Source: Thauera sp. K11
GTDB taxonomy: Bacteria > Pseudomonadota > Gammaproteobacteria > Burkholderiales > Rhodocyclaceae
Assembly (NCBI RefSeq): GCF_002354895.1
Contig: NZ_CP023439.1
Coordinates: 4,216,001 to 4,280,000, forward strand
Direction: 5' to 3'
Length of the DNA: 64,000 nt
Made by a program: the position numbers and the translations under genes. This document shows, piece by piece, positions 1 through 64,000 of this stretch. Under the pieces are notes generated by a model, which saw only the letters and a list, made by a program, of their open reading frames with translations, did not search any database and had not been told where the DNA came from. Positions within the stretch are counted from its first letter, which is position 1. Each line of letters begins with the position of its first letter.

Positions 1-25
1 ATTCAAAGACGACTAACGGAACGCT

Positions 26-1546
26 CTACTTTTTCACTGCACTGATCGCCACGTTAGCTCCCGAACGTCCCGCTTGGCCCGCGTCCCGAGTACCGTTGGC
101 GAGGCCTTGAAGAACACCGCCAGCACGGACACCGACCCATCCCAACGCTGTGATCCACAAGCTGGGTAGCACGAGGAACATCGTCGCCATCACGAAGTTC
201 AACAACATGTCCCCGAAAGCGTTGTTTAGCCCGATCAGCGGATCGAAGTTGCTGTGCGGCCGGTTCGCTCCGAACCCCCAGCCATAGAGCGCGTCGAGAA
301 TCGTCGAGTCGAGCCAGCGCGCGAGCTGGAACCAGAAGTCCACGAAGAACAGCGCGAACTCCACGCAGCTCACCGCGACCAGGGCCTTCAGCTCGTAGGT
401 GCCGAAAACCAGCACCAGCGGGATGCAGATGACCAGCGCCATCTTGAGCAGCGACAGCACCATCGGCAGCGCCTGGCGCACCACGTCCATGGCCGGGAAA
501 ACGCCGAGCGAGCCCATCGTCATGCCGAGGTCGCCGGCGCCGCGCGTGACGATGTTGGGCAGCGTCTTTTCGATCTGCCCTCCGTAGTCGGTGTAGACCG
601 AGCCCTGGTTCATCTTCTGCTGCTTTGGCGAGACCACGGCGCGGACCACCGAGTCGTTCACCTCCGCCTGTGACAGGAAGCCCGCCCAGCGGCCCATGCG
701 CGTCAGCAGATCGGGGTCGACCTGCGCCAGAAGGCGCGCACGCAGGCCACTGTTGCCGTCGGACCACCATTGCTGGCACGTGGGATAGCCCCCGCCGCTG
801 TCCACCTGAGCCAGCCCCGCATCGCGCGTCGCGTCATACGGCCAGGCGGTGCGGGGCGTGTTGGAGTGGTATGTGTCGTAGAAGCCCGTGCTGCCCAGGA
901 AGTAGCTCGACCCGATCCAGGTGACGTCGTTCATCTGCTCGTCGGAGAGCGTGGGCCGGTTCATGAACAACTTGGCACGCGACGGGCCGTAGCAGTCGTG
1001 CACGAAGTCGCCCACCTCCTGAGCCAGCACTGGGTCGTCGATGCGGGTGGCGTCCACGTCCATGCGCATCTGCCGCAGGTCGGTGCCGCAGGGGATCGCC
1101 GCCACCGCCCCGCCCGTGACCGCCTTCGAGATCGCGTGCATGAAGAACCACCACACCGGCACCAGCGCGTTCTGGTTGTTGAGCGTCGTGTAGGCGTTGG
1201 ACCAGCCCGTGTCGTTGGGTTGCGGGACGCTGACCTGGCACTGCGCAGAGCGCGTCGTGTCGAACCGGATCGTGCTGAGGTCGACCGGTATGAAGGGGAT
1301 GCCGGCGAACAGGATGACGACGATCGCCACCCACACGCGGTTCTCGATGCGCATCGAGGACAGCACGCCCTTATTGCCCTCGTCGGCGCCTTCGGCGCGT
1401 GCGCGCAGCCACTCCTGCACGACGATCACAACGAAGGGCAGCGCAAACACGCCGCTGGCCACCAGGATGTTCCAGATGCCGTTGTTGACGATCCACCCGA
1501 CGAGCGTCAGGTAATACTCCAGGTAGTCGGTCGTGTAGAGGGTCAT
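26..1546 (-). CDS. TraG N-terminal-type conjugal transfer membrane protein
   Basis: A 506-residue inner-membrane protein. Hydrophobic segments lie near residues 15-40, 70-88, 360-420 (two) and 445-475, with a large polar, probably periplasmic region at about 90-355. This is the arrangement of the TraG N-terminal domain family that closes MPF_G conjugation operons. In F-like systems TraG supports pilus assembly and mating-pair stabilisation. The ATG at 1546 is followed at once by an amphipathic and then a hydrophobic stretch. It is the last gene of the minus-strand transfer operon seen here, 23 nt after a small membrane protein gene. Family assignment rests on sequence character and position. 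Confidence 0.85.
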   Translation of the reverse strand: MTLYTTDYLEYYLTLVGWIVNNGIWNILVASGVFALPFVVIVVQEWLRARAEGADEGNKGVLSSMRIENRVWVAIVVILFAGIPFIPVDLSTIRFDTTRSAQCQVSVPQPNDTGWSNAYTTLNNQNALVPVWWFFMHAISKAVTGGAVAAIPCGTDLRQMRMDVDATRIDDPVLAQEVGDFVHDCYGPSRAKLFMNRPTLSDEQMNDVTWIGSSYFLGSTGFYDTYHSNTPRTAWPYDATRDAGLAQVDSGGGYPTCQQWWSDGNSGLRARLLAQVDPDLLTRMGRWAGFLSQAEVNDSVVRAVVSPKQQKMNQGSVYTDYGGQIEKTLPNIVTRGAGDLGMTMGSLGVFPAMDVVRQALPMVLSLLKMALVICIPLVLVFGTYELKALVAVSCVEFALFFVDFWFQLARWLDSTILDALYGWGFGANRPHSNFDPLIGLNNAFGDMLLNFVMATMFLVLPSLWITALGWVGVRAGGVLQGLANGTRDAGQAGRSGANVAISAVKK

Positions 1547-1569
1547 GGCGTGCTCCTCGCCTCAGTCGT

Positions 1570-1929
1570 TCAGCCGCTGCGCAGCAGTTGGCTGCCTTCG
1601 AGCAGCACGAGGGTGACGACGGCCGCGATCTCGACGCGCAGCAGGCGCTGGTGCGCCTCGGGCGAAGGCTCGCGCTCGCGCAGGCGCCGACGCATCCACC
1701 ACCAGCCGTAGGACGTGGCTGCGTAGAGCAGCAGCCGCCACACTAGGAAGTGGGCCGAGTGCTCGCGCAGCCACCGCTCCCAGCCGTCGATGCTGCCGAC
1801 GACATGCACGCCGACGACGTTGACACCCGCCGCGATGCCGGCGACCGCCAGCACCCACAGCAGCGCGAGGACTACGCGCCGGTTGAACAACCAGGCGGGC
1901 CGCAGCCAGGCCCATGCGCGCGCGGCCAT
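1570..1929 (-). CDS. Small ICE membrane protein (hypothetical)
   Basis: A 119-residue protein with a hydrophobic segment at about 15-38 (a VLALLWVLAVAGIAAGV stretch), an amphipathic middle with several Trp and Tyr, and a last hydrophobic segment near 95-112. The ATG overlaps the TGA of the preceding gene by one base, so translation is coupled. A protein of this size sits between the PFL_4711-type and TraG-N genes in related ICEs. No enzymatic motif is visible. It is probably an accessory membrane component of the mating apparatus. Confidence 0.7.
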   Translation of the reverse strand: MAARAWAWLRPAWLFNRRVVLALLWVLAVAGIAAGVNVVGVHVVGSIDGWERWLREHSAHFLVWRLLLYAATSYGWWWMRRRLREREPSPEAHQRLLRVEIAAVVTLVLLEGSQLLRSG

Positions 1930-3341
1930 CAGTTGTTCCTCGGCTTCTGCACTTCCTTGAGCCGGTCGCGCGTGGTGTCGCCCTCGAAGATGCCGCGCGA
2001 GCCGGCGGCGCGGGTGCCGTGCCGCTGCACGATCGCCATCGCCGAATTGCCAGCCAGCGTGCGCCGCAGCTCTAGTTCGGTCTTGAGGTTGTTGATCTCC
2101 TGCTCCAGCGTGGTGTTCTCCCGGTCGACTGCCTTCACGGCCAGCTCGTTGGCGGCGACGTTCGGCTCTTTCTTGCCGGTCAGTAGCGTGCGCTGCAACA
2201 GCAGGGCCTTCTCCAGAACGCTCGACAGCGCGGCCTCGGACGCCAGGCGCTTGCCCAGCAGGTCTTGATCGGGCTCGTCGCGCAGCGCCTCGACCACGCC
2301 GCGCGTGATCGGCAGCGAGTTGCTGCCGGCGGCTTCGAGGTTCGCCACCGTCATCGGCGTCGAGCCCGTCACAAGGCCCTGCAGCGCCTGCAGCTTGGCC
2401 TCGTACTCTTCCTGGATCACCGGCGTCAGGCCGACGCCGGGCGTCGTCTGCGTCTTCGTGCAGGTCTCGCAGGTGCGTTGCTCGCGCTCGCCGAGCACGC
2501 GCGTTGCGAAGTCCGCGGCGGCCTGCGGCGAGGACCAGGTTTGGCAGGTCAGCCGGTTGCCGCAGGACGCGCGCGGGATGGACGAGGTGTCCGTGACGCC
2601 GCGGCTGTTCAGCAGGTTGTAGCCGGCGCGGGTCACGTCGCCGACCACCTTGATCGAACCCTGGCCCGAGCCACCTGCGTTGCTGCCCCCGACCCAGGGC
2701 ACGCCGTTGTTGCCCTTGTTCGATTCGGCCTGCTCGACGGCGGACACCGCATCGGTGCTACTCACCGCATCGCGCAGCGCGAAGCCTTCGGCGAGTTGAT
2801 CCCAACCGGCCTGGCCACCGGCCATGTCCGCCATCCGGTTGGCCATCGCCTTGCACGTCAGCTTGCTGCGGTCGAAGTCGAGCCGAGCTTGCAGCACGCC
2901 ATTTGTCAGCAGGTTGTAGAGGCCCGGATCGGCGCGCTGGATGATCAGCGCCGGCAGAGAGGCCACCGCGCTGGTCGCGCTCTGGATCACGTTGCTCATG
3001 ATCTGCTGGAAGCCGTTGGTGATGCCGTTCAACTGGTTCTGCAGCGTCGTCGTGATGCTCATGTCGCCGCAAATGAGGTTGCTGTTCCAACCAATGCCCA
3101 CACCGATGCTCTGCATGTTCCCGGCGCCGCCCATGGACACGGCCCGACCGCCACCGATGCTGTAGAGCACGTCGTCGCCGATCACGCTGCCGCTCACGCC
3201 GACACCGGTCGGGTTGATGCGGGTCTGCGCCCACGCGACGCCGGCCGCGGCGGTGATGGCGCAGGCGAGCGCGATGCTGAGTGTGTAGGGCTTGGCGCGT
3301 TGCGCGAGACGGGAGATGAAAGTTTGCACGGGGGTTTTCAT
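1929..3341 (-). CDS. ICE protein, PFL_4711 family (TIGR03755)
   Basis: A 470-residue exported protein. It has an N-terminal signal peptide (hydrophobic core around 20-36, Ala-rich cleavage region ending AWAQ), a Gly-rich region at about 45-80, and a cysteine-rich middle with a CGNRLTC pair and a CETC motif (about 258-296). The C-terminal third is predicted coiled coil, rich in Leu, Glu and Lys. The length and cysteine-containing centre match the PFL_4711 family of ICE transfer proteins. It lies 9 nt after the TraU-like gene. Its likely role is in periplasmic or outer-membrane pilus assembly; the exact function is unknown. Confidence 0.85.
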   Translation of the reverse strand: MKTPVQTFISRLAQRAKPYTLSIALACAITAAAGVAWAQTRINPTGVGVSGSVIGDDVLYSIGGGRAVSMGGAGNMQSIGVGIGWNSNLICGDMSITTTLQNQLNGITNGFQQIMSNVIQSATSAVASLPALIIQRADPGLYNLLTNGVLQARLDFDRSKLTCKAMANRMADMAGGQAGWDQLAEGFALRDAVSSTDAVSAVEQAESNKGNNGVPWVGGSNAGGSGQGSIKVVGDVTRAGYNLLNSRGVTDTSSIPRASCGNRLTCQTWSSPQAAADFATRVLGEREQRTCETCTKTQTTPGVGLTPVIQEEYEAKLQALQGLVTGSTPMTVANLEAAGSNSLPITRGVVEALRDEPDQDLLGKRLASEAALSSVLEKALLLQRTLLTGKKEPNVAANELAVKAVDRENTTLEQEINNLKTELELRRTLAGNSAMAIVQRHGTRAAGSRGIFEGDTTRDRLKEVQKPRNN

Positions 3342-3350
3342 GGGCTTTCC

Positions 3351-4301
3351 TCAGTTGAAATCGACGCTGCCGAGGAAAACCTGGCCGCGGCGCTGGCAGC
3401 AGGCATAGGGCCGCCACAGCGCCCAGGCGTAGTCGCCCTGCTGCGCCTGCGTGAGGCTTCCGCTGTGCGGGAAGACAACGCAACTGTTCGAGAGCGTGGG
3501 CGTGAGCGGTTGCCACTTGCCCGTCGAGGCGTCGGTCTCCATCAGTGCGCCGGCCGGCCAGTAGCCGTCGCGGGCGTCGGCGAGCAGCGGCTGGTACACG
3601 TGGATCTGGTTGCGCCGCGTCACGACGTCGCCCGCGCGTTGCGCGACCACGGCGCCGCTCTTGTGGTCATCGGTCTGGTGCAGGAAGCCCCCGCGGGCGT
3701 ACACGTTGCCCCACAGGTTCAGGCCGGTGCGCGTGCCGATCTCGCGCCGGCCGGGAATGAGCGCTTCGGGGTAGAAGGCTTCCGGGATGTTGTAGCGCCA
3801 GGCGATGGTGTCCAGCGTGCTGAGCAGGTACGGCATGAAGGCCGTGCCGGCGCCCTCGCAGGAGTAGCCGAAGGAACTCGCGAACTGGCTGAACACGTAG
3901 CCGCCGGGGTGGCCGATGACATCGGCGTTCTTGAACTTGGCGAGGTTGTTCTCGTTGTCGTGGTTCGTCGTGCCATCGCCGCCGGCCTGCGCCGTGGGAT
4001 TCGGCGTGCTCATCGCGCGCACCTCGACCCAGGGGTTCTCGCCAGTGTTGCTGTAGCTCGACACCACCGCGTCCGGCACGTAGTGCCGCACCTTCACCGA
4101 CGTGCGTACCGAGCAGCCGAACGTGGTGCAGAACAGCCAGTAGCAGATGCCGACGACGCGGTACTCGATGCAGTCGGGCGACAGGGCCGAGGACACGATG
4201 GTGGCGGTGTTCAGGGCGAAGCTCGATGCCGCGCCGCCCAGCAGCACCGAAGCGATGGCAAGGCGCGCGCGGCGCGACGATGCCGACAGCAGGCGCTTCA
4301 T
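3351..4301 (-). CDS. TraU-like ICE protein, PFL_4710 family (TIGR03756)
   Basis: A 316-residue exported protein with a signal peptide at 1-29. A cysteine-rich N-terminal block (CIEYRVVGICYWLFCTTFGC, about 40-59) resembles F-plasmid TraU, a periplasmic protein needed for DNA transfer and disulfide-stabilised pilus assembly. The frame stays open upstream to 4691. The ATG at 4301 is chosen because GGAGG lies 8 nt upstream and a signal peptide follows directly. Start and preceding stop overlap as ATGA, giving coupling with the PFL_4709-type gene. The many cysteines fit the two thiol-disulfide proteins in this operon. Confidence 0.88.
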   Translation of the reverse strand: MKRLLSASSRRARLAIASVLLGGAASSFALNTATIVSSALSPDCIEYRVVGICYWLFCTTFGCSVRTSVKVRHYVPDAVVSSYSNTGENPWVEVRAMSTPNPTAQAGGDGTTNHDNENNLAKFKNADVIGHPGGYVFSQFASSFGYSCEGAGTAFMPYLLSTLDTIAWRYNIPEAFYPEALIPGRREIGTRTGLNLWGNVYARGGFLHQTDDHKSGAVVAQRAGDVVTRRNQIHVYQPLLADARDGYWPAGALMETDASTGKWQPLTPTLSNSCVVFPHSGSLTQAQQGDYAWALWRPYACCQRRGQVFLGSVDFN

Positions 4302-4744
4302 GGCTGTGTCCTCCGATGGGCTTGGATGCGGGCCACGGCGCGCGCCACGTCGGGCTCGCCGTAAACCACATACCGGCGATCGACCACGACGGCGGGCACC
4401 TTGGCGATGCCCAGGCCCCAGGCATCGGCCACACCTTGGTAGGCGGTGCCGATCCGGCGCTGCAAGGCCTGGCCGCCATCGCGCAAGCGCTGCTGCACGA
4501 GGGCAGCGGCGCGGCTGGGATCGTTGGGCAGACCGGCCGCCAGCTCGGCCTCGATGCGCTCGGGCAGGTCCAGCTCGACCACGCGGGCGCCGGACGTGGA
4601 TTGCACCGGATGGCTGCTGTCGGTCACGACCAGCACGTCGGCGGCAGAAGCGACCTGGCCACACAGGGCAAGCAGCAGCCCTCCCGCGCACGCGATGCGC
4701 GTGGCCCGCAGCCGCGGGATGGAATTGAACAAGGGAGCCGTCAT
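4298..4744 (-). CDS. ICE protein, PFL_4709 family (TrbC-like, TIGR03757)
   Basis: A 148-residue periplasmic protein. A signal peptide (1-34, cleavage after VASA) precedes a thioredoxin-like fold typical of the DUF1525/TrbC-type family. The C-terminal part carries a KVPAVVVDRRYVVYG strand-turn-strand motif and no cysteine pair. F TrbC assists pilin processing and pilus assembly together with TraW and TraU, and the next gene here is the TraU homologue. The ATG at 4744 is preceded by AGGA. The 142 nt upstream contain the terminator of the neighbouring cassette, so this gene resumes the transfer operon after an interruption. Confidence 0.85.
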   Translation of the reverse strand: MTAPLFNSIPRLRATRIACAGGLLLALCGQVASAADVLVVTDSSHPVQSTSGARVVELDLPERIEAELAAGLPNDPSRAAALVQQRLRDGGQALQRRIGTAYQGVADAWGLGIAKVPAVVVDRRYVVYGEPDVARAVARIQAHRRTQP

Positions 4745-4861
4745 GGCGGGCGTCCTGGGAATGAGAGCAAGGTCCCTAGTCGAACGCCGAAGGCATGTCC
4801 GCTGCGACAAGGAATGCGCACCGCGCACACCCCGCTTTCGCCAGCGCCTCAAGGAAGAAGA

Positions 4862-4881
4862 ACGGGAGCCGAAGCTCCCGT
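4862..4881 (-). terminator. Rho-independent terminator after the inserted cassette gene
   Basis: On the minus strand an 8-bp stem (ACGGGAGC/GCTCCCGT) closes on a TTCG tetraloop and is followed by TTCTTCTTCC. It lies 5 nt beyond the stop codon at 4887. It should end the short cassette transcript, and may reduce read-through into the last five transfer genes. Confidence 0.75.
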
Positions 4882-4886
4882 GTGGA

Positions 4887-5474
4887 TCAGGCGACCGCAG
4901 CCGTGGCCGCCGAGGCTTGAACGGCGCGGCGGGCATGGGCCTGCCAGAATGGATCGACCAGCCGGCCGGCGAGCACGCGGGCACGCAGGCGCAGGCGCTC
5001 GGCCGTGCTGTGGTTGTCCCAGCCAGCTTCGTAGGAAGCCTCGCCGCGCAGGTCATCAACCTGCTTCGCGACGTCGGCGGCTTCCGCATCTGAGGCGGTG
5101 GGTTCGCACCAGCGGATGCGGCTGCCGCACTGCACCTCGCTGGAGACAACCAGCCGATCGAGCGAATCGCGGATCAGGACCAGCTCCGGCCTAAAGTCCA
5201 GCGCCTCGATCTCCGATCTCAGATCGAACTCGTCTTTTGACAGTTCGTCCGCTGCGAGGGCCAGGGCCTCCTCGATCAGGCCGTGTTGGCCCAGCTCAAG
5301 GATGTGAGGTGTCCACCAGGTCCCGAAAACGGGATCATCCTCGGGGTACTCGATGTAGCCTTGGCAGGTGATCGTGAACTGGCGCCAGAACACATCCTCG
5401 CGGATGAAGGTTCCGGCGCGGTAAGGCGTGGCCACGAAGGTCACACCATCAACAACATGGATCTTGGGTTGCAT
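4887..5474 (-). CDS. Hypothetical ICE cassette protein
   Basis: A 195-residue soluble acidic protein with no signal peptide or membrane segment. It is rich in Trp and Glu and has an Ala-rich tail. I do not recognise a family. The composition and style resemble the small accessory proteins encoded at 22-33 kb rather than the transfer proteins around it. The ATG at 5474 has GGAG seven nt upstream. It is flanked by its own structured leader (with the repeated three-hairpin element) and its own terminator, so it looks like a self-contained cassette dropped between the DsbA-like and TrbC-like genes of the conjugation operon. Confidence 0.7.
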   Translation of the reverse strand: MQPKIHVVDGVTFVATPYRAGTFIREDVFWRQFTITCQGYIEYPEDDPVFGTWWTPHILELGQHGLIEEALALAADELSKDEFDLRSEIEALDFRPELVLIRDSLDRLVVSSEVQCGSRIRWCEPTASDAEAADVAKQVDDLRGEASYEAGWDNHSTAERLRLRARVLAGRLVDPFWQAHARRAVQASAATAAVA

Positions 5475-5602
5475 GGCAGTCTCCAAAGAAGGTGCGGAAG
5501 CGCCATGCCGCCCCTGCGGGCGTGGGCGACCCGCGTGGGATAAACAACAAGCGAAGGAAGAACAGGCATCCGCCACCGCAGCGCGGCGGCTGTTCGCGTC
5601 GA

Positions 5603-5681
5603 GGGATGCGAAGCGAACGGGGTCGATCAGCGCGGCCGGGGGCCGCGGCGTAGCCTTGAAGATCGGGGCTACCTGGGCATG
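5603..5681 (-). promoter_or_regulatory. Three-hairpin leader element, copy A
   Basis: Plus-strand H0 is GCGGCC/GGCCGC (5632-5646) and H1 is GTAGCC/GGCTAC (5650-5672) around the conserved loop TTGAAGATC. Then comes the invariant CTGGGCATG (5673-5681). The third hairpin is not clear in this copy. The element is about 130-200 nt upstream of the start at 5474. Its conserved box overlaps the stop codon of the dsbA-like gene, supplying that protein's last residues (DMPR). Confidence 0.6.
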
Positions 5682-6424
5682 TCGCCGAGGGACTCGGCAG
5701 GCATTTCCTTCGATGCGGTCTCGGTGGTGCCGCCGGCCGCCAGCAGGTCGATGGCCGACAGCAGCGCATCGCCTTCCACCGGGCCATGCAGCAACAGCGT
5801 CTTTCCGGAATGGCGGTCCCGCAGGCGCAGCGTGGGCGTGACCTTGATGCCCTCCTGCGCGGCGATCGCCGACTGCGCGCGGATCAGCGCATCGGGACGG
5901 TCGCTGTCGAGGCATTGCTGGGCGGCGGGCGTGATGCCGGGATAGCCCAGGCCCTCGGGCAGGCCCTGGCCGTCGCCGCGGGTATGCGCGTAGACCCACT
6001 CCACGGCGTGCCAGAAAGCGGCCGGGCCGCCGGCCTCGCCGACACACTCGACCAGGCGCGCATTGGCAGTCGCCGCAGGCTCATGCGTGGTCAGCGGCAG
6101 GTGCTGCCACTGCCAGTTCACCTCGGGGTGAGCATCGATCCACTGTTTGAGCACCGCGAAGTAGGCGCGGCAGAACGGACATTCGAGGTCGGCGTACTCC
6201 ACCACCGTGAAGCGCGCATCGTCGCGCCCGTAGCGCCACGGCGGGCCGGTGGTGGTGGCGGATGCCGGCGCGGGCGCCGGTTTGAAGTCGGCCGACGTGG
6301 AAACGTCTTCAGCGATCGGCGCCTGTGGCTGCATGCCTAGCCAGACCGCTGCGATCAGCGCGACGACGAGCAGCACGGCGACCAGTGCGACCGGGCGGGA
6401 TGGAATGAAGCGAGCGATCCGCAT
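5669..6424 (-). CDS. DsbA-family thiol:disulfide oxidoreductase
   Basis: A 251-residue protein anchored by one N-terminal transmembrane helix (about 11-30), followed by a Pro/Ala-rich linker and a DsbA/DsbG-like thioredoxin domain. The active site is CPFC (Cys82 and Cys85) after EYADLE, and a cis-proline loop, KVTPTLRL, lies near residue 200. It probably forms or shuffles disulfides in cysteine-rich periplasmic transfer proteins such as the TraU-like and PFL_4711-like proteins encoded downstream. It follows the TraC ATPase gene by 12 nt. Its 3' end runs into leader element copy A, so the last residues may be a replacement of the ancestral C terminus. Confidence 0.9.
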   Translation of the reverse strand: MRIARFIPSRPVALVAVLLVVALIAAVWLGMQPQAPIAEDVSTSADFKPAPAPASATTTGPPWRYGRDDARFTVVEYADLECPFCRAYFAVLKQWIDAHPEVNWQWQHLPLTTHEPAATANARLVECVGEAGGPAAFWHAVEWVYAHTRGDGQGLPEGLGYPGITPAAQQCLDSDRPDALIRAQSAIAAQEGIKVTPTLRLRDRHSGKTLLLHGPVEGDALLSAIDLLAAGGTTETASKEMPAESLGDMPR

Positions 6425-6436
6425 GGTGTTCTCCCC

Positions 6437-9331
6437 TCAAGCCAGTGCACCGATCGCCAGCGATTCGATGCCGCGAGCACGGTCGATCTTCTCGGCGATC
6501 TTGAAGGCCGCATCCAGCTCGCCGATGCCGTGCTGCTGCATCAACTGGAAGCGTTCCGCCTTCTCCTCGGGCTCGGTCTGAGCCAGCGCCAGGTAGAGGC
6601 TGGGAGGCACCGCACGGAACAGCACTTCCATGCTCTTGGAGAGAATCACGCCCTCAGTGAACTTGCCGGCCTCCTTGCGCGCGGAGAGCATCAGCGCCTT
6701 CTGCGCCGGGTTCAGCTCGCGGAAGCGCGCAATCTTCTCCACCTCGTCGGGCGGCATCGACAGGCAGATCCACCATTCGATCATGTTCAACATGGGCTCG
6801 GCCGCCTTCGGTAGGTCGTCGATGTTCTGCGTCGCCAGCCAGTACCAGGCGCCGAGCTTGCGCCACATCTTCGTGATCTTCACGACATAGGGCGCGAGCA
6901 GTGGGTTCTTGGTGATGATGTGGCCTTCATCCGTCACGTTGATGATCGGCCGGCCCAGGAACTGGTCGCGCTCGGCGATGTTGTTCACCGTGTTGATGAG
7001 GCTGATGTACGAGATCGAGAGCTGGGCGTTGTAGCCCTCGCGCGCGAACGTGGCGAGGTCCACGATGGTGATGTCGGCCTCGGGCCAGGGCGTGCCGGAC
7101 CGGTCGAACATCTCGCCGTCCACGCCCTGGCAAAACATATCCATCGCGTCCGCCATCTCCAACAGCCGTGCGCGGCGCACCTCCGGCAGCGAGGTATCGC
7201 GGGCGCGCTCGCGCAGCGCGTCGCGCACGTCGCGCGTGAGCACCGTGCGCCGGTCGGCCACGCAAAGCTGGGCCGCATCGAGGATGCACTGGCGGATCAG
7301 GCTGCGGTCGGCGCGCGTCATGCGCGCTTCTTCCTTGTCCTCGCCGCCGGTGATCATCAGCCGCGCGGTGATCTCCAGCTCGCCGAGCACGTCGCGCTGC
7401 TCGTCCACCTCCTCGCTGCGGCTTACCGCCTGCGCGACAGGCTCCTGGTCCTCGTCCAGCGCATCGGCGTCCAGCGTCTGCACCTGGCTGGGCGTGTCGA
7501 CCAATCGGTGGGCATCCGCGAACGGCGCGAGGCTGACGCCGGCGCCGGGAGCGAGCTTCACGCGATGCACCTTGAGGCCGAGCCGCGTGGCGAAGTCGCC
7601 GAACAGACCGAAGCTGTTGCCAGCCTCCACGATGAACAGCCTCGGCCGATAGATGGCCGTGACCTGGTTCAAGATGTTGTTGAGCGTTGCCGACTTGCCA
7701 GAGCCGGTCGGCCCGAACAGGAACAGGTGCGCGTTCATCTGGCGGTCGAGCCGGTTCAAGGGATCGAAGGTGATCGGCCCGCCGCCGCGGTTGAAGAACG
7801 TGATGCCCGGATGCCCCGTGCCCTGGCTGCGGCCCCACACCGGCGCAAGGTTCGCAGCGTGCTGCGCGAACATCAGTTGCGTGTACCACTGGCGCTTGTC
7901 CAGCGCCGGATCGAACACGCACGGGAGCCAGCGCAGGTAGCTGTTCAGCGGCGCCACCTCGTCTTCCTCGCGCACCGGCTGCAGGCCGGCGTTGAGCATG
8001 ACGTTGATCAGTTGCAGGCCGCGGGCGTCGAGCTGCGCCAGGTCGCGCCCGCGCAGGTAGAAGGCGAGCGCGCCGCGGTACAGTTTGTGCGCGCTGCCGA
8101 TCAGCCCGCGCGCTTCCTGCACGTCGCGGCGCGTCTGCTCCGAGGCCAGCGTCTCGCCGACCGACTTCTTGCTCAGGTGGTTCAGGTGAGCTTCGAGCAC
8201 GTCCTGCGGCGCCGCGACGACCGTCAGGCACATCACCGTGTCCTCGGGCATCTGGTCGAACAGCGCATTGACCGCATCGCCGCCCTTGCGGGTTTCGCCG
8301 GTGACGTGGCCGGTCGCTGGCGGCATGCGCAGCCGGTCCATCACGATGACCCGGTGCGGCAGGCCATCGAACAGCCACGTACCGTTCGCCACGTCCGAGC
8401 GCGGCTGGCCGAAGAACAGGCGCTGTCCGAAGTCGTCACTGGCCAATTCGATCTCTCCGTCTTCGGCTTGCTCGGGATAGCGCGTGAGCGCATAGAAGCG
8501 CTCGCGGTCGTCGGCGCTGGGGCCGAGCAGCGTCGGATGCGGGTTGAACCAGCGCAGCAGCCAGTCGTGGATGTCGGCCGCCTCCATGCGCCGGGATTTC
8601 ACGCCTGCGTTGGCGAGGCCGCCCACCAGCCGGTCGCAGATCGTCGTCAGCGCCTGCTCGGGCGACTGGCCGCGCCGCGATGCGGTCGCCGTGTTAGCAC
8701 GCCGGTAGACCACCATGCGCACGCGCCGCACCTGGCCGCGCCACGGCAGGCGCGTCACGGTCGTGTCCTCGAACAGGCCCCCGGGCTTGGCGATGGCGCG
8801 CAGGTGGTGTGCGAAGAACCTCACGTAGAACTCTGTGAAGGTGCTGCCCTGCGCGCGCGGCCGCACGTAGTCGGCCAACCCGCGCAGGTAGTTGTCCCAG
8901 GTCGATTCGTCCTGGGCGTAGAGCTGCACCACCCAGGGGTTCTCGTCGAGTTCGTCGAAGGAGTCCTGCAGCGCGTTCTCCAACGCATCGCGCGCCTGCC
9001 ACAGCCAGGCCATCTCGCGGCCCTCGGTGCCCACCGGCGCCAGCTCGAAGAAGCCAGCCACCGATTGGCCGTCTTCCAGCAGCATGCTCTTGGAATCCGG
9101 CAGGTACTCCACCCAAGGCAGCAGGTCGGCGAAGGACGGCGCCACGCCGTAGAGCGCTTGCAGGTCCGCCTCGGTGGCCGGTCGGCGCGGCCGGTCGTCC
9201 GCTGCGATGCCCGGCTCGGGGATGCCGTGCGACGCCATCATCGTGACATGCTGCGACCAGGCGTCATCGGCATCCAGGTCGGGACCAGCAGACGTCAGGG
9301 CCTTGCGCGGCCAGGGCAAGGGCCAGGCCAT
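6437..9331 (-). CDS. traC: Conjugative transfer ATPase TraC/VirB4, PFL_4706 family
   Basis: A 964-residue ATPase of the VirB4/TraC class that energises the type IV secretion apparatus at the inner membrane. Walker A (GPTGSGKS) is near residue 540 and a Walker B/DEGH motif (NVTDEGH) near 802. The C-terminal half has the long helical insertions of this family. The frame is open upstream to 9742. The ATG at 9331 is used because it overlaps the TGA of the lipoprotein gene (TGATG), the usual coupling in this operon. Length fits the family (about 950). Confidence 0.95.
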   Translation of the reverse strand: MAWPLPWPRKALTSAGPDLDADDAWSQHVTMMASHGIPEPGIAADDRPRRPATEADLQALYGVAPSFADLLPWVEYLPDSKSMLLEDGQSVAGFFELAPVGTEGREMAWLWQARDALENALQDSFDELDENPWVVQLYAQDESTWDNYLRGLADYVRPRAQGSTFTEFYVRFFAHHLRAIAKPGGLFEDTTVTRLPWRGQVRRVRMVVYRRANTATASRRGQSPEQALTTICDRLVGGLANAGVKSRRMEAADIHDWLLRWFNPHPTLLGPSADDRERFYALTRYPEQAEDGEIELASDDFGQRLFFGQPRSDVANGTWLFDGLPHRVIVMDRLRMPPATGHVTGETRKGGDAVNALFDQMPEDTVMCLTVVAAPQDVLEAHLNHLSKKSVGETLASEQTRRDVQEARGLIGSAHKLYRGALAFYLRGRDLAQLDARGLQLINVMLNAGLQPVREEDEVAPLNSYLRWLPCVFDPALDKRQWYTQLMFAQHAANLAPVWGRSQGTGHPGITFFNRGGGPITFDPLNRLDRQMNAHLFLFGPTGSGKSATLNNILNQVTAIYRPRLFIVEAGNSFGLFGDFATRLGLKVHRVKLAPGAGVSLAPFADAHRLVDTPSQVQTLDADALDEDQEPVAQAVSRSEEVDEQRDVLGELEITARLMITGGEDKEEARMTRADRSLIRQCILDAAQLCVADRRTVLTRDVRDALRERARDTSLPEVRRARLLEMADAMDMFCQGVDGEMFDRSGTPWPEADITIVDLATFAREGYNAQLSISYISLINTVNNIAERDQFLGRPIINVTDEGHIITKNPLLAPYVVKITKMWRKLGAWYWLATQNIDDLPKAAEPMLNMIEWWICLSMPPDEVEKIARFRELNPAQKALMLSARKEAGKFTEGVILSKSMEVLFRAVPPSLYLALAQTEPEEKAERFQLMQQHGIGELDAAFKIAEKIDRARGIESLAIGALA

Positions 9332-9777
9332 CAGTAGTCCTCCAGGCGTTCGCCGGGCATCGCGTACTGCACGCGCTGATACAGGGGAAAGACGGTGGTG
9401 TAGCCGGGCACCGGCACCGGATCGCTGCCGGCCAGGTGCGGAAACACGTACATCACCAGGTCGGGGTTCGGCAGCCGGTGGAACTGGCGGTAGATCTCGT
9501 TGGCCGCGGTGCGCGTGTAGGCTGCTGCGGCGGCAGGTGCTGCCTGCACGTCGGCCTCCGTCAGCGGCCGGCGCAGGCCCTGGCGTGCATCGAGCAGTTG
9601 CCGTGCAGCCTGTCCGCCACCCGCAGCGCCACCGGCGCTGCCGCCCGTCTCCTGGTTCCACACATCGAGCATGGTGTGATCGCCGTGCGGCAGCAGCTTG
9701 TCCTTGCTGGTGGCGCAGCCACCCAGCACCACGGCCGCGCACAGGATCGCGGCCGATTCAATCCAAATCCGACGCAT
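9331..9777 (-). CDS. Conjugative transfer region lipoprotein (TIGR03751)
   Basis: A 148-residue lipoprotein with an N-terminal signal and lipobox VLGGC giving a lipidated Cys21. A Gly/Ala-rich linker and a globular domain follow (about 75-148), containing a YVFPHLAG segment. It is probably an outer-membrane VirB7-like partner of the core complex. The ATG at 9777 is the only methionine before the signal sequence and overlaps the end of the TraB-like gene by 20 nt. Size, lipobox and position before TraC match the family. Confidence 0.88.
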   Translation of the reverse strand: MRRIWIESAAILCAAVVLGGCATSKDKLLPHGDHTMLDVWNQETGGSAGGAAGGGQAARQLLDARQGLRRPLTEADVQAAPAAAAAYTRTAANEIYRQFHRLPNPDLVMYVFPHLAGSDPVPVPGYTTVFPLYQRVQYAMPGERLEDY

Positions 9778-11230
9778 GCTTGCCTCCGATGCGGTGATTG
9801 ACCCGGCGCCCCTTGGCGTCGTAGTCGATGTTGAGCGGCTGCTCCAGGTGCACGGCGACCTTGGCGCCGGGGCGCACGTAGACCGCGGCGAAGGCCTGCC
9901 CATACAGCTTGTTGACCCAATCGGCCATGTCGCGCACGCCACCGGCCAGGATGCGGCCCATCGCCTCGTTGCCGCTGATGCCCACGGTGCCGAGCGAGCC
10001 GTTGCTGTTGGCGACCACGGCCACGCTGCCGTTGTCCGACTTGATGAGGGAGGCTGCGCCGGCACCGGCCGCGGTGATGAGGGCCTGCGAGCCCAGGTAC
10101 TGCTGCGCGTTGCTGCGCCGTTCGCCGCTGACGCAGGGGATGCCGTAAGGATCGCTGATCCAGCCCAGGCCGCCGTGCGTGATGCTGTTCGCGTTGCCGC
10201 CCGAGCCACCGCCGCCATTCTGGTTGCGGTTGCCGTCCTCCGGAATGGTGCGCACCGTGCCGTCGTTGAAGACGAACGTGACAGAGCGAATCTGTCCGCG
10301 CACGCAGGAAAGTGTCCAGTCGCCCGAGGCCGTGCCGCTGACCACCGCGCCCGCCACGTCGGGGATGTCGATGCCGTTGGCGGTCAGGTTGTCCGGGCCG
10401 ATCAGCACCTTGAACGGGTACGGGTCGTTGACCGTGCCGTCGATCGGCACGCGGCCGATCAGCGCGGTCATCGCGATCGAGCCCATCAGCGTCGAGTTCG
10501 ACGGCACCGTGTAGACCGGCTTGGCCGACGCGCCCACCGCGCGGCTGCCGGCGTCCGCCACGGTGCTGGCCACGTTGTCGGCCGTGTCGGAAAGCGTCTT
10601 CTGCGCCGGCCCGAAGCTGGTCGGGAAGTTCAGGGCGCCGCCGCTGCCGTTCTTCGCCGAGGGCTTCGCGTCGTCCGGTTCCACCCAGCGCGTGCCGCTG
10701 GCGCTGCGCGCGGCGCCGCCCTGGGTGCCGCCGAAGCCCTTGCCGTCGCCATCCTCCAGGCCCAGCCCCACCGGCAGGTCGGCCTGGCCGCCCTTGCCGG
10801 AAAGCCCATCCAGGCGCCGCTGCAGGTCTTGCAACAGGCCCTGGGTCTGCTGGCGGTCGCCGGCCAACTGCTCGCGGTCCTGCTGCAGGCGGCCGCGCTC
10901 GCCTTCGAGCGCGGACTGGATGCGCTGGTCGATGGCGCTCTCCCGCGCGCGCATGCGCTCGTTCTCGCTCTTCTGGTTCTTGTTGTCGTTGAGCGCCGTC
11001 TGCAGCTCATTGCGCAACTGCTTGACCTGGGCCACCAGCGTCGCGACGGTATCGCGCGGCGTGTCGCCCTCGATGCCCAGCGCCTTCATCTCTTCGGGCG
11101 TGAGTGGGTTGGCGCTGCCGGCCGGAACGGGCTTGGCGCCGCGATCCCCGGAGAACATCTTGATGCCGACGAACAGCAGCACCAGCGCCATCGGGATCAG
11201 CAGCCACTTCAGGAGGGGATTACTTTTCAT
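9758..11230 (-). CDS. TraB/VirB10-like ICE protein, PFL_4705 family (TIGR03752)
   Basis: A 490-residue inner-membrane protein with one transmembrane helix at about 7-22. A coiled coil rich in Gln and Arg follows (about 70-150), then a Gly/Ser linker and a C-terminal beta-rich domain like the TraB/VirB10 channel protein. ATG 11230 is preferred over GTG 11239 because AGGAGG lies 8 nt before the ATG and abuts the GTG. In the secretion apparatus this protein would span from inner membrane to outer-membrane pore. It follows the TraK-like gene and precedes the lipoprotein, the expected core-complex order. Confidence 0.9.
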   Translation of the reverse strand: MKSNPLLKWLLIPMALVLLFVGIKMFSGDRGAKPVPAGSANPLTPEEMKALGIEGDTPRDTVATLVAQVKQLRNELQTALNDNKNQKSENERMRARESAIDQRIQSALEGERGRLQQDREQLAGDRQQTQGLLQDLQRRLDGLSGKGGQADLPVGLGLEDGDGKGFGGTQGGAARSASGTRWVEPDDAKPSAKNGSGGALNFPTSFGPAQKTLSDTADNVASTVADAGSRAVGASAKPVYTVPSNSTLMGSIAMTALIGRVPIDGTVNDPYPFKVLIGPDNLTANGIDIPDVAGAVVSGTASGDWTLSCVRGQIRSVTFVFNDGTVRTIPEDGNRNQNGGGGSGGNANSITHGGLGWISDPYGIPCVSGERRSNAQQYLGSQALITAAGAGAASLIKSDNGSVAVVANSNGSLGTVGISGNEAMGRILAGGVRDMADWVNKLYGQAFAAVYVRPGAKVAVHLEQPLNIDYDAKGRRVNHRIGGKHASDLD

Positions 11231-12149
11231 GGCGGGCACCTCCTTCGGCCTGGCCGGCCGCCGCAGCCGGCGGCAGGTTCACCGTCGCGTCGATCGGTGA
11301 GAGCTTGGGCAGCAGCGACTCGGCCAGGCCGTGGCCACGGGTAACGAGGTAGACCACCGTGGTGTCGGCGGCGCGGCCGGCCGGCGCCAGGTTCGGGTGC
11401 TGGAAGGTCGCGGCGAGAAAGTCGCCCTGCAGCGCGCGGGGATCGAGGTCGAGCCAGCGCCCGGAGGCGTTGGTGAGCTTCACCGCCGTCACCCACTGGT
11501 CTTCGAGCCGCCAGGCGGCCAGCGCCTGCGCACGCACCGGCAGCGTCGGCACCAAGGTGGACAGCTCCAGGCCGCGCCGCAGGTTGACGCGGCCGATGCC
11601 AGGCACGGGCTCCACGGTGCGCAGCGGCGCATAGAGGTTCTGCGCCGCATAGCGCGTGAGCACGACCGCCACCGGCGTAGCGCGCTTCGCAGCAGGTGCC
11701 GTGCGTTCAGCATCGTCGTCCGCCGTCGCCCCAGGCCTGGCCGGCTCGCCGTAGCGCGTGGCCGGCACGTCGCCTTCCACGATGCGCACGGGTTCGAGCG
11801 CGGGTTGGCCCGCCTTCGCCGGCTCGGCCGCGATGTCCAGCAGGATCAGCGCGCCCGATTCCACGTCCTGCAATTGCAGCCGCGTGGGCGGGATCGGCGC
11901 ATTGGCGCGCAGGTAGATCGCGCCCCCGGCGCTCTGCACGCGCAACTGTTCGCCAACGGTGGGTGGAACGCCGATGCGCACGTTGCGCTCGACGAACACC
12001 ACGCGCTCCTGGGCGACGACGAGCGGCACCGCCAGCGGCAGGCGCTCCCAGCGCAGGATTTCGACGGCATGGACTGCAGGCACGAAAGCCAGGCACAGCA
12101 GCAGGCCGGCCAGGGCCGCCGCAGATGAACGCTTCACGAGGGACTTCAT
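11220..12149 (-). CDS. TraK/VirB9-like ICE protein, PFL_4704 family (TIGR03749)
   Basis: A 309-residue periplasmic protein with a signal peptide at 1-28 (cleavage after VHA). A beta-rich N-terminal domain (about 30-115) and a second domain (about 145-300) follow, joined by an acidic Ala-rich linker. Position and architecture correspond to TraK/VirB9, the secretin-like outer ring of the core complex. The ATG at 12149 overlaps the stop of the previous gene (ATGA). The longer open frame to 12731 is a shadow of the neighbour. Confidence 0.88.
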   Translation of the reverse strand: MKSLVKRSSAAALAGLLLCLAFVPAVHAVEILRWERLPLAVPLVVAQERVVFVERNVRIGVPPTVGEQLRVQSAGGAIYLRANAPIPPTRLQLQDVESGALILLDIAAEPAKAGQPALEPVRIVEGDVPATRYGEPARPGATADDDAERTAPAAKRATPVAVVLTRYAAQNLYAPLRTVEPVPGIGRVNLRRGLELSTLVPTLPVRAQALAAWRLEDQWVTAVKLTNASGRWLDLDPRALQGDFLAATFQHPNLAPAGRAADTTVVYLVTRGHGLAESLLPKLSPIDATVNLPPAAAAGQAEGGARHEK

Positions 12150-12838
12150 GGGGTGTCTCCCTGCAGGTTGGAGCCAGCGCTCGCGGCCCGGCCGGGCGGC
12201 GCCGCAGGCGGCGGGGTTTCGATGCGCTCCGGCGCGCGCGCATGGCAGTCCAGCGCCAGGCCAAAGGGGTTGCGCTCGGGGTCCACGTCCATGCGCACGA
12301 CCTTGAGCGCGTAGCGCACGAGCGCGCGCTTGACCTGCTCGGCACCCAGGTACTCGTCGGCGCTCACGTCGAGCGTGACGATCCAGTTGTTGGCCGACAC
12401 AGTGCGCACGCGCATGGCCGAGTCGTCGCCGTAACCGCGACCCGGAATCTCGTAGATGCCGCGCACGCGCTGACGCAACTCGCCATTGCTGCGCCGGAAT
12501 TCGTAGTCTTGTTGCAGGAAGGCGCGGCAGCTCGGCGTGAAGTACGCCGACAGCGCATGCAGGTTGCGCGGGTAGTCCTGCTCGCCGTTGGTCGGCCAAC
12601 GTTGGGCTTGCTGCCAGATGTAGAAGGTGAAGGCGTAGACGCTCTCGGGCGGAACGTCCCACCACTTGCGCGTGCTGCCCGAGCGCAGGTCGGGCGGCAC
12701 GTGGATGGTCAGGCTCTTGGGCGCGCTCCACCAGCCGAAGCCAAGCAGCAGCGCTACGATGAAAAGCGCAGCGCCGGCCAGGCGCAAGGTCTTCACGTGC
12801 GCCTGCAGGTGCGCGACCTCGTTCTTGAATCGGCTCAT
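12146..12838 (-). CDS. TraE/VirB8-like ICE protein, PFL_4703 family (TIGR03746)
   Basis: A 230-residue bitopic inner-membrane protein with a single transmembrane helix at about 20-38 (AGAALFIVALLLGFGWW) and a periplasmic domain containing YAFTFYIWQQAQRW. It has a Pro/Ala-rich tail. This is the TraE/VirB8-type assembly factor of MPF_G systems. Its start overlaps the stop of the TraL-like gene by 4 nt, so translation is coupled. Confidence 0.9.
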   Translation of the reverse strand: MSRFKNEVAHLQAHVKTLRLAGAALFIVALLLGFGWWSAPKSLTIHVPPDLRSGSTRKWWDVPPESVYAFTFYIWQQAQRWPTNGEQDYPRNLHALSAYFTPSCRAFLQQDYEFRRSNGELRQRVRGIYEIPGRGYGDDSAMRVRTVSANNWIVTLDVSADEYLGAEQVKRALVRYALKVVRMDVDPERNPFGLALDCHARAPERIETPPPAAPPGRAASAGSNLQGDTP

Positions 12839-13263
12839 GGTCTACCTCGACGCAGGGACGGGTCAGGCCGCAGGCGCCGCGTGGACCACCAGCCCGAACG
12901 GGTGATGAGCTGGCTCCCGCCCGTATGCGCGGTCAGCACGGGGTAGCACAGCGCGAGGCGCCACTGGAGCTGGCGGTACAGCCAGGTGTCGGGCCGGCCG
13001 CGTTTCCACCGCCGCAGCAGGCCGCCGCCCACGAAGACGCCGATGCCGATGCCGGCGACGATCAGCGTGGGCACCATCGCGATGCTGTGCGTCAGCCAGG
13101 CCAGCGGCACGCCGACCACGAGGCCGGCCGTGCCGGACAGGCCGGCGCAGACCCACAGCTCGTCGGCCGTGAGCCCACGCACGACCACCGGATGGCGGTT
13201 GAGGCGGTGCGGCAGGAAGGTCACGAGCCCGTCGCGCGACGGACTCTCCAGGGAGCCGGCCAT
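12835..13263 (-). CDS. TraL-like ICE membrane protein (TIGR03750, DUF3487)
   Basis: A 142-residue protein with two close transmembrane segments (about 40-60 and 64-82) and a basic C-terminal region. An N-terminal motif, FLPHRLNRHPVVVRGLT, is typical of the TIGR03750 family. It corresponds to TraL/VirB3, which links the pilin and the ATPase to the inner-membrane complex. Operon position between the pilin-like and TraE-like genes supports this. Confidence 0.88.
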   Translation of the reverse strand: MAGSLESPSRDGLVTFLPHRLNRHPVVVRGLTADELWVCAGLSGTAGLVVGVPLAWLTHSIAMVPTLIVAGIGIGVFVGGGLLRRWKRGRPDTWLYRQLQWRLALCYPVLTAHTGGSQLITRSGWWSTRRLRPDPSLRRGRP

Positions 13264-13275
13264 CGTTGCCGGGCC

Positions 13276-13653
13276 TTACAGGACGCCGGTGGCCTTGGTC
13301 AGCAGCCAGATGCCGACGACCAGCAGGATCGCGCCCACCGCTACGGTCAAGCCGAACTGGCCCCAGGTCGCGCGGCCGGTGTGGATTTCGGCGTAGCGCG
13401 TGTAGGCGTGGTAGCAGACGCCGACGAACATCGAAGCGACCACGAGCAACGCCACCAGCAGCACGATGTCATAGCCGTAGTTCTGCAGCGTCTGCATGAT
13501 GCCGCTGCCAGTGCCGCGCGACGGGTCTTCCAGTGTGGGAAGGTCGGCGAACGACGGCAGCGGCGTGGCGGCGATGCCCAGCGGGATCAGCAGCGCAGCG
13601 AGGCGCGCGGCGGGCCGCGACGTGGGGCGGCGAGAAGTAGCGGGAGCGTTCAT
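13276..13653 (-). CDS. Pilin-like ICE membrane protein, PFL_4702 family (TIGR03745)
   Basis: A 125-residue protein with a long basic signal sequence (hydrophobic 18-36, cleavage near FADLP). Two transmembrane helices follow (about 62-82 and 100-118). A short secreted precursor with two hydrophobic helices is the pattern of conjugative pilins (TraA/VirB2-like). It is probably the mating-pilus subunit or a paralogue, lying next to the TraL-like gene. Confidence 0.85.
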   Translation of the reverse strand: MNAPATSRRPTSRPAARLAALLIPLGIAATPLPSFADLPTLEDPSRGTGSGIMQTLQNYGYDIVLLVALLVVASMFVGVCYHAYTRYAEIHTGRATWGQFGLTVAVGAILLVVGIWLLTKATGVL

Positions 13654-13674
13654 GGCGAAGTACCTTTCATGGGG

Positions 13675-13914
13675 TCAGGACAGGAGGAAAAAGCCCAGCA
13701 CCAGGTACATCGCGACGAAGCGCACGATGACGCCGAGGAACTGGCGTTGGGTCAGGTGGTGTTCGGCCCAGCCGACATAGGCGGTGCGCATCGCCCACAC
13801 GCCCCACAGCAGCAGGACGGCGAAGACGAAACCGAGCACGACGGTGGAGACGGCCCCGGGCGCGAAACCGCCATTGGCCGTGAAGGCGGCGACCTGATCG
13901 GCGGAAGGCGTCAT
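13675..13914 (-). CDS. Small ICE membrane protein, PFL_4701 family (TIGR03758)
   Basis: A 79-residue protein with two transmembrane helices (about 21-42 and 60-78) separated by a short polar loop (VGWAEHHLTQRQF). It matches the DUF3262/PFL_4701 proteins beside the pilin gene in PFGI-1-type elements. Its start overlaps the RAQPRD gene stop (ATGA). It may be a second pilin-like subunit. Confidence 0.85.
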   Translation of the reverse strand: MTPSADQVAAFTANGGFAPGAVSTVVLGFVFAVLLLWGVWAMRTAYVGWAEHHLTQRQFLGVIVRFVAMYLVLGFFLLS

Positions 13915-14321
13915 GGCGACGGCGCCTCCTTGGCAGGCGTCGCGGTGGTTGCATTGCTGCGCGTGTAGTCGCCGGCCAGCAGCGGCACAGGATCGCGCGG
14001 CTGGGCGCGTTGCGGAACGAGGTAGTCGTGCACGCCGGTGCGCACGCGCTCCAGATCAGCACGCAGCCGCGCGTAGTCAAAGTGGTAGCGGGTGCGCTCC
14101 TGCGGCGCGGTGGCGGCGGCTCGCTCGGCGAGGCGGTCCAGTAGGTCGAGCTGGCGCGTCACCGCGGCGAGCATCTCGCGCTCCGCGGCGTTGTCGGAGG
14201 CATCGGCGGCGATGGCGGGCTGCAATCCGGCAGCGGCAAGCAGAAGCGCGACAAGACGCACGGTCCAGGGTGCCGCGACGGCAAAGCGCCGAACCTGCGC
14301 GGGATTGCGAGTGGTTTCCAT
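13911..14321 (-). CDS. RAQPRD family ICE protein (TIGR01690)
   Basis: A 136-residue exported protein with a signal peptide (about 18-39). A helical, Arg- and Leu-rich body carries the family signature RAQPRDP at about 108-114, which gives the family its name. The C terminus is Thr/Ala-rich. The function is unknown. It is a dependable marker of MPF_G conjugation modules and stands directly before the DUF3262 and pilin-like genes. Confidence 0.92.
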   Translation of the reverse strand: METTRNPAQVRRFAVAAPWTVRLVALLLAAAGLQPAIAADASDNAAEREMLAAVTRQLDLLDRLAERAAATAPQERTRYHFDYARLRADLERVRTGVHDYLVPQRAQPRDPVPLLAGDYTRSNATTATPAKEAPSP

Positions 14322-14434
14322 CGAGCCGTTCTCCGAGGGATGCGGATGGCTTGATGCTCAAACGGCCGGTCTTCCGGTGCCGCAATCAATCGGAACCGGC
14401 CCGCCACCGCTTTCCGCGACGGCGGCCGATGCGG

Positions 14435-15184
14435 CTACAGGTACTTCTTGAACGTCGCCGACGCGATGCAGACCGCGACGCCGAGCAGCGCGGCGCTTGG
14501 CAGCAGGATCAGCAGCGGATGCACGCTGACCGGCAGCGCCAGGTACGTGACCCAGGGCAGCACCGCCAGCGGCATCAGGCTGGCCCTCGCCCGGTGGTAG
14601 ACGAAGCCCGATTCGCGCCCGGCGCCGAAGCCGCGCACGTCACGGCGCACCAGGCCATCCACCAGGCCGGTGAAGGCCGCCATCAGGAACAGCGGCAAGG
14701 TCAGGATCAGTACCAGCAGCCGCACGAGGAACACCAGCACCGTGTAGGCCGAGGCGATGACGTAGCTCTCGACATGCGCGTAGAGCTGCCCGATGTAGTA
14801 GCGGAAGTCCTGCGCCTGGCTCTTGGCACCGGCGCGTGATTGCGCCGCGGCGTCGCGTATCCAGTCCAGCAGGCCCGTCTTCACGAACAAGCCCTGGTAG
14901 GCCCACTCGACAAGCTGGCGCGCACTACGCCCCGGCTCCTGCACCAGCACGCTTTGCGTGAAATGCTCCGAGAGCTGCGACAGTTCGTAGTTCAACATGC
15001 CCTGCGCATGGCGCCAGCCCTGCTCGGGCCAGAGGAAGTGCATGCCGATGCACTCGATCACGATGCACAGCAGCAGCGAGCCGATCAACACACCGAACAG
15101 CCGGAACGGCAGCGTCACCAGCCCCGCGATCAGGCCCTGCTGGCGAATCTGTTGGCGCTGGACGGCGACGGCGGGATCGCTCAT
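14435..15184 (-). CDS. ICE membrane protein, PFL_4697 family (TIGR03747, DUF4400)
   Basis: A 249-residue protein with a hydrophobic helix near 22-48, a soluble region, and three more hydrophobic segments near 140-170 and 205-235. It belongs to the DUF4400 family paired with TraD in SXT- and ICEclc-type elements, probably helping seat the coupling protein in the membrane. The start overlaps the traD stop (ATGA). A 113-nt gap separates it from the RAQPRD gene, where a new translation block begins. Confidence 0.88.
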   Translation of the reverse strand: MSDPAVAVQRQQIRQQGLIAGLVTLPFRLFGVLIGSLLLCIVIECIGMHFLWPEQGWRHAQGMLNYELSQLSEHFTQSVLVQEPGRSARQLVEWAYQGLFVKTGLLDWIRDAAAQSRAGAKSQAQDFRYYIGQLYAHVESYVIASAYTVLVFLVRLLVLILTLPLFLMAAFTGLVDGLVRRDVRGFGAGRESGFVYHRARASLMPLAVLPWVTYLALPVSVHPLLILLPSAALLGVAVCIASATFKKYL

Positions 15185-17340
15185 GCCGTGGCCTCTTCAT
15201 CCGCGCTCGCCATCTGCTTGAAGTCGGCGAGCAGATCGTCGGGCAGTGCCTGGTCCTGCAGACCGGGAAGCCCCTTGTTGTCCCACCAGTCGCCGGCCTC
15301 GACGTAGTGCCGCCGCATATAGCCGGCCAGCTCCTGCAGATCCTTGGGCATGGCCTCGTCGGGATCGGGTGCCGGCAAGGGCATGCGCACCTTCCACAGG
15401 TGCCCGCCCTCGATCAGCGCGAAGCATTGGCCCTTGGGCAGGCCGACCACGTGCGCTGGTTCGATCAATGGCACGCTGTTGCTGCTGATGCGGTCCTGCG
15501 TGTTCGACGTGAACGCGGTGTTGCCGGTCGGGTCGGAGCTGTCGGTGGCGCCGCTCATCACCGTCGTCGTGTAGACCTCGACCTTGGGCAGTTGGCGCGT
15601 CAGCAGTTCGGCCGTGGCGGTCTCGCGCACGCGCAGCATGAACAGGTTGTTGAAGTTGCCGACGACCTGACCCGCCTTCGCGCGGTTGCCGATGCGCGCC
15701 TCGATGTCCGAGAGGGTCTGCGTGTAGGCCGTGACCTGCACGCCGGCACCGCCACCCTTGTTGACCATCGGAATAAACTCATCGCCCATGAGTTCGTTGA
15801 ACTCGTCGGCGTGCACGTTGATCGGCACCTTCACGCCCGTCGCGGCACCCGGCAGGCCGTCGTCGATGCCGAACTTGTAGATGTGGCCGGCGACCGAGAC
15901 GAGATCGCTGAACATCGAGTTGCCGACTGCCGCCGCGACTTCCGCGTCCGACAGCGCATCGAGGCCGACGTAGACCACGGCCCGCTTTCGGATGATCTGC
16001 ATCCAGTCGAAGATCGGCCGCGGGTCGGAGAGGTCCGAATAGTTCGGCGCCAGCAACTGGGCGATCTTGCCGGTGGTCAATTTCTCCAGCAGAGGCAACA
16101 GCGACGCGACGATCTTGTCGAAGTACGTCCGGTCGTAGCGCACCGCGCTGCGCAGGCCGTCGAGCACCGGGTCGTAGATGCGCACCTGCGAGAGGTACTG
16201 TTCCAGCGCGACGACGCGCTTCTCGCGGCCGATCATGTTGCGCGGGATGTTCTTGTCGTTCAGCTTGGCTTCGAGCTGGACGATGACCTCCCAGGCCTTG
16301 GGCTCGTTCCGGGCGAAGTAGTGCTGGGCGTACTCGATGAACAGCGCATCGATGTTGATGACATGGCGCTGGATCAGCAGGTAGTCGGGCCGCTGCCCCA
16401 GCTCGACCAAGGCCCGCGCGATGATGTTGACGAAGCGCCAGGCGAACTCGCGGAACGCCGCGCTGTTGCCTTCACCGGAAAGCTGGCCCGCGATGCGCGT
16501 GGCGACTTCCGAGATGCGTCCGAAGCGGCCCACCGCGTTGTAGCGCGCGGAGATGTCCGGCCAGCCCAGGTGAAAGACATAGAACTCGCCTTCGCGCCCG
16601 GCGCGCTTGGCTTCCACGTACATGCGCTTGAGCAAGTCGGCATCGCCCTTCGGGTCGAAGACGATCACGACCTCGTGCTGTCCGTTGACCTTGCGCCGGA
16701 TGTCCTGGGTGATGAACAGCTCGGCCAGGCGGGTCTTGCCGACGCGGGTCGTACCTAACACCAGGCTGTGGCTGACGCGCTCGGCCAATGGCAGCGTGAC
16801 GTCGACCTCGTGCGGTTCGATACCGTGCAGCCGCGGCATACCGCCCACCGGCGGCAGCGGACGCGCCGGGTTGAGCGGGTTGTCCCAGGCCAGGGCCTTC
16901 GCCATCTTCGACAGCGGGTACGGCGCGAACTCCAGGCGCTCTTCCATGCGCCGCGCCATCCGGTAGATCGTCGTCGGCTCGACGTAGCGGCGGAACTCCG
17001 GCCGGTAGGTCTGCATGAGCCGGTGCGTGTGTCGCTGATCCCAGCGGAAGCCCCGGCCGACAAACAACCGCTGCTGGCTCACCGGCACGTCGCGGCTGGT
17101 CATCACGTAGCGCGGCAGGCGGCGGATGTTGCGCCGGTAGCGCAGGATGGCCCAAGCATCGTGAAAACGCAGCGTGCCGAAGGTGAGGAAAGCGAGCGCG
17201 CTGCCCAGGCCGAGCAAGGGGCTCAGCGCGAGCGACCACGGGGCCACCAGGCACAGAAGCGCGGCGCCCGCACAGACCGCGACGGTGTATAGCTCCACCG
17301 CTGGCCGCAGCAAGACTTCGACGGCTTGGGACTGGGCCAT
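15181..17340 (-). CDS. traD: Conjugative coupling factor TraD, SXT/TOL subfamily
   Basis: A 719-residue type IV coupling protein. It has two N-terminal transmembrane helices (about 18-57), Walker A GTTRVGKTR near residue 197, and a Walker B-like HADEFNE near 512. The length is usual for the subfamily (TIGR03743). The protein binds the relaxase-DNA complex and pumps it to the secretion channel. It is encoded between the PFL_4695-type and DUF4400 genes, the standard place in this ICE family. Confidence 0.95.
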   Translation of the reverse strand: MAQSQAVEVLLRPAVELYTVAVCAGAALLCLVAPWSLALSPLLGLGSALAFLTFGTLRFHDAWAILRYRRNIRRLPRYVMTSRDVPVSQQRLFVGRGFRWDQRHTHRLMQTYRPEFRRYVEPTTIYRMARRMEERLEFAPYPLSKMAKALAWDNPLNPARPLPPVGGMPRLHGIEPHEVDVTLPLAERVSHSLVLGTTRVGKTRLAELFITQDIRRKVNGQHEVVIVFDPKGDADLLKRMYVEAKRAGREGEFYVFHLGWPDISARYNAVGRFGRISEVATRIAGQLSGEGNSAAFREFAWRFVNIIARALVELGQRPDYLLIQRHVINIDALFIEYAQHYFARNEPKAWEVIVQLEAKLNDKNIPRNMIGREKRVVALEQYLSQVRIYDPVLDGLRSAVRYDRTYFDKIVASLLPLLEKLTTGKIAQLLAPNYSDLSDPRPIFDWMQIIRKRAVVYVGLDALSDAEVAAAVGNSMFSDLVSVAGHIYKFGIDDGLPGAATGVKVPINVHADEFNELMGDEFIPMVNKGGGAGVQVTAYTQTLSDIEARIGNRAKAGQVVGNFNNLFMLRVRETATAELLTRQLPKVEVYTTTVMSGATDSSDPTGNTAFTSNTQDRISSNSVPLIEPAHVVGLPKGQCFALIEGGHLWKVRMPLPAPDPDEAMPKDLQELAGYMRRHYVEAGDWWDNKGLPGLQDQALPDDLLADFKQMASADEEATA

Positions 17341-17360
17341 GGCGGGTGCTTCACGTCACG

Positions 17361-17915
17361 TCAGGGCTCGATGCCGGAGGCGGTGATCAGCACCGGGTAG
17401 TGCTTGAGCCCCAAGCGCTGCGCCAGCTCGTCGCCCGAGGCCGGCGAGAGCATCAAGCCCGGTACCAGGCGGCGCAGTGCGGCCAGGGCTTCGGGCGTCG
17501 CAACGTTGACCACCAGGCCCACGGCGCGCAGCGCCTGCAAGTCCTTGCCCCGCTGTTTGAGCCAGGCGCGCGAGCGGTCGTCGTCGCCGACCAGGAACAG
17601 CGGCGTCAGGCCCGGTGCGCGGATCACGCGGCGCGGCTCGTCGCCGGGTGTTAGCCGCATCGAGCGCACCGGCAGCATGGCCGCCTCGGCTTCGGCCGGG
17701 CCGCCAATGCGCGGCTTGGATTGCGGCGTGGCTGGCTGACCGGGCTGCGCATCCTGCGGGTTCAAGGCGCGGTAGTACGGCAGCACCGAGGTGCCGCCCT
17801 TGTCCTCGACCACGATCAGCGGCGGGGAGCTGTTCTTGCTGAGAGGGCCGCGGTCCTGCGCGTCGGCGGTGGTGGCCAGCAGCGCCGCAGTCGCGGCAAC
17901 GAGGATGCGGTTCAT
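17361..17915 (-). CDS. ICE protein, PFL_4695 family (TIGR03765)
   Basis: A 184-residue exported protein with a signal peptide at 1-19 (cleavage after ADA) and a compact alpha/beta domain containing APGLTPLFLVGDDDRS and a C-terminal KHYPVLITASGIEP. The family is conserved before traD in ICEs and has no known biochemical role. ATG 17915 has GGAG upstream and overlaps the transglycosylase stop by 4 nt. The larger open frame to 18569 is a shadow. Confidence 0.88.
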   Translation of the reverse strand: MNRILVAATAALLATTADAQDRGPLSKNSSPPLIVVEDKGGTSVLPYYRALNPQDAQPGQPATPQSKPRIGGPAEAEAAMLPVRSMRLTPGDEPRRVIRAPGLTPLFLVGDDDRSRAWLKQRGKDLQALRAVGLVVNVATPEALAALRRLVPGLMLSPASGDELAQRLGLKHYPVLITASGIEP

Positions 17916-18496
17916 GGCATGGGGCTCCGGGCAGAGGGAAGTGAGGCGCCCGGCCCGAGCACGCGGGTCAGGTGCTGGTGGACGCTGCGGCGGTAGCGGG
18001 CGGCGGGCTCGCCGCCCGCGGGGCGGTGGTAGCGGCCAATGGCGACCAGCCAGTCCTCGCCCGGCGTGTGCTGCTCCTGCAGGATTTCCGCGGCGATGGC
18101 GAGGTTGCGGTATGGGTCCAGCAGCTCGCAGGGATGCGCGTAGCGGTGCGCGTGGTAGCCGAGGTTGACCTGGCCGAGGCCGGCGTCGATGCGGTTGGCC
18201 GGCGTGCGGGCGAGCGCCCGGCGGATGCCTGCGCAGGCCTCGGCCCGCGTGGCGTAGCGTTCGGCGCGGCCGGCGACGTTGAGCGTCCACGGCCACGGGA
18301 TCAACCGGCCGCGCAGCCGGGCGCCGCTCTCCTGCAGCGCCACCGCATACAGCACCGGCGACGGCACGCCCGCCTGCTGAGCGGCGAGCTGGTAGGCGGG
18401 TGGCGGCACCTCCTGGCCGAAGACGATGGCGGCATGGGCGCAAAGGCCGAGGACCAAGGCCGCGCAGCCTGCACGGCGGGTTACTGCCGCTGCCAT
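17912..18496 (-). CDS. Lytic transglycosylase (SLT-type, PFL_4694-like)
   Basis: A 194-residue periplasmic muramidase-like protein. A signal peptide (about 1-27) is followed by a Slt/VirB1-like domain. The likely catalytic Glu56 is in ALQESG and a GLGQVN motif near 133 matches the family's GLMQIN loop. It would open peptidoglycan locally so that the mating channel can pass. It overlaps its neighbours at both ends, so it is an integral part of the operon. Confidence 0.9.
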   Translation of the reverse strand: MAAAVTRRAGCAALVLGLCAHAAIVFGQEVPPPAYQLAAQQAGVPSPVLYAVALQESGARLRGRLIPWPWTLNVAGRAERYATRAEACAGIRRALARTPANRIDAGLGQVNLGYHAHRYAHPCELLDPYRNLAIAAEILQEQHTPGEDWLVAIGRYHRPAGGEPAARYRRSVHQHLTRVLGPGASLPSARSPMP

Positions 18497-19203
18497 TGGC
18501 CGTTGACCTCGCGCACCACAGCGGGCAGATCGCCGGGCAGGCCGAGCGACAGCCAGCGCCCGGCGTCATGGTTGAGCGTGATGGTGCGGGAGCGCACGCG
18601 GCCGGCGTCGATGCCGGCCTGCGTCGCCCACTGGCGGATGCGGGCGTCCTCCTGGCGGCTGCCGACCATGTAGAGGTCGAAGGCGGTGCCGGCCGCCTGC
18701 AACTGGCGCACGCGCTGCTCGCACGGCGGGCACTCGGCCTTCACGAAAACCGCCAGCCGGCCCGAGCCCCGGTTGCCGGCGCCCGGCACCTTCGCGCCGG
18801 GCATGTTCACGCGCTGCTGTCCCGGATAGAGCCGCTTCCACGCCGCGTCGTAGGCCCGCTGGTACGCCAGCGTCTTGCCCACGCGCTTCGATTCCGCCTG
18901 CACCTGCAGCTCTGCATAGCGGTTGCGTTCCTCGTCGCTGCGCGCCTCGATGCCCAGCGCCGTCAGCGGATCGAGGTTCGGGGAATAGATGCCCAGCGGC
19001 CCCTGCATCAGTTGGCGGTAGCGCGCCCACTCCTCGGGGCGCAGGCCCCAATCGCGTGCCAGGCGCTCGTCCAGCGCAGCGTCGCTGCTGTTCTGCACCT
19101 GGGCGGGAACGGTGCGAGAGGACGCGACCGGCGCCGACTGCGCCGAGGCCGTGCCTGCGACAGCGGCGAGGATGGCGGCGAAGCAGATCGCGGCGTGCTT
19201 CAT
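18481..19203 (-). CDS. ICE protein with CPPC motif, PFL_4693 family (TIGR03759)
   Basis: A 240-residue periplasmic protein with a signal peptide at 1-21. A helical N-terminal half precedes a thioredoxin-like C-terminal half with a Cys-Pro-Pro-Cys active-site motif (Cys158, Cys161) in VKAECPPCEQ. The family sits at the start of MPF_G operons. The motif suggests a disulfide reductase or isomerase role, complementary to the CPFC DsbA-like protein. It overlaps the transglycosylase start by 16 nt. Confidence 0.88.
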   Translation of the reverse strand: MKHAAICFAAILAAVAGTASAQSAPVASSRTVPAQVQNSSDAALDERLARDWGLRPEEWARYRQLMQGPLGIYSPNLDPLTALGIEARSDEERNRYAELQVQAESKRVGKTLAYQRAYDAAWKRLYPGQQRVNMPGAKVPGAGNRGSGRLAVFVKAECPPCEQRVRQLQAAGTAFDLYMVGSRQEDARIRQWATQAGIDAGRVRSRTITLNHDAGRWLSLGLPGDLPAVVREVNGQWQRQ

Positions 19204-19212
19204 GGCCGGCTC

Positions 19213-19857
19213 CTATGGCAGCGCAAGGCGCTGGGTCTGGCCGTCCACGCGGAATACGGCGGCGCGCGCCTCGATCGCCAGCAGATGCCACGCGCCTACG
19301 GCATCGCCTTCGCGCAGCAGCCACACGTCCAGCACCGACGAGGCCTTGGGCGCCGCCACCGACAGGAAGCGCTCGCCGCCGCGCAGCTCCACGCCCACGA
19401 CGTTGAACGGCGGTTCGGGCACCTTGGGATTGGCCGGCTCGGCGGTGCGCCGGGGTGCCGCGGCAGGCGCGGCGGTTCGCTTCATGCGCGCTTCGAGGTC
19501 GCCCATGCGCGCCTGCAGCGCCTGCAAGTCGCCGGTATGGGCGTCTGCGGCCTGGGCCTGCTCGACCTGCGTCAGGCGCTCGTCCAGCGCCTTGTGCGCG
19601 GCCTCGAAGTCGGGCTGGGTGACAGGCTTGGGCTGGTTCTTCGAGGCCGCCGCCTGCTGTTCGAGTTCGGCGACGCGCGTGTTGAGCGCCTGCACGTGCG
19701 CATCCTGGGCGCTGGCCTGGCTCTGCTCGCTCAGGCGCGACAGGCCCACGCTGCTGACGACCGCGAGGATGCTCACGAGCAGCAGCCACGCGGTCGCTGC
19801 GATGTTCAACCAGCGCGCGCGGCCGGCGTTCTCGTCGGGAAGCTGCGGGATGGTCAT
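19213..19857 (-). CDS. Membrane-anchored coiled-coil ICE protein
   Basis: A 214-residue protein with one transmembrane helix at about 16-37, a coiled coil from about 40 to 125 rich in Ala, Gln and Glu, an Ala/Pro linker, and a small beta-rich C-terminal domain (about 150-214). This gene lies between pilL and the PFL_4693-type gene in related elements; function unknown. The ATG at 19857 overlaps the pilL stop by 4 nt, which decides it against the longer open frame to 19968. Confidence 0.75.
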   Translation of the reverse strand: MTIPQLPDENAGRARWLNIAATAWLLLVSILAVVSSVGLSRLSEQSQASAQDAHVQALNTRVAELEQQAAASKNQPKPVTQPDFEAAHKALDERLTQVEQAQAADAHTGDLQALQARMGDLEARMKRTAAPAAAPRRTAEPANPKVPEPPFNVVGVELRGGERFLSVAAPKASSVLDVWLLREGDAVGAWHLLAIEARAAVFRVDGQTQRLALP

Positions 19858-20456
19858 GGCTGGGCCTCCTGGGGCACGTGGGGTTCGGCGGCCGGCGCGC
19901 TCGATGCGGCAGCCGCAGGAATGGGGCTGGCGCCCGGCGCACGCGCAGTCGTCAGGCGCGCGAAGCACACCGCGCGCGCAGCGTCATCGACGGACAGATC
20001 CCAGGCCGGACCGGCCAGCGCCAGCAGGGCATCGCGCAGCGGCAGTGGCCCGAGCCGCAGGTGCGCCGCCGGCAGCGGCAGCGTGAACAGCGAAGCGGCG
20101 TCCGGCGCATCGCAAAGGCGGTAGCCGGTGCGCAGCAGCACGTGCCGCAGGGCATCGCCGACGCTCGCGTCCAAGGTCGGCGGAATCGAAATCTCGATCA
20201 CCTGCCGCAGCAGGTCGCGCTGCGCCGGTTCCGGCACCATCTCGACCAGCGTGTAGCGCCCATAACGGGCCACCGGGATCAGGCTCGGCTCGGGCTCCGG
20301 GGCGATGGTCCTGACCAACACCGCAGGCTCGGGAATCGAGTCAGGGGCAGTCGGGGTGCTCGCCGTGCCCGTGGCGGCGCAGCCGGTGATGAGCACGCAG
20401 CCAACCAGCAAGGCAGGCGCAGCCAGGCGATGAACGACGCAGGTGAGTGGTTGCAT
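19854..20456 (-). CDS. pilL: PilL N-terminal-type lipoprotein of the conjugation operon (TIGR03748)
   Basis: A 200-residue lipoprotein with lipobox LITGC, so Cys26 is lipidated. A periplasmic domain with a YGRYTLVEMVPEPAQRDLL segment follows, then a region resembling secretin/STN N-terminal domains (about 95-165) and a low-complexity Ala/Pro tail. This is the PilL N-terminal type encoded first in PFGI-1-class transfer operons. It has AGGGA 8 nt before the ATG. The 163 nt upstream, ending at the helicase terminator, must contain the operon promoter, but I see no clear -35/-10 pair. Confidence 0.85.
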   Translation of the reverse strand: MQPLTCVVHRLAAPALLVGCVLITGCAATGTASTPTAPDSIPEPAVLVRTIAPEPEPSLIPVARYGRYTLVEMVPEPAQRDLLRQVIEISIPPTLDASVGDALRHVLLRTGYRLCDAPDAASLFTLPLPAAHLRLGPLPLRDALLALAGPAWDLSVDDAARAVCFARLTTARAPGASPIPAAAASSAPAAEPHVPQEAQP

Positions 20457-20571
20457 GGGGCAGTTCCCTGGAACACGGAGCCCTCACCATCGCCGCCGCA
20501 GGGCGTTGGGGCAGCAAACAAAGGGAACTGGCATGCGCCCGACTTCATGGCCTGCCGTCGATGTGCAGAAC

Positions 20572-20607
20572 AAAAAAGAAGCCGGCGCCCCGAAGGGCAG
20601 CCGGCGT
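20572..20607 (-). terminator. Rho-independent terminator after the helicase gene
   Basis: On the minus strand a GC-rich stem (CGCCGGC with GCCGGC, plus GCCC/GGGC closing on a TTCG tetraloop) is followed by TTCTTTTTTG. It begins about 12 nt past the helicase stop codon and separates the accessory region from the transfer operon. Confidence 0.85.
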
Positions 20608-20619
20608 GGGTGGGTGGGA

Positions 20620-22901
20620 TCAGGCCGCGACGAGTTGCCGGGCCAGTGCCACCTCGACGGAATCACCGTCCTGGTTCAGCACATCCAGTCCCGACTCGGG
20701 CACGTCTCCCGACGTGCTCTGCGAGACCATGATCTTTCGCGCCATCAGCCCCAGGCAGGTCATCTGCGAGGAAGCCGCATAGCCGAGGTAGATCACGCGA
20801 ACCGGCAGCTTCTGGCCGATGCGCCATGAGCGCCGGGCCGCCTGCTGCAGGCTGTAGACGTTGTAGCCCGACTGCATGAACACGATCGTCGGAAACTCCA
20901 ACAGATCGAGACCCGTCTTGACCAGCTCCGGGTTCGTGACGAGCACGTCGATGCCACGGTCCAACTGCTCGGCGATCCAGTCTTCGCGACGGCTGGCGTC
21001 TACGCTCGCGCGCAACACCGCCACCTTGAAGCCCTCCTGCTCCAGCAGCACCTTCAAACGCGACGTGGTGTCGCGCGTTCCGGTGTAGACCGAGTAGACC
21101 AGCGTCTTGCGACCCGCAGCCTTCTCCTGCTTGCAGATCTCGATCAGCTCGCGCTCCTTGGGCATCACCTCCAGCTCGTTGAACTGAGCCGGGACGAAGG
21201 CCAAGGTCTGGCGCGTGCGAGGGTGCACCACCGTCTCCGACCGGAAGCAGCAATCCGGCCAGGCCAGCAGCACGTTGAGGACCACGCCGAGCAGCGTCGT
21301 GTCGCGCTTGGCCAGCGCCTGTTTCAGCGCCGAGGTCAGACGAAACGACAGATCGCGATAGGCCGCGGCTTGCGCCGTGTCCATCGCCACCTCGCGGAAC
21401 TCCTCGTCGTAGGACGGCAGCACGTTGCCGCCAATGTCCTTGAGCTTGAGGAATACCGTGAACGGCAGGACGCAACGCAGCACGCCCTTCGGGCCGAAGC
21501 CCGGCGCCTTGACCGTGCGCACCGAAACCTTGGTGCCCTTGGCCGTCTTGTGCGCCGTGCCCGTGCTCTCGGAATAGATGTCCTTGAGGATGCCGTGATC
21601 GCGCATGAACGCCATCGCGGCCGAGGTCATGCTGCCGCTCTTGGTCGGGCGGTAGCCGTCTTCGATCATTCGCCCCGGCAGGGCTCGGAACAGCAGGTGG
21701 AACAGGTCGTCGCCGTAGCCGCCCATCAGCGTGCCGGTGAGCAGCAGCGTCTTGCGTGCCTTGGCCGCCAAAACCCCCATCGCTTGGCCCTGTGCGGAGC
21801 CGCCGTTCTTGTACTCGTGCGCCTCGTCGGCGATGAGCAAATCGAACGTGCCTTGCGGCAGGTAGCGTTTGACGAATTCGGACGGCTGGTAGCCGCCTTC
21901 GCCGAAGCCGAACTCCATGTTCGCCATCGCCCGCTCCATGCGGTGCGCCTGACGATCCGAGAAGACCAGCTCGCCCTTGGCATCCATGAGGTTGATGAAC
22001 TCGTGGATGTTGTCGCCCAGCATCGAGGCCAGGAAGCCGTCGCCGAACTTCTTCATCAGCTTCTGCGCGGTGACTTCCCCGATGGTCGGGATGCGCTGCA
22101 AGGCTTTGAAGACGGCCGTGGACTGGTCGCTGGCGGACAGGCTCCGCGGTCGCATCAGCGTCCACAGTGGTGCGGCGCAATGGCTGCACCGGCGGCGGTA
22201 GTCCTCGGCTTCGAGTTCGACCGGGTTGATCGGCTCGCCGTCGAGGTTGGTGATGACCTGGCCGCAGTCCGGGCATGCGCCCACTTCGCCGTGCCGCGTG
22301 CGCCGCACGTTGAAGACGGGCTTCCAGTGGAACCCCATGCGCATGCGCACGCGCCCGAGCACGTAGAACTCCTGGCCGCGTACCGGCACGCCCAACTGCT
22401 CGCGCAGCTTGATGAGCTTGACCAGCGTGTCCGGGCCATTGAGCACCCAGACCTTGGCACCGGCCACCGTCTCCTGGATTTCCCGGCGCCACTTGTAGAC
22501 CAGGTGGGGCGGTGAGAGGACCAGCGTGCGACGGTAGCCTTCGGCGTGCAGCACGGCCGCCGTGGCAATGCCAACGGTGGTCTTGCCGCAGCCCATTTCG
22601 CCATTGACGATCGCGGCGCGTTCGCCGCGGTCGGCCAGCAGCTCGGTGACGGCATGCACCACCTCGGCTTGCGCGCCGAACAGCTTGCGCTTGAGACTGG
22701 CCAGCACGAGCTGGCGATGCGGCCGGGCCTGGCCGGCGTAGACGGGGGGTTGGCGCGGTTGAGCGAGTCCAGCAGCTCGTCGCCGAATTCGGCAACGAAA
22801 TCCTGGAGGCTCATCGCCAGGGGAGAAGCAGCCGCTTCGAGCAGATCGCCCTGGACGGGCGTGCCATCGGCGGCGGAAACAACGTCGGTATCGAGGGACA
22901 T
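20620..22901 (-). CDS. SNF2-like DEAD/DEAH helicase of ICE (frameshifted as given)
   Basis: A roughly 760-residue superfamily 2 ATPase. N-terminal residues (MSLDTD...FGDELLDSLNRANPP) are in one frame; the rest, starting VYAGQARPHRQL, is in the next. The shift lies in the run of six C on the minus strand (22744-22749), where a seventh C restores an unbroken protein. Walker A is GEMGCGKTT, followed by a zinc-ribbon-like CPDCG/CSHC pair, a DEAHEYKNG box, and a C-terminal helicase domain ending in RRSWRIGQ (motif VI type). A probable role is DNA or nucleoprotein remodelling during ICE replication or transfer. Start 22901 has TTTGGAGC upstream. It may be a true loss of function or a sequencing error. 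Confidence 0.8.
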
Positions 22902-22921
22902 GGTGATGCTCCAAATGAAAT

Positions 22922-22959
22922 GGGGCATGCACCTCCCCTGCGGGGCGATTGCATGCCCC
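22922..22959 (-). promoter_or_regulatory. Leader hairpin before the helicase gene
   Basis: A perfect 10-bp stem (GGGGCATGCA/TGCATGCCCC) encloses a smaller CCCC-TGC-GGGG hairpin. It lies just upstream of the ribosome binding site of the gene starting at 22901. It is one of a set of leaders with similar architecture but unrelated sequence. Confidence 0.55.
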
Positions 22960-23003
22960 GTGGTGGGAAGAGAAGAACGGCGCGTGGCCGCGGTAGATGA
23001 AGA

Positions 23004-23309
23004 TCAGTATTCGCTGGGCAACAGCAGCGTGGTCACGCTGCGATCCCATTCGGTGATGATCCAAAGCTTCAGGTCGGGCGCGACCTGGTAGGACGAGAAC
23101 AGCCGATCCTCGCCGGAGCGCAACGCGGCATCGTTCTGCCGCCGGTCGCTGTCGTCGAGGTCGCCCCAATCGCCGCTGAGATGGCGGCAGAGGTACGGGG
23201 TCGGGTTGAGCCGGCCCTGCCGGACCAGCGCGTCAATGCCGCAGGTCATGACAAGGTGACCGGGGGCAAAGCGTGCTTGCAACGCCACGTTGAGAACTGC
23301 GAATGCCAT
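23004..23309 (-). CDS. Hypothetical ICE accessory protein
   Basis: A 101-residue soluble protein. It has an LVMTCGIDALVRQG motif, a Tyr-Leu-Cys-Arg-His sequence, and an acidic WGDLDDSDRRQND segment typical of small plasmid- and ICE-borne proteins of unknown function found beside the helicase and DUF6094-like genes. A strong AAGGAG precedes the ATG at 23309. It is probably a single-gene transcription unit with its own leader hairpin. No biochemical role can be inferred. Confidence 0.75.
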   Translation of the reverse strand: MAFAVLNVALQARFAPGHLVMTCGIDALVRQGRLNPTPYLCRHLSGDWGDLDDSDRRQNDAALRSGEDRLFSSYQVAPDLKLWIITEWDRSVTTLLLPSEY

Positions 23310-23333
23310 GGTGTTTCTCCTTCGGATGAAAGA

Positions 23334-23367
23334 GGGGCCACGGCACCCGGCGGGGTGACATGGCCCC
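23334..23367 (-). promoter_or_regulatory. Leader hairpin before the 101-aa gene
   Basis: The outer stem is GGGGCCA/TGGCCCC and the inner stem CACCC-GGC-GGGGTG, nested as in the helicase leader but with a different sequence. It ends 25 nt before the start codon at 23309, just above the AAGGAG site. Confidence 0.55.
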
Positions 23368-23421
23368 GTTGGGTGGATGAGTTGGTGGATGAAGCGACGG
23401 CGAACCGTCAGGGAACAGCGA

Positions 23422-24537
23422 TCAGCGGATGGTCAGCACCTCGCCACACGTCGACGAGCCCGGCGTCATGTCCCAGGCGCGGATGACCGGCACGAACTTG
23501 TCGGTCAGGATGCGCGTCTCGGCCACGGTGCCGTCGTCGCGCTCGGTGTACTCCGTCTGCAAGGTCTTCTCCTTGTGCGTGTCGCCCTTGACGACGAGCA
23601 CGCGGCCCGTCTTAGACTTCACCACGCCGGAAATCGCACCCGCGGCGAGCGCTAAGGCGAGATGCCAATGCGATAACCCTCGCGCCGGGGACCGCAGCGA
23701 CTGCTGCGCGGCGCCAAGGTGCGTGTCGAGCGTCGGCCAGAGTCCTTGCAGCCGGCCGACTTCATCGGCGAACTGCTCGGGCTCCATCGTCACGCGGTAG
23801 AAGTGCTCCGGCTCGGCCGTGGCAGGCACCGTGTACGGCAGGAACGGCCATTCAACCGGCAGTTCCTCCGCTTCGGCGTCGCCTTGCCCGATCTGCAACA
23901 GCAGCGCGCGCGTGGCCTTGCACGAATCCGATACCTGGTCACGCTGGCGAACCTTGCGACCGAAGATCACGATTTGCCTGAACTGCGCGTCCACCGCGCG
24001 GTAGATGCGCAGCTCGGCGAAGTGCCGGGTCAGCCATCCGACCAGCTCGGCATCGAGCACATAGTGCGGCACGATGTAGATCAGCACGCCGCCGTATTGC
24101 AGCAGCGGCAGCGCCTTCTGATAGAACAGCTTTTCCAGCCTGGCGCGGCCCTGGCTCTGGTAGCCGACGTTGCCGTTGGCATCCTTGGACAGGTCGCCAT
24201 ACGGCGGGTTGAGCCACAGCAGGCCGAAACTCTGCCGGCTGATCAGCGTGTCCATCAGGTCGCCGTGGATGCAGCGATCGACCAACTGCCGGGCGTGGCG
24301 TGCACGCTCGGCCTCGTACTCGACGGCGAAGGCCTGGACCCGCTCGCGCCCGAGGGCGTGCGCGGCTTCGGCGATCGCCACGCCTTCGCCGGCGCAGGGA
24401 TCGAGGATGCACAGCGGTCCGGCCGAGGCCTCGGCGGGCGCCAGTGCGGCGAGTGCTCTTTCGAGCGTGGGTTCATCCGTGGGGAAGTACCCGTTCTTGA
24501 TGAAGTTGCGGGCGAGCCGCGGGAACATGAGGGCCAT
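23422..24537 (-). CDS. DUF6094-type class I methyltransferase-like protein
   Basis: A 371-residue protein with an SAM-binding fold. Motif I-like CILDPCAGEGVAIAEAA is near residues 44-60 and the catalytic-type NPPYGD (motif IV of N6-adenine or N4-cytosine methyltransferases) near 118. The C-terminal half is less typical. Related ICE and plasmid proteins are annotated as DUF6094. It may modify DNA to protect the element from host restriction, but no partner restriction gene is visible. ATG 24537 has AGGAG upstream; the frame open to 24666 has no better start. Confidence 0.8.
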   Translation of the reverse strand: MALMFPRLARNFIKNGYFPTDEPTLERALAALAPAEASAGPLCILDPCAGEGVAIAEAAHALGRERVQAFAVEYEAERARHARQLVDRCIHGDLMDTLISRQSFGLLWLNPPYGDLSKDANGNVGYQSQGRARLEKLFYQKALPLLQYGGVLIYIVPHYVLDAELVGWLTRHFAELRIYRAVDAQFRQIVIFGRKVRQRDQVSDSCKATRALLLQIGQGDAEAEELPVEWPFLPYTVPATAEPEHFYRVTMEPEQFADEVGRLQGLWPTLDTHLGAAQQSLRSPARGLSHWHLALALAAGAISGVVKSKTGRVLVVKGDTHKEKTLQTEYTERDDGTVAETRILTDKFVPVIRAWDMTPGSSTCGEVLTIR

Positions 24538-24563
24538 GGGAATCTCCTGAAGATGAAGGGATG

Positions 24564-24587
24564 CGGACATGCGCGCGTGCATGTCCG
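24564..24587 (-). promoter_or_regulatory. Leader hairpin before the methyltransferase gene
   Basis: A perfect 9-bp stem (CGGACATGC/GCATGTCCG) with a 6-nt loop, ending 26 nt before the start codon at 24537 and just above its AGGAG. Confidence 0.55.
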
Positions 24588-24598
24588 GTGAAGGAACC

Positions 24599-25255
24599 TC
24601 AAGCCACCGCTTCGAGCGGGCGGGCCGAGGGCATGCGGCTGACGGGCGTGTCGGCGACCAGCGCACCGCTGCGGATCAGGCCGCCCAGCACCTGGGTCAG
24701 CGTCGGCACGTCGATGGCGAGCCGATGGCCTTCCAGGGGACCGAGGGCGAACGGCAGGCGCGTCAGCATTGACTTCGCCTGCAGCAGCTCCAGCACGCCA
24801 TCGCGCCAGGGATCGAGAAGCGGCAGCGGGCAGGTGTCCCGCACCAGCCTCCACATCCGGTCGAGCCGGTGCGCGGAGCCGCGGGGCAGGAGCGCCAGCG
24901 CGCTGGCGTTGGCCTTGTCGGGCTTGACGCAGCGCCGATCGAACAGCCAGATGTTGGTCAGCGAGCCGAACAGCGTGCGCCGGTAGGCGCGTGCGCTGCG
25001 CTTTTCCAGGTTCTCGACGTTGCCGACGAAGACCGGGATGCTCGCGCCCTGCTCGGTGATGACGTGGAACTGGTCCAGTCCCTGCTCGTCCCGGCCCAGG
25101 GTGAGGCGGGCCAGGAATCCCTGGACGGCGGTGTCGCGCGACCAGAGAGAGATGAAGACCAGGTTGCCGTTCTCGTCACCGACGACGCCATCGGCCATCA
25201 GGTCGGGGCATTCGTCGATGCGATAGAGCGTCTTGGGGGAAGAAGGTGCAGGCAT
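24599..25255 (-). CDS. Hypothetical ICE accessory protein
   Basis: A 218-residue soluble protein with no recognisable domain. The N-terminal half is beta-rich (LYRIDECPDLMADGVVGDENGNLVFISLW) and the C-terminal half helical. It carries a conserved-looking WLFDRRCVKPDKANASALALLPRG segment around 100. Proteins of this kind recur beside the DUF6094 and DUF932 genes in this ICE family. The ATG at 25255 follows a leader with an inverted repeat (25297-25311) and, further up, three-hairpin element copy B. Confidence 0.7.
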   Translation of the reverse strand: MPAPSSPKTLYRIDECPDLMADGVVGDENGNLVFISLWSRDTAVQGFLARLTLGRDEQGLDQFHVITEQGASIPVFVGNVENLEKRSARAYRRTLFGSLTNIWLFDRRCVKPDKANASALALLPRGSAHRLDRMWRLVRDTCPLPLLDPWRDGVLELLQAKSMLTRLPFALGPLEGHRLAIDVPTLTQVLGGLIRSGALVADTPVSRMPSARPLEAVA

Positions 25256-25360
25256 GGTGATGTCCTCGAAGTGAGCGGAGACAGCACCACCCGCTAGGGC
25301 AGTCACTGCCCCAGGGGGATGAAAGAAGACGCGGTGAACGTCGTTGTGAAGAATCAGACC

Positions 25361-25426
25361 GTGCGTCGCAACGCACCGTAGCCTTGAAGGTCTGGGCTAC
25401 CTGGGCATGTTGTCGGCTACGCCGAC
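25361..25426 (-). promoter_or_regulatory. Three-hairpin leader element, copy B
   Basis: H0 is GTGCGT-CGCA-ACGCAC (25361-25376; TGCG loop on the minus strand). H1 is GTAGCC/GGCTAC (25378-25400) with loop TTGAAGGTC. The conserved CTGGGCATG is at 25401-25409, and H2 is GTCGGC/GCCGAC (25412-25426). It lies about 105-170 nt upstream of the start at 25255. This is the clearest copy of the family. Confidence 0.65.
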
Positions 25427-25540
25427 GGACACGAGTCATAGCCTGCGCCAAGCTGCGTACACCGCGTGAGCGAAAAACCGACCCGGCGCCCAACCCTGTT
25501 TGCGCTGGCGCATCGCCCGCGGCGCCGGAAGGACGGCCGC

Positions 25541-25572
25541 AAAAGAAAACCGCCCCGGGGACACCGAGGCGG
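25541..25572 (-). terminator. Orphan terminator-like hairpin
   Basis: On the minus strand CCGCC...GGCGG is followed by TTTTCTTTTG. It lies between the DUF932 terminator (25714) and the next gene's leader, with no convincing gene ending in front of it. It may terminate a small RNA, or be a second terminator for the DUF932 transcript. The 25256-25756 gap otherwise holds only leader element B and the DUF932 terminator. Confidence 0.45.
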
Positions 25573-25713
25573 CAAAGATGACTGCTTGGCTCAGGGAGGA
25601 AAAGCCAGGGAGGTATGCAGTCGAATCTCGATTTTCGAGGCAGCCGCGAATTGCCGCATTAGGGTTACACCGAACCAAATGGAACACGGTGCGCTGGCAG
25701 CACAGCACCAGCC

Positions 25714-25750
25714 AAAAAAAAGCGGACCATGCCGTGAGGCACGATCCGCT
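25714..25750 (-). terminator. Strong rho-independent terminator after the DUF932 gene
   Basis: On the minus strand AGCGGATCGTGCC pairs with GGCATGGTCCGCT across a 4-nt loop and is followed by eight T. It starts 7 nt past the stop codon at 25757. Confidence 0.9.
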
Positions 25751-25756
25751 TGTGGG

Positions 25757-26584
25757 TCAGGCTTTGAGCTGGCGTAGGCCGTCCGCGAGCAGCCACAGCG
25801 CCCGGTTGAGCCGGACGTTCTGGTCGATGCCCTGGACGGCTCGCGTGCGCTGCCGGCGCCCGTTGGCAGCACGGCCGCTCAGGCCGCCCTTGACCAGGTT
25901 CTCCTGGACTCTGTTGAAGACAGTCCACAGGTCGGCGCGGTTGTCGTCGTAACGACGGGGCCGCAGGATCTGGGTCTCCGTGATGGGCAAGGCCTTGCCC
26001 GAATCGTCGTACTTCAAGGTCAGCGCCGACCTGGCGAAGACCTCGGCCTCGCCGTTGTCCAGCGTGATGCCCTGCATGGCGTCGCGCGAGTCCTGCACGC
26101 GCTCGAAGCCGTGCAGCACCTCGTAGGCGCCTTCGATCACGTGATCGGTGACGTTGCCCTTGTGGGGCACCCGCACGTCGGCGAAGGTGTCGCCGCACAC
26201 CAGGCCGTTGTGGCAGACGAATCTGAACAGGCCCGCGAGCATCTGGTAGCTGCTGCTGCCGTCGTGCGAGTTGAGCAGGATGATCTCGTTCGCCTCGGCG
26301 CCGTTGATCTGGCTGGCGTGGCGAAGGCGCAGCATGTGCTTGGTGTAGTCGCGGCGGTCCTCGTGCCGCACGCGGGTCTGGCACACCATGAACGGCTGGA
26401 AGCCTTCCTTGCGCAGTTCAGTCAGCACAGCCGCCGTGGGGATGTAGCTGTACCGTTCGGAGCGGCTTTCGTGCGGGGTGTCCGCGAAGATGGACGGGGC
26501 CACGGTGCGAATCTGATCATCCGACAGCGGATAGTCGGCGCGCAGCACCGGGGAGCGAAAAGCGAAGCGGGAAGCGAGTTGCAT
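25757..26584 (-). CDS. DUF932 (YfjQ-like) protein
   Basis: A 275-residue soluble protein of the DUF932 family, common on plasmids and ICEs. Family features are IFADTPHESRSERYSYIPTA near the N terminus, a central LNSHDGSSSYQMLAGLFRFVCHNGLV, and a basic C-terminal region. The YfjQ/YkfF-type proteins are of unknown function and resemble phage LGT-type proteins. It is a single-gene unit with a strong terminator. The start at 26584 has AAGGAG upstream. Confidence 0.85.
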   Translation of the reverse strand: MQLASRFAFRSPVLRADYPLSDDQIRTVAPSIFADTPHESRSERYSYIPTAAVLTELRKEGFQPFMVCQTRVRHEDRRDYTKHMLRLRHASQINGAEANEIILLNSHDGSSSYQMLAGLFRFVCHNGLVCGDTFADVRVPHKGNVTDHVIEGAYEVLHGFERVQDSRDAMQGITLDNGEAEVFARSALTLKYDDSGKALPITETQILRPRRYDDNRADLWTVFNRVQENLVKGGLSGRAANGRRQRTRAVQGIDQNVRLNRALWLLADGLRQLKA

Positions 26585-26654
26585 GATGATCTCCTTGCGG
26601 AATGAAGCAATCGGTATCCAGCGGCCGAGGCCGGATGCGCGGATTGCATGGGAC

Positions 26655-26680
26655 GAAGAAAAGCCCTGCTGAACAGGGCC
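26655..26680 (-). terminator. Rho-independent terminator after the 89-aa gene
   Basis: On the minus strand GCCCTG-TTCAG-CAGGGC is followed by TTTTCTTCG, starting about 40 nt past the stop at 26720. It lies in the leader region of the DUF932 gene. Confidence 0.75.
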
Positions 26681-26719
26681 TGATGGAAGGGATGAAGAAG
26701 CGCGTCGCTGGGAAGCGGC

Positions 26720-26989
26720 CTATGGGTTCTGAACCGGCTCCCAGCCTCGGCTATGCGGGTTGAAGCAAAGCGCTTCCTGGCCTTTAAGGATCGGCGTGAA
26801 GCCTTCGAGGAAGATGTAGCGCAAGTACAGGGCGCGGTAGGTCAGTGCCTGCCACGCCTGTTCTTCGCTCAGGCCGTTGGCGATGAAGTGCTCGCGCAGT
26901 TCGTCGTCGTCGGAAACCTCGTTGTTGGCCAACTGGTCTTCGACGAAGCGAAGCAGCTCGGGCGGCAAGGACGACATGAGGGTGTCCAT
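26720..26989 (-). CDS. Small acidic ICE protein (hypothetical)
   Basis: An 89-residue acidic protein, mostly helical (LPPELLRFVEDQLANNEVSDDDELREHF), with a C-terminal NPHSRGWEPVQNP. I recognise no domain. It lies 7 nt downstream of the next gene and is probably co-transcribed with it. The ATG at 26989 starts the conserved-looking part; the frame is open to 27052 but the extra residues look like shadow sequence. Confidence 0.7.
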   Translation of the reverse strand: MDTLMSSLPPELLRFVEDQLANNEVSDDDELREHFIANGLSEEQAWQALTYRALYLRYIFLEGFTPILKGQEALCFNPHSRGWEPVQNP

Positions 26990-26996
26990 GTGCGCC

Positions 26997-27389
26997 TCAG
27001 TCGGTGGCTGCATCGCCGGCCGCTTTGCGCGTCGGCTGCTGGTGGAAGGCATGCACCCTTGCGCGCCAGGTGGCGCAGCGCTGCGGCGCCATGTCGAGAT
27101 AGCGCAGCGGGCACGAGTAGTAGTACGGGTGCTCGGCCTCGACCAGGAACTTGTAGCCCCATTCGCGGCCCTCGCTTTCCAGCAGATGGCAGCCGATCAA
27201 GGTGGCCGACTCGCCGGGTGCGAGACCCAGGACACCGGCCTGCTTGGCGGTGACGCGCACCACCGTCCACAGCACGTTGCCGACCAGCGTGTGGTCGATG
27301 ACCTCACTGCACGACCGCTCGGTTTCCTCGGTTGCGGTCAGCTCGCGGATCAACTGATCGCGCGTCAATCGAACGAATGTCCAGCCCAT
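26997..27389 (-). CDS. Hypothetical ICE accessory protein
   Basis: A 130-residue soluble protein beginning MGWTFVRLTRDQLIREL, with LLESEGREWGYKFLVEAEHPYYYSCPLRYL near 75-105 and a basic tail. It is a recurrent small protein of PFGI-1/ICEclc accessory regions; no function is known. ATG 27389 is preceded by AGGAGT and, further up, by a 10-bp hairpin. It forms a two-gene unit with the 89-residue protein. Confidence 0.75.
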   Translation of the reverse strand: MGWTFVRLTRDQLIRELTATEETERSCSEVIDHTLVGNVLWTVVRVTAKQAGVLGLAPGESATLIGCHLLESEGREWGYKFLVEAEHPYYYSCPLRYLDMAPQRCATWRARVHAFHQQPTRKAAGDAATD

Positions 27390-27422
27390 GGAATGACTCC
27401 TGTGAGAAAGGGCCGGAGTCCT

Positions 27423-27448
27423 CCCGCCGGGGAAGGAGCCCCGGCGGG
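27423..27448 (-). promoter_or_regulatory. Leader hairpin before the 130-aa gene
   Basis: A perfect 10-bp stem (CCCGCCGGGG/CCCCGGCGGG) with a short loop, ending 33 nt before the start codon at 27389. Confidence 0.55.
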
Positions 27449-27490
27449 TGGTGGAAAGCCGCAGGCATGCGGCGTGAAATGGCGATGGGA

Positions 27491-28120
27491 TCACACCCTG
27501 GCGAGGTGCCAGTCCTGGGACAGCGGAGCGAACTCGTAGCCCAGGTCGCCGAGGCGGTCGCGCTGCTGGCGCAGCACGCGCCGATCCACGGTGGCATCGA
27601 GCTTGACGACATCGCCCAGCGGCCAGAGTGTGTCGAACAGCGCCGCGTCGCCGTCGTCGTCCGCATGGGCCGTAGCCTCGGCAGACGCAGCAGCCGGCTC
27701 GCTGCCGAACGGCGTGGTATCGACCAGCGGGTCGCGCGAGCTGCGCGCCTTCTTCCGGCCGGCCGCCTTGGGGGCGGTCGTCGGCGTCGGCGTGGCGGTC
27801 TGCGCTTCCTCGTCGATCGGATCGACTTCCTGCGGACTCAGCCGGCGGGCGTCGTCACGGCTCAGGGCGTCGATGTTGGACAAAGTCATCCCACCCAGGA
27901 GGGCGCGGATCTCGATGACCATGCGGCCGTTGGCGCTGTACGTGGACGGGCGAATCTCCGCGATGGCGAAATCGCCCTCGTACTTGCCTTCGGCGTACTG
28001 GTCGAGTTCGGCGTTCTTCACGACGAACTCGCCGATGGAGGTCGCAAGGCGCCCGACGTTGAAGTCGCCGTTGCGGCCGTGGATGGTCTTGATGGCCAAT
28101 TGGCCGGGAATGGTGATCAT
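27491..28120 (-). CDS. DUF3275 family ICE protein
   Basis: A 209-residue soluble protein. The N-terminal half (ITIPGQLAIKTIHGRNGDFNVGRLATSIGEF) is a beta-rich domain of the DUF3275 family. A Lys/Arg-containing low-complexity linker (about 105-150) and a C-terminal helical stretch with RRVLRQQRDRLGDLGYEFAPLSQDWHLARV follow. The family is confined largely to ICEs and plasmids; function unknown. Its neighbour upstream is the DUF3577 gene, with which it is usually found. Confidence 0.85.
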   Translation of the reverse strand: MITIPGQLAIKTIHGRNGDFNVGRLATSIGEFVVKNAELDQYAEGKYEGDFAIAEIRPSTYSANGRMVIEIRALLGGMTLSNIDALSRDDARRLSPQEVDPIDEEAQTATPTPTTAPKAAGRKKARSSRDPLVDTTPFGSEPAAASAEATAHADDDGDAALFDTLWPLGDVVKLDATVDRRVLRQQRDRLGDLGYEFAPLSQDWHLARV

Positions 28121-28202
28121 GAAGAACTCCTGCGGACGAAGCTGCGGTCACGCACACGGCCGTCATGGTGACGGTCGCATGCGCACGCGAGTGGGAGAAG
28201 AC

Positions 28203-28235
28203 AAGGCCCTGGGCTCAATTCAGAGTCAGGGCCTT
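28203..28235 (-). terminator. Hairpin after the DUF3577 gene
   Basis: A 9-bp stem (AAGGCCCTG/CAGGGCCTT) begins 6 nt after the stop at 28241. The T-run is weak, so it may be an attenuating terminator or an mRNA-stabilising hairpin. Confidence 0.55.
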
Positions 28236-28240
28236 GCGGA

Positions 28241-28804
28241 TCAGAACGACTCGGCAACTTCCAATGCGGGCGCATCGGCAGTGGCTTCATCGGCAGCTTC
28301 AGCGGCGGGCCTGGCGGGCTCGGACGCAGCGGCTTGCGGCTCGGCGGACGTCGCGGGGACATCCGTGGCGCGCACGTCGCGTTCGTCGCGGTCGTCGGCG
28401 TCGGTCGGCTTGGGCTCGGCCTTGTAGACGAGCTTGCCATCGACCTTGATCCAACTGACGAACAGCAGGCGGGCCTTGAGGCTAACGCCCTGCTCGCCGG
28501 CACGCTTGCCCTTGGAGTAGGTAAAGGTGTCGGTCCACAGGTCGCCCAGGCGGAAGCCGATCATCACCTTCTTCTCGGCATCAACCGCTTGGATGCAGCG
28601 GCGCACCAGGTGCTGCGCTTCGGAGCCCGAGACGCGCGTGTCGAAACGCACGTAGGCCACATCATCGCTGGGGCCGTTGAGCGCCGCGATGTCGCAGGCC
28701 AGGAACGCATCGCCTTTCTTGGGCTTCACTTCGCGGATGCGATTGAGATACCCGAGTCCGGTGATGTGCAGGTCGAAGAAGGACTTTTCGGTGGAAGTGG
28801 TCAT
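28241..28804 (-). CDS. DUF3577 (STY4534-type) ICE protein
   Basis: A 187-residue protein. The N-terminal domain (about 1-130) contains FFDLHITGLGYLNRIREVKPKKGDAFLACDIAALNG, reminiscent of single-strand-binding-like OB folds, and DTRVSGSEAQHLVRRC. The tail is acidic and Ala/Pro-rich. It matches the DUF3577/STY4534 family of ICE and pathogenicity-island replication-associated proteins. The ATG at 28804 follows AGGAG. The leader has a CACACC/GGTGTG stem (28836-28864) and three-hairpin element copy C further upstream. Confidence 0.85.
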   Translation of the reverse strand: MTTSTEKSFFDLHITGLGYLNRIREVKPKKGDAFLACDIAALNGPSDDVAYVRFDTRVSGSEAQHLVRRCIQAVDAEKKVMIGFRLGDLWTDTFTYSKGKRAGEQGVSLKARLLFVSWIKVDGKLVYKAEPKPTDADDRDERDVRATDVPATSAEPQAAASEPARPAAEAADEATADAPALEVAESF

Positions 28805-28964
28805 GGTGAATCTCCTGAGAACAAAGAGGCGGAGACACACCCGACCCAAGGCGGGGAAGGTGTGGAACCCCCGCGTGGGTTGAAGGAACAGCTTGGGTGG
28901 CATCACCATCGGGAGAACCGATGGCCGTTCGCGCTGGGATGCCGGAGCGAACTGGGTGATCAGC

Positions 28965-29031
28965 GCGGTCGGAACCGCATCGCAGTCTTGAAGATCGAGA
29001 CTGCCTGGGCATGCTGCTGACGGGTGTCAGC
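28965..29031 (-). promoter_or_regulatory. Three-hairpin leader element, copy C
   Basis: H0 is GCGGT-CGGA-ACCGC (28965-28978; TCCG loop on the minus strand). H1 is GCAGTC/GACTGC (28982-29004), compensatory relative to copies A and B, with loop TTGAAGATC. CTGGGCATG is at 29005-29013 and H2, GCTGAC/GTCAGC, at 29016-29031. It lies 160-230 nt upstream of the DUF3577 start. The 28805-29217 gap also holds the DUF3085 terminator; nothing else is evident there. Confidence 0.65.
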
Positions 29032-29174
29032 GGAACATGGTGGTAAGCGTGGCGCCTGGCACGCGCCCGCGCGAGCGGCAATCGGTATCCGTGACTCTCC
29101 GCATTGCTGGCGCTCTTCAGTCCATTGCGCCAGTGGGGAGCTTGAGCCGACATGCGGCCGGGGCCGCTGAACCA

Positions 29175-29203
29175 GAAAAAAGAGAAGCCCCCGTGAAGGG
29201 GCT
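29175..29203 (-). terminator. Rho-independent terminator after the DUF3085 gene
   Basis: On the minus strand AGCCCC...GGGGCT is followed by TCTCTTTTTTC, starting 15 nt past the stop at 29218. Confidence 0.85.
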
Positions 29204-29217
29204 GGGAAGCAGGCCAG

Positions 29218-29583
29218 TCAGTGGCCGGCCGGCGCAGCGGGCATGGGCTGCATCGACAGGTGCGTGGCCGTGGCCGACACTTCGAGGTCGTCCTCGCTGT
29301 GCAGGATGCGGGTAAAGACCCGTTCCTGCAGGTCGAAGAACTCGCCGAAGTCGTCGCCGCCGAATTCGGCGCGCGTCAGTTCCCACCAGTCGTCGAACGC
29401 ATCGACATGGGGGTTGCAGCCCACGGCATAGGCGATCGTCTTGCGCCGTCCATCGGGCTGGCGCTCGCCACGCTCGGCCATGAAATACACGCCCTGGTCC
29501 TTGACCAGGATGACGCGGCACTGGTTGGCCGCTGCCTCGGCGAGCACGGGCCGAAGCGCGGCGCCTTTGAATCGAACAGTCAT
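29218..29583 (-). CDS. DUF3085 family ICE protein
   Basis: A 121-residue soluble protein with the DUF3085 pattern: MTVRFKGAALRPVLAEA at the N terminus, VILVKDQGVYFMAERGERQPDG, and YAVGCNPHVDAFDDWWELTRAEFGGDDFGE in the middle. Function unknown. ATG 29583 is preferred over the in-frame TTG at 29598, as GGAG sits properly before the ATG. It is a single-gene unit between two terminators. Confidence 0.85.
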   Translation of the reverse strand: MTVRFKGAALRPVLAEAAANQCRVILVKDQGVYFMAERGERQPDGRRKTIAYAVGCNPHVDAFDDWWELTRAEFGGDDFGEFFDLQERVFTRILHSEDDLEVSATATHLSMQPMPAAPAGH

Positions 29584-29610
29584 GGAAGTGATCTCCAATG
29601 GAGGTACGAG

Positions 29611-29642
29611 AAAATGGCTTCCCGCCGTGAGGACGGGAAGCC
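29611..29642 (-). terminator. Terminator/leader hairpin between the 265-aa and DUF3085 genes
   Basis: On the minus strand GGCTTCCCG pairs with CGGGAAGCC and is followed by ATTTTCTC. It is 18 nt past the stop at 29661 and 28 nt before the DUF3085 start, so it can serve both as terminator and as the SD-proximal leader hairpin. Confidence 0.75.
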
Positions 29643-29660
29643 GCTTGGGGATGCAGGGAC

Positions 29661-30458
29661 TCAGTGCTGGACGGGCTTGCGACCGGACAAGCGCTGCACG
29701 CGGATGAGGCGCCAGCTCCCGTCGTCGATCAGCCGCTCCAGCACCTGGCCCAAGGTGTCGAAGAACACTTCATCGACCCGCTCGACCAGCTCGCCTTCGC
29801 GATGCAGCTCCACCGCGTAGGTGTCGAGGCCGCGTTCGTAGAGCACGGTGACGCGCCCCTGGAACTTCGCCGAAGCGACGGTGAGGCCGATGGCCGGCGG
29901 CGTGGCGATGATGTTGCTGGGGCTCGGATCGACCACCGTGAAGTCCCGCGCGCCGGCATCCACCAGCAGGTGCGTGATGCGGCGGAATCCATCGGGCGCG
30001 GGCAACTGCTCCAGTTGGTGGATCAGCTCCTGCAGCTCGGGGCACTGCGGCTCGGGGATCGGCAGCTTGGCCGGCGCGGAACCCAGGGTGAGCCGCTTCA
30101 CCGTGTGCGGCTGGCCGTCGGCGGTGAACTCAGTGCTCTCCTCGGGCGTATCCGCGCGCAAGCCGTCGAAGCGGCGCCGCGCATACGGTTCGACCTGCAC
30201 CTTGGCGCCTTCGTCGGGCACGTCGGTGACGAGGGCCTTGTCGAGCACCGCGAACTCGGCCCGCCCCGTCTTGACGACGATGGCCTCGTCGGTGGTGGCG
30301 ATGACCTTGCCCTCGAAGGGCTTGGGATCAACGTGGAAGCCCAGCGTCGAAACCTTGGGCTGGCCGTCGAAGATGTTGAACTTGAAGCTGCGGACGTTGG
30401 CAGGCACGTGGCCGCGAACCAGCGTCGGCATCTGTGCGCGGATGGCTTGGGTATCCAT
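29661..30458 (-). CDS. Hypothetical ICE accessory protein
   Basis: A 265-residue soluble protein. The N-terminal half is beta-rich (VRSFKFNIFDGQPKVSTLGFHVDPKPFEGKVIATTDEAIVVKTG), followed by a linker around 105-130 and a C-terminal domain with ELQELIHQLEQLPAPDGFRRITHLLVDAG. This protein type is conserved in ICEclc-like accessory regions; I do not know its function. ATG 30458 has AAGGAG upstream, preceded by a 9-bp leader hairpin and then three-hairpin element copy D. Confidence 0.75.
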   Translation of the reverse strand: MDTQAIRAQMPTLVRGHVPANVRSFKFNIFDGQPKVSTLGFHVDPKPFEGKVIATTDEAIVVKTGRAEFAVLDKALVTDVPDEGAKVQVEPYARRRFDGLRADTPEESTEFTADGQPHTVKRLTLGSAPAKLPIPEPQCPELQELIHQLEQLPAPDGFRRITHLLVDAGARDFTVVDPSPSNIIATPPAIGLTVASAKFQGRVTVLYERGLDTYAVELHREGELVERVDEVFFDTLGQVLERLIDDGSWRLIRVQRLSGRKPVQH

Positions 30459-30477
30459 GGAAGACTCCTTGTGGCAA

Positions 30478-30516
30478 CCAAGGGACTTCCGCCCGCAAGG
30501 GAGGTGTGTCCCTTGG
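30478..30516 (-). promoter_or_regulatory. Leader hairpin before the 265-aa gene
   Basis: A perfect 9-bp stem (CCAAGGGAC/GTCCCTTGG) encloses a smaller CCC-GCAA-GGG hairpin, 20 nt before the start at 30458. Confidence 0.55.
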
Positions 30517-30565
30517 GGGTGAGGTGGATGGACGCGACATGCGCCCGGAGAAGGAAAAGCAACCA

Positions 30566-30632
30566 GCACGGCGAACCGTGCCGCAGCCTCGAAGGTCTCG
30601 ACTGCCTGGGCATGCTTGCCGGCAACGCCAGC
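30566..30632 (-). promoter_or_regulatory. Three-hairpin leader element, copy D
   Basis: H0 is GCACGG-CGAA-CCGTGC (30566-30581; TTCG loop on the minus strand). H1 is 30583-30605: GCAGTC/GGCTGC on the minus strand with one U.G wobble. CTGGGCATG is at 30606-30614. H2, 30618-30632, is GCTGGC/GCCGGC on the minus strand, again with a U.G wobble. Both wobbles would be C.A mismatches on the plus strand. It lies 108-175 nt upstream of the start at 30458. Confidence 0.65.
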
Positions 30633-30711
30633 GAACATGCGAGCAGCATGCGTCAGGCGTGGGCCAGCGTCGCGGGGGAATCGGCACTGCGCGGCCACCG
30701 GCTTCGTCCAG

Positions 30712-30740
30712 AAAGAGAACGAGCCCCGCGTGGGGGCTCG
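30712..30740 (-). terminator. Rho-independent terminator after the 238-aa gene
   Basis: On the minus strand GAGCCCC-CAC-GCGGGGCTC is followed by GTTCTCTTTCTGG, starting about 12 nt past the stop at 30751. Confidence 0.7.
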
Positions 30741-30750
30741 AAAGGTGGTG

Positions 30751-31467
30751 TCAGTCGTCGTAGATCGGCAGGCCGTCCAGCACCTGCGCATCGGCATCGA
30801 AGATCAGCATGCGCACGTCGGCGAGCGCGGCCAGGTGCAGCACGTGCACGAGGGATTCCGGCATGCCCTTCTTGCGATGCTCCTGCATCAGCCGCTTGGC
30901 CGTGATGCCTTCGACCGCGCGCAGGTTCTCGTCGGTCCAGGGCGTGGCGATCAGCTTCAACCCGATGGCCGGGCTGTACGGGATGCGGAAGGCGACGAAC
31001 AGGAACAGCGTCGGCGTGGCGATGTCCGCAAGCTCGGCGAGGAAGCGATGCGCGTCGGCGTCGAGGTGCGCGCTGCTGATTTCCCAGCACCGGCTGTAGT
31101 AGCCGGTTTCATAGCGCAGGCGCCGCACGACTTCCCGCGCTGCTTCTTCGGAGTAAGTGTCGCCCACGTGCAGCGGCTTGCCGTCTTCCTGGGCCATCAC
31201 GGCATAGACCACGTTGCGGGCGAGCCCGTGGCTGCGGCATTGCGCCTGCAACTCGTCGGGGACCGCCTGGTCCTCGGTGATCAGCACGAAGTCGTCCGAG
31301 AAGATGCAGGCCCGCCGTTCGACCTGGCTGTCCGGTAGATTCGACTGCGAAGGATGCAGCGGCAGGTAGGTCAGCGGGCAGTCGTCGTCGTAGGAGATGG
31401 CGAGCAGCCGCTGGACGGACAGGCCGTCGTAGCCGCGGACAAAGGGATTGTTGTTCGAGTAGGACAT
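30751..31467 (-). CDS. Hypothetical ICE accessory protein
   Basis: A 238-residue soluble protein. The N terminus (MSYSNNNPFVRGYDGLSVQRLLAISYDDDCPLTYLPL) is followed by a DDFVLITEDQAVPDEL strand region and a C-terminal alpha/beta domain ending DVRMLIFDADAQVLDGLPIYDD. It recurs in related ICEs (the C-terminal part resembles DUF5983-type proteins); function unknown. Its leader can fold into two competing hairpins, one of which includes part of the ribosome binding site. Confidence 0.75.
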   Translation of the reverse strand: MSYSNNNPFVRGYDGLSVQRLLAISYDDDCPLTYLPLHPSQSNLPDSQVERRACIFSDDFVLITEDQAVPDELQAQCRSHGLARNVVYAVMAQEDGKPLHVGDTYSEEAAREVVRRLRYETGYYSRCWEISSAHLDADAHRFLAELADIATPTLFLFVAFRIPYSPAIGLKLIATPWTDENLRAVEGITAKRLMQEHRKKGMPESLVHVLHLAALADVRMLIFDADAQVLDGLPIYDD

Positions 31468-31476
31468 GGGATTTCT

Positions 31477-31528
31477 CCAGCAGGGGATGGCCGAGGCAAT
31501 CCCCTGCTGGGGATTGAACCCCAGCGGG
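31477..31528 (-). promoter_or_regulatory. Leader with two mutually exclusive hairpins
   Basis: Stem I is a perfect 12-bp pairing of 31477-31488 with 31499-31510 (CCAGCAGGGGAT/ATCCCCTGCTGG) and takes in part of the GGAG ribosome binding site. Stem II pairs 31503-31512 with 31519-31528 (CCTGCTGGGG/CCCCAGCGGG) and shares 31503-31510 with stem I. Only one can form at a time, so translation of the gene starting at 31467 could be switched. Confidence 0.5.
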
Positions 31529-31547
31529 TGGATGAAGTGGCAGCCGG

Positions 31548-32012
31548 TCAGCCGGCAGCGGTAGAGGACGGGTCGCCCAGCGCCTTCAACAGGTCGAGCA
31601 GGCCGCCATTCGCAAGCTGGTACAGGCGGTTGTAGTCGTCGCCGGTCGGCGCCTGCTCCAGGCGATCCAGGCGCGCATCCAGGTTGAGGATGCTCTGGTG
31701 CACGTTGCGGGCGATGCTCAGCGCGGAAGGTTTTCCGGCCGGCTTAGGTGCATCGAGCACCGAAAGGACTTCAGCGGGCGATGGGTAGCGGCAGTCGGGT
31801 CCGTACTCGACCGGGAACACCTCGCGCCCGGTCAATCCGGTATTCGGGGTTCCGCTGCTGACACGCAGCACATACTCGTCGGGCACATCATTGCCGGCGT
31901 AGTCGAACACCACGATGCGCGGCTTGCGCACGTCGGCCGGCCAGCCTTCAAGGATGACCGCATCGATGTCGTCGTCGGTCACGAGCAGACCGATGGAAAA
32001 GTCAGGGGACAT
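31548..32012 (-). CDS. Hypothetical ICE accessory protein
   Basis: A 154-residue acidic soluble protein starting MSPDFSIGLLVTDDDIDAVILEGWPADV, with a conserved-looking VVFDYAGNDVPDEYVLRV strand pair. A C-terminal coiled-coil-prone region follows (SIARNVHQSILNLDARLDRLEQ). No known domain. ATG 32012 has AAGGAG upstream and a 10-bp hairpin before it. It probably forms its own unit. Confidence 0.72.
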   Translation of the reverse strand: MSPDFSIGLLVTDDDIDAVILEGWPADVRKPRIVVFDYAGNDVPDEYVLRVSSGTPNTGLTGREVFPVEYGPDCRYPSPAEVLSVLDAPKPAGKPSALSIARNVHQSILNLDARLDRLEQAPTGDDYNRLYQLANGGLLDLLKALGDPSSTAAG

Positions 32013-32034
32013 GAATCACTCCTTTCAAGAAAAG

Positions 32035-32070
32035 GAGGGACATGGCCCCATGCAGGGACGCATGTCCCTC
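32035..32070 (-). promoter_or_regulatory. Leader hairpin before the 154-aa gene
   Basis: A perfect 10-bp stem (GAGGGACATG/CATGTCCCTC) encloses a small inner hairpin, 22 nt before the start at 32012. Confidence 0.55.
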
Positions 32071-32115
32071 GTGGGGTGGGAAGAAAAGAAGAACGTCGGC
32101 AGGCCGCAGCGCGGC

Positions 32116-32508
32116 TCACCAGCCGTTGTAGTTCAGCGTCAGGTCGGCGATGACCTTGCGCCGTTCCAGGTCGAGACCGCCCAGGTCGGACAGACCCTCG
32201 AAGCCGCAACGCTTGAGCATCGCACCGCCCTCGCGGGCGTTGTAGAAGCTCACCATCGCGGACAGGAACATCCGCTGGCCGCTGCTCAGGACGCCGAGGG
32301 CATCGTTGAGCATCAGCAGCTTCGGCCGCAGATCCCACTTGGTGGTGGCACGCTGCAGGCCTTCGCGGGTACCGTCGCCGAACCATTCGGCTCCGGCGAT
32401 GTCGACGCCGCGTTTCCACGCCTCGAAGAAGGCTTGGGGCGCGGCGGCGAAGTGCTGGTGTTCCAGCTCGATCTGATCAAGTACCTCTTGAGGCAGGGCA
32501 CGGTTCAT
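32116..32508 (-). CDS. Hypothetical ICE accessory protein
   Basis: A 130-residue helical soluble protein, MNRALPQEVLDQIELEHQHFAAAPQAFFEAW, with a C-terminal LSSGQRMFLSAMVSFYNAREGGAMLKRCGFEGLSDLGGLDLERRKVIADLTLNY. It is typical of small ICE accessory proteins and has no assigned function. The ATG at 32508 is 25 nt past the stop of the 83-residue gene, and both probably share a transcript. The frame open to 32754 is a shadow of that neighbour. Confidence 0.72.
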   Translation of the reverse strand: MNRALPQEVLDQIELEHQHFAAAPQAFFEAWKRGVDIAGAEWFGDGTREGLQRATTKWDLRPKLLMLNDALGVLSSGQRMFLSAMVSFYNAREGGAMLKRCGFEGLSDLGGLDLERRKVIADLTLNYNGW

Positions 32509-32533
32509 GACATGGGCTCCTGGTGGTTGGACA

Positions 32534-32785
32534 TCACGGGTGGAGGCGCTGCTGCCAGCGGCCCGTTTGCAGGGCGTGCTCGGCGGCGTGGTGCGAGCGG
32601 AAGTAGCTGACCGACTCGCGCGAGACCGGGCCGTCCGCATCGGCGGTGCCGATGTAGTGGCCGGCCGCGCTGCACAGCACCTGCAGGGGCAGGCGCTTGC
32701 CGACGTAGGCCAAGGCCTGGTAGCCGATGGATTCCGCGCGGGCCTGTTCAGCACTCAAAGGTGCCGATGCGAACGCAAGGGACAT
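32534..32785 (-). CDS. Small hypothetical ICE protein
   Basis: An 83-residue soluble protein (MSLAFASAPLSAEQARAESIGYQALAYVGKRLPLQVLCSAAGHYIGTADADGPVSRES). No domain is recognised. It is the first gene of the accessory block below the arsenic island. The ATG at 32785 has AGGAG upstream. Its leader carries a CGGGAG/CTCCCG hairpin (32829-32847) and three-hairpin element copy E. Confidence 0.68.
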   Translation of the reverse strand: MSLAFASAPLSAEQARAESIGYQALAYVGKRLPLQVLCSAAGHYIGTADADGPVSRESVSYFRSHHAAEHALQTGRWQQRLHP

Positions 32786-32942
32786 GGGGTTCTCCTGGTG
32801 GTTGAAGACCGGGAGCACCACGCCCTGACGGGAGCGGATACCTCCCGAAGGGTTGAACATGAACGGCATCGGCGTTGTGAAACGCCTGTCCGCGGTGGTC
32901 GATGCGAAGCGGACTGGTGGGTCGCACGAGAGGATTCCCGCG

Positions 32943-32987
32943 GCAGCCGAAAGACCCAGGCTGCTGGCATGTGCTGATCAGGTCAGC
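32943..32987 (-). promoter_or_regulatory. Three-hairpin leader element, copy E (diverged)
   Basis: H1 is GCAGCC/GGCTGC (32943-32964), compensatory relative to the other copies. It is followed by a shortened conserved box, TGGCATG (32965-32971), and H2, GCTGA/TCAGC (32973-32987). H0 is not clear. It lies 158-202 nt upstream of the start at 32785 and ends about 100 nt before the arsR operator. The 32786-33110 gap contains only this leader and the ars promoter. Confidence 0.5.
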
Positions 32988-33082
32988 AACACGTGCCGCA
33001 AAGGATCACGCTGGGGCGCGTTCTGCGTCACGGGGGAATCGGTTCCCGCCTCGTCCCTGATTGCTGCTGGGTGCTGCCCAAT

Positions 33083-33110
33083 GATTCGATAAATGTTGTA
33101 TTATTGAATC
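33083..33110 (+). promoter_or_regulatory. arsR operator/promoter, imperfect inverted repeat
   Basis: An AT-rich 28-bp inverted repeat (GATTCGAT ... ATTGAATC) stands out in GC-rich DNA and ends at the base before the arsR ATG. A TATTAT -10-like hexamer lies inside it (33099-33104), so ArsR binding would block transcription. No Shine-Dalgarno sequence fits between operator and ATG. Confidence 0.65.
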
Positions 33111-33440
33111 ATGAACGAGACCCAAGCCATTTCCGCCCTGGGCGCCCTGGCTCACACCCAGCGCCTCCGCGTGTTTCGAGCCCTGGTCGTCGCCGGCCCC
33201 GAAGGGCTCACGCCCAGCGTCCTAGCCGACCAGCTCGATGTGGCCCGCAACACGCTGTCCTTCCACCTGAAGGAGCTGGCCCATGCCGGCCTGGTCAGCA
33301 TCGAACAGCAGGGCCGCAACCTGATCTACCGCGCCGACTTCGCCCACATGAACGGGCTGCTCGGCTACCTGACCGAGCACTGCTGCCAAGGCGGCGTGTG
33401 CGAGGCCAACGAATCCACCCGCGCCTGTACCTCCTGCTGA
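33111..33440 (+). CDS. arsR: ArsR-family arsenite-responsive repressor
   Basis: A 109-residue winged-helix repressor (HTH at about 35-60, ARNTLSFHLKELAHAGLV). As(III)-binding thiols are at the C terminus: Cys91, Cys92 and Cys97 in a CCQGGVC motif, plus Cys106 and Cys109. This is the Acidithiobacillus-type metal site, not the CxC in the recognition helix seen in R773 ArsR. It begins the plus-strand ars operon and should autoregulate through the adjacent inverted repeat. The start abuts the operator, leaving no room for a ribosome binding site. Confidence 0.92.
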   Translation: MNETQAISALGALAHTQRLRVFRALVVAGPEGLTPSVLADQLDVARNTLSFHLKELAHAGLVSIEQQGRNLIYRADFAHMNGLLGYLTEHCCQGGVCEANESTRACTSC

Positions 33441-33451
33441 AAGGAACCTCC

Positions 33452-33916
33452 ATGAAACGCTTTCACGTCCACCTGCATGTCGATGACCTGGACCGCAGCG
33501 TCGGCTTCTATTCCCAACTGTTCGCCGCGCAGCCGGCGCGCATTGAAAGCGACTATGCGAAGTGGATGCTCGAAGATCCGCCGGTCAATTTCGCCATCTC
33601 CACGCGCGGCAGCAAGCCGGGCATCGACCACCTGGGCATCCAGACCGACGACGCCGACGAACTCGCCGCCCTGAAGGCCCGCGCGCAGGCCGCTGATATG
33701 GCACTGCTCGACGAAGGCACTACGACCTGCTGCTATGCGCGCAGCGAGAAACACTGGATTACCGACCCGCAAGGCGTGGCCTGGGAGCACTATTACACGC
33801 TGGGCAACATCCCCGTATTCAACGAAGCGCCGCAGCCCGCGCCGGGCACCGCTCCGGCTTGCTGCGCGCCGATGGATAGCCGGTCTACCGCGAAGCAGGC
33901 TTCTTCCTGCTGCTGA
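33452..33916 (+). CDS. arsI: ArsI-like C-As lyase (vicinal oxygen chelate dioxygenase)
   Basis: A 154-residue VOC-fold protein. Probable Fe(II) ligands are a histidine of VHLHV (5-9), His60 (IDHLG) and Glu112 (WEHY). The adjacent cysteines Cys93-Cys94 in TTCCYA are the pair that binds trivalent methylarsenical in ArsI. ArsI cleaves the C-As bond of methylarsenite using O2. The C terminus carries two further CC pairs (137-138 and 153-154), unusual in the family. ATG 33452 follows AAAGGAACC, 11 nt after arsR. A cadmium-induced CadI-type protein is the alternative; the ars context favours ArsI. Confidence 0.82.
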   Translation: MKRFHVHLHVDDLDRSVGFYSQLFAAQPARIESDYAKWMLEDPPVNFAISTRGSKPGIDHLGIQTDDADELAALKARAQAADMALLDEGTTTCCYARSEKHWITDPQGVAWEHYYTLGNIPVFNEAPQPAPGTAPACCAPMDSRSTAKQASSCC

Positions 33917-33928
33917 CGCGAGGCGCGC

Positions 33929-34426
33929 ATGACGACTGAAAAAACCTACAACGCGCTGTTCATCTGCACCGGCAATTCGGCGCGTTCCATCCTGGCGGAA
34001 GGCATCCTCGACGAGCTGGGCCAAGGGCGATTCCACGCCTATTCGGCGGGGAGCCACCCCAAGGGCGAAGTCCACCCGCTGGCGCTCGCCACGCTGGAGC
34101 GCCTGCACCTGCCGACGACCGGCTACCGTAGCAAGAGCTGGGACGAATTCGTGGCGCCCGGCGCGCCGGTTTTCGATTTCATCTTCACCGTCTGCGACAA
34201 CGCCGCCGGCGAGGTGTGTCCCGTTTGGCCAGGCAAACCGGTCTCGGCCCATTGGGGCGTGCCCGATCCGGCCGCCGTCGAAGGCAGCGAGGAACAGCAG
34301 CGCAAGGCGTTCATGGACGCTGCGTTGACGCTCAAGCGTCGCATCGAGCTGTTCCTGTCGCTGCCGCTCCAACGGCTCGATGCCATGTCGCTCCAGCACG
34401 AGCTGCGCGCCATCGGCAAGCAGTGA
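33929..34426 (+). CDS. arsC: Arsenate reductase, low-molecular-weight phosphatase type
   Basis: A 165-residue protein with the LMW tyrosine-phosphatase P-loop CTGNSAR (Cys13 nucleophile, Arg19), later cysteines Cys89 and Cys97 that could relay the disulfide, and an acid in VPDPAAV (Asp113). It reduces As(V) to As(III) for export. It is 12 nt after the ArsI-like gene. A second, unrelated ArsC is encoded two genes later. Confidence 0.9.
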   Translation: MTTEKTYNALFICTGNSARSILAEGILDELGQGRFHAYSAGSHPKGEVHPLALATLERLHLPTTGYRSKSWDEFVAPGAPVFDFIFTVCDNAAGEVCPVWPGKPVSAHWGVPDPAAVEGSEEQQRKAFMDAALTLKRRIELFLSLPLQRLDAMSLQHELRAIGKQ

Positions 34427-34435
34427 CGTAGCGCG

Positions 34436-35527
34436 ATGGCCATACAGACTGAAGCCGTTGCCGCCACGCCATCGTTCTCGATGAGCATCTTCGAGCGCTA
34501 CCTGACGGTGTGGGTACTGCTGTGCATCGTCGCCGGCATCGCCCTGGGCCAGTTCGCGCCCGGCGCATTCCAGGCCATCGGTCGCATGGAAGTGGCCCAG
34601 GTCAACCTGCCGGTCGGCCTGCTGATCTGGATCATGGTGATCCCGATGCTGCTCAAGGTGGACTTCGGCGTGCTCGGCCAGGTCCGCCAGCACTGGCGCG
34701 GCATCGGCGTGACGCTGTTCGTCAATTGGGCGGTCAAGCCGTTCTCGATGGCGCTGCTGGCCTGGCTATTCATCCGCCACGTCTTCGCCGACTGGCTGCC
34801 GGCCTACCAGCTCGACAGCTACGTCGCCGGCCTGATCCTGCTGGCCGCCGCGCCCTGCACGGCGATGGTGTTCGTCTGGAGCCGGCTGACGGGCGGCGAC
34901 CCGATGTTCACGCTCTCGCAGGTGGCTTTGAACGACACCATCATGGTGTTCGCCTTCGCGCCCATCGTCGCTCTGCTGCTCGGCCTGTCCTCGATCATCG
35001 TGCCGTGGGACACGCTGCTGATCTCGGTGGTGCTCTACATCGTCATCCCGGTCATCATCGCCCAGGTATGGCGCCGCTCGCTGTTGCGTCGTGGACAGGC
35101 AACATTCGACCGGGCGCTGGAACACATCGGCCCGCTGTCCATCGCCGCGCTGCTGTTGACCCTGGTGATGCTGTTCGCCTTTCAGGGCCAGGCCATCCTG
35201 CAGCAGCCGCTGGTGATCGCGATGCTGGCCGTGCCCATCCTCATCCAGGTGTTCTTCAATTCCGGCCTGGCCTACTGGCTCAACCGCCGTGTCGGCGAGA
35301 AGCACAACATCGCCGGCCCCTCGGCGCTGATCGGTGCGTCCAACTTCTTCGAGCTGGCCGTGGCGGCCGCCATCAGCCTGTTCGGCTTCCATTCCGGCGC
35401 CGCGCTGGCCACCGTGGTTGGCGTGCTGATCGAGGTGCCCGTGATGCTGCTGGTGGTGCGTGTGGTCAACCGTTCTCGCGGCTGGTACGAACAGGCCCCG
35501 CGCAATGTGATCAGGCATCCGGCATGA
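34436..35527 (+). CDS. acr3: ACR3 family arsenite efflux transporter
   Basis: A 363-residue membrane protein with about ten transmembrane segments. The ACR3 hallmark APCTAMVFVWSRLTGGD near residues 140-157 holds the conserved cysteine, and GASNFFELAVA is near 300. It exports arsenite using the proton motive force. It begins 9 nt after arsC and its stop overlaps the start of the fusion gene (ATGA), so the operon is translationally coupled. Confidence 0.93.
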   Translation: MAIQTEAVAATPSFSMSIFERYLTVWVLLCIVAGIALGQFAPGAFQAIGRMEVAQVNLPVGLLIWIMVIPMLLKVDFGVLGQVRQHWRGIGVTLFVNWAVKPFSMALLAWLFIRHVFADWLPAYQLDSYVAGLILLAAAPCTAMVFVWSRLTGGDPMFTLSQVALNDTIMVFAFAPIVALLLGLSSIIVPWDTLLISVVLYIVIPVIIAQVWRRSLLRRGQATFDRALEHIGPLSIAALLLTLVMLFAFQGQAILQQPLVIAMLAVPILIQVFFNSGLAYWLNRRVGEKHNIAGPSALIGASNFFELAVAAAISLFGFHSGAALATVVGVLIEVPVMLLVVRVVNRSRGWYEQAPRNVIRHPA

Positions 35528-36354
35528 GCACCATCACGATCTACCACAACCCGGATTGCGGCACGTCGCGCAACACGCTGGCGCTGGTCCGCGCCAGCGG
35601 CATCGAGCCCACCGTCATCGAGTACGTGAAGGTGCCGCCCGCCCACGAGACCTTGAAGGCGCTATTTGCGCGGATGGGCATGCGCGTGCGGGATGCGTTG
35701 CGCGTCAAGGGCACGCCCTACAAGGAACTGGGCCTGGATGCCGCACATTGGAGCGACGACCAGTTGATCGACCAGATGCTGGCGCACCCGATCCTCATCA
35801 ATCGGCCAATCGTGGTGTCTCCCTTGGGCGTGCGGCTGTGTCGCCCTTCGGACATGGTGGTCGATTTGCTGCCGAAGCGGCCAGCGGAAGAGATACGCAA
35901 AGAGGACGGCACGTCGCTCCTGGTGGACACGTCGATCGCCGGCAGCGACCCGGACCTTGCGCTGGCGCTGCATGAGGCCGGTCTTCCCACCGACGACCTG
36001 ACCGAGCCGGGGCGTCGCTTCTTTGCCTATGCCACCGTGTCAGGTGAGCGCGTGGGCTTCGGCGGCTTCGAGCACATGGACCGGGACGTACTGGTGCGCT
36101 CCCTGGTGGTGCTGCCACAAGCACGCCATCGCGGCATCGGCAGCGGCATGCTCGCGCTGTTGCTGCGCCGCGCCTTCGATGAAGGCGGACGCGAAGCCTG
36201 GTTGCTGACGACGACGGCAGCGCCGTTCTTCGAGCGCGCGGGCTTCAATCCCGCGGAACGCGCTGCCGCGCCAGCGGCGATCCTTGCCACACGGGAGGCC
36301 GCGAGCCTGTGCCCTTCGAGTGCTGCGCTGCTCAGCCGCCACATGACGTTGTGA
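35524..36354 (+). CDS. Fused glutaredoxin-type ArsC and GNAT (ArsN2-like) acetyltransferase
   Basis: A 276-residue two-domain protein. Residues 1-135 are a thioredoxin-fold arsenate reductase of the R773/glutaredoxin-dependent type (Cys12 in HNPDCGTSRN; a catalytic arginine, probably in GVRLCRP). Residues 140-276 are a GNAT acetyltransferase with motif A QARHRGIGSG (199-208), resembling ArsN2 proteins of ars operons. No stop or start signal separates the domains. The second domain may acetylate an organoarsenical or another substrate. ATG 35524 overlaps the ACR3 stop. It ends the operon, followed by a GC-rich hairpin. Confidence 0.9.
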   Translation: MSTITIYHNPDCGTSRNTLALVRASGIEPTVIEYVKVPPAHETLKALFARMGMRVRDALRVKGTPYKELGLDAAHWSDDQLIDQMLAHPILINRPIVVSPLGVRLCRPSDMVVDLLPKRPAEEIRKEDGTSLLVDTSIAGSDPDLALALHEAGLPTDDLTEPGRRFFAYATVSGERVGFGGFEHMDRDVLVRSLVVLPQARHRGIGSGMLALLLRRAFDEGGREAWLLTTTAAPFFERAGFNPAERAAAPAAILATREAASLCPSSAALLSRHMTL

Positions 36355-36408
36355 TGCAGTCTCACAAGACTGTGCCGGAGCGGGGATGAATCCGCTGATG
36401 GAACAAGC

Positions 36409-36433
36409 GCCGAAGGTCACTCAGACCTTCGGC
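36409..36433 (+). terminator. Hairpin after the ars operon
   Basis: A perfect 10-bp stem (GCCGAAGGTC/GACCTTCGGC), 55 nt past the stop of the fusion gene. It has no T-run, so it is a weak intrinsic terminator or a boundary hairpin. Confidence 0.5.
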
Positions 36434-36606
36434 TGGAGAGGAATCAATCCACCTGTGGGCTGCAAGCAGGCCAGGCTGTCGTCAAAGCCATTCGCTGCGT
36501 CAGCAATCTCACCCGGCCCGTTTCGTGGCTGGGGCCGGCATCCTCTGGCGTGTATCCACACACAAAGGGAACCCGTTGTTCCGCCGGCGGGCACCGGCAC
36601 CGAATA

Positions 36607-36684
36607 CCGTCGACCGCAAGCGGTCTCCTGGCACCTCGCAGCCTTGCGGGCCAAGGCGTCAGGAGACCGCTCGCGGATGGACGG
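36607..36684. repeat. Long interrupted inverted repeat at the ars/topB junction
   Basis: CCGTC...GACGG outer arms and a perfect 12-bp inner pair (AGCGGTCTCCTG 36619-36630 with CAGGAGACCGCT 36660-36671), with a small GC-rich hairpin in the loop. It lies in the 36355-36879 gap, where no convincing gene is seen. It could be a recombination or protein-binding site, or a remnant of whatever brought in the ars genes. Confidence 0.5.
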
Positions 36685-36879
36685 AAGCACGTCGATCAGC
36701 GGAATCGCGGCGAGCGCGATTCGATGGAACAATGACCTTCTCGCCCTGCCAGCCGTGATCGGCCTGTGCAGGACGCGCACACCGTTGCAGAAGGGAACGC
36801 GCGCTGGGGAGTCCCGCGAGGCGCGGGAGGTTTGCCCCGCCGTCGGCAGCAGCCGGCGTGGCAGAGGGAGATAGGGGCG

Positions 36880-38910
36880 TCAGTTCGCCCTGGGGCGCCG
36901 ACGCGGTGGGCCTGATGCACGGCTGGATGCGCCGCGCTTGCCTGCTCCGGTATCTTCGACCGGCTGCGTGCCCTTGCAGTCCGGGTAGCGGCTGCAAGAC
37001 CAGAACGCGCCGCTCTTGCCGCTGCGCTGGCGCATCGATGCGCCGCACTGCGGGCAGCTCGGTGCGGGCGGCAGTTTGAGGTTCAGCGTGGCGCCGCGGT
37101 ACTGCTGCACGAGCTGGGCGACCCAGCTCGATTGCTTGGCGATGAAGGTGTCCAGCGTCATCTGGCCGGCCTCGATCATGTCCAGCGCCTGCTCCCACAC
37201 CGCCGTGGTGCCCGGGTCGGCGATGGCCGCCGGCACGGCGTCGATCAGCGTGAAGGCGGCATCCGACGCGCGGATGGACCTACCCCTCTTCAACAGATAA
37301 CCGCGGGCCAGCAGCCCGCTGATGATGTTGGCGCGCGTGGCCTCGGTGCCAATGCCCGTGGTGTCCTTGAGCTTCTGCTTCAGGCGCGGGTCGGTCACGA
37401 GCTTTGCGACGCCCTTCATGGCCCTGACCAGCTCGCCTTGCGTGTAGGGCTTGGACGGCAGCGTCTTCAACGCCTTCAGTTCGACCTGGCCGACCTGGCA
37501 GGCGGCACCTGCCTGCAGCGCCGGCAACACCTGTCCGCGCTGTGCATCCTCACCGTCACCGTCCTCGGGCTCCGGCGCCGCCAGCACTTGGCGCCATCCG
37601 GCCACCGCGATCTGCATGCCGACCGCCACCAGCGACTGCCCGCCGCACGTGAGCTGCGCCACCGTCCGGTCGAACTCGTGGTGCGGCAGGAACTGCGCGA
37701 GGTAATGGGCGCGGATCAGCCGGTAGACGGCCAGCTCCTTGTCGCTCATCGCCGAGAGATTGGCCGGCTCCAGCGTCGGAATGATGCCGTGGTGCGCCGT
37801 GACCTTGCCGTCATTCCAGGCCCGTGAACGCTGCTGGCGGTCCAGGCGGTCGATCAGCGGCCGCAGACCGGGATCGGTCTTGACCAGGCTGTCGAGGACG
37901 GCCGGCACCTCGGCCAGCATGCTCTCGGGCAGGTAGCCCGAATCCGAGCGCGGATAGGTCGTTGCCTTGTGCGTCTCGTACAGCGCCTGGGCAATGTCCA
38001 GCGTCTCCTGCACGTCGAGGCCCAACTGCTTGGAACACACTTCCTGCAAGGTGCCGAGGTCGAACGGCAGCGGCGGGCCTTCGCGCACGCGCTCGGTCTC
38101 CACCGACAGCACCTGGGCGGTGCCGGCCGCGCGCAGGCGTTCGGCGGCCTGCTGCGCCACCGGCTGCTGCAAGCAGCGGCCGGCGTCGTCGGTGCTGCCC
38201 TGTGGCGGCATCCAGCTTGCGACGAAGGACTGGCCTGCATGCGAGAGTGCCACCTCGATGGCCCAGAATGGCACCGAGACGAAGCGCGTGATCTCGCGAT
38301 CCCGGTCCACGACCAGCTTGAGCGTCGGTGTCTGCACACGCCCGACCGACAGCACGCCGTTGTAGCCGGCCTGGCGCCCCAGCAGCGTGAACAGGCGGCT
38401 CAGGTTCATCCCGATCAGCCAGTCGGCACGCGACCGGGCGAGCGCGGAGAAGTACAGCGGCAGCGTCTCGGCGGACGGCTTGAGCGCACCCAGCGCCTTA
38501 CGGATCGACGCATCGTTGAGCGCCGACAGCCACAGCCGCTGGATCGGGCCGCGGTAGCCGCACAGCTCGATGATCTCGCGGGCGATCATCTCGCCCTCGC
38601 GGTCGGCATCGGTGGCGATCACCAGTTCGCCCGCCTTGGCGACGAGCTGCTGCACGACCTTGAATTGCGCCGCGGTCGCCGCCTTGGGCTCGACGCGCCA
38701 CCGTTCGGGAAGAATGGGCAGTTGCTCGATGGCCCAGCGCTTGTACTGCTCGCCGTAGCCTTCGGGCGGAACCGCTTCGACCAGATGACCGATGCACCAG
38801 GTCACGACGACACCCGCACCGCTATAGCAGCCGTTGCCGCGTTGGCCGGCGCCCAGCACACGGGCGATGTCCTTGCCCTGAGACGGCTTCTCGCACAGGA
38901 ACACGCGCAT
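36880..38910 (-). CDS. topB: DNA topoisomerase III
   Basis: A 676-residue type IA topoisomerase. The Toprim domain starts MRVFLCEKPSQGKDIARVLG with acidic DADREGE near 103-109. The active-site tyrosine is near residue 320 in the TTYPRSDSGYLP motif. A C-terminal zinc-finger block (CPQCG...CSRYPDCKG) is near 630-655, followed by a basic tail. It decatenates single-strand-containing DNA during ICE replication or transfer. ATG 38910 replaces the longer open frame to 39060. The C-terminal tail (KRGASSRASGPPRRRPRAN) is rich in Arg. It is the usual partner of ssb in this ICE class. Confidence 0.95.
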   Translation of the reverse strand: MRVFLCEKPSQGKDIARVLGAGQRGNGCYSGAGVVVTWCIGHLVEAVPPEGYGEQYKRWAIEQLPILPERWRVEPKAATAAQFKVVQQLVAKAGELVIATDADREGEMIAREIIELCGYRGPIQRLWLSALNDASIRKALGALKPSAETLPLYFSALARSRADWLIGMNLSRLFTLLGRQAGYNGVLSVGRVQTPTLKLVVDRDREITRFVSVPFWAIEVALSHAGQSFVASWMPPQGSTDDAGRCLQQPVAQQAAERLRAAGTAQVLSVETERVREGPPLPFDLGTLQEVCSKQLGLDVQETLDIAQALYETHKATTYPRSDSGYLPESMLAEVPAVLDSLVKTDPGLRPLIDRLDRQQRSRAWNDGKVTAHHGIIPTLEPANLSAMSDKELAVYRLIRAHYLAQFLPHHEFDRTVAQLTCGGQSLVAVGMQIAVAGWRQVLAAPEPEDGDGEDAQRGQVLPALQAGAACQVGQVELKALKTLPSKPYTQGELVRAMKGVAKLVTDPRLKQKLKDTTGIGTEATRANIISGLLARGYLLKRGRSIRASDAAFTLIDAVPAAIADPGTTAVWEQALDMIEAGQMTLDTFIAKQSSWVAQLVQQYRGATLNLKLPPAPSCPQCGASMRQRSGKSGAFWSCSRYPDCKGTQPVEDTGAGKRGASSRASGPPRRRPRAN

Positions 38911-39118
38911 GAAGCCTCCTTGGAAATGAGCGGTTCGTCGGATGGGCCCAGCTTGGCCGGGCCAGCGAATGCCGACAGCAAGGAAGCCGATTGGCGCAGA
39001 CACCGCTTTGTGATCGGCAGGCGATCCGCTGCCGCAGTGGTGCGAGCAAGACCGCAGCAACTGGCGCAGCGGAAGCGTCGTTTCGGGAGGGCGGCTGGAA
39101 TTCGGTGGACGACCCTGG

Positions 39119-39139
39119 AGCTATCCCCTGGGGATAGCT
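39119..39139. repeat. CTATCCCC palindrome, copy 1
   Basis: A perfect 21-bp palindrome, AGCTATCCCC-T-GGGGATAGCT. It lies in the 302-nt gap upstream of topB and downstream of ssb. Three more copies flank the replication genes at 41.0-41.2 kb. Nothing else is evident in the 38911-39212 gap. Confidence 0.7.
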
Positions 39140-39212
39140 GGTGCATGGCGGGCGTCTGACGGTTGCTACAGCCGCCCTCGGGAGAGCGGCACAGCGCAAA
39201 ACGGCGAGCGAG

Positions 39213-39596
39213 CTACTGCCCGCCGGCCGGCTTGGCGCTGAGCGTCACCGACTCGATGCGGTACGGCAGGATGCCCACGCGCCGAGCCTCGATCTTGAAA
39301 GTCGTGCGCTCGTTGTCGTCAGCGTCTTCCCACTCGTCCTTGACCGTGCGGCCCTCGACCAGCACCCGCATGCCCTTCTGGTACAGCGTCTGCCAGTGGT
39401 TCGCGTCGCGGTGCCACAGTTCGACCGGCGCCCAGAAGCCGCCGCGGTCCTCAAACTCGCCGTCCTTCTTCGGGATCGGGTTGTCGAAGTAGACGTTCAG
39501 GCGCAGCAGCCGGCGCGGCTCGTCATTGCCATTGGGGAATTCGCGGTAGTCCGGCGCAGAACCGATGTTGCCTTCGCCGACGAAGTGCGTACTCAT
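39213..39596 (-). CDS. ssb: ICE single-stranded DNA-binding protein
   Basis: A 127-residue OB-fold protein (MSTHFVGEGNIGSAPDYREFPNGNDEPRRLLRLNVYFDN). The strand pattern and WHRDANHWQTLYQKGMRVLVEGRT segment are those of SSB, but the usual acidic C-terminal tail (DDDIPF type) is absent: it ends SAKPAGGQ. ICE-borne SSBs of this family are short. It coats single-stranded ICE DNA in replication or transfer. Its start overlaps the DUF3158 stop. Confidence 0.9.
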   Translation of the reverse strand: MSTHFVGEGNIGSAPDYREFPNGNDEPRRLLRLNVYFDNPIPKKDGEFEDRGGFWAPVELWHRDANHWQTLYQKGMRVLVEGRTVKDEWEDADDNERTTFKIEARRVGILPYRIESVTLSAKPAGGQ

Positions 39597-40144
39597 GGTG
39601 ACTCCTTGGGGGTGGTGGATGGAACGGACACGGCATGCCCGTGGACACGCCGCAGGTAAGCCGCTTCGGCCTGCGCGGCCTTGCTGGCGCACTCCTGGGC
39701 CTGGCGGCCCAGCGTGTGAAGGAGGCTGATCTGCATGTTCAGCGCGATGCGTTGCAGCTCCATCGCGTACAGGCCGTCGATCAGCGAGGCCGGCGTCGCC
39801 GGGCGGTCCAGCAGCGATTCCCACAGCGCCACGCCCATCGAGGAACGGTCGTGGTTGCGCCAGCGCAGGAAGGTCGTGCCTGCGCCCGTGGTCTGCTGGG
39901 CCAGTTGCACGTCGAGCAGCGAGAACGGGTAGGCCCGCGCTTGCTGCAGAACGCGCCGCTGCGCCAGGGCGATCAGGTTGTCGCGAAGCGCCGTGCATTG
40001 GTTGGCCCAGGCTTCCAGACTCCCCTTACCCTTAAAAGGCTGTAAAAGGCCTTTTAGGTAGCCCGCGTGTTCCAGGCGCTGGAAGTCCGCCTGTTCCAGC
40101 GGCAGGAAGCGCGCCGGTTGGCCGGTGGAAGACGGTGCCGTCAT
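39593..40144 (-). CDS. DUF3158 family ICE protein
   Basis: A 183-residue helical soluble protein (FLPLEQADFQRLEHAGYLKGLLQPFKGKGSLEAW). The AQRRVLQQARAYPFSLLDVQLAQQTTGAGTTFLRWRN stretch matches the DUF3158 family, which always accompanies ssb and the PFL_4669 protein. Its coding sequence overlaps both neighbours by 4 nt, so the three genes are translated together. Function unknown; likely in replication or its control. Confidence 0.88.
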   Translation of the reverse strand: MTAPSSTGQPARFLPLEQADFQRLEHAGYLKGLLQPFKGKGSLEAWANQCTALRDNLIALAQRRVLQQARAYPFSLLDVQLAQQTTGAGTTFLRWRNHDRSSMGVALWESLLDRPATPASLIDGLYAMELQRIALNMQISLLHTLGRQAQECASKAAQAEAAYLRRVHGHAVSVPSTTPKESP

Positions 40145-40926
40145 GCCTTTGCGCCTTCGCCACCGTGATCATGGTCATGGTCGTCGTCCGCTACGTCGGC
40201 TGCGCCAGCGACGGGTGCGGCATCAGCGGCTGCGCCAGGCTTGCCCGCCCGCCGCGCGATCGGTGGTGCAAAGCGCGAGCGGCGCGTGCCTTCGAGCACG
40301 TCCTGCGGCAGTTCGCCGAACTTCTCCAGCGCCGCCCGCGCCACCGCGTTCTTCGAGGCGAAGTCGTCGCGCGTCGCGCCGGAGTAGCGGTACTGCTGTG
40401 CCAGGGAGAACAGGCTGCGCAGCGCGTGCGCGCCGTCGTTGAGCCAGCGTTCCAACGTACTGCGGTCGATCAGTGCGGTGTGGTGGGCAAGGATCAGCTT
40501 GCGCGCCAGGTCGTCATAGTCGGCCAGCAGGTACACCGCCATGAAGCCGAGCTGCGCGTTGACGAACAGCGGCAGCTTCACGGGCTGCACGTTCATGTTC
40601 TCGCCCAGCGAAAGCGCAGGCGGCACGTCGGCCAGTGCCTGGTCCACCTGCTCGCGCAGCGCCTGCAAGCTCGTCTTGGTCTGCGTCAGCTTGTCCTCGA
40701 TGCGCAGCATCCAGAAATCCGAGTAAGGATCGTCCTGCTCGGCACCGCGCTTCATCTTGTTCATCACGCTGATGTAGCCGTTGAGGCCGATGATGCCGGG
40801 CCGACCCTCGGCGGGCGCTCGACCATGCCAGATGCGCGAAGCGTGGTGGGTGTGCAGCGTCAGCGACATCGCGCTGCGCAGCGATCCGAGGTTCAACTGC
40901 AAGGGCTGCTGGGATTCGTTGGCCAT
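40141..40926 (-). CDS. ICE protein, PFL_4669 family (TIGR03761, DUF1845)
   Basis: A 261-residue soluble, mostly helical protein (LNLGSLRSAMSLTLHTHHASRIWHGRAPAEGRPGIIGLNGYISVMNKMKRGAEQDDPYSDFWML). The middle carries LILAHHTALIDRSTLERWLNDGAHALRSLF, and the tail is His/Asp-rich (DDDHDHDHGG), possibly metal-binding. It is the first gene of a coupled trio with DUF3158 and ssb. The 309-nt gap upstream holds three repeat units with palindromes and presumably the promoter. Confidence 0.88.
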   Translation of the reverse strand: MANESQQPLQLNLGSLRSAMSLTLHTHHASRIWHGRAPAEGRPGIIGLNGYISVMNKMKRGAEQDDPYSDFWMLRIEDKLTQTKTSLQALREQVDQALADVPPALSLGENMNVQPVKLPLFVNAQLGFMAVYLLADYDDLARKLILAHHTALIDRSTLERWLNDGAHALRSLFSLAQQYRYSGATRDDFASKNAVARAALEKFGELPQDVLEGTRRSRFAPPIARRAGKPGAAADAAPVAGAADVADDDHDHDHGGEGAKA

Positions 40927-41025
40927 GGTGACGACTCGCGGTAAAGGAACGAGCCGCCAGCATCGGCATCGCCCGGAAGGGCGTCAGTCAACAAACCGCA
41001 GCGGGTGCGTCCCCGGTTGTCGTCC

Positions 41026-41062
41026 CGGAAGGCCGCGTGTTGCGTCTATCCCCAGGGGATAG
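41026..41062. repeat. GGAAGGC-CTATCCCC repeat unit, copy 2
   Basis: A GGAAGGC.GCGTGT box is followed after 5 nt by the palindrome CTATCCCC-A-GGGGATAG (41046-41062). It is one of three tandem-like units, 80-89 bp apart, upstream of the PFL_4669-family gene. Confidence 0.7.
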
Positions 41063-41106
41063 CTCCCCGTCTCAGGCGATGAAGACGGGGACCGAACCGG
41101 GGGCGC

Positions 41107-41142
41107 GGAAGGCTGCGTGTTCCACCTATCCCCTGGGGATAG
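41107..41142. repeat. GGAAGGC-CTATCCCC repeat unit, copy 3
   Basis: The same box (GGAAGGCTGCGTGT) and palindrome CTATCCCC-T-GGGGATAG (41126-41142), 80 bp after the preceding palindrome. Confidence 0.7.
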
Positions 41143-41195
41143 GTCCGCGCCGGGCTGCGACGGTGCGACACATGACAGAACCGAAGCCGATGGCT

Positions 41196-41231
41196 GGAAG
41201 GCTTCGTGTCCCAGCTATCCCCTGGGGATAG
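41196..41231. repeat. GGAAGGC-CTATCCCC repeat unit, copy 4
   Basis: GGAAGGCTTCGTGT followed by CTATCCCC-T-GGGGATAG (41215-41231), ending 5 nt before the stop of the replication gene (41236). Together the three units nearly fill the 40927-41235 gap. Confidence 0.7.
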
Positions 41232-41235
41232 CTGT

Positions 41236-42486
41236 TCAGGCGTTGCCCAACGTCGAACGCAGCTTCGCCAGGTAAGCCCGCGCTGCCTCACGGCCGGGGC
41301 CGTTAGGTGCGGGCGGTGGCGATGCAGAAGGAGCCGGTTCGGGTGGCCGTGGCGGCGGCGCAGGCGGCGTCGATGGCGAGCCGCCTTCGCCGGCCCAAGC
41401 CTTGAACTCGCCGCGGATCGCCTTCTGGATGATGCCGAACAGGTAGCCGGCCGGGTTGCGCACCGCGCTGTTGCGACAGCGCGCATCCCATTCGTCCAGC
41501 ACCGCCTGCCGCAGCGACTCGTCCACCTGCTGCAAGGCCACCATCGCGCCGCTTTGCTGTTCGTCCTTCAAGCGCAGCAGGCGCTCGGGCAGGCGCAGGT
41601 GCTGCAACGCCTTCGCGCGCGGTACTGTACGTACTTCACTATGATTTTCTTTACGTACTGTACGGTCCTCCTTCGGATTCCGAAGTGAGCCGTCTGGCGC
41701 GGGTTTCGGCCCTGCTTCGGAATCCGAAGACGGGCCGTCGAGATTCCGAAGTAGGCCGTCCTGGCCTTCTTCGGATTCGTGATCCACAGGCTCTTGTGGA
41801 TAACTCGCATCGACCCATTCGTTGCAGGCCATGCGTTGTGCCAGCACCTGTAGGCGCGTGGGCAGCGTGCGGCCATTGAGCATCGGGTCTTCGGCGATCT
41901 CGCGCAGGGTGTTCGCACCGACGATTTGCACCGCCTTCGCGGCATGGGTCAGCGCCTGGCTGACCAGGCCCAGGTAGTCGGGGTCGAGCTGCATCGCCTC
42001 GAAGGGTGTCAGCGGTTCGTCGTGCAGCACGTAGAGGTTGCCCAGGATGCGCCCGGTCTTCGGGTCGCGGCGCCGTCGCACCAGGCTCAGCCAGCGCGTC
42101 AGCCGCAGCAACGTCAAGGCGCGCGCCACGGTCTCGTGCGAGGCTTGTGCCGCGCATGGCATTGAGGCAAGAAAGGGCCGGAGCTGGTCGTAGGTCGGGA
42201 AAGCCGTCACGCCGTCGCTCTGGAGCTGCAGGCGGAACACCTGCCAGGCGTTGCGCTCCAGCGGCGTCAGGCGACGGTCGAGGAACAGCGCGCGCGGCAC
42301 GCTCTCGTGCCGGTTGCCGCTGTACAGGAAACCGTCGCTGACCGGCGCGGACTGCGCCGCAGGGGCAGTGCCGCGCGGGGCTGGCGGTGCCGATGGTGTC
42401 GGGGGGACCAGTTCGCGCAGCGCGTCGTCGAACAGTGCCGACAGCGCCACGGGGCCATCGCGCCGGGGTGAGCCGCCGGTCGCCAT
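41236..42486 (-). CDS. STY4528-type ICE replication protein
   Basis: A 416-residue protein with an N-terminal low-complexity region and a helix-turn-helix-containing domain (about 65-200; VPRALFLDRRLTPLERNAWQVFRLQL then ASHETVARALTLLRLTRWL) as in plasmid replication initiators. A variable linker (about 225-290) and a Pro-rich C-terminal part follow. It matches the STY4528 family of pathogenicity-island replication proteins. The linker DNA contains repeats and a DnaA box (41620-41803), so the gene may carry its own origin. The start at 42486 is 3 nt from the stop of the DUF2857 gene. Confidence 0.85.
   Translation of the reverse strand: MATGGSPRRDGPVALSALFDDALRELVPPTPSAPPAPRGTAPAAQSAPVSDGFLYSGNRHESVPRALFLDRRLTPLERNAWQVFRLQLQSDGVTAFPTYDQLRPFLASMPCAAQASHETVARALTLLRLTRWLSLVRRRRDPKTGRILGNLYVLHDEPLTPFEAMQLDPDYLGLVSQALTHAAKAVQIVGANTLREIAEDPMLNGRTLPTRLQVLAQRMACNEWVDASYPQEPVDHESEEGQDGLLRNLDGPSSDSEAGPKPAPDGSLRNPKEDRTVRKENHSEVRTVPRAKALQHLRLPERLLRLKDEQQSGAMVALQQVDESLRQAVLDEWDARCRNSAVRNPAGYLFGIIQKAIRGEFKAWAGEGGSPSTPPAPPPRPPEPAPSASPPPAPNGPGREAARAYLAKLRSTLGNA
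41615..41803. other. Candidate replication origin inside the replication gene
   Basis: Four copies or half-copies of CTTCGGATTCCGAAG (41671-41685, 41715-41729, half-sites at 41741-41751 and 41769-41778). A perfect DnaA-box match, TTATCCACA on the minus strand (41795-41803), is paired with an inverted ATCCACA (41782). An AT-rich stretch is flanked by GTACTGTACG repeats (about 41620-41665). In protein terms this is a poorly conserved, probably unstructured linker, which would allow such DNA constraints. Confidence 0.5.
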
Positions 42487-42489
42487 GGT

Positions 42490-43050
42490 CTACACCAGCC
42501 CCTGATCGATCCAGTTGCGTATCGCCGACCAGATCACCGACATCGGCAGGTTCAAGGTCTCGGCCAGGTCCATGGTCAGCGCCAGCATCGCCACCTCGTC
42601 GTCCAGCGCGACGCCGCGCTCCGTGACGCCGGCCTTCCATTGCTTCCACAACGCCGTGTCCTGCGCCTCGTCCAGCACTGGATGCCGCCCCTTGCGCTTG
42701 GGCAGGCCGAGTATGTCGCGGCGCAGGGCCACCTCCTGGTGCGTCAGGCCGTAGAAGCGGCTGACCATCTCGGTGCTAGCGCCCAGGCGCAGCATGCGGT
42801 CAACCGTGGCGATCTCGCGCTCCACGTCGTGCACCTGGCTCAGCAATCGCTTGAGCACCTCGCGATTGACCGACACCGAGCACCACGAGACCGTGGCATT
42901 GACCAGCATGCTCACGAGTTCGGGATGCTTCAGCGCATCGAGTTCTTCCTCGCCGAAGCCCATCGCCTTGCAGCGTCGCAGTTGCCCGTTGCGCAGGTCG
43001 TGCAGCGCCTGTGCGATGACGGCCTGGTTGAGCGGGTGCGGTGCGGACAT
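42490..43050 (-). CDS. DUF2857 family ICE protein
   Basis: A 186-residue helical soluble protein with an HTH-like centre (LGASTEMVSRFYGLTHQEVALRRDILGLPKRKGRHPVLDE) typical of DUF2857. This resembles the DNA-recognition part of FlhC-like activators. In ICEclc-type elements, FlhC/BisC-like DUF2857 proteins take part in switching on transfer genes. It is encoded between parB and the replication protein. It may be a transcription factor; direct evidence is only family resemblance. Confidence 0.82.
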   Translation of the reverse strand: MSAPHPLNQAVIAQALHDLRNGQLRRCKAMGFGEEELDALKHPELVSMLVNATVSWCSVSVNREVLKRLLSQVHDVEREIATVDRMLRLGASTEMVSRFYGLTHQEVALRRDILGLPKRKGRHPVLDEAQDTALWKQWKAGVTERGVALDDEVAMLALTMDLAETLNLPMSVIWSAIRNWIDQGLV

Positions 43051-43063
43051 GGGTGGTCTCCGC

Positions 43064-44733
43064 TCAGGCGCCGCGGCCGGGGTCGCTGGAGGCCGCGCCG
43101 GTCTCCAAATCCAGAAGCCGCCGCGCCAGGCGCAGCAACCGAAACAGCTTCACCAGAGCGGCATCGCTCAGGCGTGGATGGGCACCGCCGCCGCACAGCA
43201 GCGGCGCCAGATCGTCCGCCAGCCGGGCGCGATCGAGCCCGGCCGCGGCACGTGCGGCGCACAGCGCCTGCAGCAGCGTCAGCACTGCCCGTGCGAATGG
43301 CGGCACGGCGCGCGGGGCCGGCGGCGCCGTGCAGGTGAAGCCGATGCCGCCGTCGCTGGGCTCGACCTGTTCGGCCACGGCGGCTTCCTCGGCGATCTCG
43401 CGCGCGAACTGCGCGATGTGCACGCGCAGCCGATCCGGCACGTCCAGGCCGGGCTCGATGTACCAGACGTCCGAGATGGGATAGAGCCCGCCCGCCTGCA
43501 CGGGGATGGCGCGCAGCGCGTCGGCCTCGAAGTCGGGCAGCTTGTCGCCCATCTGGTCGGCCACCATGCGCTGGATGGATTGCAGGCGGTCGGTGGTCGT
43601 CGCCGGGGAGACGATGTGGCCCTGCAGGCGTTCATCGCGTTGCTTGTCGTCCTGCTGCTCGTCGCCCCGCTGCGCGCTTTCGGCGCCGCTGGTCGAGGCC
43701 GCCTGGTTGGCGCCTGCCGACGCGGGAGCGGGAGGCGCTGACGACTGCACCGAAGGCCGTTCCGGCGCGGACGCAGACGACGCCGGGGCTTGAGGTCTTG
43801 CTGCCTGCGGCGGCGCCGGATCGCTGGTCAGCGCACGCTGCCGGCTCTCCGTGTCGTCGATCTCCAGGCTCAGCGTGTCGTAGTCCGCTTCCAGCAGATC
43901 GGCCATCTGGCCGACCAGCTCGTCCTGCACCCGCTGCGGCGAGAAGTTGTCCGGCTGCGCATCGAACTGCGCAAGCACGTCCTGGAACAGCGTGGCGAAG
44001 TCCACCGACAGGCTGCGGCCCAGCGCACGCCGCTCCCAAGTGCGTTCGCAGGCCTTGCGCAGCACCGCGAGCCGTTCGACCTGGTGCCGGCCCAGCCCAC
44101 CGTACAGCAAGCTCGGGATCGCCGGTAGCAGGTAGTGCACCGCGTCCTGCATGCGGCTGATGTGCGACTGCGGCAGCGGGAAGCCATCGGCCGTGAGCCG
44201 ACGTGCCAGCTCGCTCTGCGACAGCGATTGGCCGCTGTCCCGCCCCATCTCCTGTTCGTAGAACTCGCGCGCCTTCTCCACGCCCAAGGCCCGCTCGATG
44301 AAGCTCAATCCCCGCGCAGCTCGTTCTCGGCCAGGTGCCCGGTCAGCATCACTACCTCGCCGCGCTGCGGCCAGGGGCGGAACAGGCAGGGGATGCGGAG
44401 AAAGCGTTCGTCCTTCGTCTCGCTCCACAGCTCGCGCAGGATCGCCAGGCGCGTGTTGCCGCCGTTGCGGATGATGTAGTGCGGCTCGCCGGGCCGGCGC
44501 GTGATGGCGGGCGGCGCGTCCAGCCCGCGCTCGCGAATCGACGCCTTGATGTCCTCGTAGGCCGGGTTGCGCGTCACGCGCGGGTCGTGGTCATAGGGGC
44601 GCAACTGGTCCAGCGTGACGACCATCGGCGTGTCGGCGATGGGGTCGGTCAAGGCTGCGGCCGAAGGGCTGCTGCGCTCGAAGCCCGAGGCCAGCAGCTT
44701 CGCGGCCATGTCGTCCGGCGTCATGTCAGCCAT
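43064..44733 (-). CDS. parB: ParB family ICE partition protein (frameshifted as given)
   Basis: About 556 residues if the frame is restored. The N-terminal ParB/Srx-like nuclease domain (VVTLDQLRPYDHDPRVTRNPAYEDIKASIRERGLDAPPAITRRPG, with RNGGNTRLAIL) ends at a TGA (44305-44307) after HLAENELRGD. The next frame continues at once with LSFIERALGVEKAREFYEQ and an HTH region (LSQSELARRL...QSHISRM). One extra base in the AAT run at 44307-44309 gives an unbroken family-length protein, so this is a 1-bp deletion or sequence error. Start 44733 overlaps the preceding gene by 8 nt. It would bind partition sites and regulate the ICE. Confidence 0.8.
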
Positions 44734-44983
44734 GGCTGCGCTCCTGCGGCGATGCCGCGGCTGCCTGCGCCTGGCGGTCGGCGCGGCGAAGCTGCGCACG
44801 GGCATTGCGCTCGGCGCGGTGGTCGCTCGCCGTCGAGCTGGTGTAGATCGGCGCGCAGCCCTGCTTCGTGAACAGCAGGTGCCCGCCACGGGTGCGCACC
44901 ACCTTCCAGCCCTCGTCCAGGGCAAACTCGATCAGCGCTCGCAGCCGCTTGTGGCCGCGCGCCAGTTCATGCGCGCTGGCCAT
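44726..44983 (-). CDS. HicA-like small protein between parA and parB (shi-position gene)
   Basis: An 85-residue basic protein with a HicA/YcfA double-stranded-RNA-binding-like pattern: helix RLRALIEFALDEGWKVVRTRGGHLLF (His35 at the place of the catalytic histidine in HicA GSH), then TSSTASDHRAERNARAQLRRA. No HicB antitoxin gene follows. In ICEclc the gene in this position, shi, together with parA causes growth arrest of transfer-competent cells, and this gene may be its homologue. It overlaps parA by 17 nt and parB by 8 nt. Confidence 0.75.
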   Translation of the reverse strand: MASAHELARGHKRLRALIEFALDEGWKVVRTRGGHLLFTKQGCAPIYTSSTASDHRAERNARAQLRRADRQAQAAAASPQERSHG

Positions 44984-45833
44984 GGCCGGCCCCTCCCGCG
45001 TTCTCTCGGCCGGTGACGAGCGCGAAGCGCTCCTGCCACGCCGGGAAAAGCTCGCCGGCCAGCGCGCGCATGGTGTCCAGTGCCGCGGGTGCGGCGCGGC
45101 CCGCCGGCTGGCGGTACTCCACGCGGTGCACCGGCAAGCCTCGCGTCGCTGCGCGCGGATACGCCTCGATCGCCGGCACGTCGGTGTCCAGCACGCGCAC
45201 GCCAGGCTGCCCCTGGAACACCTGTCGCAGCGCTTGCTGGATCAGCCGCGCGTTCGACGACACCGGATGCACGCGGTTGATGAGCAGGTGCAGCGGCGGC
45301 GGCTCGATGCCCAGGTGCCGGTACGGCGCGATGTCCTCGATGAGCTGCAAGGTGCCGCGGCGCAGCTCGCGGGCCGCGAGGATTTCCGGGGTCACCGGCG
45401 ACAGTGCCAGGTCCGAGGCCAGTACCGCCATTTCCAGCAGCACGCTGCGCGCGCCCTGGGTGTCGATCAGCAGCAGGTCGTAGCGCGGCGCGAGCGTCGG
45501 CAGCAGGTGGCGCAGCCTCAGTCTGCCATCCGGCGCGTGCAGCAGCAGCGTGTTCAGCTCGCCGCGGTCGTCGTTCGACAGCACCAGGTCCAGCCCGGCG
45601 ATGGCGGTACGCGATACCAGTTGCTCGGCGCGCTGCTCGTTGTAGGCCAGCATCTCGTAGATGCCGGCCGGCGCGCGCTCGGCCAGCGTGAAGTAGCTCG
45701 ACAGTGTGGGCTGCACGTCCAGGTCCAGCAGCAGCACGCGCAGCCCGGCGTCGGCCGCGAAGCCGCCCAGGTTGGCCGCCGTCGTGGTCTTGCCCACGCC
45801 GCCCTTGGTCGAAATGATGGACACCACCTGCAT
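44967..45833 (-). CDS. parA: ParA family partition ATPase
   Basis: A 288-residue ParA/MinD ATPase with deviant Walker A KGGVGKTT (residues 10-17), LLLIDTQGA (Walker B region) and LLLDLDVQP. The ATG at 45833 is preferred to the one at 45857, because a GGAG lies 8 nt before it and MQVVSIISTKGG is the usual family beginning. It acts in ICE maintenance and, in ICEclc, in the transfer-competence program. It starts the parA-hicA-like-parB unit. Confidence 0.93.
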   Translation of the reverse strand: MQVVSIISTKGGVGKTTTAANLGGFAADAGLRVLLLDLDVQPTLSSYFTLAERAPAGIYEMLAYNEQRAEQLVSRTAIAGLDLVLSNDDRGELNTLLLHAPDGRLRLRHLLPTLAPRYDLLLIDTQGARSVLLEMAVLASDLALSPVTPEILAARELRRGTLQLIEDIAPYRHLGIEPPPLHLLINRVHPVSSNARLIQQALRQVFQGQPGVRVLDTDVPAIEAYPRAATRGLPVHRVEYRQPAGRAAPAALDTMRALAGELFPAWQERFALVTGRENAGGAGHGQRA

Positions 45834-45872
45834 GGGCTTCTCCCGGTTGATTGGCATGTGCCGGAAGAAGCG

Positions 45873-46091
45873 TCAGGCGCGCTCGTTGAGGCGGTCAGCG
45901 ATCCATTGCTCGACCTCCACCGAGTCCCATCCCACGGCGCGCACGCCCAGGCGCAGCGCCTTTGGGAACCTGCCCTCCTTCATGAGCGAATAGATGTGGG
46001 CGCGCTTGAAGCCGGTCTTGGCCTCGACTTCGGCGCGGCGCAGGATGCGGTGCTCGGCCGGCGTAACCGGCGCTGTCGTCTGCGAAGACAT
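45873..46091 (-). CDS. alpA: AlpA family transcriptional regulator
   Basis: A 72-residue excisionase/AlpA-like winged helix protein (AEHRILRRAEVEAKTGFKRAHIYSLMKEGRFPKALRLG...WDSVEVEQWI). It binds DNA and activates genes for excision or transfer in related elements; in ICEclc alpA is an early relay of bistable activation. ATG 46091 has AAGGAG 8 nt upstream. It stands just ahead of parA, probably in the same transcript. Twin palindromes lie about 75-110 nt upstream. Confidence 0.92.
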   Translation of the reverse strand: MSSQTTAPVTPAEHRILRRAEVEAKTGFKRAHIYSLMKEGRFPKALRLGVRAVGWDSVEVEQWIADRLNERA

Positions 46092-46167
46092 GAGAGACAC
46101 TCCTTGACGCTCATTGGCGTTGTTCGGAAAGTGCCTCGCATTGAATAGACGGCCGCCGCGGAAATCA

Positions 46168-46200
46168 CTGCAATTGCAGAAGGCGCGACTGCAATTGCAG
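46168..46200. promoter_or_regulatory. Twin CTGCAATTGCAG palindromes upstream of alpA
   Basis: Two perfect 12-bp palindromes (46168-46179 and 46189-46200) start 21 bp apart, two helical turns, so bound dimers would face the same side. They sit 77-109 nt upstream of the alpA start and downstream of the next gene's stop (46220). They are the likely operator for the activator that triggers the alpA-parA switch. Confidence 0.65.
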
Positions 46201-46219
46201 GGCGCGGCCGGGACTTGAA

Positions 46220-46978
46220 TCAGCGCGACGCTTCGAGGTGGCGCCGCGCCTGCGCGAGCTTGCTCCACAGCGTGCGTTCGCTCAGGCCCGGCCGGCCTTC
46301 GTGGTGCGCGAGCAGCGCGCTCACCACCGCGTCCATGCTGTGGAAGGACGAATAGGCCGTGCCCGAGGGCGACTTGCCCAGCAGCAAGGTCAGCAGCCCA
46401 CCGATGATATTGAGGTAGGTCGTCTCGCTGCGCAAGCCCGGCTCGCGCGACGTGTCGCTGGCATCGCCGCGCGCCGCCTGTACCTTCGCCAAGGCTTCGT
46501 GCGCGGCTCGCAGCGCCTCGCGCACCTGCGAGAGTTCGGCGAGCTGCACCTTCGTTGCCTCGCGGTCGGCCAGCAGGATGTTGAGCGTGTCCACGCTCAC
46601 CACCGGATGCACCGCGCGTTCGATGTCGTCAAACAAAAAACCCGGCCGCTCGCCGGGGTAGTAGTGGGCCATCCACGCTTTGAGGTCCACATGGCGCACG
46701 GTCAGTTGCGGATCATCTAGCGCCGGCCGTTGGCCGTCCATTACGATACCGTCCCTGCCGCCGGCCAGCTCGCCATGCGTCAGCGCGTCGAAGATGCGGT
46801 CGGCATATAGGCGCAGCAGTGGCCAGCGCGGAAACTCGTTGGCCTCCGGCATCGCGCGCCGCCCCAGCGTTTGCAAGATGCGTTGCTCGAAGCGCAGCAG
46901 TCCGCACCAGCGGATTGCCGCCTCCATCGGGCGGTAGTAAGTCTTGGCGCCAAAGGCAAGGCTGCTCGATTTCGGCAT
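46220..46978 (-). CDS. Hypothetical ICE/phage-type protein next to alpA
   Basis: A 252-residue soluble protein (MPKSSSLAFGAKTYYRPMEAAIRWCGLLRFEQRILQTLG). The C-terminal SETTYLNIIGGLLTLLLGKSPSGTAYSSFHSMDAVVSALLAHHEGRPGLSERTLWSKLAQARRHLE is a recurrent module in ICE and phage proteins of unknown function. The start at 46978 fits this type; the same frame stays open to 47218 (see findings). It may be regulatory, since it is encoded just upstream of alpA. Confidence 0.7.
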   Translation of the reverse strand: MPKSSSLAFGAKTYYRPMEAAIRWCGLLRFEQRILQTLGRRAMPEANEFPRWPLLRLYADRIFDALTHGELAGGRDGIVMDGQRPALDDPQLTVRHVDLKAWMAHYYPGERPGFLFDDIERAVHPVVSVDTLNILLADREATKVQLAELSQVREALRAAHEALAKVQAARGDASDTSREPGLRSETTYLNIIGGLLTLLLGKSPSGTAYSSFHSMDAVVSALLAHHEGRPGLSERTLWSKLAQARRHLEASR

Positions 46979-47510
46979 GTCGTGCGCTTCCCATCGTCGG
47001 ATCGACAAGTGGCAAGCGCGCGCAGCCCACGTGGGCGCGACGATTGCCCAGAACCCGATCAAGCGCGGGCCGGTCGGCACATGGTGAACGTTGGGTTCGG
47101 CGCTGAAGCCGAGCGTCGCATAAAAGGCAAACACTTCTTGCGATGCCCAATACACCTCCACCATAATGCGCCTGCGAAAAGTCTTGTTACCGGCGCAACG
47201 GTTTGAAATATCGCGCATCCATCAGGGATGCCGCGCTCAACCAGAAAACCAGGGCAAATCTTTCTTAGGAAATGGGGCGGGGTAAAGCGTCAATGCGTCG
47301 GCCGGATGAGCCGGTTTGCATCCAGGCAAAGCTCATGCGTTCCGCGTCAGTACACTGACTTCGGCAGCGCGCCGGCATCGGTCTCTCATGCCATGCGGAT
47401 TACCCCAGCGATGTGCCCCCTATCGTCGTGACGCATGGTGGTCGAACGGTGATGCAAATCCGGTCTTGCGCCAGACCCAATATGCATCGACCGATCCAGT
47501 ATTCCCCACC

Positions 47511-48425
47511 TCATGCCAGGCGTTGATCGCCGCCAACTGGCGTGCCTGCCACACGCTCCGCGCGGTCGATGAACTGGCGCAACGGTTCCAGGATGTCCCC
47601 CTGTGGCCGCAGCAGATACGTCGTCAACGAAACGTCCCGCTCCGCAAGCGGTCGCGCCACCACTTCGGCTTGCGTGCAGCCTTCGAGATGCGCTGCACTG
47701 GAGAACCCCACGCCATAGCCCGCAGCCACCAGGGCCAGCATCAGCGAATGGGTGCTGACGTACTCCGCCACTGCTGGCTGAATGCCAATGGATCGGAACA
47801 GGTGTTCGCGCTGCTGCTGGCAACCGTCACACACCTGCGGGTCGCACAGCACCAGCGAATACTTCACCACCTCCTTCAGCGGCACTTCCTTGTACGCCAG
47901 CAGCGGATGCCGCGCCGGCAAGGCCACCAGGAACGGATCGCGCCACAGCGGCGCCACCACGATTTCGCCCTCCACATGCCCTACCGACGCCAGGCCTGCG
48001 TCGAACAGACCCACGCCCAATCCGTGCAGGAGTTGGGCCAGCGGTACCTCCGTCAACCGGATGCTGACCTCCGGCGCTTCCTGCCGGCACAGCGCGAGCA
48101 GCGCGGCTAGGCGCGTGCGTCCGATGTCGCCTGCCAAGCCGATGCGCAGCGTGCCGTGATAGCCCGCCGCCGCATCCCGAACGCGGGCCTGGGCTTGCTC
48201 GCAGGCCAGCATCACGCGCAGCGCATCTTCCAGGAACACGCGCCCGGCCACGGTCAGCCGCACGCCACGCCCGTTGCGGTGGAGCAGCGTCACGCCCAGG
48301 TCCGCCTCCAGCCGGCTGATCCGGCGCGACAGCGGCGACTGTTCGATGTGCAGGCGCTTGGCAGCCCGGCCAAAGTGCAGCTCCTCGGCCACTGCGACGA
48401 ATGCCTCGATATGACGCAAGTTCAT
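47511..48425 (-). CDS. LysR family transcriptional regulator
   Basis: A 304-residue LTTR with an N-terminal winged helix (MNLRHIEAFVAVAEELHFGRAAKRLHIEQSPLSRRISRLEADLGVTLLHR) and an effector-binding domain (about 90-295) with a CDPQVCDGCQQQ cysteine cluster (about 198-206). The cluster is unusual and suggests redox or metal sensing. Its target is not visible; the neighbours are ICE genes on one side and the sulfur cluster on the other. The 46979-47510 and 48426-48689 gaps hold no convincing gene. Confidence 0.88.
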   Translation of the reverse strand: MNLRHIEAFVAVAEELHFGRAAKRLHIEQSPLSRRISRLEADLGVTLLHRNGRGVRLTVAGRVFLEDALRVMLACEQAQARVRDAAAGYHGTLRIGLAGDIGRTRLAALLALCRQEAPEVSIRLTEVPLAQLLHGLGVGLFDAGLASVGHVEGEIVVAPLWRDPFLVALPARHPLLAYKEVPLKEVVKYSLVLCDPQVCDGCQQQREHLFRSIGIQPAVAEYVSTHSLMLALVAAGYGVGFSSAAHLEGCTQAEVVARPLAERDVSLTTYLLRPQGDILEPLRQFIDRAERVAGTPVGGDQRLA

Positions 48426-48689
48426 GTTTTCTCCCTATCTGTGGGGCCACTGCCTATGGCCCTGGTCGCAGTTAAGGAGAAGAATGCAGCCGTTGCAATC
48501 ACCCCTCGCAGCTCGCGATGCCTACCGGATGCATTGACCAGCAACGCGCCAACTCGATCACGCCTGCTGGGCTGCCGACATCATGGAACAAGTATGTTGA
48601 TCAGGCTCAGACGGAATAACTTTGGTGAAGCATCAACTCCTCCCGTAGTGCCGTGACTGCTGCACTACAGATGCTTATCCCAAAGTGGC

Positions 48690-49523
48690 TCACGTCTTTC
48701 CGCCAGCCTCATGACCGAGCCTGAGCGCATCAATACGCTGGTTGAGGGTTGGGTAAGAAAACTCGCCGACGCGAACATCGACCAAGCGTCCAGCCGCGTT
48801 AAAGAACAGGGTTGTTGGTAGGCCTTTTTGGCCCATTGAGCGGGCAACTTCGCCCTGCGTGTCAATCAACACATTTCGTAGCGACAGCTTGCTTCCTGCA
48901 AGAAATTGCTGGATCTTGGCCGGTGCCTCCCCTTGATTGAGAAACACGATGTTGATGTCAAGATGCTCGTTCTGAGCGCGCTCGAAGACGGGCATTTCGC
49001 GCCGGCAAGGTGGGCACCAGGTGGCCCATAGATTGACCACCGTAGGCTTTCCGACGTAGGACTGCAGCGCGATATGGTCGCCCTTTATGGAGAGCGTGTT
49101 GAAATCCGGCAGGAACTGCCTTTCACGAGACGGCAAGGCCAGGACCACCGTTCCGACGATCCAAATCGCACTTGCAGCAGTCAAGCCCGACAGCAGGGGC
49201 TTGCTTATTGTCGGGAAACGTAAAACGACCGTCGCGGCATAGAGCCATGCTGCAAGTAGCCCAGCCCAGGGAGACCATCCTCCATCACGAAAATCAAGAA
49301 CGCTCCATGGCGTGCTGGAATAGGCTTCATGGTACTGGAGCACAAACCCCAAGCGAGCGCAGATCGCGCTGATGAACAGACCGCGGTAGATTCGACTCTC
49401 TACTTCGACTCCGGCTTTACGCCCAAGCCAATTTCCGACCAACAAAGCGATTGTCAGGACGAGCGCAGCGAGGACCAGGCCGGGCGGCAGTGACACTGGT
49501 CCGATCTGAACGGAATGAATCAA
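48690..49523 (-). CDS. Membrane-bound TlpA-like thioredoxin with Lgt-like N terminus
   Basis: A 277-residue protein with four hydrophobic segments in residues 12-130 and a C-terminal TlpA domain carrying WATWCPPC (Cys170, Cys173) and a cis-Pro loop GLPTTLFF. The CARLGFVLQYHEAY...DGGWSPWAG part of the membrane region recalls prolipoprotein diacylglyceryl transferase (Lgt), as in some DipZ/TlpA-type fusions. The start is TTG at 49523, with GGGAG 7 nt upstream. It would deliver electrons to exported thiol proteins, probably for the sulfide operon, of which it is the last gene. Confidence 0.85.
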   Translation of the reverse strand: MIHSVQIGPVSLPPGLVLAALVLTIALLVGNWLGRKAGVEVESRIYRGLFISAICARLGFVLQYHEAYSSTPWSVLDFRDGGWSPWAGLLAAWLYAATVVLRFPTISKPLLSGLTAASAIWIVGTVVLALPSRERQFLPDFNTLSIKGDHIALQSYVGKPTVVNLWATWCPPCRREMPVFERAQNEHLDINIVFLNQGEAPAKIQQFLAGSKLSLRNVLIDTQGEVARSMGQKGLPTTLFFNAAGRLVDVRVGEFSYPTLNQRIDALRLGHEAGGKT

Positions 49524-49638
49524 GTTCTAGCTCCCGCCTTGAACGAGCGGGCCGAAACATCCGCTCGCCAGCTTCTGGGCAGGAGGTGGCCCTTTCATGC
49601 CGATGGGCGGCCTTGCATATCGCACGGTTGGTGTGCCC

Positions 49639-50010
49639 TCAGGTCACCTGCAAGGAGCCCCTCGCATTCATGAGCAGCTCGATGACATCCGGCGCCGTGA
49701 TGACTTCGAAGCGCGGGTCCATCTGCTCGGCCGTCAGACCGTTGTGAATCATGCAAGAGCCGCAGATGGCGATGCGACCACCTTTTTCGAGGTACTTGGC
49801 CAGCAGGTCTGCCACGGGCTCGAACGGCTTGCCGATCGCCATGCCCGCCGTGGCCCCGGGCTTGCCGAGTTGGACGGCTTCGACCATGAGGATGATGGTG
49901 GCCGTGTGGCCTTTGAGCAAGGCGTTGAGGGCCATAGTGAAGGTCACGGTGACCTTGTTCGGATTGCTGGTGCCGTCGAAGACGGTCGCGACGAAATCAG
50001 TGGTTTGCAT
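49639..50010 (-). CDS. DsrE family protein
   Basis: A 123-residue cytoplasmic DsrE/TusD-like protein (ATVFDGTSNPNKVTVTFTMALNALLKGHTATIILMVEAVQLG) with a CGSC motif at Cys83 and Cys86 (AICGSC). DsrE proteins carry persulfide sulfur in sulfur oxidation or thiolation; the CxxC here could be the persulfide site. It lies between the disulfide reductase and TlpA genes. Confidence 0.87.
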   Translation of the reverse strand: MQTTDFVATVFDGTSNPNKVTVTFTMALNALLKGHTATIILMVEAVQLGKPGATAGMAIGKPFEPVADLLAKYLEKGGRIAICGSCMIHNGLTAEQMDPRFEVITAPDVIELLMNARGSLQVT

Positions 50011-50089
50011 GTTCAGCTCCTGGTCAGTGTATGAATAGAACGGTGGGACGGTCTACGGGGTGAGGTTGCGTGGATTTTGGCAAAGGTGC

Positions 50090-51475
50090 TCATGCCGAAG
50101 CCTTCAACTGCCGGCTTGCATCCTTGAGCGCGCTTTGCACCATTTCCTCGATGCTGGGGTGGTAGTACGGCATCGTCAGCAGACTCTCGACCGTCTCCCC
50201 GCGCTGGATGGCCCAGGCCAGCAAGTGGGCCAGATGTTCCCCGCGCGTGGCGAGCAGGCCGGCACCTAGCAGGCGCCCATTGCCGCGGTCCACATACAGG
50301 CGAACGAGGTTGCCTTCGGCACCCATCACGCGCGATCGACCATTGGCGTCGCCTTGCGCGGAGCCGATGACGGTCTGGTCGAGATTCAGCGTGTCGTAGG
50401 CTTGACCGACCGTCGCGATGTCGGGGTCGCTGAACACGATCGCCAGCGGCGTGCGGCGTGGCGGGAGTTCGGCAAGGGGGGAGCCACCAAGCGATTGCGC
50501 AGCGGCACGCGCTGCGATCAGTCCTTCATCGACGGCCTCATGCATCAGCGGCCGAATGGCACTCACATCACCGGCGAGAAACACGAGGGACGAGCCGGCA
50601 CGCAGGGTCTTGGCATGCAGGACCGGCTGTCCGCGTGCATCAAGCGGCACGCCTGCCAGTTGCAGATCCAGACCTTCGACATTGGGACGGCGACCCAGTG
50701 CGGCCAGAACGACGTCCACTTGTTCGACAGCGTCGCCGCTGCGCAGCTCGATTGATTGCTGCCGGGCAGTGGCTTCGACGGGCCGCCCCAGCCACATGGT
50801 GATCTCGCCGCTGAAGTGCTCGATGGCACGCGCACCGATCTTGGGGTCGGTGATGCCTGCGGGCAAGGCCTTCATGTCACCGGCGACCAGTCGAACCCCG
50901 AGCCGCGACAGCGCCAACCCCATTTCCAGCCCGATGGCGCCCAGTCCCAACATTCCGACGCTCCCGGGAAGGGTGTCCAGGTCGAACAGACTATCCGTGG
51001 TGAGCAGCCGATCGCCCAGCGCCGCAAGAGCCTGCGGAACCACCGGCCGGGAGCCGGTGGCGACGATGAACGCCCGAGCGTGAATGAGCTGGCCGTTGAC
51101 GTCCACGGTGTTGGGACCGGTGAAACGCGCCGTTCCCGTGAGAAGCCGATCTCCTGCGACCTCGCGGGTGCGCTTGGCGGTGTTACCAGCGAGCAGGTCG
51201 CGCGTCCTGCGGGCGTGGCTCCACAAGTCGTCAGGAGTGGCCGAGCCCGCAGGTGCGGCGGCCTCTTTCAGCAGCGCGCGCAGGTTGGCCCACTGGTGGC
51301 CGGCATGCAGTGCTGCCTTGGAAGGCATGCAGCCCACCCGGGCGCAGGTCGTGCCCAAAGGGCCATGGTCGATCAGAACGGCGGACAGGCCGAGGCGACG
51401 CAATTCGCTGAAAGCCGTGAGACCGGCAGTGCCAGCTCCGATGATGGCAACGTCGGTGGTGATGGACGAGGGCAT
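50090..51475 (-). CDS. Pyridine nucleotide-disulfide oxidoreductase (dihydrolipoamide-dehydrogenase-like)
   Basis: A 461-residue class I flavin disulfide reductase: FAD motif GAGTAGLTA (13-21), redox pair TCARVGCMPSK (Cys44 and Cys49), an NAD-binding GLGAIGLE, and C-terminal HPSIEE that supplies the catalytic His-Glu. The CARVGC variant differs from CLNVGC in lipoamide dehydrogenase, so substrate specificity is open: a persulfide, a mercuric-reductase relative, or a small dithiol. It is in the sulfide operon between the unknown 141-aa gene and the DsrE gene. Confidence 0.87.
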   Translation of the reverse strand: MPSSITTDVAIIGAGTAGLTAFSELRRLGLSAVLIDHGPLGTTCARVGCMPSKAALHAGHQWANLRALLKEAAAPAGSATPDDLWSHARRTRDLLAGNTAKRTREVAGDRLLTGTARFTGPNTVDVNGQLIHARAFIVATGSRPVVPQALAALGDRLLTTDSLFDLDTLPGSVGMLGLGAIGLEMGLALSRLGVRLVAGDMKALPAGITDPKIGARAIEHFSGEITMWLGRPVEATARQQSIELRSGDAVEQVDVVLAALGRRPNVEGLDLQLAGVPLDARGQPVLHAKTLRAGSSLVFLAGDVSAIRPLMHEAVDEGLIAARAAAQSLGGSPLAELPPRRTPLAIVFSDPDIATVGQAYDTLNLDQTVIGSAQGDANGRSRVMGAEGNLVRLYVDRGNGRLLGAGLLATRGEHLAHLLAWAIQRGETVESLLTMPYYHPSIEEMVQSALKDASRQLKASA

Positions 51476-51476
51476 G

Positions 51477-51902
51477 CTAGGGGTTCTCCTTCGTTGTGTC
51501 TGCATCGTCGCAGCGCGTCTCAGCCGACCAAGGGGCCGATGCAGACACGGTTAGGTCGCTTAGGTCGTCAGACGACGGCGCGTGGTACTTGAGCCAGAAG
51601 GCTTCCCGGCAGGTCGAGTTGAAAGTCACTCGCGCAGGCGTGATCCGCTCGTCGGAATGCCCATCTGAAACGACCTCGTAGGTGATCCAGCATTCCGGGC
51701 AGATATCGGCATCCACCGGCACCGAGTCCTGCTCGGTCGTGCAGAAGATCGTGGCGCCGTCGGTGAACCGATAGGTGACCGTCTCCTGGGTCACTTTGAA
51801 CCCATCCTCCTGCCAACTCAACGCATCGCGCGTCATGCTCTCGATACACATCGGGCTGCGGCGCTGTCGGATGGCTGCGACGTAGCTGGCCAAGTGCCGC
51901 AT
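51477..51902 (-). CDS. Hypothetical protein of the sulfide operon
   Basis: A 141-residue soluble protein with a CPEC motif (residues 90-93 if counted from 51902) and several other cysteines. It also has TVTYRFTDGATIFCTTEQDSVPVDADICPECWITYEVVSDG. I recognise no family. No good ribosome site is visible for ATG 51902, and internal ATGs at 51851 and 51836 are alternatives. It is 9 nt after the AhpD-like gene and 1 nt before the disulfide-reductase start, so it is translated with the operon. Confidence 0.6.
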   Translation of the reverse strand: MRHLASYVAAIRQRRSPMCIESMTRDALSWQEDGFKVTQETVTYRFTDGATIFCTTEQDSVPVDADICPECWITYEVVSDGHSDERITPARVTFNSTCREAFWLKYHAPSSDDLSDLTVSASAPWSAETRCDDADTTKENP

Positions 51903-51911
51903 GGACGCGCT

Positions 51912-52289
51912 CTATTGCTCTGCCGGCAACGAACTGAGAGGTGTTTCAGCCATGAACTCGTCGAAGGCGGCCACGGCGTTGGCTGCGTACATCGCAGAGG
52001 GGCCACCCCCCATGTAGACCGCCACGCCCAGGGTCTCGTGCACTTCGGCTTTCGTGGCCCCCAGACGAGCCAAGGCCTTGGTGTGGAAGCCGATGCAACC
52101 GTCGCAGCGCGTCGCGATGCCAATCGCCAGTGCAATGAGTTCCTTGGTTTTGGCGTCCAGCGCGCCATCGGCGATGGCGGCTTTGCCCATTTCCGTGAAG
52201 CTCTTCATGACCTGTGGAACGCTGGCACGCAGCGGTGCCAGGTTGGAGGTGATCTGCTTCGTCACGTTCTTGTAGCTGGTCGTCGTCAT
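51912..52289 (-). CDS. AhpD/carboxymuconolactone decarboxylase family protein
   Basis: A 125-residue protein with the AhpD active-site signature RCDGCIGFHTKAL (Cys62, Cys65, His69). It probably acts as a thiol-dependent peroxidase or as an electron relay for a peroxiredoxin. The family gives the CxxC thiol; the partner is unknown, but the downstream disulfide reductase is a plausible electron donor, as lipoamide dehydrogenase is for mycobacterial AhpD. Confidence 0.9.
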   Translation of the reverse strand: MTTTSYKNVTKQITSNLAPLRASVPQVMKSFTEMGKAAIADGALDAKTKELIALAIGIATRCDGCIGFHTKALARLGATKAEVHETLGVAVYMGGGPSAMYAANAVAAFDEFMAETPLSSLPAEQ

Positions 52290-52304
52290 GGAAGTTTCCC
52301 TGGC

Positions 52305-52676
52305 TCAATGGGCGTTTGCGGTGCCGGCCGGCTGCCGCCGAGCAGGCCACCAGCCAGCGATGGTGTAGGCCAATATGGTCGATCCGACCAGGCCGGCACC
52401 GAACACCAGGGCGATCAAGAACCAGTCGGCCGGGCCGGCGGCATCGGTGAAGCCCGAGGAAGACACCTTGGCCATCAGGACCAAAGCCAGTGCTCCCCCG
52501 ACGATGCCCAGCGCCTCCGAACGCACCAGGCGGCGTGACACGAGGCCTTTCTCGCGCACCAGCAGGGCGACGAAGGCGACCAGGCCCAGGACGACGACGG
52601 CCAGGAGAATCCACAGCAAGGGGCCGAGCATTTCCTGGAAAACAGCCAGCAGGATGAAGGGATCGAGTTCTTTCAT
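52305..52676 (-). CDS. DUF5368 family membrane protein
   Basis: A 123-residue inner-membrane protein with three transmembrane segments (about 18-40, 53-72, 85-108). A small protein of this kind accompanies sulfide:quinone reductase-like genes in Burkholderiales and Pseudomonas. It may anchor or donate electrons for the flavoprotein; no catalytic residue is visible. It is 12 nt after the SQR-like gene. Confidence 0.8.
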   Translation of the reverse strand: MKELDPFILLAVFQEMLGPLLWILLAVVVLGLVAFVALLVREKGLVSRRLVRSEALGIVGGALALVLMAKVSSSGFTDAAGPADWFLIALVFGAGLVGSTILAYTIAGWWPARRQPAGTANAH

Positions 52677-52688
52677 GGCGGTGTCTCC

Positions 52689-54005
52689 TTAGGCGCGGCC
52701 GCGCAGCATGCTGATGTAGGTGGGCTTGAGCGCCATGGTCTTCATGACCCAACTGATCCACAGCTCCTCCAGCGGTGCGATCACGCCGGGGAAGGATGGC
52801 ACCAGGTTGTTCTGGTAGTCGAACTCCACCAGCATGGCGCGGCCCAATCGCGTGATCAGTGGGCACGAGGTGTAGCCTGTGTAAAGCGCGTCCGAGGTCT
52901 TGCCCGCGATCTCGGCAACGATATGGTCGACCGCGACGGGCACCTGCCATTTCACGCTCGCTGCGGTCTTGCCCTTGGGCACCCCGGCGATGTCACCGAC
53001 GCCGAAAACGTTGCGGTAGCGCACATGACGCAGCGTGCCCTTGTCGACCTCCAGCCAGCCTTCGGCGGCCCACGCGCCGGTTTGCCAGGGCAGCGGGCTG
53101 TTGCGGATGGGCTCGGGCGCACGCATGGGGGGAATGACGTGGATGAAGTCGAAACCCTGTTCTTCGGTTCCCGCCGGCGTGTTGAAGGTGGCGATGCGCT
53201 TGCCCGGATCGATGGCCTTGAGAACTCGCTCGTAGTTCACCTGGATGCCGCGCTCCTGGAACAGCATGCGCACCTTCTCCGAGACGATGGGTACGCTGAA
53301 CAGCGCCTTGTTGTTCGAGTTGTAGACGACCTCCGCCTTGCTGCGCTGGCCGCGCCGGCTCAGGTAGTCGTCCGTGATGAAGGTGTACTTCAGCGGCGCG
53401 CCCGCGCACTTCATCTCGGTGCCGGGGCGTAGAAAGACGCCACGGCCGCCCTTGTCGGCGAAAGCCGACATGGCTTGCCACGTGGCTTCGGCCTTGGCCG
53501 GGCTGTGGTAGATGCTGCCGATGCCGTTCTTGCCGATCAGGTCCTCTTCCATGCCTTCGATCAGGCCGTACTCCAGCTTCATGCCGGTGGCGACGACGAG
53601 GAAGTCGTATGCATGGGCCTGGCCGCTTTCCGTGACGACCTTCTTGCCTTCCGGATCGAACTCGGCAACGCGTTCCTGCACCAGCTCGACGCCGGCGGGC
53701 ACGTATTCGGCGGTGGTGGACACCACGTAGCCTGCGGGCTTGATGCCCGAGCCCACCAGCGTGAAACCTGGTTGGTAAAAATGCTCCTTGCGCGCGTCGA
53801 TCAGCGTGATCTTCGCGCCGTCCAGCGCTTCTGAGAGACGCGATGCTGCTGCCAGGCCTGCGGCGCCGGCGCCTGCGATGACGATTCGGGCCGTGGTCTT
53901 GACCTTGTTCGCCGCGTTGGCGATGCCCGGCGTAAGTGCAATGCCTGCAGCGCCGGCCGCACCAAGCGTCAGAAGAGCCCGGCGCCGATTGAGCGGTTGA
54001 TCCAT
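52689..54005 (-). CDS. Sulfide:quinone oxidoreductase-like flavoprotein, Tat-exported
   Basis: A 438-residue FAD enzyme. Tat signal NRRRALLTLGAAGAAG (6-21), FAD motif IAGAGAAGLAA near 43-53, and two cysteines in expected SQR positions: Cys200 (EMKCAGAPLKYTF) and Cys381 (TSCPL). Sulfide would be oxidised and electrons passed to the quinone pool. ATG 54005 has AAGGAG 8 nt upstream; the longer start at 54044 is weaker. The Tat signal points to the periplasm, unusual for SQR. It is the second gene of the BigR-type operon. Confidence 0.87.
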   Translation of the reverse strand: MDQPLNRRRALLTLGAAGAAGIALTPGIANAANKVKTTARIVIAGAGAAGLAAASRLSEALDGAKITLIDARKEHFYQPGFTLVGSGIKPAGYVVSTTAEYVPAGVELVQERVAEFDPEGKKVVTESGQAHAYDFLVVATGMKLEYGLIEGMEEDLIGKNGIGSIYHSPAKAEATWQAMSAFADKGGRGVFLRPGTEMKCAGAPLKYTFITDDYLSRRGQRSKAEVVYNSNNKALFSVPIVSEKVRMLFQERGIQVNYERVLKAIDPGKRIATFNTPAGTEEQGFDFIHVIPPMRAPEPIRNSPLPWQTGAWAAEGWLEVDKGTLRHVRYRNVFGVGDIAGVPKGKTAASVKWQVPVAVDHIVAEIAGKTSDALYTGYTSCPLITRLGRAMLVEFDYQNNLVPSFPGVIAPLEELWISWVMKTMALKPTYISMLRGRA

Positions 54006-54059
54006 TGCCTTGTCTCCTTGGATAGGGTTCTTGTGGTGATTCATGGTCTCGTACCCCGT

Positions 54060-54386
54060 TTACTTCGGGGCGCAGTAGATGTCCCAGAGCATGCGCATGA
54101 CGCGCACGACGTTGTCGTTGGCCAGCCGGTAGTAGACGTACTTCCCCTCCTTCTCGGTCTCGACCAGTCCCTCCTGACGCAACACGGCCAGCTGCTGCGA
54201 CAACGTGGGCTGGCGAATGCCGGTGATGGCTTCCAGCTCGCCCACGTTGTGGCGAGCGGACGCGATCTGGCACAACAGCATCAAGCGGTCTTCGTTCGCA
54301 AGAACCTTGAGCAAGGCGCACGCTTCGCCAGCGTGCTCACGCAGCTGCTCGGGCGCTTTTAGGTTGCTCTTGTTGAACGGTGGCAT
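54060..54386 (-). CDS. BigR/SqrR-type sulfide-responsive ArsR repressor
   Basis: A 108-residue ArsR-family winged helix (HTH RQPTLSQQLAVLRQEGLV). Cys39 (LLCQIA) and Cys105 (IYCAPK) are 66 residues apart, exactly as in BigR (42/108) and SqrR (41/107), which form a disulfide or polysulfide bridge and release DNA on sulfide stress. A third Cys23 is extra. It heads the SQR-like operon and is divergent from the SulP gene, with an AT-rich operator between them. Confidence 0.9.
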   Translation of the reverse strand: MPPFNKSNLKAPEQLREHAGEACALLKVLANEDRLMLLCQIASARHNVGELEAITGIRQPTLSQQLAVLRQEGLVETEKEGKYVYYRLANDNVVRVMRMLWDIYCAPK

Positions 54387-54412
54387 CTTGGTTCTCGCTG
54401 TTGAACGAATGA

Positions 54413-54441
54413 AGAAATTATAATATGTAAATTCGTAAATC
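54413..54441. promoter_or_regulatory. AT-rich divergent operator/promoter of the BigR-type operon
   Basis: A 29-bp AT-rich tract in GC-rich DNA with TATAAT on both strands (54417-54424) and a GTAAAT direct repeat (54427-54440). It lies between the BigR-type repressor (start 54386) and the SulP gene (54524), so it can control both. This fits a BigR-type operator, though no known consensus was aligned. Confidence 0.55.
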
Positions 54442-54523
54442 ATTCCAGAGGTATCCCCGTGAATGTGATGGTTTCTGATGGGCTCGCCCGCGTGCCTTTC
54501 TCGTTGGCTTTCGAGGCCTACCG

Positions 54524-56272
54524 ATGAGCGGGGCTTCCACCTCCCAACGGTCCTCTGCGGCCAAGCGGTGGCTGCCGGTCTTGTCCTGGGGGAAAACCTA
54601 CGACCGAGGCCAATGGTCCGCGGACATGCTTGCGGCCGGCATCGTCACGCTGATGCTGATTCCCCAGAGCCTGGCCTACGCCATGCTGGCTGGCCTGCCA
54701 CCGCAGGCGGGCCTCTATGCAAGCATGCTTCCCTTGCTTGCCTATGCGGTGTTCGGCAGCAGCCGCACACTGGCTGTCGGGCCGGCGGCGGTGACGTCGT
54801 TGATGACCGCCGCAGCCGTCGGGCAGGTTGCTGCGGCGGGCTCCGCTGACTATTGGGCGGCGGCGCTGGTGCTGGCTTTGCTGTCTGGCCTGATGCTGAC
54901 CCTCATGGGCGTGCTGCGGCTTGGCTGGCTGGCGAACTACCTCAGCCATCCGGTCATATCCGGCTTCATCTCGGCGTCCGGCGTGCTGATCGCCTTGAGC
55001 CAGGCCAAGCACGTGCTGGGGATTGCGGCATCGGGCGATACCCTGCCGGAACTGCTTCCCGCGCTATGGCGAGGTCTGCCCCAGACCAATGGCCCAACCG
55101 TGGCTCTGGGGCTGTCGGCGCTCTTGTTCCTGTGGTGGTCGCGCAGCGGGCTCAAGCCATGGCTGCGCCGCATCGGCATCGGGCAGCGCTGGGCAGATGC
55201 CCTCGCCAAGGCGGGACCCGTGGCAGCCATCGCGGCGACCACAGTCGCAGTCTGGGCCTGGGACTTGGCCGCGCACGGCGTGCGTGTGGTAGGGGTGGTG
55301 CCACAGGGACTTCCGCCGTTCACGCTTCCTGCGTGGAACCCGGCCCTGTGGACGGAACTGGCCGTGCCAGCGCTGTTGCTCAGCGTGGTCGGCTTCGTTG
55401 AATCCATCTCGGTGGGGCAAACGCTCGCGGCCAAACGGCGCCAACGTGTCGAACCGGATCAGGAGCTGGTCGCGCTGGGAACGAGCAATGTGGCAGCGGC
55501 CTTCACGGGTGGTTTGCCGGTAACGGGTGGCTTCTCGCGTTCCGTGGTCAATTTTGACGCCGGCGCGCAGACGCCGGCGGCCGGGATCTACACCGCTATC
55601 GGCATCGCCGTTGCGACCTTGCTGCTCACGCCGCTGCTGCACCACCTGCCACAGGCCACCCTGGCAGCAACCATCGTGGTGGCGGTGCTCTCGCTGGTCG
55701 ATCTGGGCATGCTCAAGCGGACCTGGCAATACTCACGCTTCGATTTCACTGTGGTGGCGGCCACACTGGCCGCGACCCTGCTGGCGGGCGTGGAGACTGG
55801 CCTGATCGCCGGGGTAGGCCTGGCGCTGATGCTGCATCTGTACCGCAGCAGCCGGCCGCATGTGGCTGTGGTCGGGCTCGTGCCCGGGACCGAACACTTT
55901 CGCAACGTGCTTCGCCATTCCGTGCTAACGAGCCCGCAGGTGCTGGGGCTGCGCGTCGACGAAAGCCTGTACTTCGCCAACGCACGCTATCTGGAGGACC
56001 GCATCAATGAGGCTGTCGCGGATCGCCCCGAACTCCGGCACGTGGTGCTTCAGTGCTCGGCCATCAACGACATCGACGCCAGCGCGCTCGAAAGCCTGGA
56101 AACGATCGAGGCGCGGTTGAACGAGGCGGGCATCCGGCTCCATCTGTCGGAAGTGAAGGGGCCGGTGATGGACAAGCTCGCCGGCACACCGTTTCTGACG
56201 CGCCTCAGCGGACGGATCTACCTCACCCACTATCAAGCCATCGCGGAATTGTCCCCCGACAGCCTGGCCTGA
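54524..56272 (+). CDS. SulP family anion transporter with STAS domain
   Basis: A 582-residue transporter with about ten to twelve transmembrane helices in residues 30-430 (SulP signature PQSLAYAMLAGLPPQAGLYAS; VGPAAVTSLMTA) and a C-terminal STAS domain (about 450-575). SulP proteins move sulfate, bicarbonate or related anions. Diverging from a sulfide-sensing repressor, it probably handles sulfate or sulfite produced by sulfide oxidation. It has no clear Shine-Dalgarno site; ATG 54524 is the first in frame. Confidence 0.9.
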   Translation: MSGASTSQRSSAAKRWLPVLSWGKTYDRGQWSADMLAAGIVTLMLIPQSLAYAMLAGLPPQAGLYASMLPLLAYAVFGSSRTLAVGPAAVTSLMTAAAVGQVAAAGSADYWAAALVLALLSGLMLTLMGVLRLGWLANYLSHPVISGFISASGVLIALSQAKHVLGIAASGDTLPELLPALWRGLPQTNGPTVALGLSALLFLWWSRSGLKPWLRRIGIGQRWADALAKAGPVAAIAATTVAVWAWDLAAHGVRVVGVVPQGLPPFTLPAWNPALWTELAVPALLLSVVGFVESISVGQTLAAKRRQRVEPDQELVALGTSNVAAAFTGGLPVTGGFSRSVVNFDAGAQTPAAGIYTAIGIAVATLLLTPLLHHLPQATLAATIVVAVLSLVDLGMLKRTWQYSRFDFTVVAATLAATLLAGVETGLIAGVGLALMLHLYRSSRPHVAVVGLVPGTEHFRNVLRHSVLTSPQVLGLRVDESLYFANARYLEDRINEAVADRPELRHVVLQCSAINDIDASALESLETIEARLNEAGIRLHLSEVKGPVMDKLAGTPFLTRLSGRIYLTHYQAIAELSPDSLA

Positions 56273-56310
56273 GGCAGCGAGGGCCGCGGCCACGAGTCAC
56301 ATCATTGGCG

Positions 56311-56925
56311 TCAATGCTCACGTCTGCAGTAGCAGTAGACGAACTGCTGAGTTGACCCCCACGGCGTCGTGTGCAGGGTCGTCGAGTGGTCCAAGAGGAG
56401 GAAGCAACTGCCGAACTCGTCATGCAGTTCGTCGGACGAGTAGCGCACCACGGGTAGACCACTGCACTGCGTCGGACCTTGTGGGCCAAATGCGCCGACG
56501 ATGGCATAGCCGCCGGGCTTGAGCGCTTTCAATACCCGAGCGACATAGCGCTGGCGCTGTGCATGCTCCGTGAGGAAATGAAAGACAGCCCGGTCGTGCC
56601 ACACATCGACGGAGCGCGGAGCAAAGTCTTGCTCCAGCACGTCACCCACCAGCCATTTCACCCGAGCGGATCGTTCGGCCAGTCGCTCTCGACAAACCTC
56701 CAATGCGCGTTCCGAGATGTCCAGAATGGCAATGTCACGATATCCCGCCTCAAGCAGATCGTCGACAAGCGTGGCCTCTCCACCACCCACGTCGACAATC
56801 GCGGCCGCGAGGTCCACGCCAGTTCGGCGGATGTAGCTCAGCGATTCATCGAGATGGGGGGCATACCAGCTCACCGCATTAGGCGACTTGCTTCCATAGA
56901 CCTGTTCCCAGTGCGACTTGCTCAC
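56311..56925 (-). CDS. Class I SAM-dependent methyltransferase
   Basis: A 204-residue methyltransferase with motif I AIVDVGGGEATLVDDLL (about 42-58), an ILDISERALEVCRERL acidic-loop region and VDVWHDRAVFHFL (motif IV). The compact size and SHWEQVYGSKSPNAVSWYAPH N terminus fit a small-molecule methyltransferase group that includes detoxifying enzymes. A thiol or sulfide methyltransferase role would suit the context but is not shown by the sequence. It starts 227 nt from the MFS gene stop (57153). Confidence 0.82.
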   Translation of the reverse strand: MSKSHWEQVYGSKSPNAVSWYAPHLDESLSYIRRTGVDLAAAIVDVGGGEATLVDDLLEAGYRDIAILDISERALEVCRERLAERSARVKWLVGDVLEQDFAPRSVDVWHDRAVFHFLTEHAQRQRYVARVLKALKPGGYAIVGAFGPQGPTQCSGLPVVRYSSDELHDEFGSCFLLLDHSTTLHTTPWGSTQQFVYCYCRREH

Positions 56926-57152
56926 TTGGCGCTCCTGAATGCGGTACGGCTGACTTCGCCCATGCCCACTCGACCAGTGGCCGGACCCAGCACCAATGCC
57001 TGCGGCGGGCGGGCACGGACTTCATTGTGCGGCAGGACGCGTTGCGGATGCTGCGTGGGGTACATGGCGAGGGTCATTCAGGGTCAGACACAAGGCCGGT
57101 CGATGAAGACGGCATATTCGCCACGTCCGTGGTTGCTTCTGAACAACCAGCC

Positions 57153-58391
57153 TTACCGCGTGACCGTCACCGAGGTAGTGGTGCGACGGTGGCGCAACGT
57201 CAGCCAGCCCAGCATCACCAGTACCACCGCGATGAGCGGCAGCATCAGGGTGTTGATGGTTTCCCATCCCGAGGTGTTCAGCAGGCGCCCCGAACCGAAC
57301 GACGCCACTGCCACGGTGCCGAACACCAGAAAGTCATTGAGCGCCTGGACCTTGGCCCGCTCTGCGGGCGTGTAGGTGTCAGTCACCATGGCCGTGGCGC
57401 CGATGAAGCCGAAATTCCAGCCTATGCCTAGCAGGATCAGCGAGCCCCAAAAGTGCAACAGCTCAAGCCCTGCCAACGCCAGCAAACCCGAGGCGGCGAT
57501 CAACACGAGCCCCAGCGCCGTGATGGCGATCTTGCCGAAGCGCGCGATCAAGTGGCCCGTGAAGAAGCTCGGTGCAAACATGGCCAGCACGTGCCACTGG
57601 ATGCCCAGCGCGGCTTCGCCGACCGTGTGGCCGCATCCGACCATGGCCATGGGAGCTGCGGTCATGATGAAGGCCATCAGTCCATAGGAGACGACGCCCG
57701 CGGTGACCGCCACCACGAAGGCCGGGCTGCGGGCGATGGTGCCCAGCGGCCGCGCCGTGCCTTCCGCCACGGCAGCTTGAGGCGGCGGAGCACGTAGCAT
57801 CCATAGCAGTGGCAAGGCCAGCAAGGCCAGGCCGGCCTGGCCGAGAAAGCTGCCGGCGAACGGCGCCATGGGCCAAGCATCTCGCGTCCAGATGACGACC
57901 TGTGGGCCGATGACGGCGGCAACCAGGCCGCCCACCATGATGCGCGAGATGGCCTTCGCCCGTTGCGATGGCTCCACCGCGTCGGTGGCGGCGAAGCGGT
58001 AGCTCTGCACGCAAGCACCATAGAAACCGGCCATAGCGGTGCCCACGCAGAAGGTAGCGAAGTCGCCTTGCACTACACCGTAGGTGGCGATCAGTCCGGA
58101 GACGCTGCCCAGCAACGCGCCCAGCACGTAGGCCGCGCGCCGGCCCAGGCGGCGCATGAGCATTGCTGCGGGAATGGTCGATAGCGCAAGCCCCAGTTGA
58201 TAAAGGCTGACAGGCAACGTCGCCAGCGTGGGATCGCTGGCGAGCATCTGCCCGACGATGCCGCCCAGCGAAATGATGATGGGCGGCGCGGCACCGCCCA
58301 GGGATTGGGCGGCTACCAGCAGCCAAACATTGCGTTGGGCATCTGCGGTGTTGGCTGCATTTACTGGTGTCGCCGTGATGGAACTTGTCAT
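57153..58391 (-). CDS. MFS transporter
   Basis: A 412-residue major facilitator with twelve predicted helices (first at about 25-50). The conserved loop 2-3 motif is MLMRRLGRRAAYVLG and an analogue lies in the second half (HLIARFGKIAITALG). Substrate unknown. It starts 32 nt after cydX, so it may be the tail gene of the cyd operon. The longer open frame to 58550 is a cydX shadow. Confidence 0.87.
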   Translation of the reverse strand: MTSSITATPVNAANTADAQRNVWLLVAAQSLGGAAPPIIISLGGIVGQMLASDPTLATLPVSLYQLGLALSTIPAAMLMRRLGRRAAYVLGALLGSVSGLIATYGVVQGDFATFCVGTAMAGFYGACVQSYRFAATDAVEPSQRAKAISRIMVGGLVAAVIGPQVVIWTRDAWPMAPFAGSFLGQAGLALLALPLLWMLRAPPPQAAVAEGTARPLGTIARSPAFVVAVTAGVVSYGLMAFIMTAAPMAMVGCGHTVGEAALGIQWHVLAMFAPSFFTGHLIARFGKIAITALGLVLIAASGLLALAGLELLHFWGSLILLGIGWNFGFIGATAMVTDTYTPAERAKVQALNDFLVFGTVAVASFGSGRLLNTSGWETINTLMLPLIAVVLVMLGWLTLRHRRTTTSVTVTR

Positions 58392-58423
58392 GGGCTCGTG
58401 TCGTGACGGGCACGTAGCCCGGT

Positions 58424-58552
58424 TCAAGATTCCTTGGGATCGAGGCGGTCGCGCCGGACCGCTTCGTCCTCCATCAACTCGAACCACATTGCATTGAGAA
58501 CGGCGAAGGCGGCTGCCAGGGGCAAGCCGAGAATCCAGGCGAAATACCACAT
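58424..58552 (-). CDS. cydX: Cytochrome bd oxidase small subunit CydX
   Basis: A 42-residue single-span membrane peptide (MWYFAWILGLPLAAAFAVLN, then AMWFELMEDE). The MWYF...WILG...N..W.E pattern is the CydX/YbgT signature. It stabilises the haem-containing CydAB oxidase. It follows cydB by 33 nt. It is short enough to be missed by automated gene finders. Confidence 0.93.
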   Translation of the reverse strand: MWYFAWILGLPLAAAFAVLNAMWFELMEDEAVRRDRLDPKES

Positions 58553-58585
58553 GGTCAATGTCCTATGAATGATGGTGTGCGTGCG

Positions 58586-59740
58586 TCAGTACGCATGGCC
58601 CTTGCCGTCCTGGATGGCCTCGGGGTCGACCTTGCCGCGCAGGACCGAGAACACCCAACTGGTGTACGCCAGGATGATGGGCATGAAGATGACCGTTGAA
58701 ACGAGCATGATGAATAGCGTCAGGTGACTCGACGACGAGTCCCACACAGTCAGGCTCGCCGACGGGTTGACCGACGAGGGCAGGATGAAGGGGAACATGG
58801 ACACGCCCACGCTGGCGACGATGCCCGCGATGCCGACGCCGCCGGCGAGCAGCGCAGCCAGCGGCCGGCGCATGGCCAGACAGAGCGCCGCGATCACCGG
58901 CCCGGCCAGACCCAGCGCCGGCACCACCCACAGTGCGGGATGGGTGGCGTAGTTGGCGAACCACGCGCCGCCCTGCGCCACGGCGTTCTTGAGCAGAGGG
59001 TTCGAGGCGCCAGACGTGTCGATGCTGCCGGTGATGGCATACCCCGTCACGAAGTAGGCCAGCAGCACGCCCGCCACGGCATACAGCACCGTTGTGAGAA
59101 GCGCCGCCACGATCCCGAAACGGCGCGCGCGTTCGGCCACGGTGCCCGACGTCTTGAGCTGCAGCCAGGCGGCGCCGTGCATGACCAGCATCGCGACCGA
59201 AACCAGGCCGGCGAGCAAGGCGTAAGGGTTGAGCAGCCCGAAGAAAGAGCCGTCGTAGAAGATCTGCATGTCGTCCTCGATGCGGAACGGCACGCCCTGC
59301 AACACGTTGCCCATCGCCACCCCGAAGATCAGTGCGGGCACGAAGCCGCCCACAAACAAGACCCAGTCCCAGCGGCTGCGCCACGCCGGCTCTTCGCGCT
59401 TGCTGCGGAACTTGAAGGCCACCGGCCGCAGGATCAGCGCGACGAGGATCGCGAACATCGCCAGGTAGAAACCCGAGAACGACACCGCGTAGAGCTGCGG
59501 CCACGCCGCGAAGATCGCGCCGCCGCCGAGGATCAGCCACACCTGGTTGCCTTCCCAGACCGGGCCGATGGTGTTGATGACGACACGGCGCTCGACGTCG
59601 CTGCGTGCCACGAAAGGCAGCAGCGTTCCGGTGCCCAGATCGAAACCATCGGTGAGGGCAAAGCCGATCAGCAGCACCCCCAGCAGCGCCCACCAGATCA
59701 GGCGCAGGACATCGTAGGAGATCAGTTCGTGCAGGATCAT
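58586..59740 (-). CDS. cydB: Cytochrome bd oxidase subunit II
   Basis: A 384-residue integral membrane protein with nine or so helices. The N terminus (LIWWALLGVLLIGFALTDGFDLGTGTLLPF) and GPVWEGNQVWLI are typical of CydB. It forms the quinol oxidase with CydA. Bd oxidases are much less sensitive to sulfide than haem-copper oxidases, which fits the neighbouring sulfide cluster. It lies 20 nt after cydA. Confidence 0.96.
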   Translation of the reverse strand: MILHELISYDVLRLIWWALLGVLLIGFALTDGFDLGTGTLLPFVARSDVERRVVINTIGPVWEGNQVWLILGGGAIFAAWPQLYAVSFSGFYLAMFAILVALILRPVAFKFRSKREEPAWRSRWDWVLFVGGFVPALIFGVAMGNVLQGVPFRIEDDMQIFYDGSFFGLLNPYALLAGLVSVAMLVMHGAAWLQLKTSGTVAERARRFGIVAALLTTVLYAVAGVLLAYFVTGYAITGSIDTSGASNPLLKNAVAQGGAWFANYATHPALWVVPALGLAGPVIAALCLAMRRPLAALLAGGVGIAGIVASVGVSMFPFILPSSVNPSASLTVWDSSSSHLTLFIMLVSTVIFMPIILAYTSWVFSVLRGKVDPEAIQDGKGHAY

Positions 59741-59760
59741 GTTCGTTTCTCCTTGGGGTG

Positions 59761-61347
59761 TTACTGCGCAGGCGCCAGGTCGGCCGAAGCGGCGGGCCGA
59801 CCTTCGACGCGGGCCGGCGCATGGTCATCGGGGCCTTTGCGGATCGCCTTGAGCATCAGCTTCATCTCGATGACGAGCAGGACGGTGTAGATCGCGACGA
59901 AGCCAGCGATCGTGAGCAGCACGGTCGATGCGCCCAAGTTCGAGACGGCCACGGCCGTCGGCAGAACGCCTTCGATGACCCAGGGCTGACGCCCCACTTC
60001 GGCCACGATCCAACCGAGTTCAGCGGCGATCCAGGGCAAGGGGATGGACCACACGGCGACCTTGAGCAGCCATCGGTGCGCATCCAGTTTGCGCCGCGCC
60101 GACAACCAGAAGAACACGGCGGTCAGCAGGATGAAGAAGAAGCCCAGGCCGACCATCAGCCGGAACGCCCAGAACAGCGGCGCCACCCGTGGAACGGTGT
60201 CCCATGCAGCCTGGGATATCTGTTGCGGCGTGGCCTGGCGGGGGTCGTCCACGTAGCGTTTGAGCAGCAGCGCGTAGCCCAGCGTATGCCCATGCTCCTC
60301 GAAAGCGGCCTGCACCTGCGGGGGGACGTCCGCGCCACCCTTCACGGCGCGGATCTGCTGCAGGGCGTCGTATGCCACGATGCCGTCCCGGATGTGCGTC
60401 TCGGCACGCGCGACCAGCTCGTCGATGCCGGGAATCTCGGTGGTCAGCGAACGTGTGCCGATCAGTCCCATGGCCCAGGGGATGTGCACCGCATAGTGCG
60501 TCTCGCGCGCCGCCTGATCGGGAAAGCCGAAGGCGGTGAACGCGGCCGGCGCGGGCTCGGTCTTCCACATCGCTTCGATGGCGGCCAGCTTCATCTTCTG
60601 GTGCTCGGTGGACAGGTAGCCGCTCTCGTCGCCCAGCACCACCACCGACAGCGCGGAAGCCAGGCCGAACGATGCCGCGACCGTCATGGAGCGCTTGGCG
60701 AGCTGCAGGTGCCGTCCCTTGAGAACGTACCAGGCCGAAATCCCGAGCACGAAGATGGCGGCCGTCACGTAGCCGGCCGAGACGGTGTGCACGAACTTGG
60801 CCTGCGCCACCGGGTTGGTCAGCACGGCGAAGAAGTCCGTCATCTCCATGCGCATGGTCTGCGGATTGAACTGCGAGCCCACGGGGTTCTGCATCCAGCC
60901 GTTGGCGATCAGAATCCATAGCGCCGAGAAGTTCGATCCCAGCGCCACGCACCAAGTCACGACCAGGTGCTTCACCTTGGAAAGCCGGTCCCAGCCGAAG
61001 AAGAACAGACCGACGAAGGTCGCTTCCAGGAAGAAGGCCATCAGCCCCTCCAAGGCGAGCGGCGCTCCGAAGATGTCGCCCACGTAGTGGCTGTAGTAGC
61101 TCCAGTTCATGCCGAACTGGAACTCCATCACGATGCCGGTGGCCACGCCCATGGCGAAGTTGATGCCGAACAGCACGCCCCAAAACTTGGTCATGTCGCG
61201 CCAGATGGTCCGGCCCGTCATCACGTAGACCGTTTCCATGATGGCGATCACGATGGACAGGCCCAGCGTCAGCGGTACGAAAAGAAAGTGGTAGAGCGCC
61301 GTGATCGCGAACTGCAATCGCGACAGGCTGACGATGTCAAAGTCCAT
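59761..61347 (-). CDS. cydA: Cytochrome bd oxidase subunit I
   Basis: A 528-residue protein. The b595 ligand region is FAITALYHFLFVPLTLG (His20). The GRQPWVIEG motif and a long Q-loop (about 250-390; canonical bd-I length, not the shorter cyanide-insensitive CIO type) are present. It carries haems b558, b595 and d and oxidises quinol with O2. ATG 61347 is 43 nt after cydC; the longer frame to 61659 is a shadow. Confidence 0.96.
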   Translation of the reverse strand: MDFDIVSLSRLQFAITALYHFLFVPLTLGLSIVIAIMETVYVMTGRTIWRDMTKFWGVLFGINFAMGVATGIVMEFQFGMNWSYYSHYVGDIFGAPLALEGLMAFFLEATFVGLFFFGWDRLSKVKHLVVTWCVALGSNFSALWILIANGWMQNPVGSQFNPQTMRMEMTDFFAVLTNPVAQAKFVHTVSAGYVTAAIFVLGISAWYVLKGRHLQLAKRSMTVAASFGLASALSVVVLGDESGYLSTEHQKMKLAAIEAMWKTEPAPAAFTAFGFPDQAARETHYAVHIPWAMGLIGTRSLTTEIPGIDELVARAETHIRDGIVAYDALQQIRAVKGGADVPPQVQAAFEEHGHTLGYALLLKRYVDDPRQATPQQISQAAWDTVPRVAPLFWAFRLMVGLGFFFILLTAVFFWLSARRKLDAHRWLLKVAVWSIPLPWIAAELGWIVAEVGRQPWVIEGVLPTAVAVSNLGASTVLLTIAGFVAIYTVLLVIEMKLMLKAIRKGPDDHAPARVEGRPAASADLAPAQ

Positions 61348-61390
61348 GGTGGGTTCCTCTATCGATGTGAATCTTGTGTGCTTGAAGGGA

Positions 61391-63106
61391 TCAGTCGGGC
61401 CGCAGGGCAGCCAATGCAGCGTCAAAGCCCGGACTGCCGCGCGGGAATTCGGCTTCGATGCGACCGCCGCGCAACAGCACCAGGCGGTCCGCAAGCACGG
61501 CTTCGCGCCGCAGGTGCGTGGCGAGCAGCCACGCCCGCCCGGAGCCCAGCGTGTGCAGCGTCGCCAGCACGTCGGCGGCAGTGGGCGCGTCCAGTCCTTC
61601 GGTGGGCTCGTCGAGCAACCACAAGGTGTGGGGTTGAAGCAGCAGACGAGCGAGGGCAAGGCGCCGCGCCTGTCCGCCCGACAGTCCCAGCCCGCCTTCT
61701 CCGAGGCGGGTGTCCAGGCCGGCGTGCAGGGCGCGCACGTCCGACGCTAGGCCTGCCGATCCGAGCGCACGCCAGAGGGTGTCGTCGTCGGCATCGGCTT
61801 GGGCCAACCGCAGGTTGTCGCGCAGGCTGTCCTGGAAAAGATCGGTGCGTTGGCTCAGCCAGGCGTGAGGCAGTGATCGGATGGTGCCCTCGCGCGGCAC
61901 CAGCTCACCTGCGGCCAAGGCCATCAGCGTCGATTTGCCCGCGCCGCTGGGGCCGATCACGGCGATACGTTCTCCGGGCGCCAGGGTCAGGGAGACGGAC
62001 TGCAGGGCGTCCACGGGACTGTCCGGGTAGCGCGCGGATACCTGGCGCAGGCTGAGCGCATGCCCCGGCTCGGGTGGCTCGGGTGGCTCGGCGGGCCGGA
62101 TCGTTTGTTGGGTATCGCCGCCACAATGCGGCGACAGTCGCCGCGCCGCCAGCCACGTGCGGCCAGCCTCTACGGCGCCCCGCCGCAGCGCAGCGAAGGG
62201 CTCCATGGCGCTCAACGCGATCAGCAAGGCCAGCGCTGCGCCTGCGGTTCCGATCCGCCCGTGGTCAGCCAGGATGCCCACGCCTAGCAGCACGAGCGCC
62301 AACGTAAGGCTGCCGGCCACACCATAGACCGCGCCAGCCGCCACGTCCAAGCGGTGCAGATGCCGGTCTGCACGCGCGAGACGACGGTCTGTCTGTTGCA
62401 GCGCCTCGCAGTGGCTTGCCAGACGGCCAGCCATGACCAGTTCCGTTTGGCCCGATACCAGGTCGACAGCCTGCGCGCGCAGGCGCTCGGTGATCAACGC
62501 GCGGCGCACGGCGGGCGGCCGTGCCCGAAGCGACAGTCCCGCGGTCACGGCCACGCCGACGGCCAGCAGCCAGACGCCCAGCGCGATGCCGAGCCAAGGG
62601 GCCATGACGCCGATCACCAAGGCAGCGAGAACGGCGGCGCCCAGGGCCGCGCAGGCCGGCACCAGCAGACGCAGATAAAGGGATTCCAGAGCGTCGAGGT
62701 CGCTGGTCAGGCGAAACAGCGCCCGGGCCGGGCGGCGCAACAGATCGCGGATGTCCTGAGCAGCCGCCCACCCCCGGAAGAGACGCTCGCGCAGGTGCGC
62801 CAGCGCGGCCAGCGTGGCGTCGTGCGTGATCAGCCGCTCGCCATAGCGGGCGGCGGTGCGCCCCAGCGCCAGCAGGCGAATGCCGGCCGAAGGCATGAAG
62901 ACATCGAATGTCAGGGCGCTGATCACCTGCAGTCCAGCGATGGCCGTGGCGGCGATGAACCACCCCGACAGGCCGAGCAGCCCCATGCCCGCGAGGACGG
63001 TCAGCGCTGCGAGCGCAGCGCCCAGGATCATGCGACGGGAAGATGCTGCGAGCACGGCCCGCAGAGCAGGCAGCAGTATCGATGCCGGGGCGGTTCTACG
63101 CGCCAT
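61391..63106 (-). CDS. cydC: Cysteine/glutathione ABC exporter subunit CydC
   Basis: A 571-residue half-transporter. The six-helix membrane domain occupies about 25-310 and the nucleotide-binding domain about 345-571, with Walker A GPSGAGKST, signature LSGGQ and Walker B LWLLDEPTEG. CydCD exports cysteine or glutathione to keep the periplasm reduced, which is needed for bd oxidase maturation. It overlaps cydD by 11 nt. Confidence 0.94.
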   Translation of the reverse strand: MARRTAPASILLPALRAVLAASSRRMILGAALAALTVLAGMGLLGLSGWFIAATAIAGLQVISALTFDVFMPSAGIRLLALGRTAARYGERLITHDATLAALAHLRERLFRGWAAAQDIRDLLRRPARALFRLTSDLDALESLYLRLLVPACAALGAAVLAALVIGVMAPWLGIALGVWLLAVGVAVTAGLSLRARPPAVRRALITERLRAQAVDLVSGQTELVMAGRLASHCEALQQTDRRLARADRHLHRLDVAAGAVYGVAGSLTLALVLLGVGILADHGRIGTAGAALALLIALSAMEPFAALRRGAVEAGRTWLAARRLSPHCGGDTQQTIRPAEPPEPPEPGHALSLRQVSARYPDSPVDALQSVSLTLAPGERIAVIGPSGAGKSTLMALAAGELVPREGTIRSLPHAWLSQRTDLFQDSLRDNLRLAQADADDDTLWRALGSAGLASDVRALHAGLDTRLGEGGLGLSGGQARRLALARLLLQPHTLWLLDEPTEGLDAPTAADVLATLHTLGSGRAWLLATHLRREAVLADRLVLLRGGRIEAEFPRGSPGFDAALAALRPD

Positions 63107-64000
63107 GCCATCCTCCCGGGATGGGCTGCGCGGCATCGACCGGTGCCGACAGGTGCACGATGCGGTCCATGCGCGCGGCGAGCGCCGGGTCGTGGGTGGC
63201 CACGATCAGGGTGCGCCCCTGGGCCAGGGCCACCAGGGATTCGATGACCTGCTCGGCGGTTTCGGTGTCCAAATGCGCGGTAGGCTCGTCTGCCAGTAGC
63301 AGATCGGCGCGCGGTGCGGCGGCCAGCCGAGCCAGCGCCAGACGCGCGGCTTCGCCCCCCGACAGGCCTGTCCCGCCTTCTCCGAGCGACGTCCCCGGAC
63401 GGGCCTGAGCCACCTTGTCGAGCTGTGCCCACTGGATCGCGCGGTGCACTTGCTGATCTCTTACGCCCGCTCGACCGAGGGCGACGTTGTGTCGGACCGA
63501 CCCAGAAAACACGTGGGGCCGCTGCCCCATCCAGGCCATGCGTCCGCGCAACGCGCGTGCGGATTCGGCGGTCAACGCAGTGCCGGCGATCTCGATACGG
63601 CCTGCCGAAGCGGGCAGCAATCCGGCCAGCAGCGACATTAGGATGGTCTTTCCCGCCCCGCTGCCACCCATCAGGGCGACGTGCTCACCGGGCTTTACGT
63701 CCAGCGCAAAGTCCCTGAAAACCGGTGTCTCGCCAGAGAACGCGAATGCCAGGTCCTGAACCTTGACGCGGGGCGGACGAACTCGCTTGCCGTCTTCATC
63801 CGAGTTCCCTGCCTGGGCTTCCTGCCTGGGCTGATCCGACGTCTCGTCGTCCGGCAATGGCAACCCGTCTGCATTGAGCCGGTCCAAGGCATCCATTGCC
63901 GCCATGCCGGAAGCGCGGTCATGCCAGACGGATGCCAATTCCCGCAAGGGCTCGAAGAAGGCGGGTGCCAGCAACAGGATGAAGAGGCCCTCGGCGAGAC
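63096..64000 (-). CDS. cydD: Cysteine/glutathione ABC exporter subunit CydD (partial)
   Basis: About 300 C-terminal residues; the gene continues past the right edge. The visible part begins within the last membrane helix (LAEGLFILLLAPAFFEPLRELASVWHDRASG, typical of CydD). It contains the whole nucleotide-binding domain with Walker A GGSGAGKT, signature LSGGE and Walker B LLLADEPTAHLD. It is the partner of cydC in the cydDCABX set. Confidence 0.92.
   Translation of the reverse strand, partial: LAEGLFILLLAPAFFEPLRELASVWHDRASGMAAMDALDRLNADGLPLPDDETSDQPRQEAQAGNSDEDGKRVRPPRVKVQDLAFAFSGETPVFRDFALDVKPGEHVALMGGSGAGKTILMSLLAGLLPASAGRIEIAGTALTAESARALRGRMAWMGQRPHVFSGSVRHNVALGRAGVRDQQVHRAIQWAQLDKVAQARPGTSLGEGGTGLSGGEAARLALARLAAAPRADLLLADEPTAHLDTETAEQVIESLVALAQGRTLIVATHDPALAARMDRIVHLSAPVDAAQPIPGGWHGA

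Follow-up and report, generated by a model that had tools for sequence, protein, structure and literature searches.

Copies of the radC RNA in an ICEclc-family element of Thauera sp. K11 and their possible role in terminator read-through

In Proteobacteria, the radC RNA is located upstream of genes involved in DNA handling, radC itself included, while the EAR RNA serves as a processive antiterminator of the Bacillus eps operon and the put RNA belongs to phage HK022. The put RNA has been described as an antiterminator that contacts the zinc finger of the polymerase (PMC4499122, in excerpt). The radC RNA has been on record since 2010 (Weinberg et al., 2010; PMC2864571, in excerpt), and the literature found on it is computational only, in a search covering few subscription journals. 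From the excerpts of the same work, the STAXI RNA resembles it in presenting repeated pseudoknots near DNA-handling and antirestriction genes (Weinberg et al., 2010), whereas the radC RNA has two different pseudoknots within one element. The locus considered here is a stretch of 64,000 nucleotides from Thauera sp. K11 (NZ_CP023439.1, positions 4,216,001 to 4,280,000), hereafter the window, in which STAXI has no match at its gathering score. With put and EAR the likeness concerns function only, namely a cis-acting RNA near the beginning of an operon, or within it, that is followed by terminators; the hosts differ, antitermination is something we infer for the radC RNA, and no homology to either was found, the radC family RF01754 being the only Rfam family at gathering score in the window.

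A cmscan search of the window has placed five RNA copies in this one family, all on the minus strand, with 79-118 bits against a gathering cut-off of 40 and E-values of 6.6e-22 to 6.2e-13. These are copy A at 5566..5715 (118 bits), copy B at 25289..25443 (86.7 bits), copy C at 28900..29049 (115.3 bits), copy D at 30489..30649 (94.2 bits) and copy E at 32866..33005 (78.6 bits), with a sixth copy outside the window in the same genome (C1:212147-212293). The cut-off is passed across the whole model, and the proteobacterial host and cis-regulatory type agree with the family as described in the excerpts of PMC2864571; the elements are of the same kind. The identity and strand of the five copies are near certain, and they represent a known family and no new RNA class. 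A preliminary description, made from the sequence alone, had listed five repeated elements at positions that hold, the full RF01754 elements extending further, and had proposed the Infernal comparison with Rfam that all five copies match. The relatives it suggested, motifs named after DUF3577, DUF3085 and ssNA-helicase genes, gave no match at gathering score.

The repeats had also been regarded as leaders of accessory genes, which applies to copies B to E. Copy B leads a unit of a 218-aa gene (24599..25255, without a family match), DUF6094, a 101-aa gene and a helicase gene; copy C leads the unit that starts with the DUF3577/STY4534-family gene (28241..28804); copy D leads a 265-aa gene (29661..30458, with a KfrB-domain match under the Pfam cut-off) and DUF3085; and copy E leads the 83-aa, 130-aa, 154-aa and DUF5983 genes. 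Copy A, on the other hand, is intra-operonic and not a classic leader, its 5' hairpin overlapping the 3' end of a dsbA-like ORF (5669-6424) and a 195-aa gene (4887..5474) coming after it; all the genes given here with coordinates as start..end lie on the minus strand. Start codons are found about 106-161 nt downstream, against the 100-230 nt initially claimed, when measured from the low coordinates of the repeats as first delimited and to predicted gene starts, except for the 83-aa gene, for which the ATG at 32785 was taken (gene calling itself placed the start at 32869). DNA-handling genes occur downstream of the copies, and a RadC-like gene is located downstream of the RNA in ICEclc and, by eye, in the related loci L007 and L001; in these two loci the copy-A type RNA is followed by a radC gene, which is missing at copy A. 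The CTGGGCATG box, initially thought invariant, is exact in copies A-D (four of five), while that of copy E is shorter. A fifth exact match lies at 55703, outside every radC RNA copy, and the box alone was rejected as evidence because it is too common (5 found against 1.27 expected, with 3 of 100 shuffles reaching 5). Tetraloops of the UNCG type, judged by eye, occur in three of the five copies but are absent in A and E.

The three-hairpin fold originally drawn is present as H0, H1 and H2, but it is incomplete, as there are two pseudoknots besides, which show compensatory changes and do not appear in the structure line that Infernal prints for RF01754. Pseudoknot 1 pairs the H1 loop with bases 3' of H2. 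In two alignments of 60 and 94 distinct rows, 96.7% and 96.3% of the cells of H0, H1, H2 and pseudoknot 1 are paired, and double-change cells number 158 and 282, respectively. Pseudoknot 2 has been detected in copies A, C and E and is missing from copies B and D; its stem S1 is 99.5% paired with 31 double-change cells among 74 sequences, which were selected by the S1 5' strand itself, and its stem S2 is paired in 423 of 438 cells, a count that omits one of the 74 sequences because it could not be placed. The compensatory stem changes noticed among the copies are borne out by the alignments, where the nested helices of RF01754 are conserved with compensatory change, while the number of pair types is not above that of shuffles in two alignments (223/500 and 500/500). 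The unpaired CCCAG junction and a UUCAA-like loop are strongly conserved, and the 3' domains differ between RNA types. In 80 related loci the family has 220 matches, and each shares its strand with the DUF3577 gene; 219 of them were used (the truncated L113:3377-3419 was omitted). The weak match L115:9781 (27.6 bits) was counted as a copy; two further matches, of 13.5 and 10.4 bits, were not. On the sense strand, 142 distinct cores have 271 G-U against 55 A-C pairs, in an alignment whose fit to the sense-strand model leans toward the same outcome. Strand and wobble excess together support the earlier proposal of an RNA transcribed in the direction of the downstream genes. Promoters of the Frpo type fold on the template strand. 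The location before the DNA-handling genes of a conjugative element would suit such a single-stranded DNA promoter on the transferred strand, but the wobble orientation largely refutes this reading, which is extremely improbable.

Upstream of copies B-E, a position weight matrix (PWM) has revealed a promoter-like motif on the minus strand, at 25465..25506 before copy B (24.8 bits), 29070..29111 before copy C (37.6 bits), 30669..30710 before copy D (30.4 bits) and 33027..33068 before copy E (22.3 bits), its end lying about 29-31 nt before the RNA. Of the 149 distinct upstreams on which the matrix was trained, 146 have the motif 61-63 nt ahead of the RNA. In a cross-group test, the matrix trained on C recovered it within 59-65 nt in 26 of 28 D, 17 of 19 B and 38 of 39 E upstreams, the lowest of the twelve pairings being B to D (14/28). 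A sigma-70 scan of 20500-33100 found no promoter. We infer that the motif serves as promoter of the B-E units; the PWM scan found none upstream of copy A. Without an RNA, the motif occurs on the same strand before the PFL_4669/DUF3158/SSB unit (40983..41024, 16.0 bits), before T4SS genes (14378..14419, 20.1 bits) and before the T4SS gene block 4744-26 (4803..4844, 22.4 bits), the first matching the PinR position and the second P67231 of ICEclc.

The window is an ICEclc-family ICE, with genes orthologous to those of the ICEclc transfer-competence regulon, which its RNA-led units largely match. In ICEclc, identified via gene coordinates, radC RNAs are found at P88400, P81655, P58432 and UR84835, and weakly at UR89247. 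In the excerpts of the published work, PinR, P88400, P81655 and P67231 are BisDC-dependent promoters, the UR84835 and UR89247 fragments have no promoter activity in isolation, and a 27-bp motif is reported in eight of nine bimodal promoters with no mention of an RNA element (Sulser et al., 2022; PMC9286271). The matrix, trained with ICEclc excluded, finds P88400, UR84835, P67231, UR73676 and PinR, while P81655 scores just 5.1; it also finds a motif at ICEclc 74372, from which the second half of the ORF81655 unit could be transcribed independently. The published motif was compared with that described here by its text description only, which leaves their identity unproven, and three of its stated properties are at odds with the sites found here, namely that no further hit is significant, that P58432 carries it and that it lies 152 bp from the PinR start. 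From the beginning of the PinR site found here, it is about 71 nt to the start site given in the excerpts of PMC2892462, while the supporting legend of PMC9286271 gives 152 bp. It has been considered that the RNA-like repeats are conserved as promoter DNA, forming part of a BisDC DNA-binding module, as the fixed spacing of 61-63 nt would allow and as the common promoter motif said to be carried by P58432, the site of a copy-A type RNA, would suggest (Sulser et al., PMC9286271, in excerpt). Nonetheless, copy A is an RNA without a motif inside an operon, the matrix finds none adjoining its ICEclc counterpart (P58432) either, PinR and P67231 have the motif and no RNA, and the pairs of the RNA covary, which makes this reading highly improbable.

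In ICEclc, the sole reported 5' end found near a copy would place the RNA inside the message, in line with the preliminary description. Primer extension gave a very weak product, from data not displayed in the paper (PMC2892462, in excerpt), that maps about 250 bp ahead of ORF81655 and thus about 15 nt upstream of the RNA model start (235 nt before ORF81655); this end precedes the RNA and does not fall downstream of it, contrary to what would have refuted the preliminary description. An 8.5-kb transcript spans from before ORF81655 to ORF74436 (PMC2892462, in excerpt), and a strong terminator-like hairpin lies directly 3' of ORF81655, within this span. In the window, such hairpins occur on the minus strand inside unit D between the 265-aa gene and DUF3085 (29616..29642), inside unit C before DUF932 (26661..26681) and inside unit B after DUF6094 (23335..23366). 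Three more on this strand lie ahead of motifs, one immediately before that of copy D (30720..30740), one between DUF3085 and that of copy C (29186..29203) and one separating DUF932 from that of copy B (25720..25751). Across 13 ICE regions, which share descent, and with 5 gaps left unclassed, a hairpin is present in 39/111 gaps inside RNA-led units by relaxed and 25/111 by strict definition, against 1/26 and 0/26 inside motif-led RNA-less units. Gaps leading to the next motif hold one after RNA-led units in 31/31 (relaxed) and 28/31 (strict), against 0/11 by either definition after RNA-less units (Fisher p for the four contrasts 0.0013, 0.004, 2e-10 and 9e-8, not independent). When collapsed to gap kinds in which a terminator is ever present, the internal comparison is 10/19 RNA-led to 1/7 RNA-less and that of next-motif gaps 6/6 to 0/4. 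Distinct gaps carry a hairpin in 47/60 cases between DUF3577 and DUF3275 (3.5 in shuffles) and in 16/30 between the 265-aa gene and DUF3085 (1.3 in shuffles), and gaps before motif-less copy-A type RNAs have a relaxed hairpin in 3/12.

By analogy with put and EAR, the radC RNA may let polymerase pass intrinsic terminators between the genes of its own unit, the most likely of the readings considered, to which we assign a probability of roughly 0.4. Transcription of the B-E units would start at the promoter-like motif, and the nascent RNA would fold into three hairpins and pseudoknot 1, with the second pseudoknot in A, C and E; the folded RNA would then act in cis on the elongating polymerase, which could read through the terminators inside the unit. 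Intrinsic terminators are indeed found downstream of an RNA that opens an operon or lies within it, though not in every unit: the ICEclc E unit has no intergenic terminator that could be found, and one is absent from the 218aa-DUF6094 gap in 10/11 cases and from the 83aa-130aa gap in 10/10. It also counts against antitermination that T4SS genes are tightly packed and have less room for terminators by that alone, and the terminators may be leaky. The low score of P81655, the motif at ICEclc 74372, the inactive UR84835 and UR89247 fragments, the absence of pseudoknot 2 from copies B and D and the pair-type counts in two alignments also weigh against the model.

Other roles for the leader have to be considered. 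It may sense a ligand, as a riboswitch would, or be the target of an ICE protein, for instance InrR, and in this way control the first gene through its translation or its early termination. Rfam types RF01754 as cis-regulatory, the conserved junction and loop suggest specific recognition, and the Shine-Dalgarno sequence lies in hairpins of the C, D and B leaders (mean pairing 0.84, 0.79 and 0.80). In the excerpts of PMC9286271, the region upstream of ORF81655 has more reads than any other, reporter output does not match them, and post-transcriptional control is suggested (Sulser et al.). Yet in twelve ICE genes without an RNA directly ahead of them the mean pairing is 0.58-0.93, five of them being at or above 0.83, against 0.81-0.84 in three RNA-led genes, no conserved switch was noticed between RNA and start codon, and the 3' domains vary by type; a sensing leader is rather unlikely. 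Sequestration of the Shine-Dalgarno sequence was dropped as specific evidence for an expression platform, given the similar pairing in RNA-less control genes. The same very high coverage upstream of ORF81655, together with the closeness of the RNA to the supposed transcription start, would also fit an element for 5' stability or processing, which would shield the leader and determine the mRNA level of transfer-competent cells. Moreover, coverage climbs upstream of ORF84835 and ORF89247, to both of which a radC RNA has been mapped, though the cloned fragments are inactive, and processing was considered by the authors (PMC9286271, in excerpt). A simple protective stem, however, needs no covarying pseudoknots or conserved loops and leaves the terminator association unexplained; this role is unlikely.

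To the catalogued family, this analysis adds the pseudoknots, the promoter-like motif, the link to ICEclc and the association with terminators. It is a doubtful, wider proposal that, as a third RNA of this kind, the radC RNA suffices to render bacterial RNA polymerase terminator-resistant, and that it gives the ICEclc family a "second key", with genes past terminators expressed solely from the transfer-competence promoters that print this RNA. Since ICEclc is a model ICE for which reporters and mutants exist, the location of the radC RNA on it opens this orphan RNA to tests. Should it prove to be an antiterminator, this would go some way to explain how one element coordinates long sets of transfer genes in a few per cent of cells.

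The five places that the preliminary description had named as RNA elements each match the radC RNA (RF01754), the family to which all five Rfam 15 matches in the 64-kb window belong (cmscan, gathering scores). All lie on the minus strand, as copies A (5566-5715), B (25289-25443), C (28900-29049), D (30489-30649) and E (32866-33005). That description was right about an RNA and its places; it did not recognise the name radC of an RNA family that was already known, and its intervals fell short of an element of about 150 nt. A sixth copy has been detected elsewhere in the genome (C1:212147-212293), and the family is present in 15 of 29 same-genus genomes, Thauera sp. K11 included, as well as, under stricter filters, in 133 of 398 genomes from the family of a Pseudomonas record (G030). 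The radC RNA is a known family, and what is new here is its anatomy and functional setting.

The window is an ICEclc-type ICE, with genes of this type for ParA, a ParB/BisD-like protein, STY4528, PFL_4669, SSB, topoisomerase III, TraD, TraC and others. On the minus strand, copy E precedes an 83-aa/130-aa/154-aa/DUF5983 unit, copy D a 265-aa/DUF3085 unit, copy C a DUF3577/DUF3275/130-aa/89-aa/DUF932 unit and copy B a 218-aa/DUF6094/101-aa/helicase unit. Between topoisomerase III and copy E, an arsenic-resistance-like gene group was seen by eye on the plus strand (33111-36354; translation starts and layout), and cargo with SulP-like transporter and cytochrome bd-like genes was judged from translation starts alone at 54626-63905. 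Copy A lies within the T4SS region, where its first hairpin overlaps the end of a dsbA-like gene and is encoded in frame by the last codons of that gene (5669-5715), the CCCAGG box and hairpin H1 flanking its TAG stop. The same layout of hairpin and stop codon occurs in the compared locus L007 and in ICEclc (L117:358-446). Since this hairpin sits inside a coding end, translation of the upstream gene could disturb the RNA. A RadC-like gene follows the A-type RNA directly in L007, L001 and ICEclc; it is absent after copy A in the window (4887-5566), where a 195-aa gene is found instead. In L001, a further ICE remnant in this genome, the RNA and RadC are both kept, together with a relative of the 195-aa gene.

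For the 5' domain, a covariance model was derived from 34 matches in the Thauera sp. K11 genome and its genus (alignment A2); searched over the window plus 80 loci around DUF3577 relatives, it gave 225 matches at E <=0.01. All 80 loci carry at least one match, every locus match lies on the coding strand, and in 77 of the 80 a copy is found 236-264 nt upstream of the DUF3577 start; of the exceptions, L103 starts inside the gene, L113 has only a truncated match, which was left out, and L051 has none at that place. A fold of the template DNA strand was also considered, and the orientation of the wobble pairs speaks against it. The three hairpins (H0, H1 and H2) are strongly supported. In a first pseudoknot, four H1-loop bases pair with the four bases directly 3' of H2, mainly as GAUC/GAUC, GGUC/GACC and GACC with GGUC or GGUU. 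Alignment was guided by the nested structure, and the pseudoknot pairs lay outside the model; pairing reaches 94.2% in A4 (60 distinct rows) and 93.3% in A5 (94 rows), with double changes at two of the four pairs (15 + 14 cells in A4, 29 + 26 in A5), while in slid controls the whole structure is only 23-50% paired. Copies A, C, E and their relatives form a second pseudoknot in addition. Its stem S1 (GUUCGC/GCGAAC or GUCCGC/GCGGAC, and once, in ICEclc, GCUCGC/GCGAGC) is 99.5% paired, with double changes in 31 of 444 cells, among sequences selected by the S1 5' strand. In stem S2, 423 of 438 cells are paired, where shuffles average 269; part of this gain is due to two registers, each specific to a type, and when types are taken separately S2 beats the best of 500 shuffles only narrowly (226 vs 225, 197 vs 195). 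For A4 and S1, pair types were no more numerous than in shuffles, 223 of 500 (A4) and 500 of 500 (S1) reaching as many. Other hairpins replace this pseudoknot in copies B and D, so that a single function of the RNA, if there is one, must sit in the 5' domain. Neither pseudoknot helix appears in the structure line that Infernal prints for RF01754; Rivas (2020) includes radC/RF01754 in a list of families from which covarying pairs are missing, which indicates that extra pairing had been noticed earlier.

Upstream of the RNA, a 42-nt weight matrix describes a promoter-like motif whose conserved boxes are AA..GG and TGCCGATT-like. It is located 61, 62 or 63 nt away in 146 out of 149 distinct upstream sequences, the misfits being copy A and two of L106. 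When the matrix was trained on one paralogue group at a fixed place and applied to others, best matches fell within 59-65 nt in, for example, 26/28 (C to D), 38/39 (C to E) and 57/59 (D to C) sequences, the weakest pairing being B to D (14/28), with about 5% expected per sequence. RNA-free sites occur in the window at 41024, 14419 and 4844, with weaker ones at 20551 and, on the other strand, 3487 (10.9 bits); five simple shuffles of one strand yielded no site above 10 bits. Terminator-like hairpins share the intergenic gaps with motif and RNA, being found before the 265-aa gene in 49 of 50 loci (motif 49, RNA 50), before DUF3577 in 49 of 49 (motif 49, RNA 49) and before the 218-aa gene in 15 of 21 (motif 18, RNA 18). 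Within the window, the hairpins of those gaps precede the motif.

Intergenic gaps of 25-1000 nt, each separating conserved genes, were compared in 13 ICE regions (the window, ICEclc and 11 others picked from the two genome sets above for several copies on one contig) and classed by what had last been passed, the RNA or the motif alone. Under relaxed settings, RNA-led units have terminator-like hairpins in 39 of 111 internal gaps (25 under strict settings) and in 31 of 31 gaps at the next motif (28 strict), against 1 of 26 (0 strict) and 0 of 11 (0 strict) in units without RNA. Collapsed to kinds of gap, the figures with and without RNA are 10/19 vs 1/7 internally and 6/6 vs 0/4 at the next motif. 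Likewise in units without RNA, gaps before a motif-less copy-A type RNA have hairpins in 3 of 12 (0 strict), and five gaps outside these classes have none. Internal hairpins exceed those in shuffled gaps, for example for DUF3577-DUF3275 (47 of 60 distinct gaps vs 3.5), g89-DUF932 (9/9 vs 0.6) and DUF6094-g101 (8/42 vs 1.8).

ICEclc allows a comparison with published transcription data. In genome G190, three copy pairs of equal score lie about 342.7 kb apart; P. knackmussii B13 is reported to carry two identical ICEclc copies (PMC9286271). Gene ends in G190 were compared with the ICEclc ORF numbers: they are identical at 95213, 94175 and 91884, differ by no more than one base at 88400, 87986, 84835, 81655 and 75419, and show a uniform shift of 15 at 68987, 68241, 67231, 66625, 66202, 63176, 62755, 59110 and 58432. 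G190 was therefore taken as B13. By this mapping, radC RNAs are located at UR89247 (weak, 27.6 bits), P88400, UR84835, P81655 and P58432. The RNA upstream of ORF89247 is a degenerate fifth copy (L115:9781-9862) that keeps the second pseudoknot. The motif matrix, trained without ICEclc, scored 23.7 at P88400, 22.1 at UR84835, 20.0 at P67231, 14.2 at PinR, 14.0 at UR73676 and 11.5 upstream of topB, only 5.1 at P81655, and found no site adjoining the RNA of P58432. P88400, P81655, P67231 and PinR are described as promoters that depend on BisDC and whose activity is found in one shared subset, a few per cent of the cells (PMC9286271). Coverage is reported to rise upstream of 84835, 89247 and 73676, although fragments cloned from there showed no activity as promoters; read numbers peaked overall in the region upstream of ORF81655, and reporter output did not match (PMC9286271). 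A very weak primer-extension end is reported about 250 bp upstream of ORF81655, where 5'-RACE failed (PMC2892462); the RNA model starts 235 nt upstream of its start codon.

Across the 80 DUF3577 loci, the SD is mostly paired in predicted folds of 15 ICE genes, RNA-led or not (means 0.58-0.93). SD sequestration by the RNA was attractive at first but is not specific to RNA-led genes, as twelve genes not directly RNA-led average 0.58-0.93 vs 0.81-0.84 for three RNA-led genes. Antitermination is our best guess for the function of the radC RNA. This reading may be weakened by the shared descent of the ICEs, the close spacing of T4SS genes, leakiness of the terminators, the existence of units that have no terminator inside them, and a possible promoter at 74372. 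In ICEclc, strong terminator-like hairpins follow ORF81655, ORF84835, DUF3085 and RadC; 8.5-kb transcripts are reported across the position of the first of these (PMC2892462), and the second half of the ORF81655 unit is described as required for transfer (PMC9286271). The terminator pattern as a whole, gap counts included, is as a processive antiterminator predicts. The radC RNA may act as such an element, by which polymerase would pass terminators within the units that it leads.
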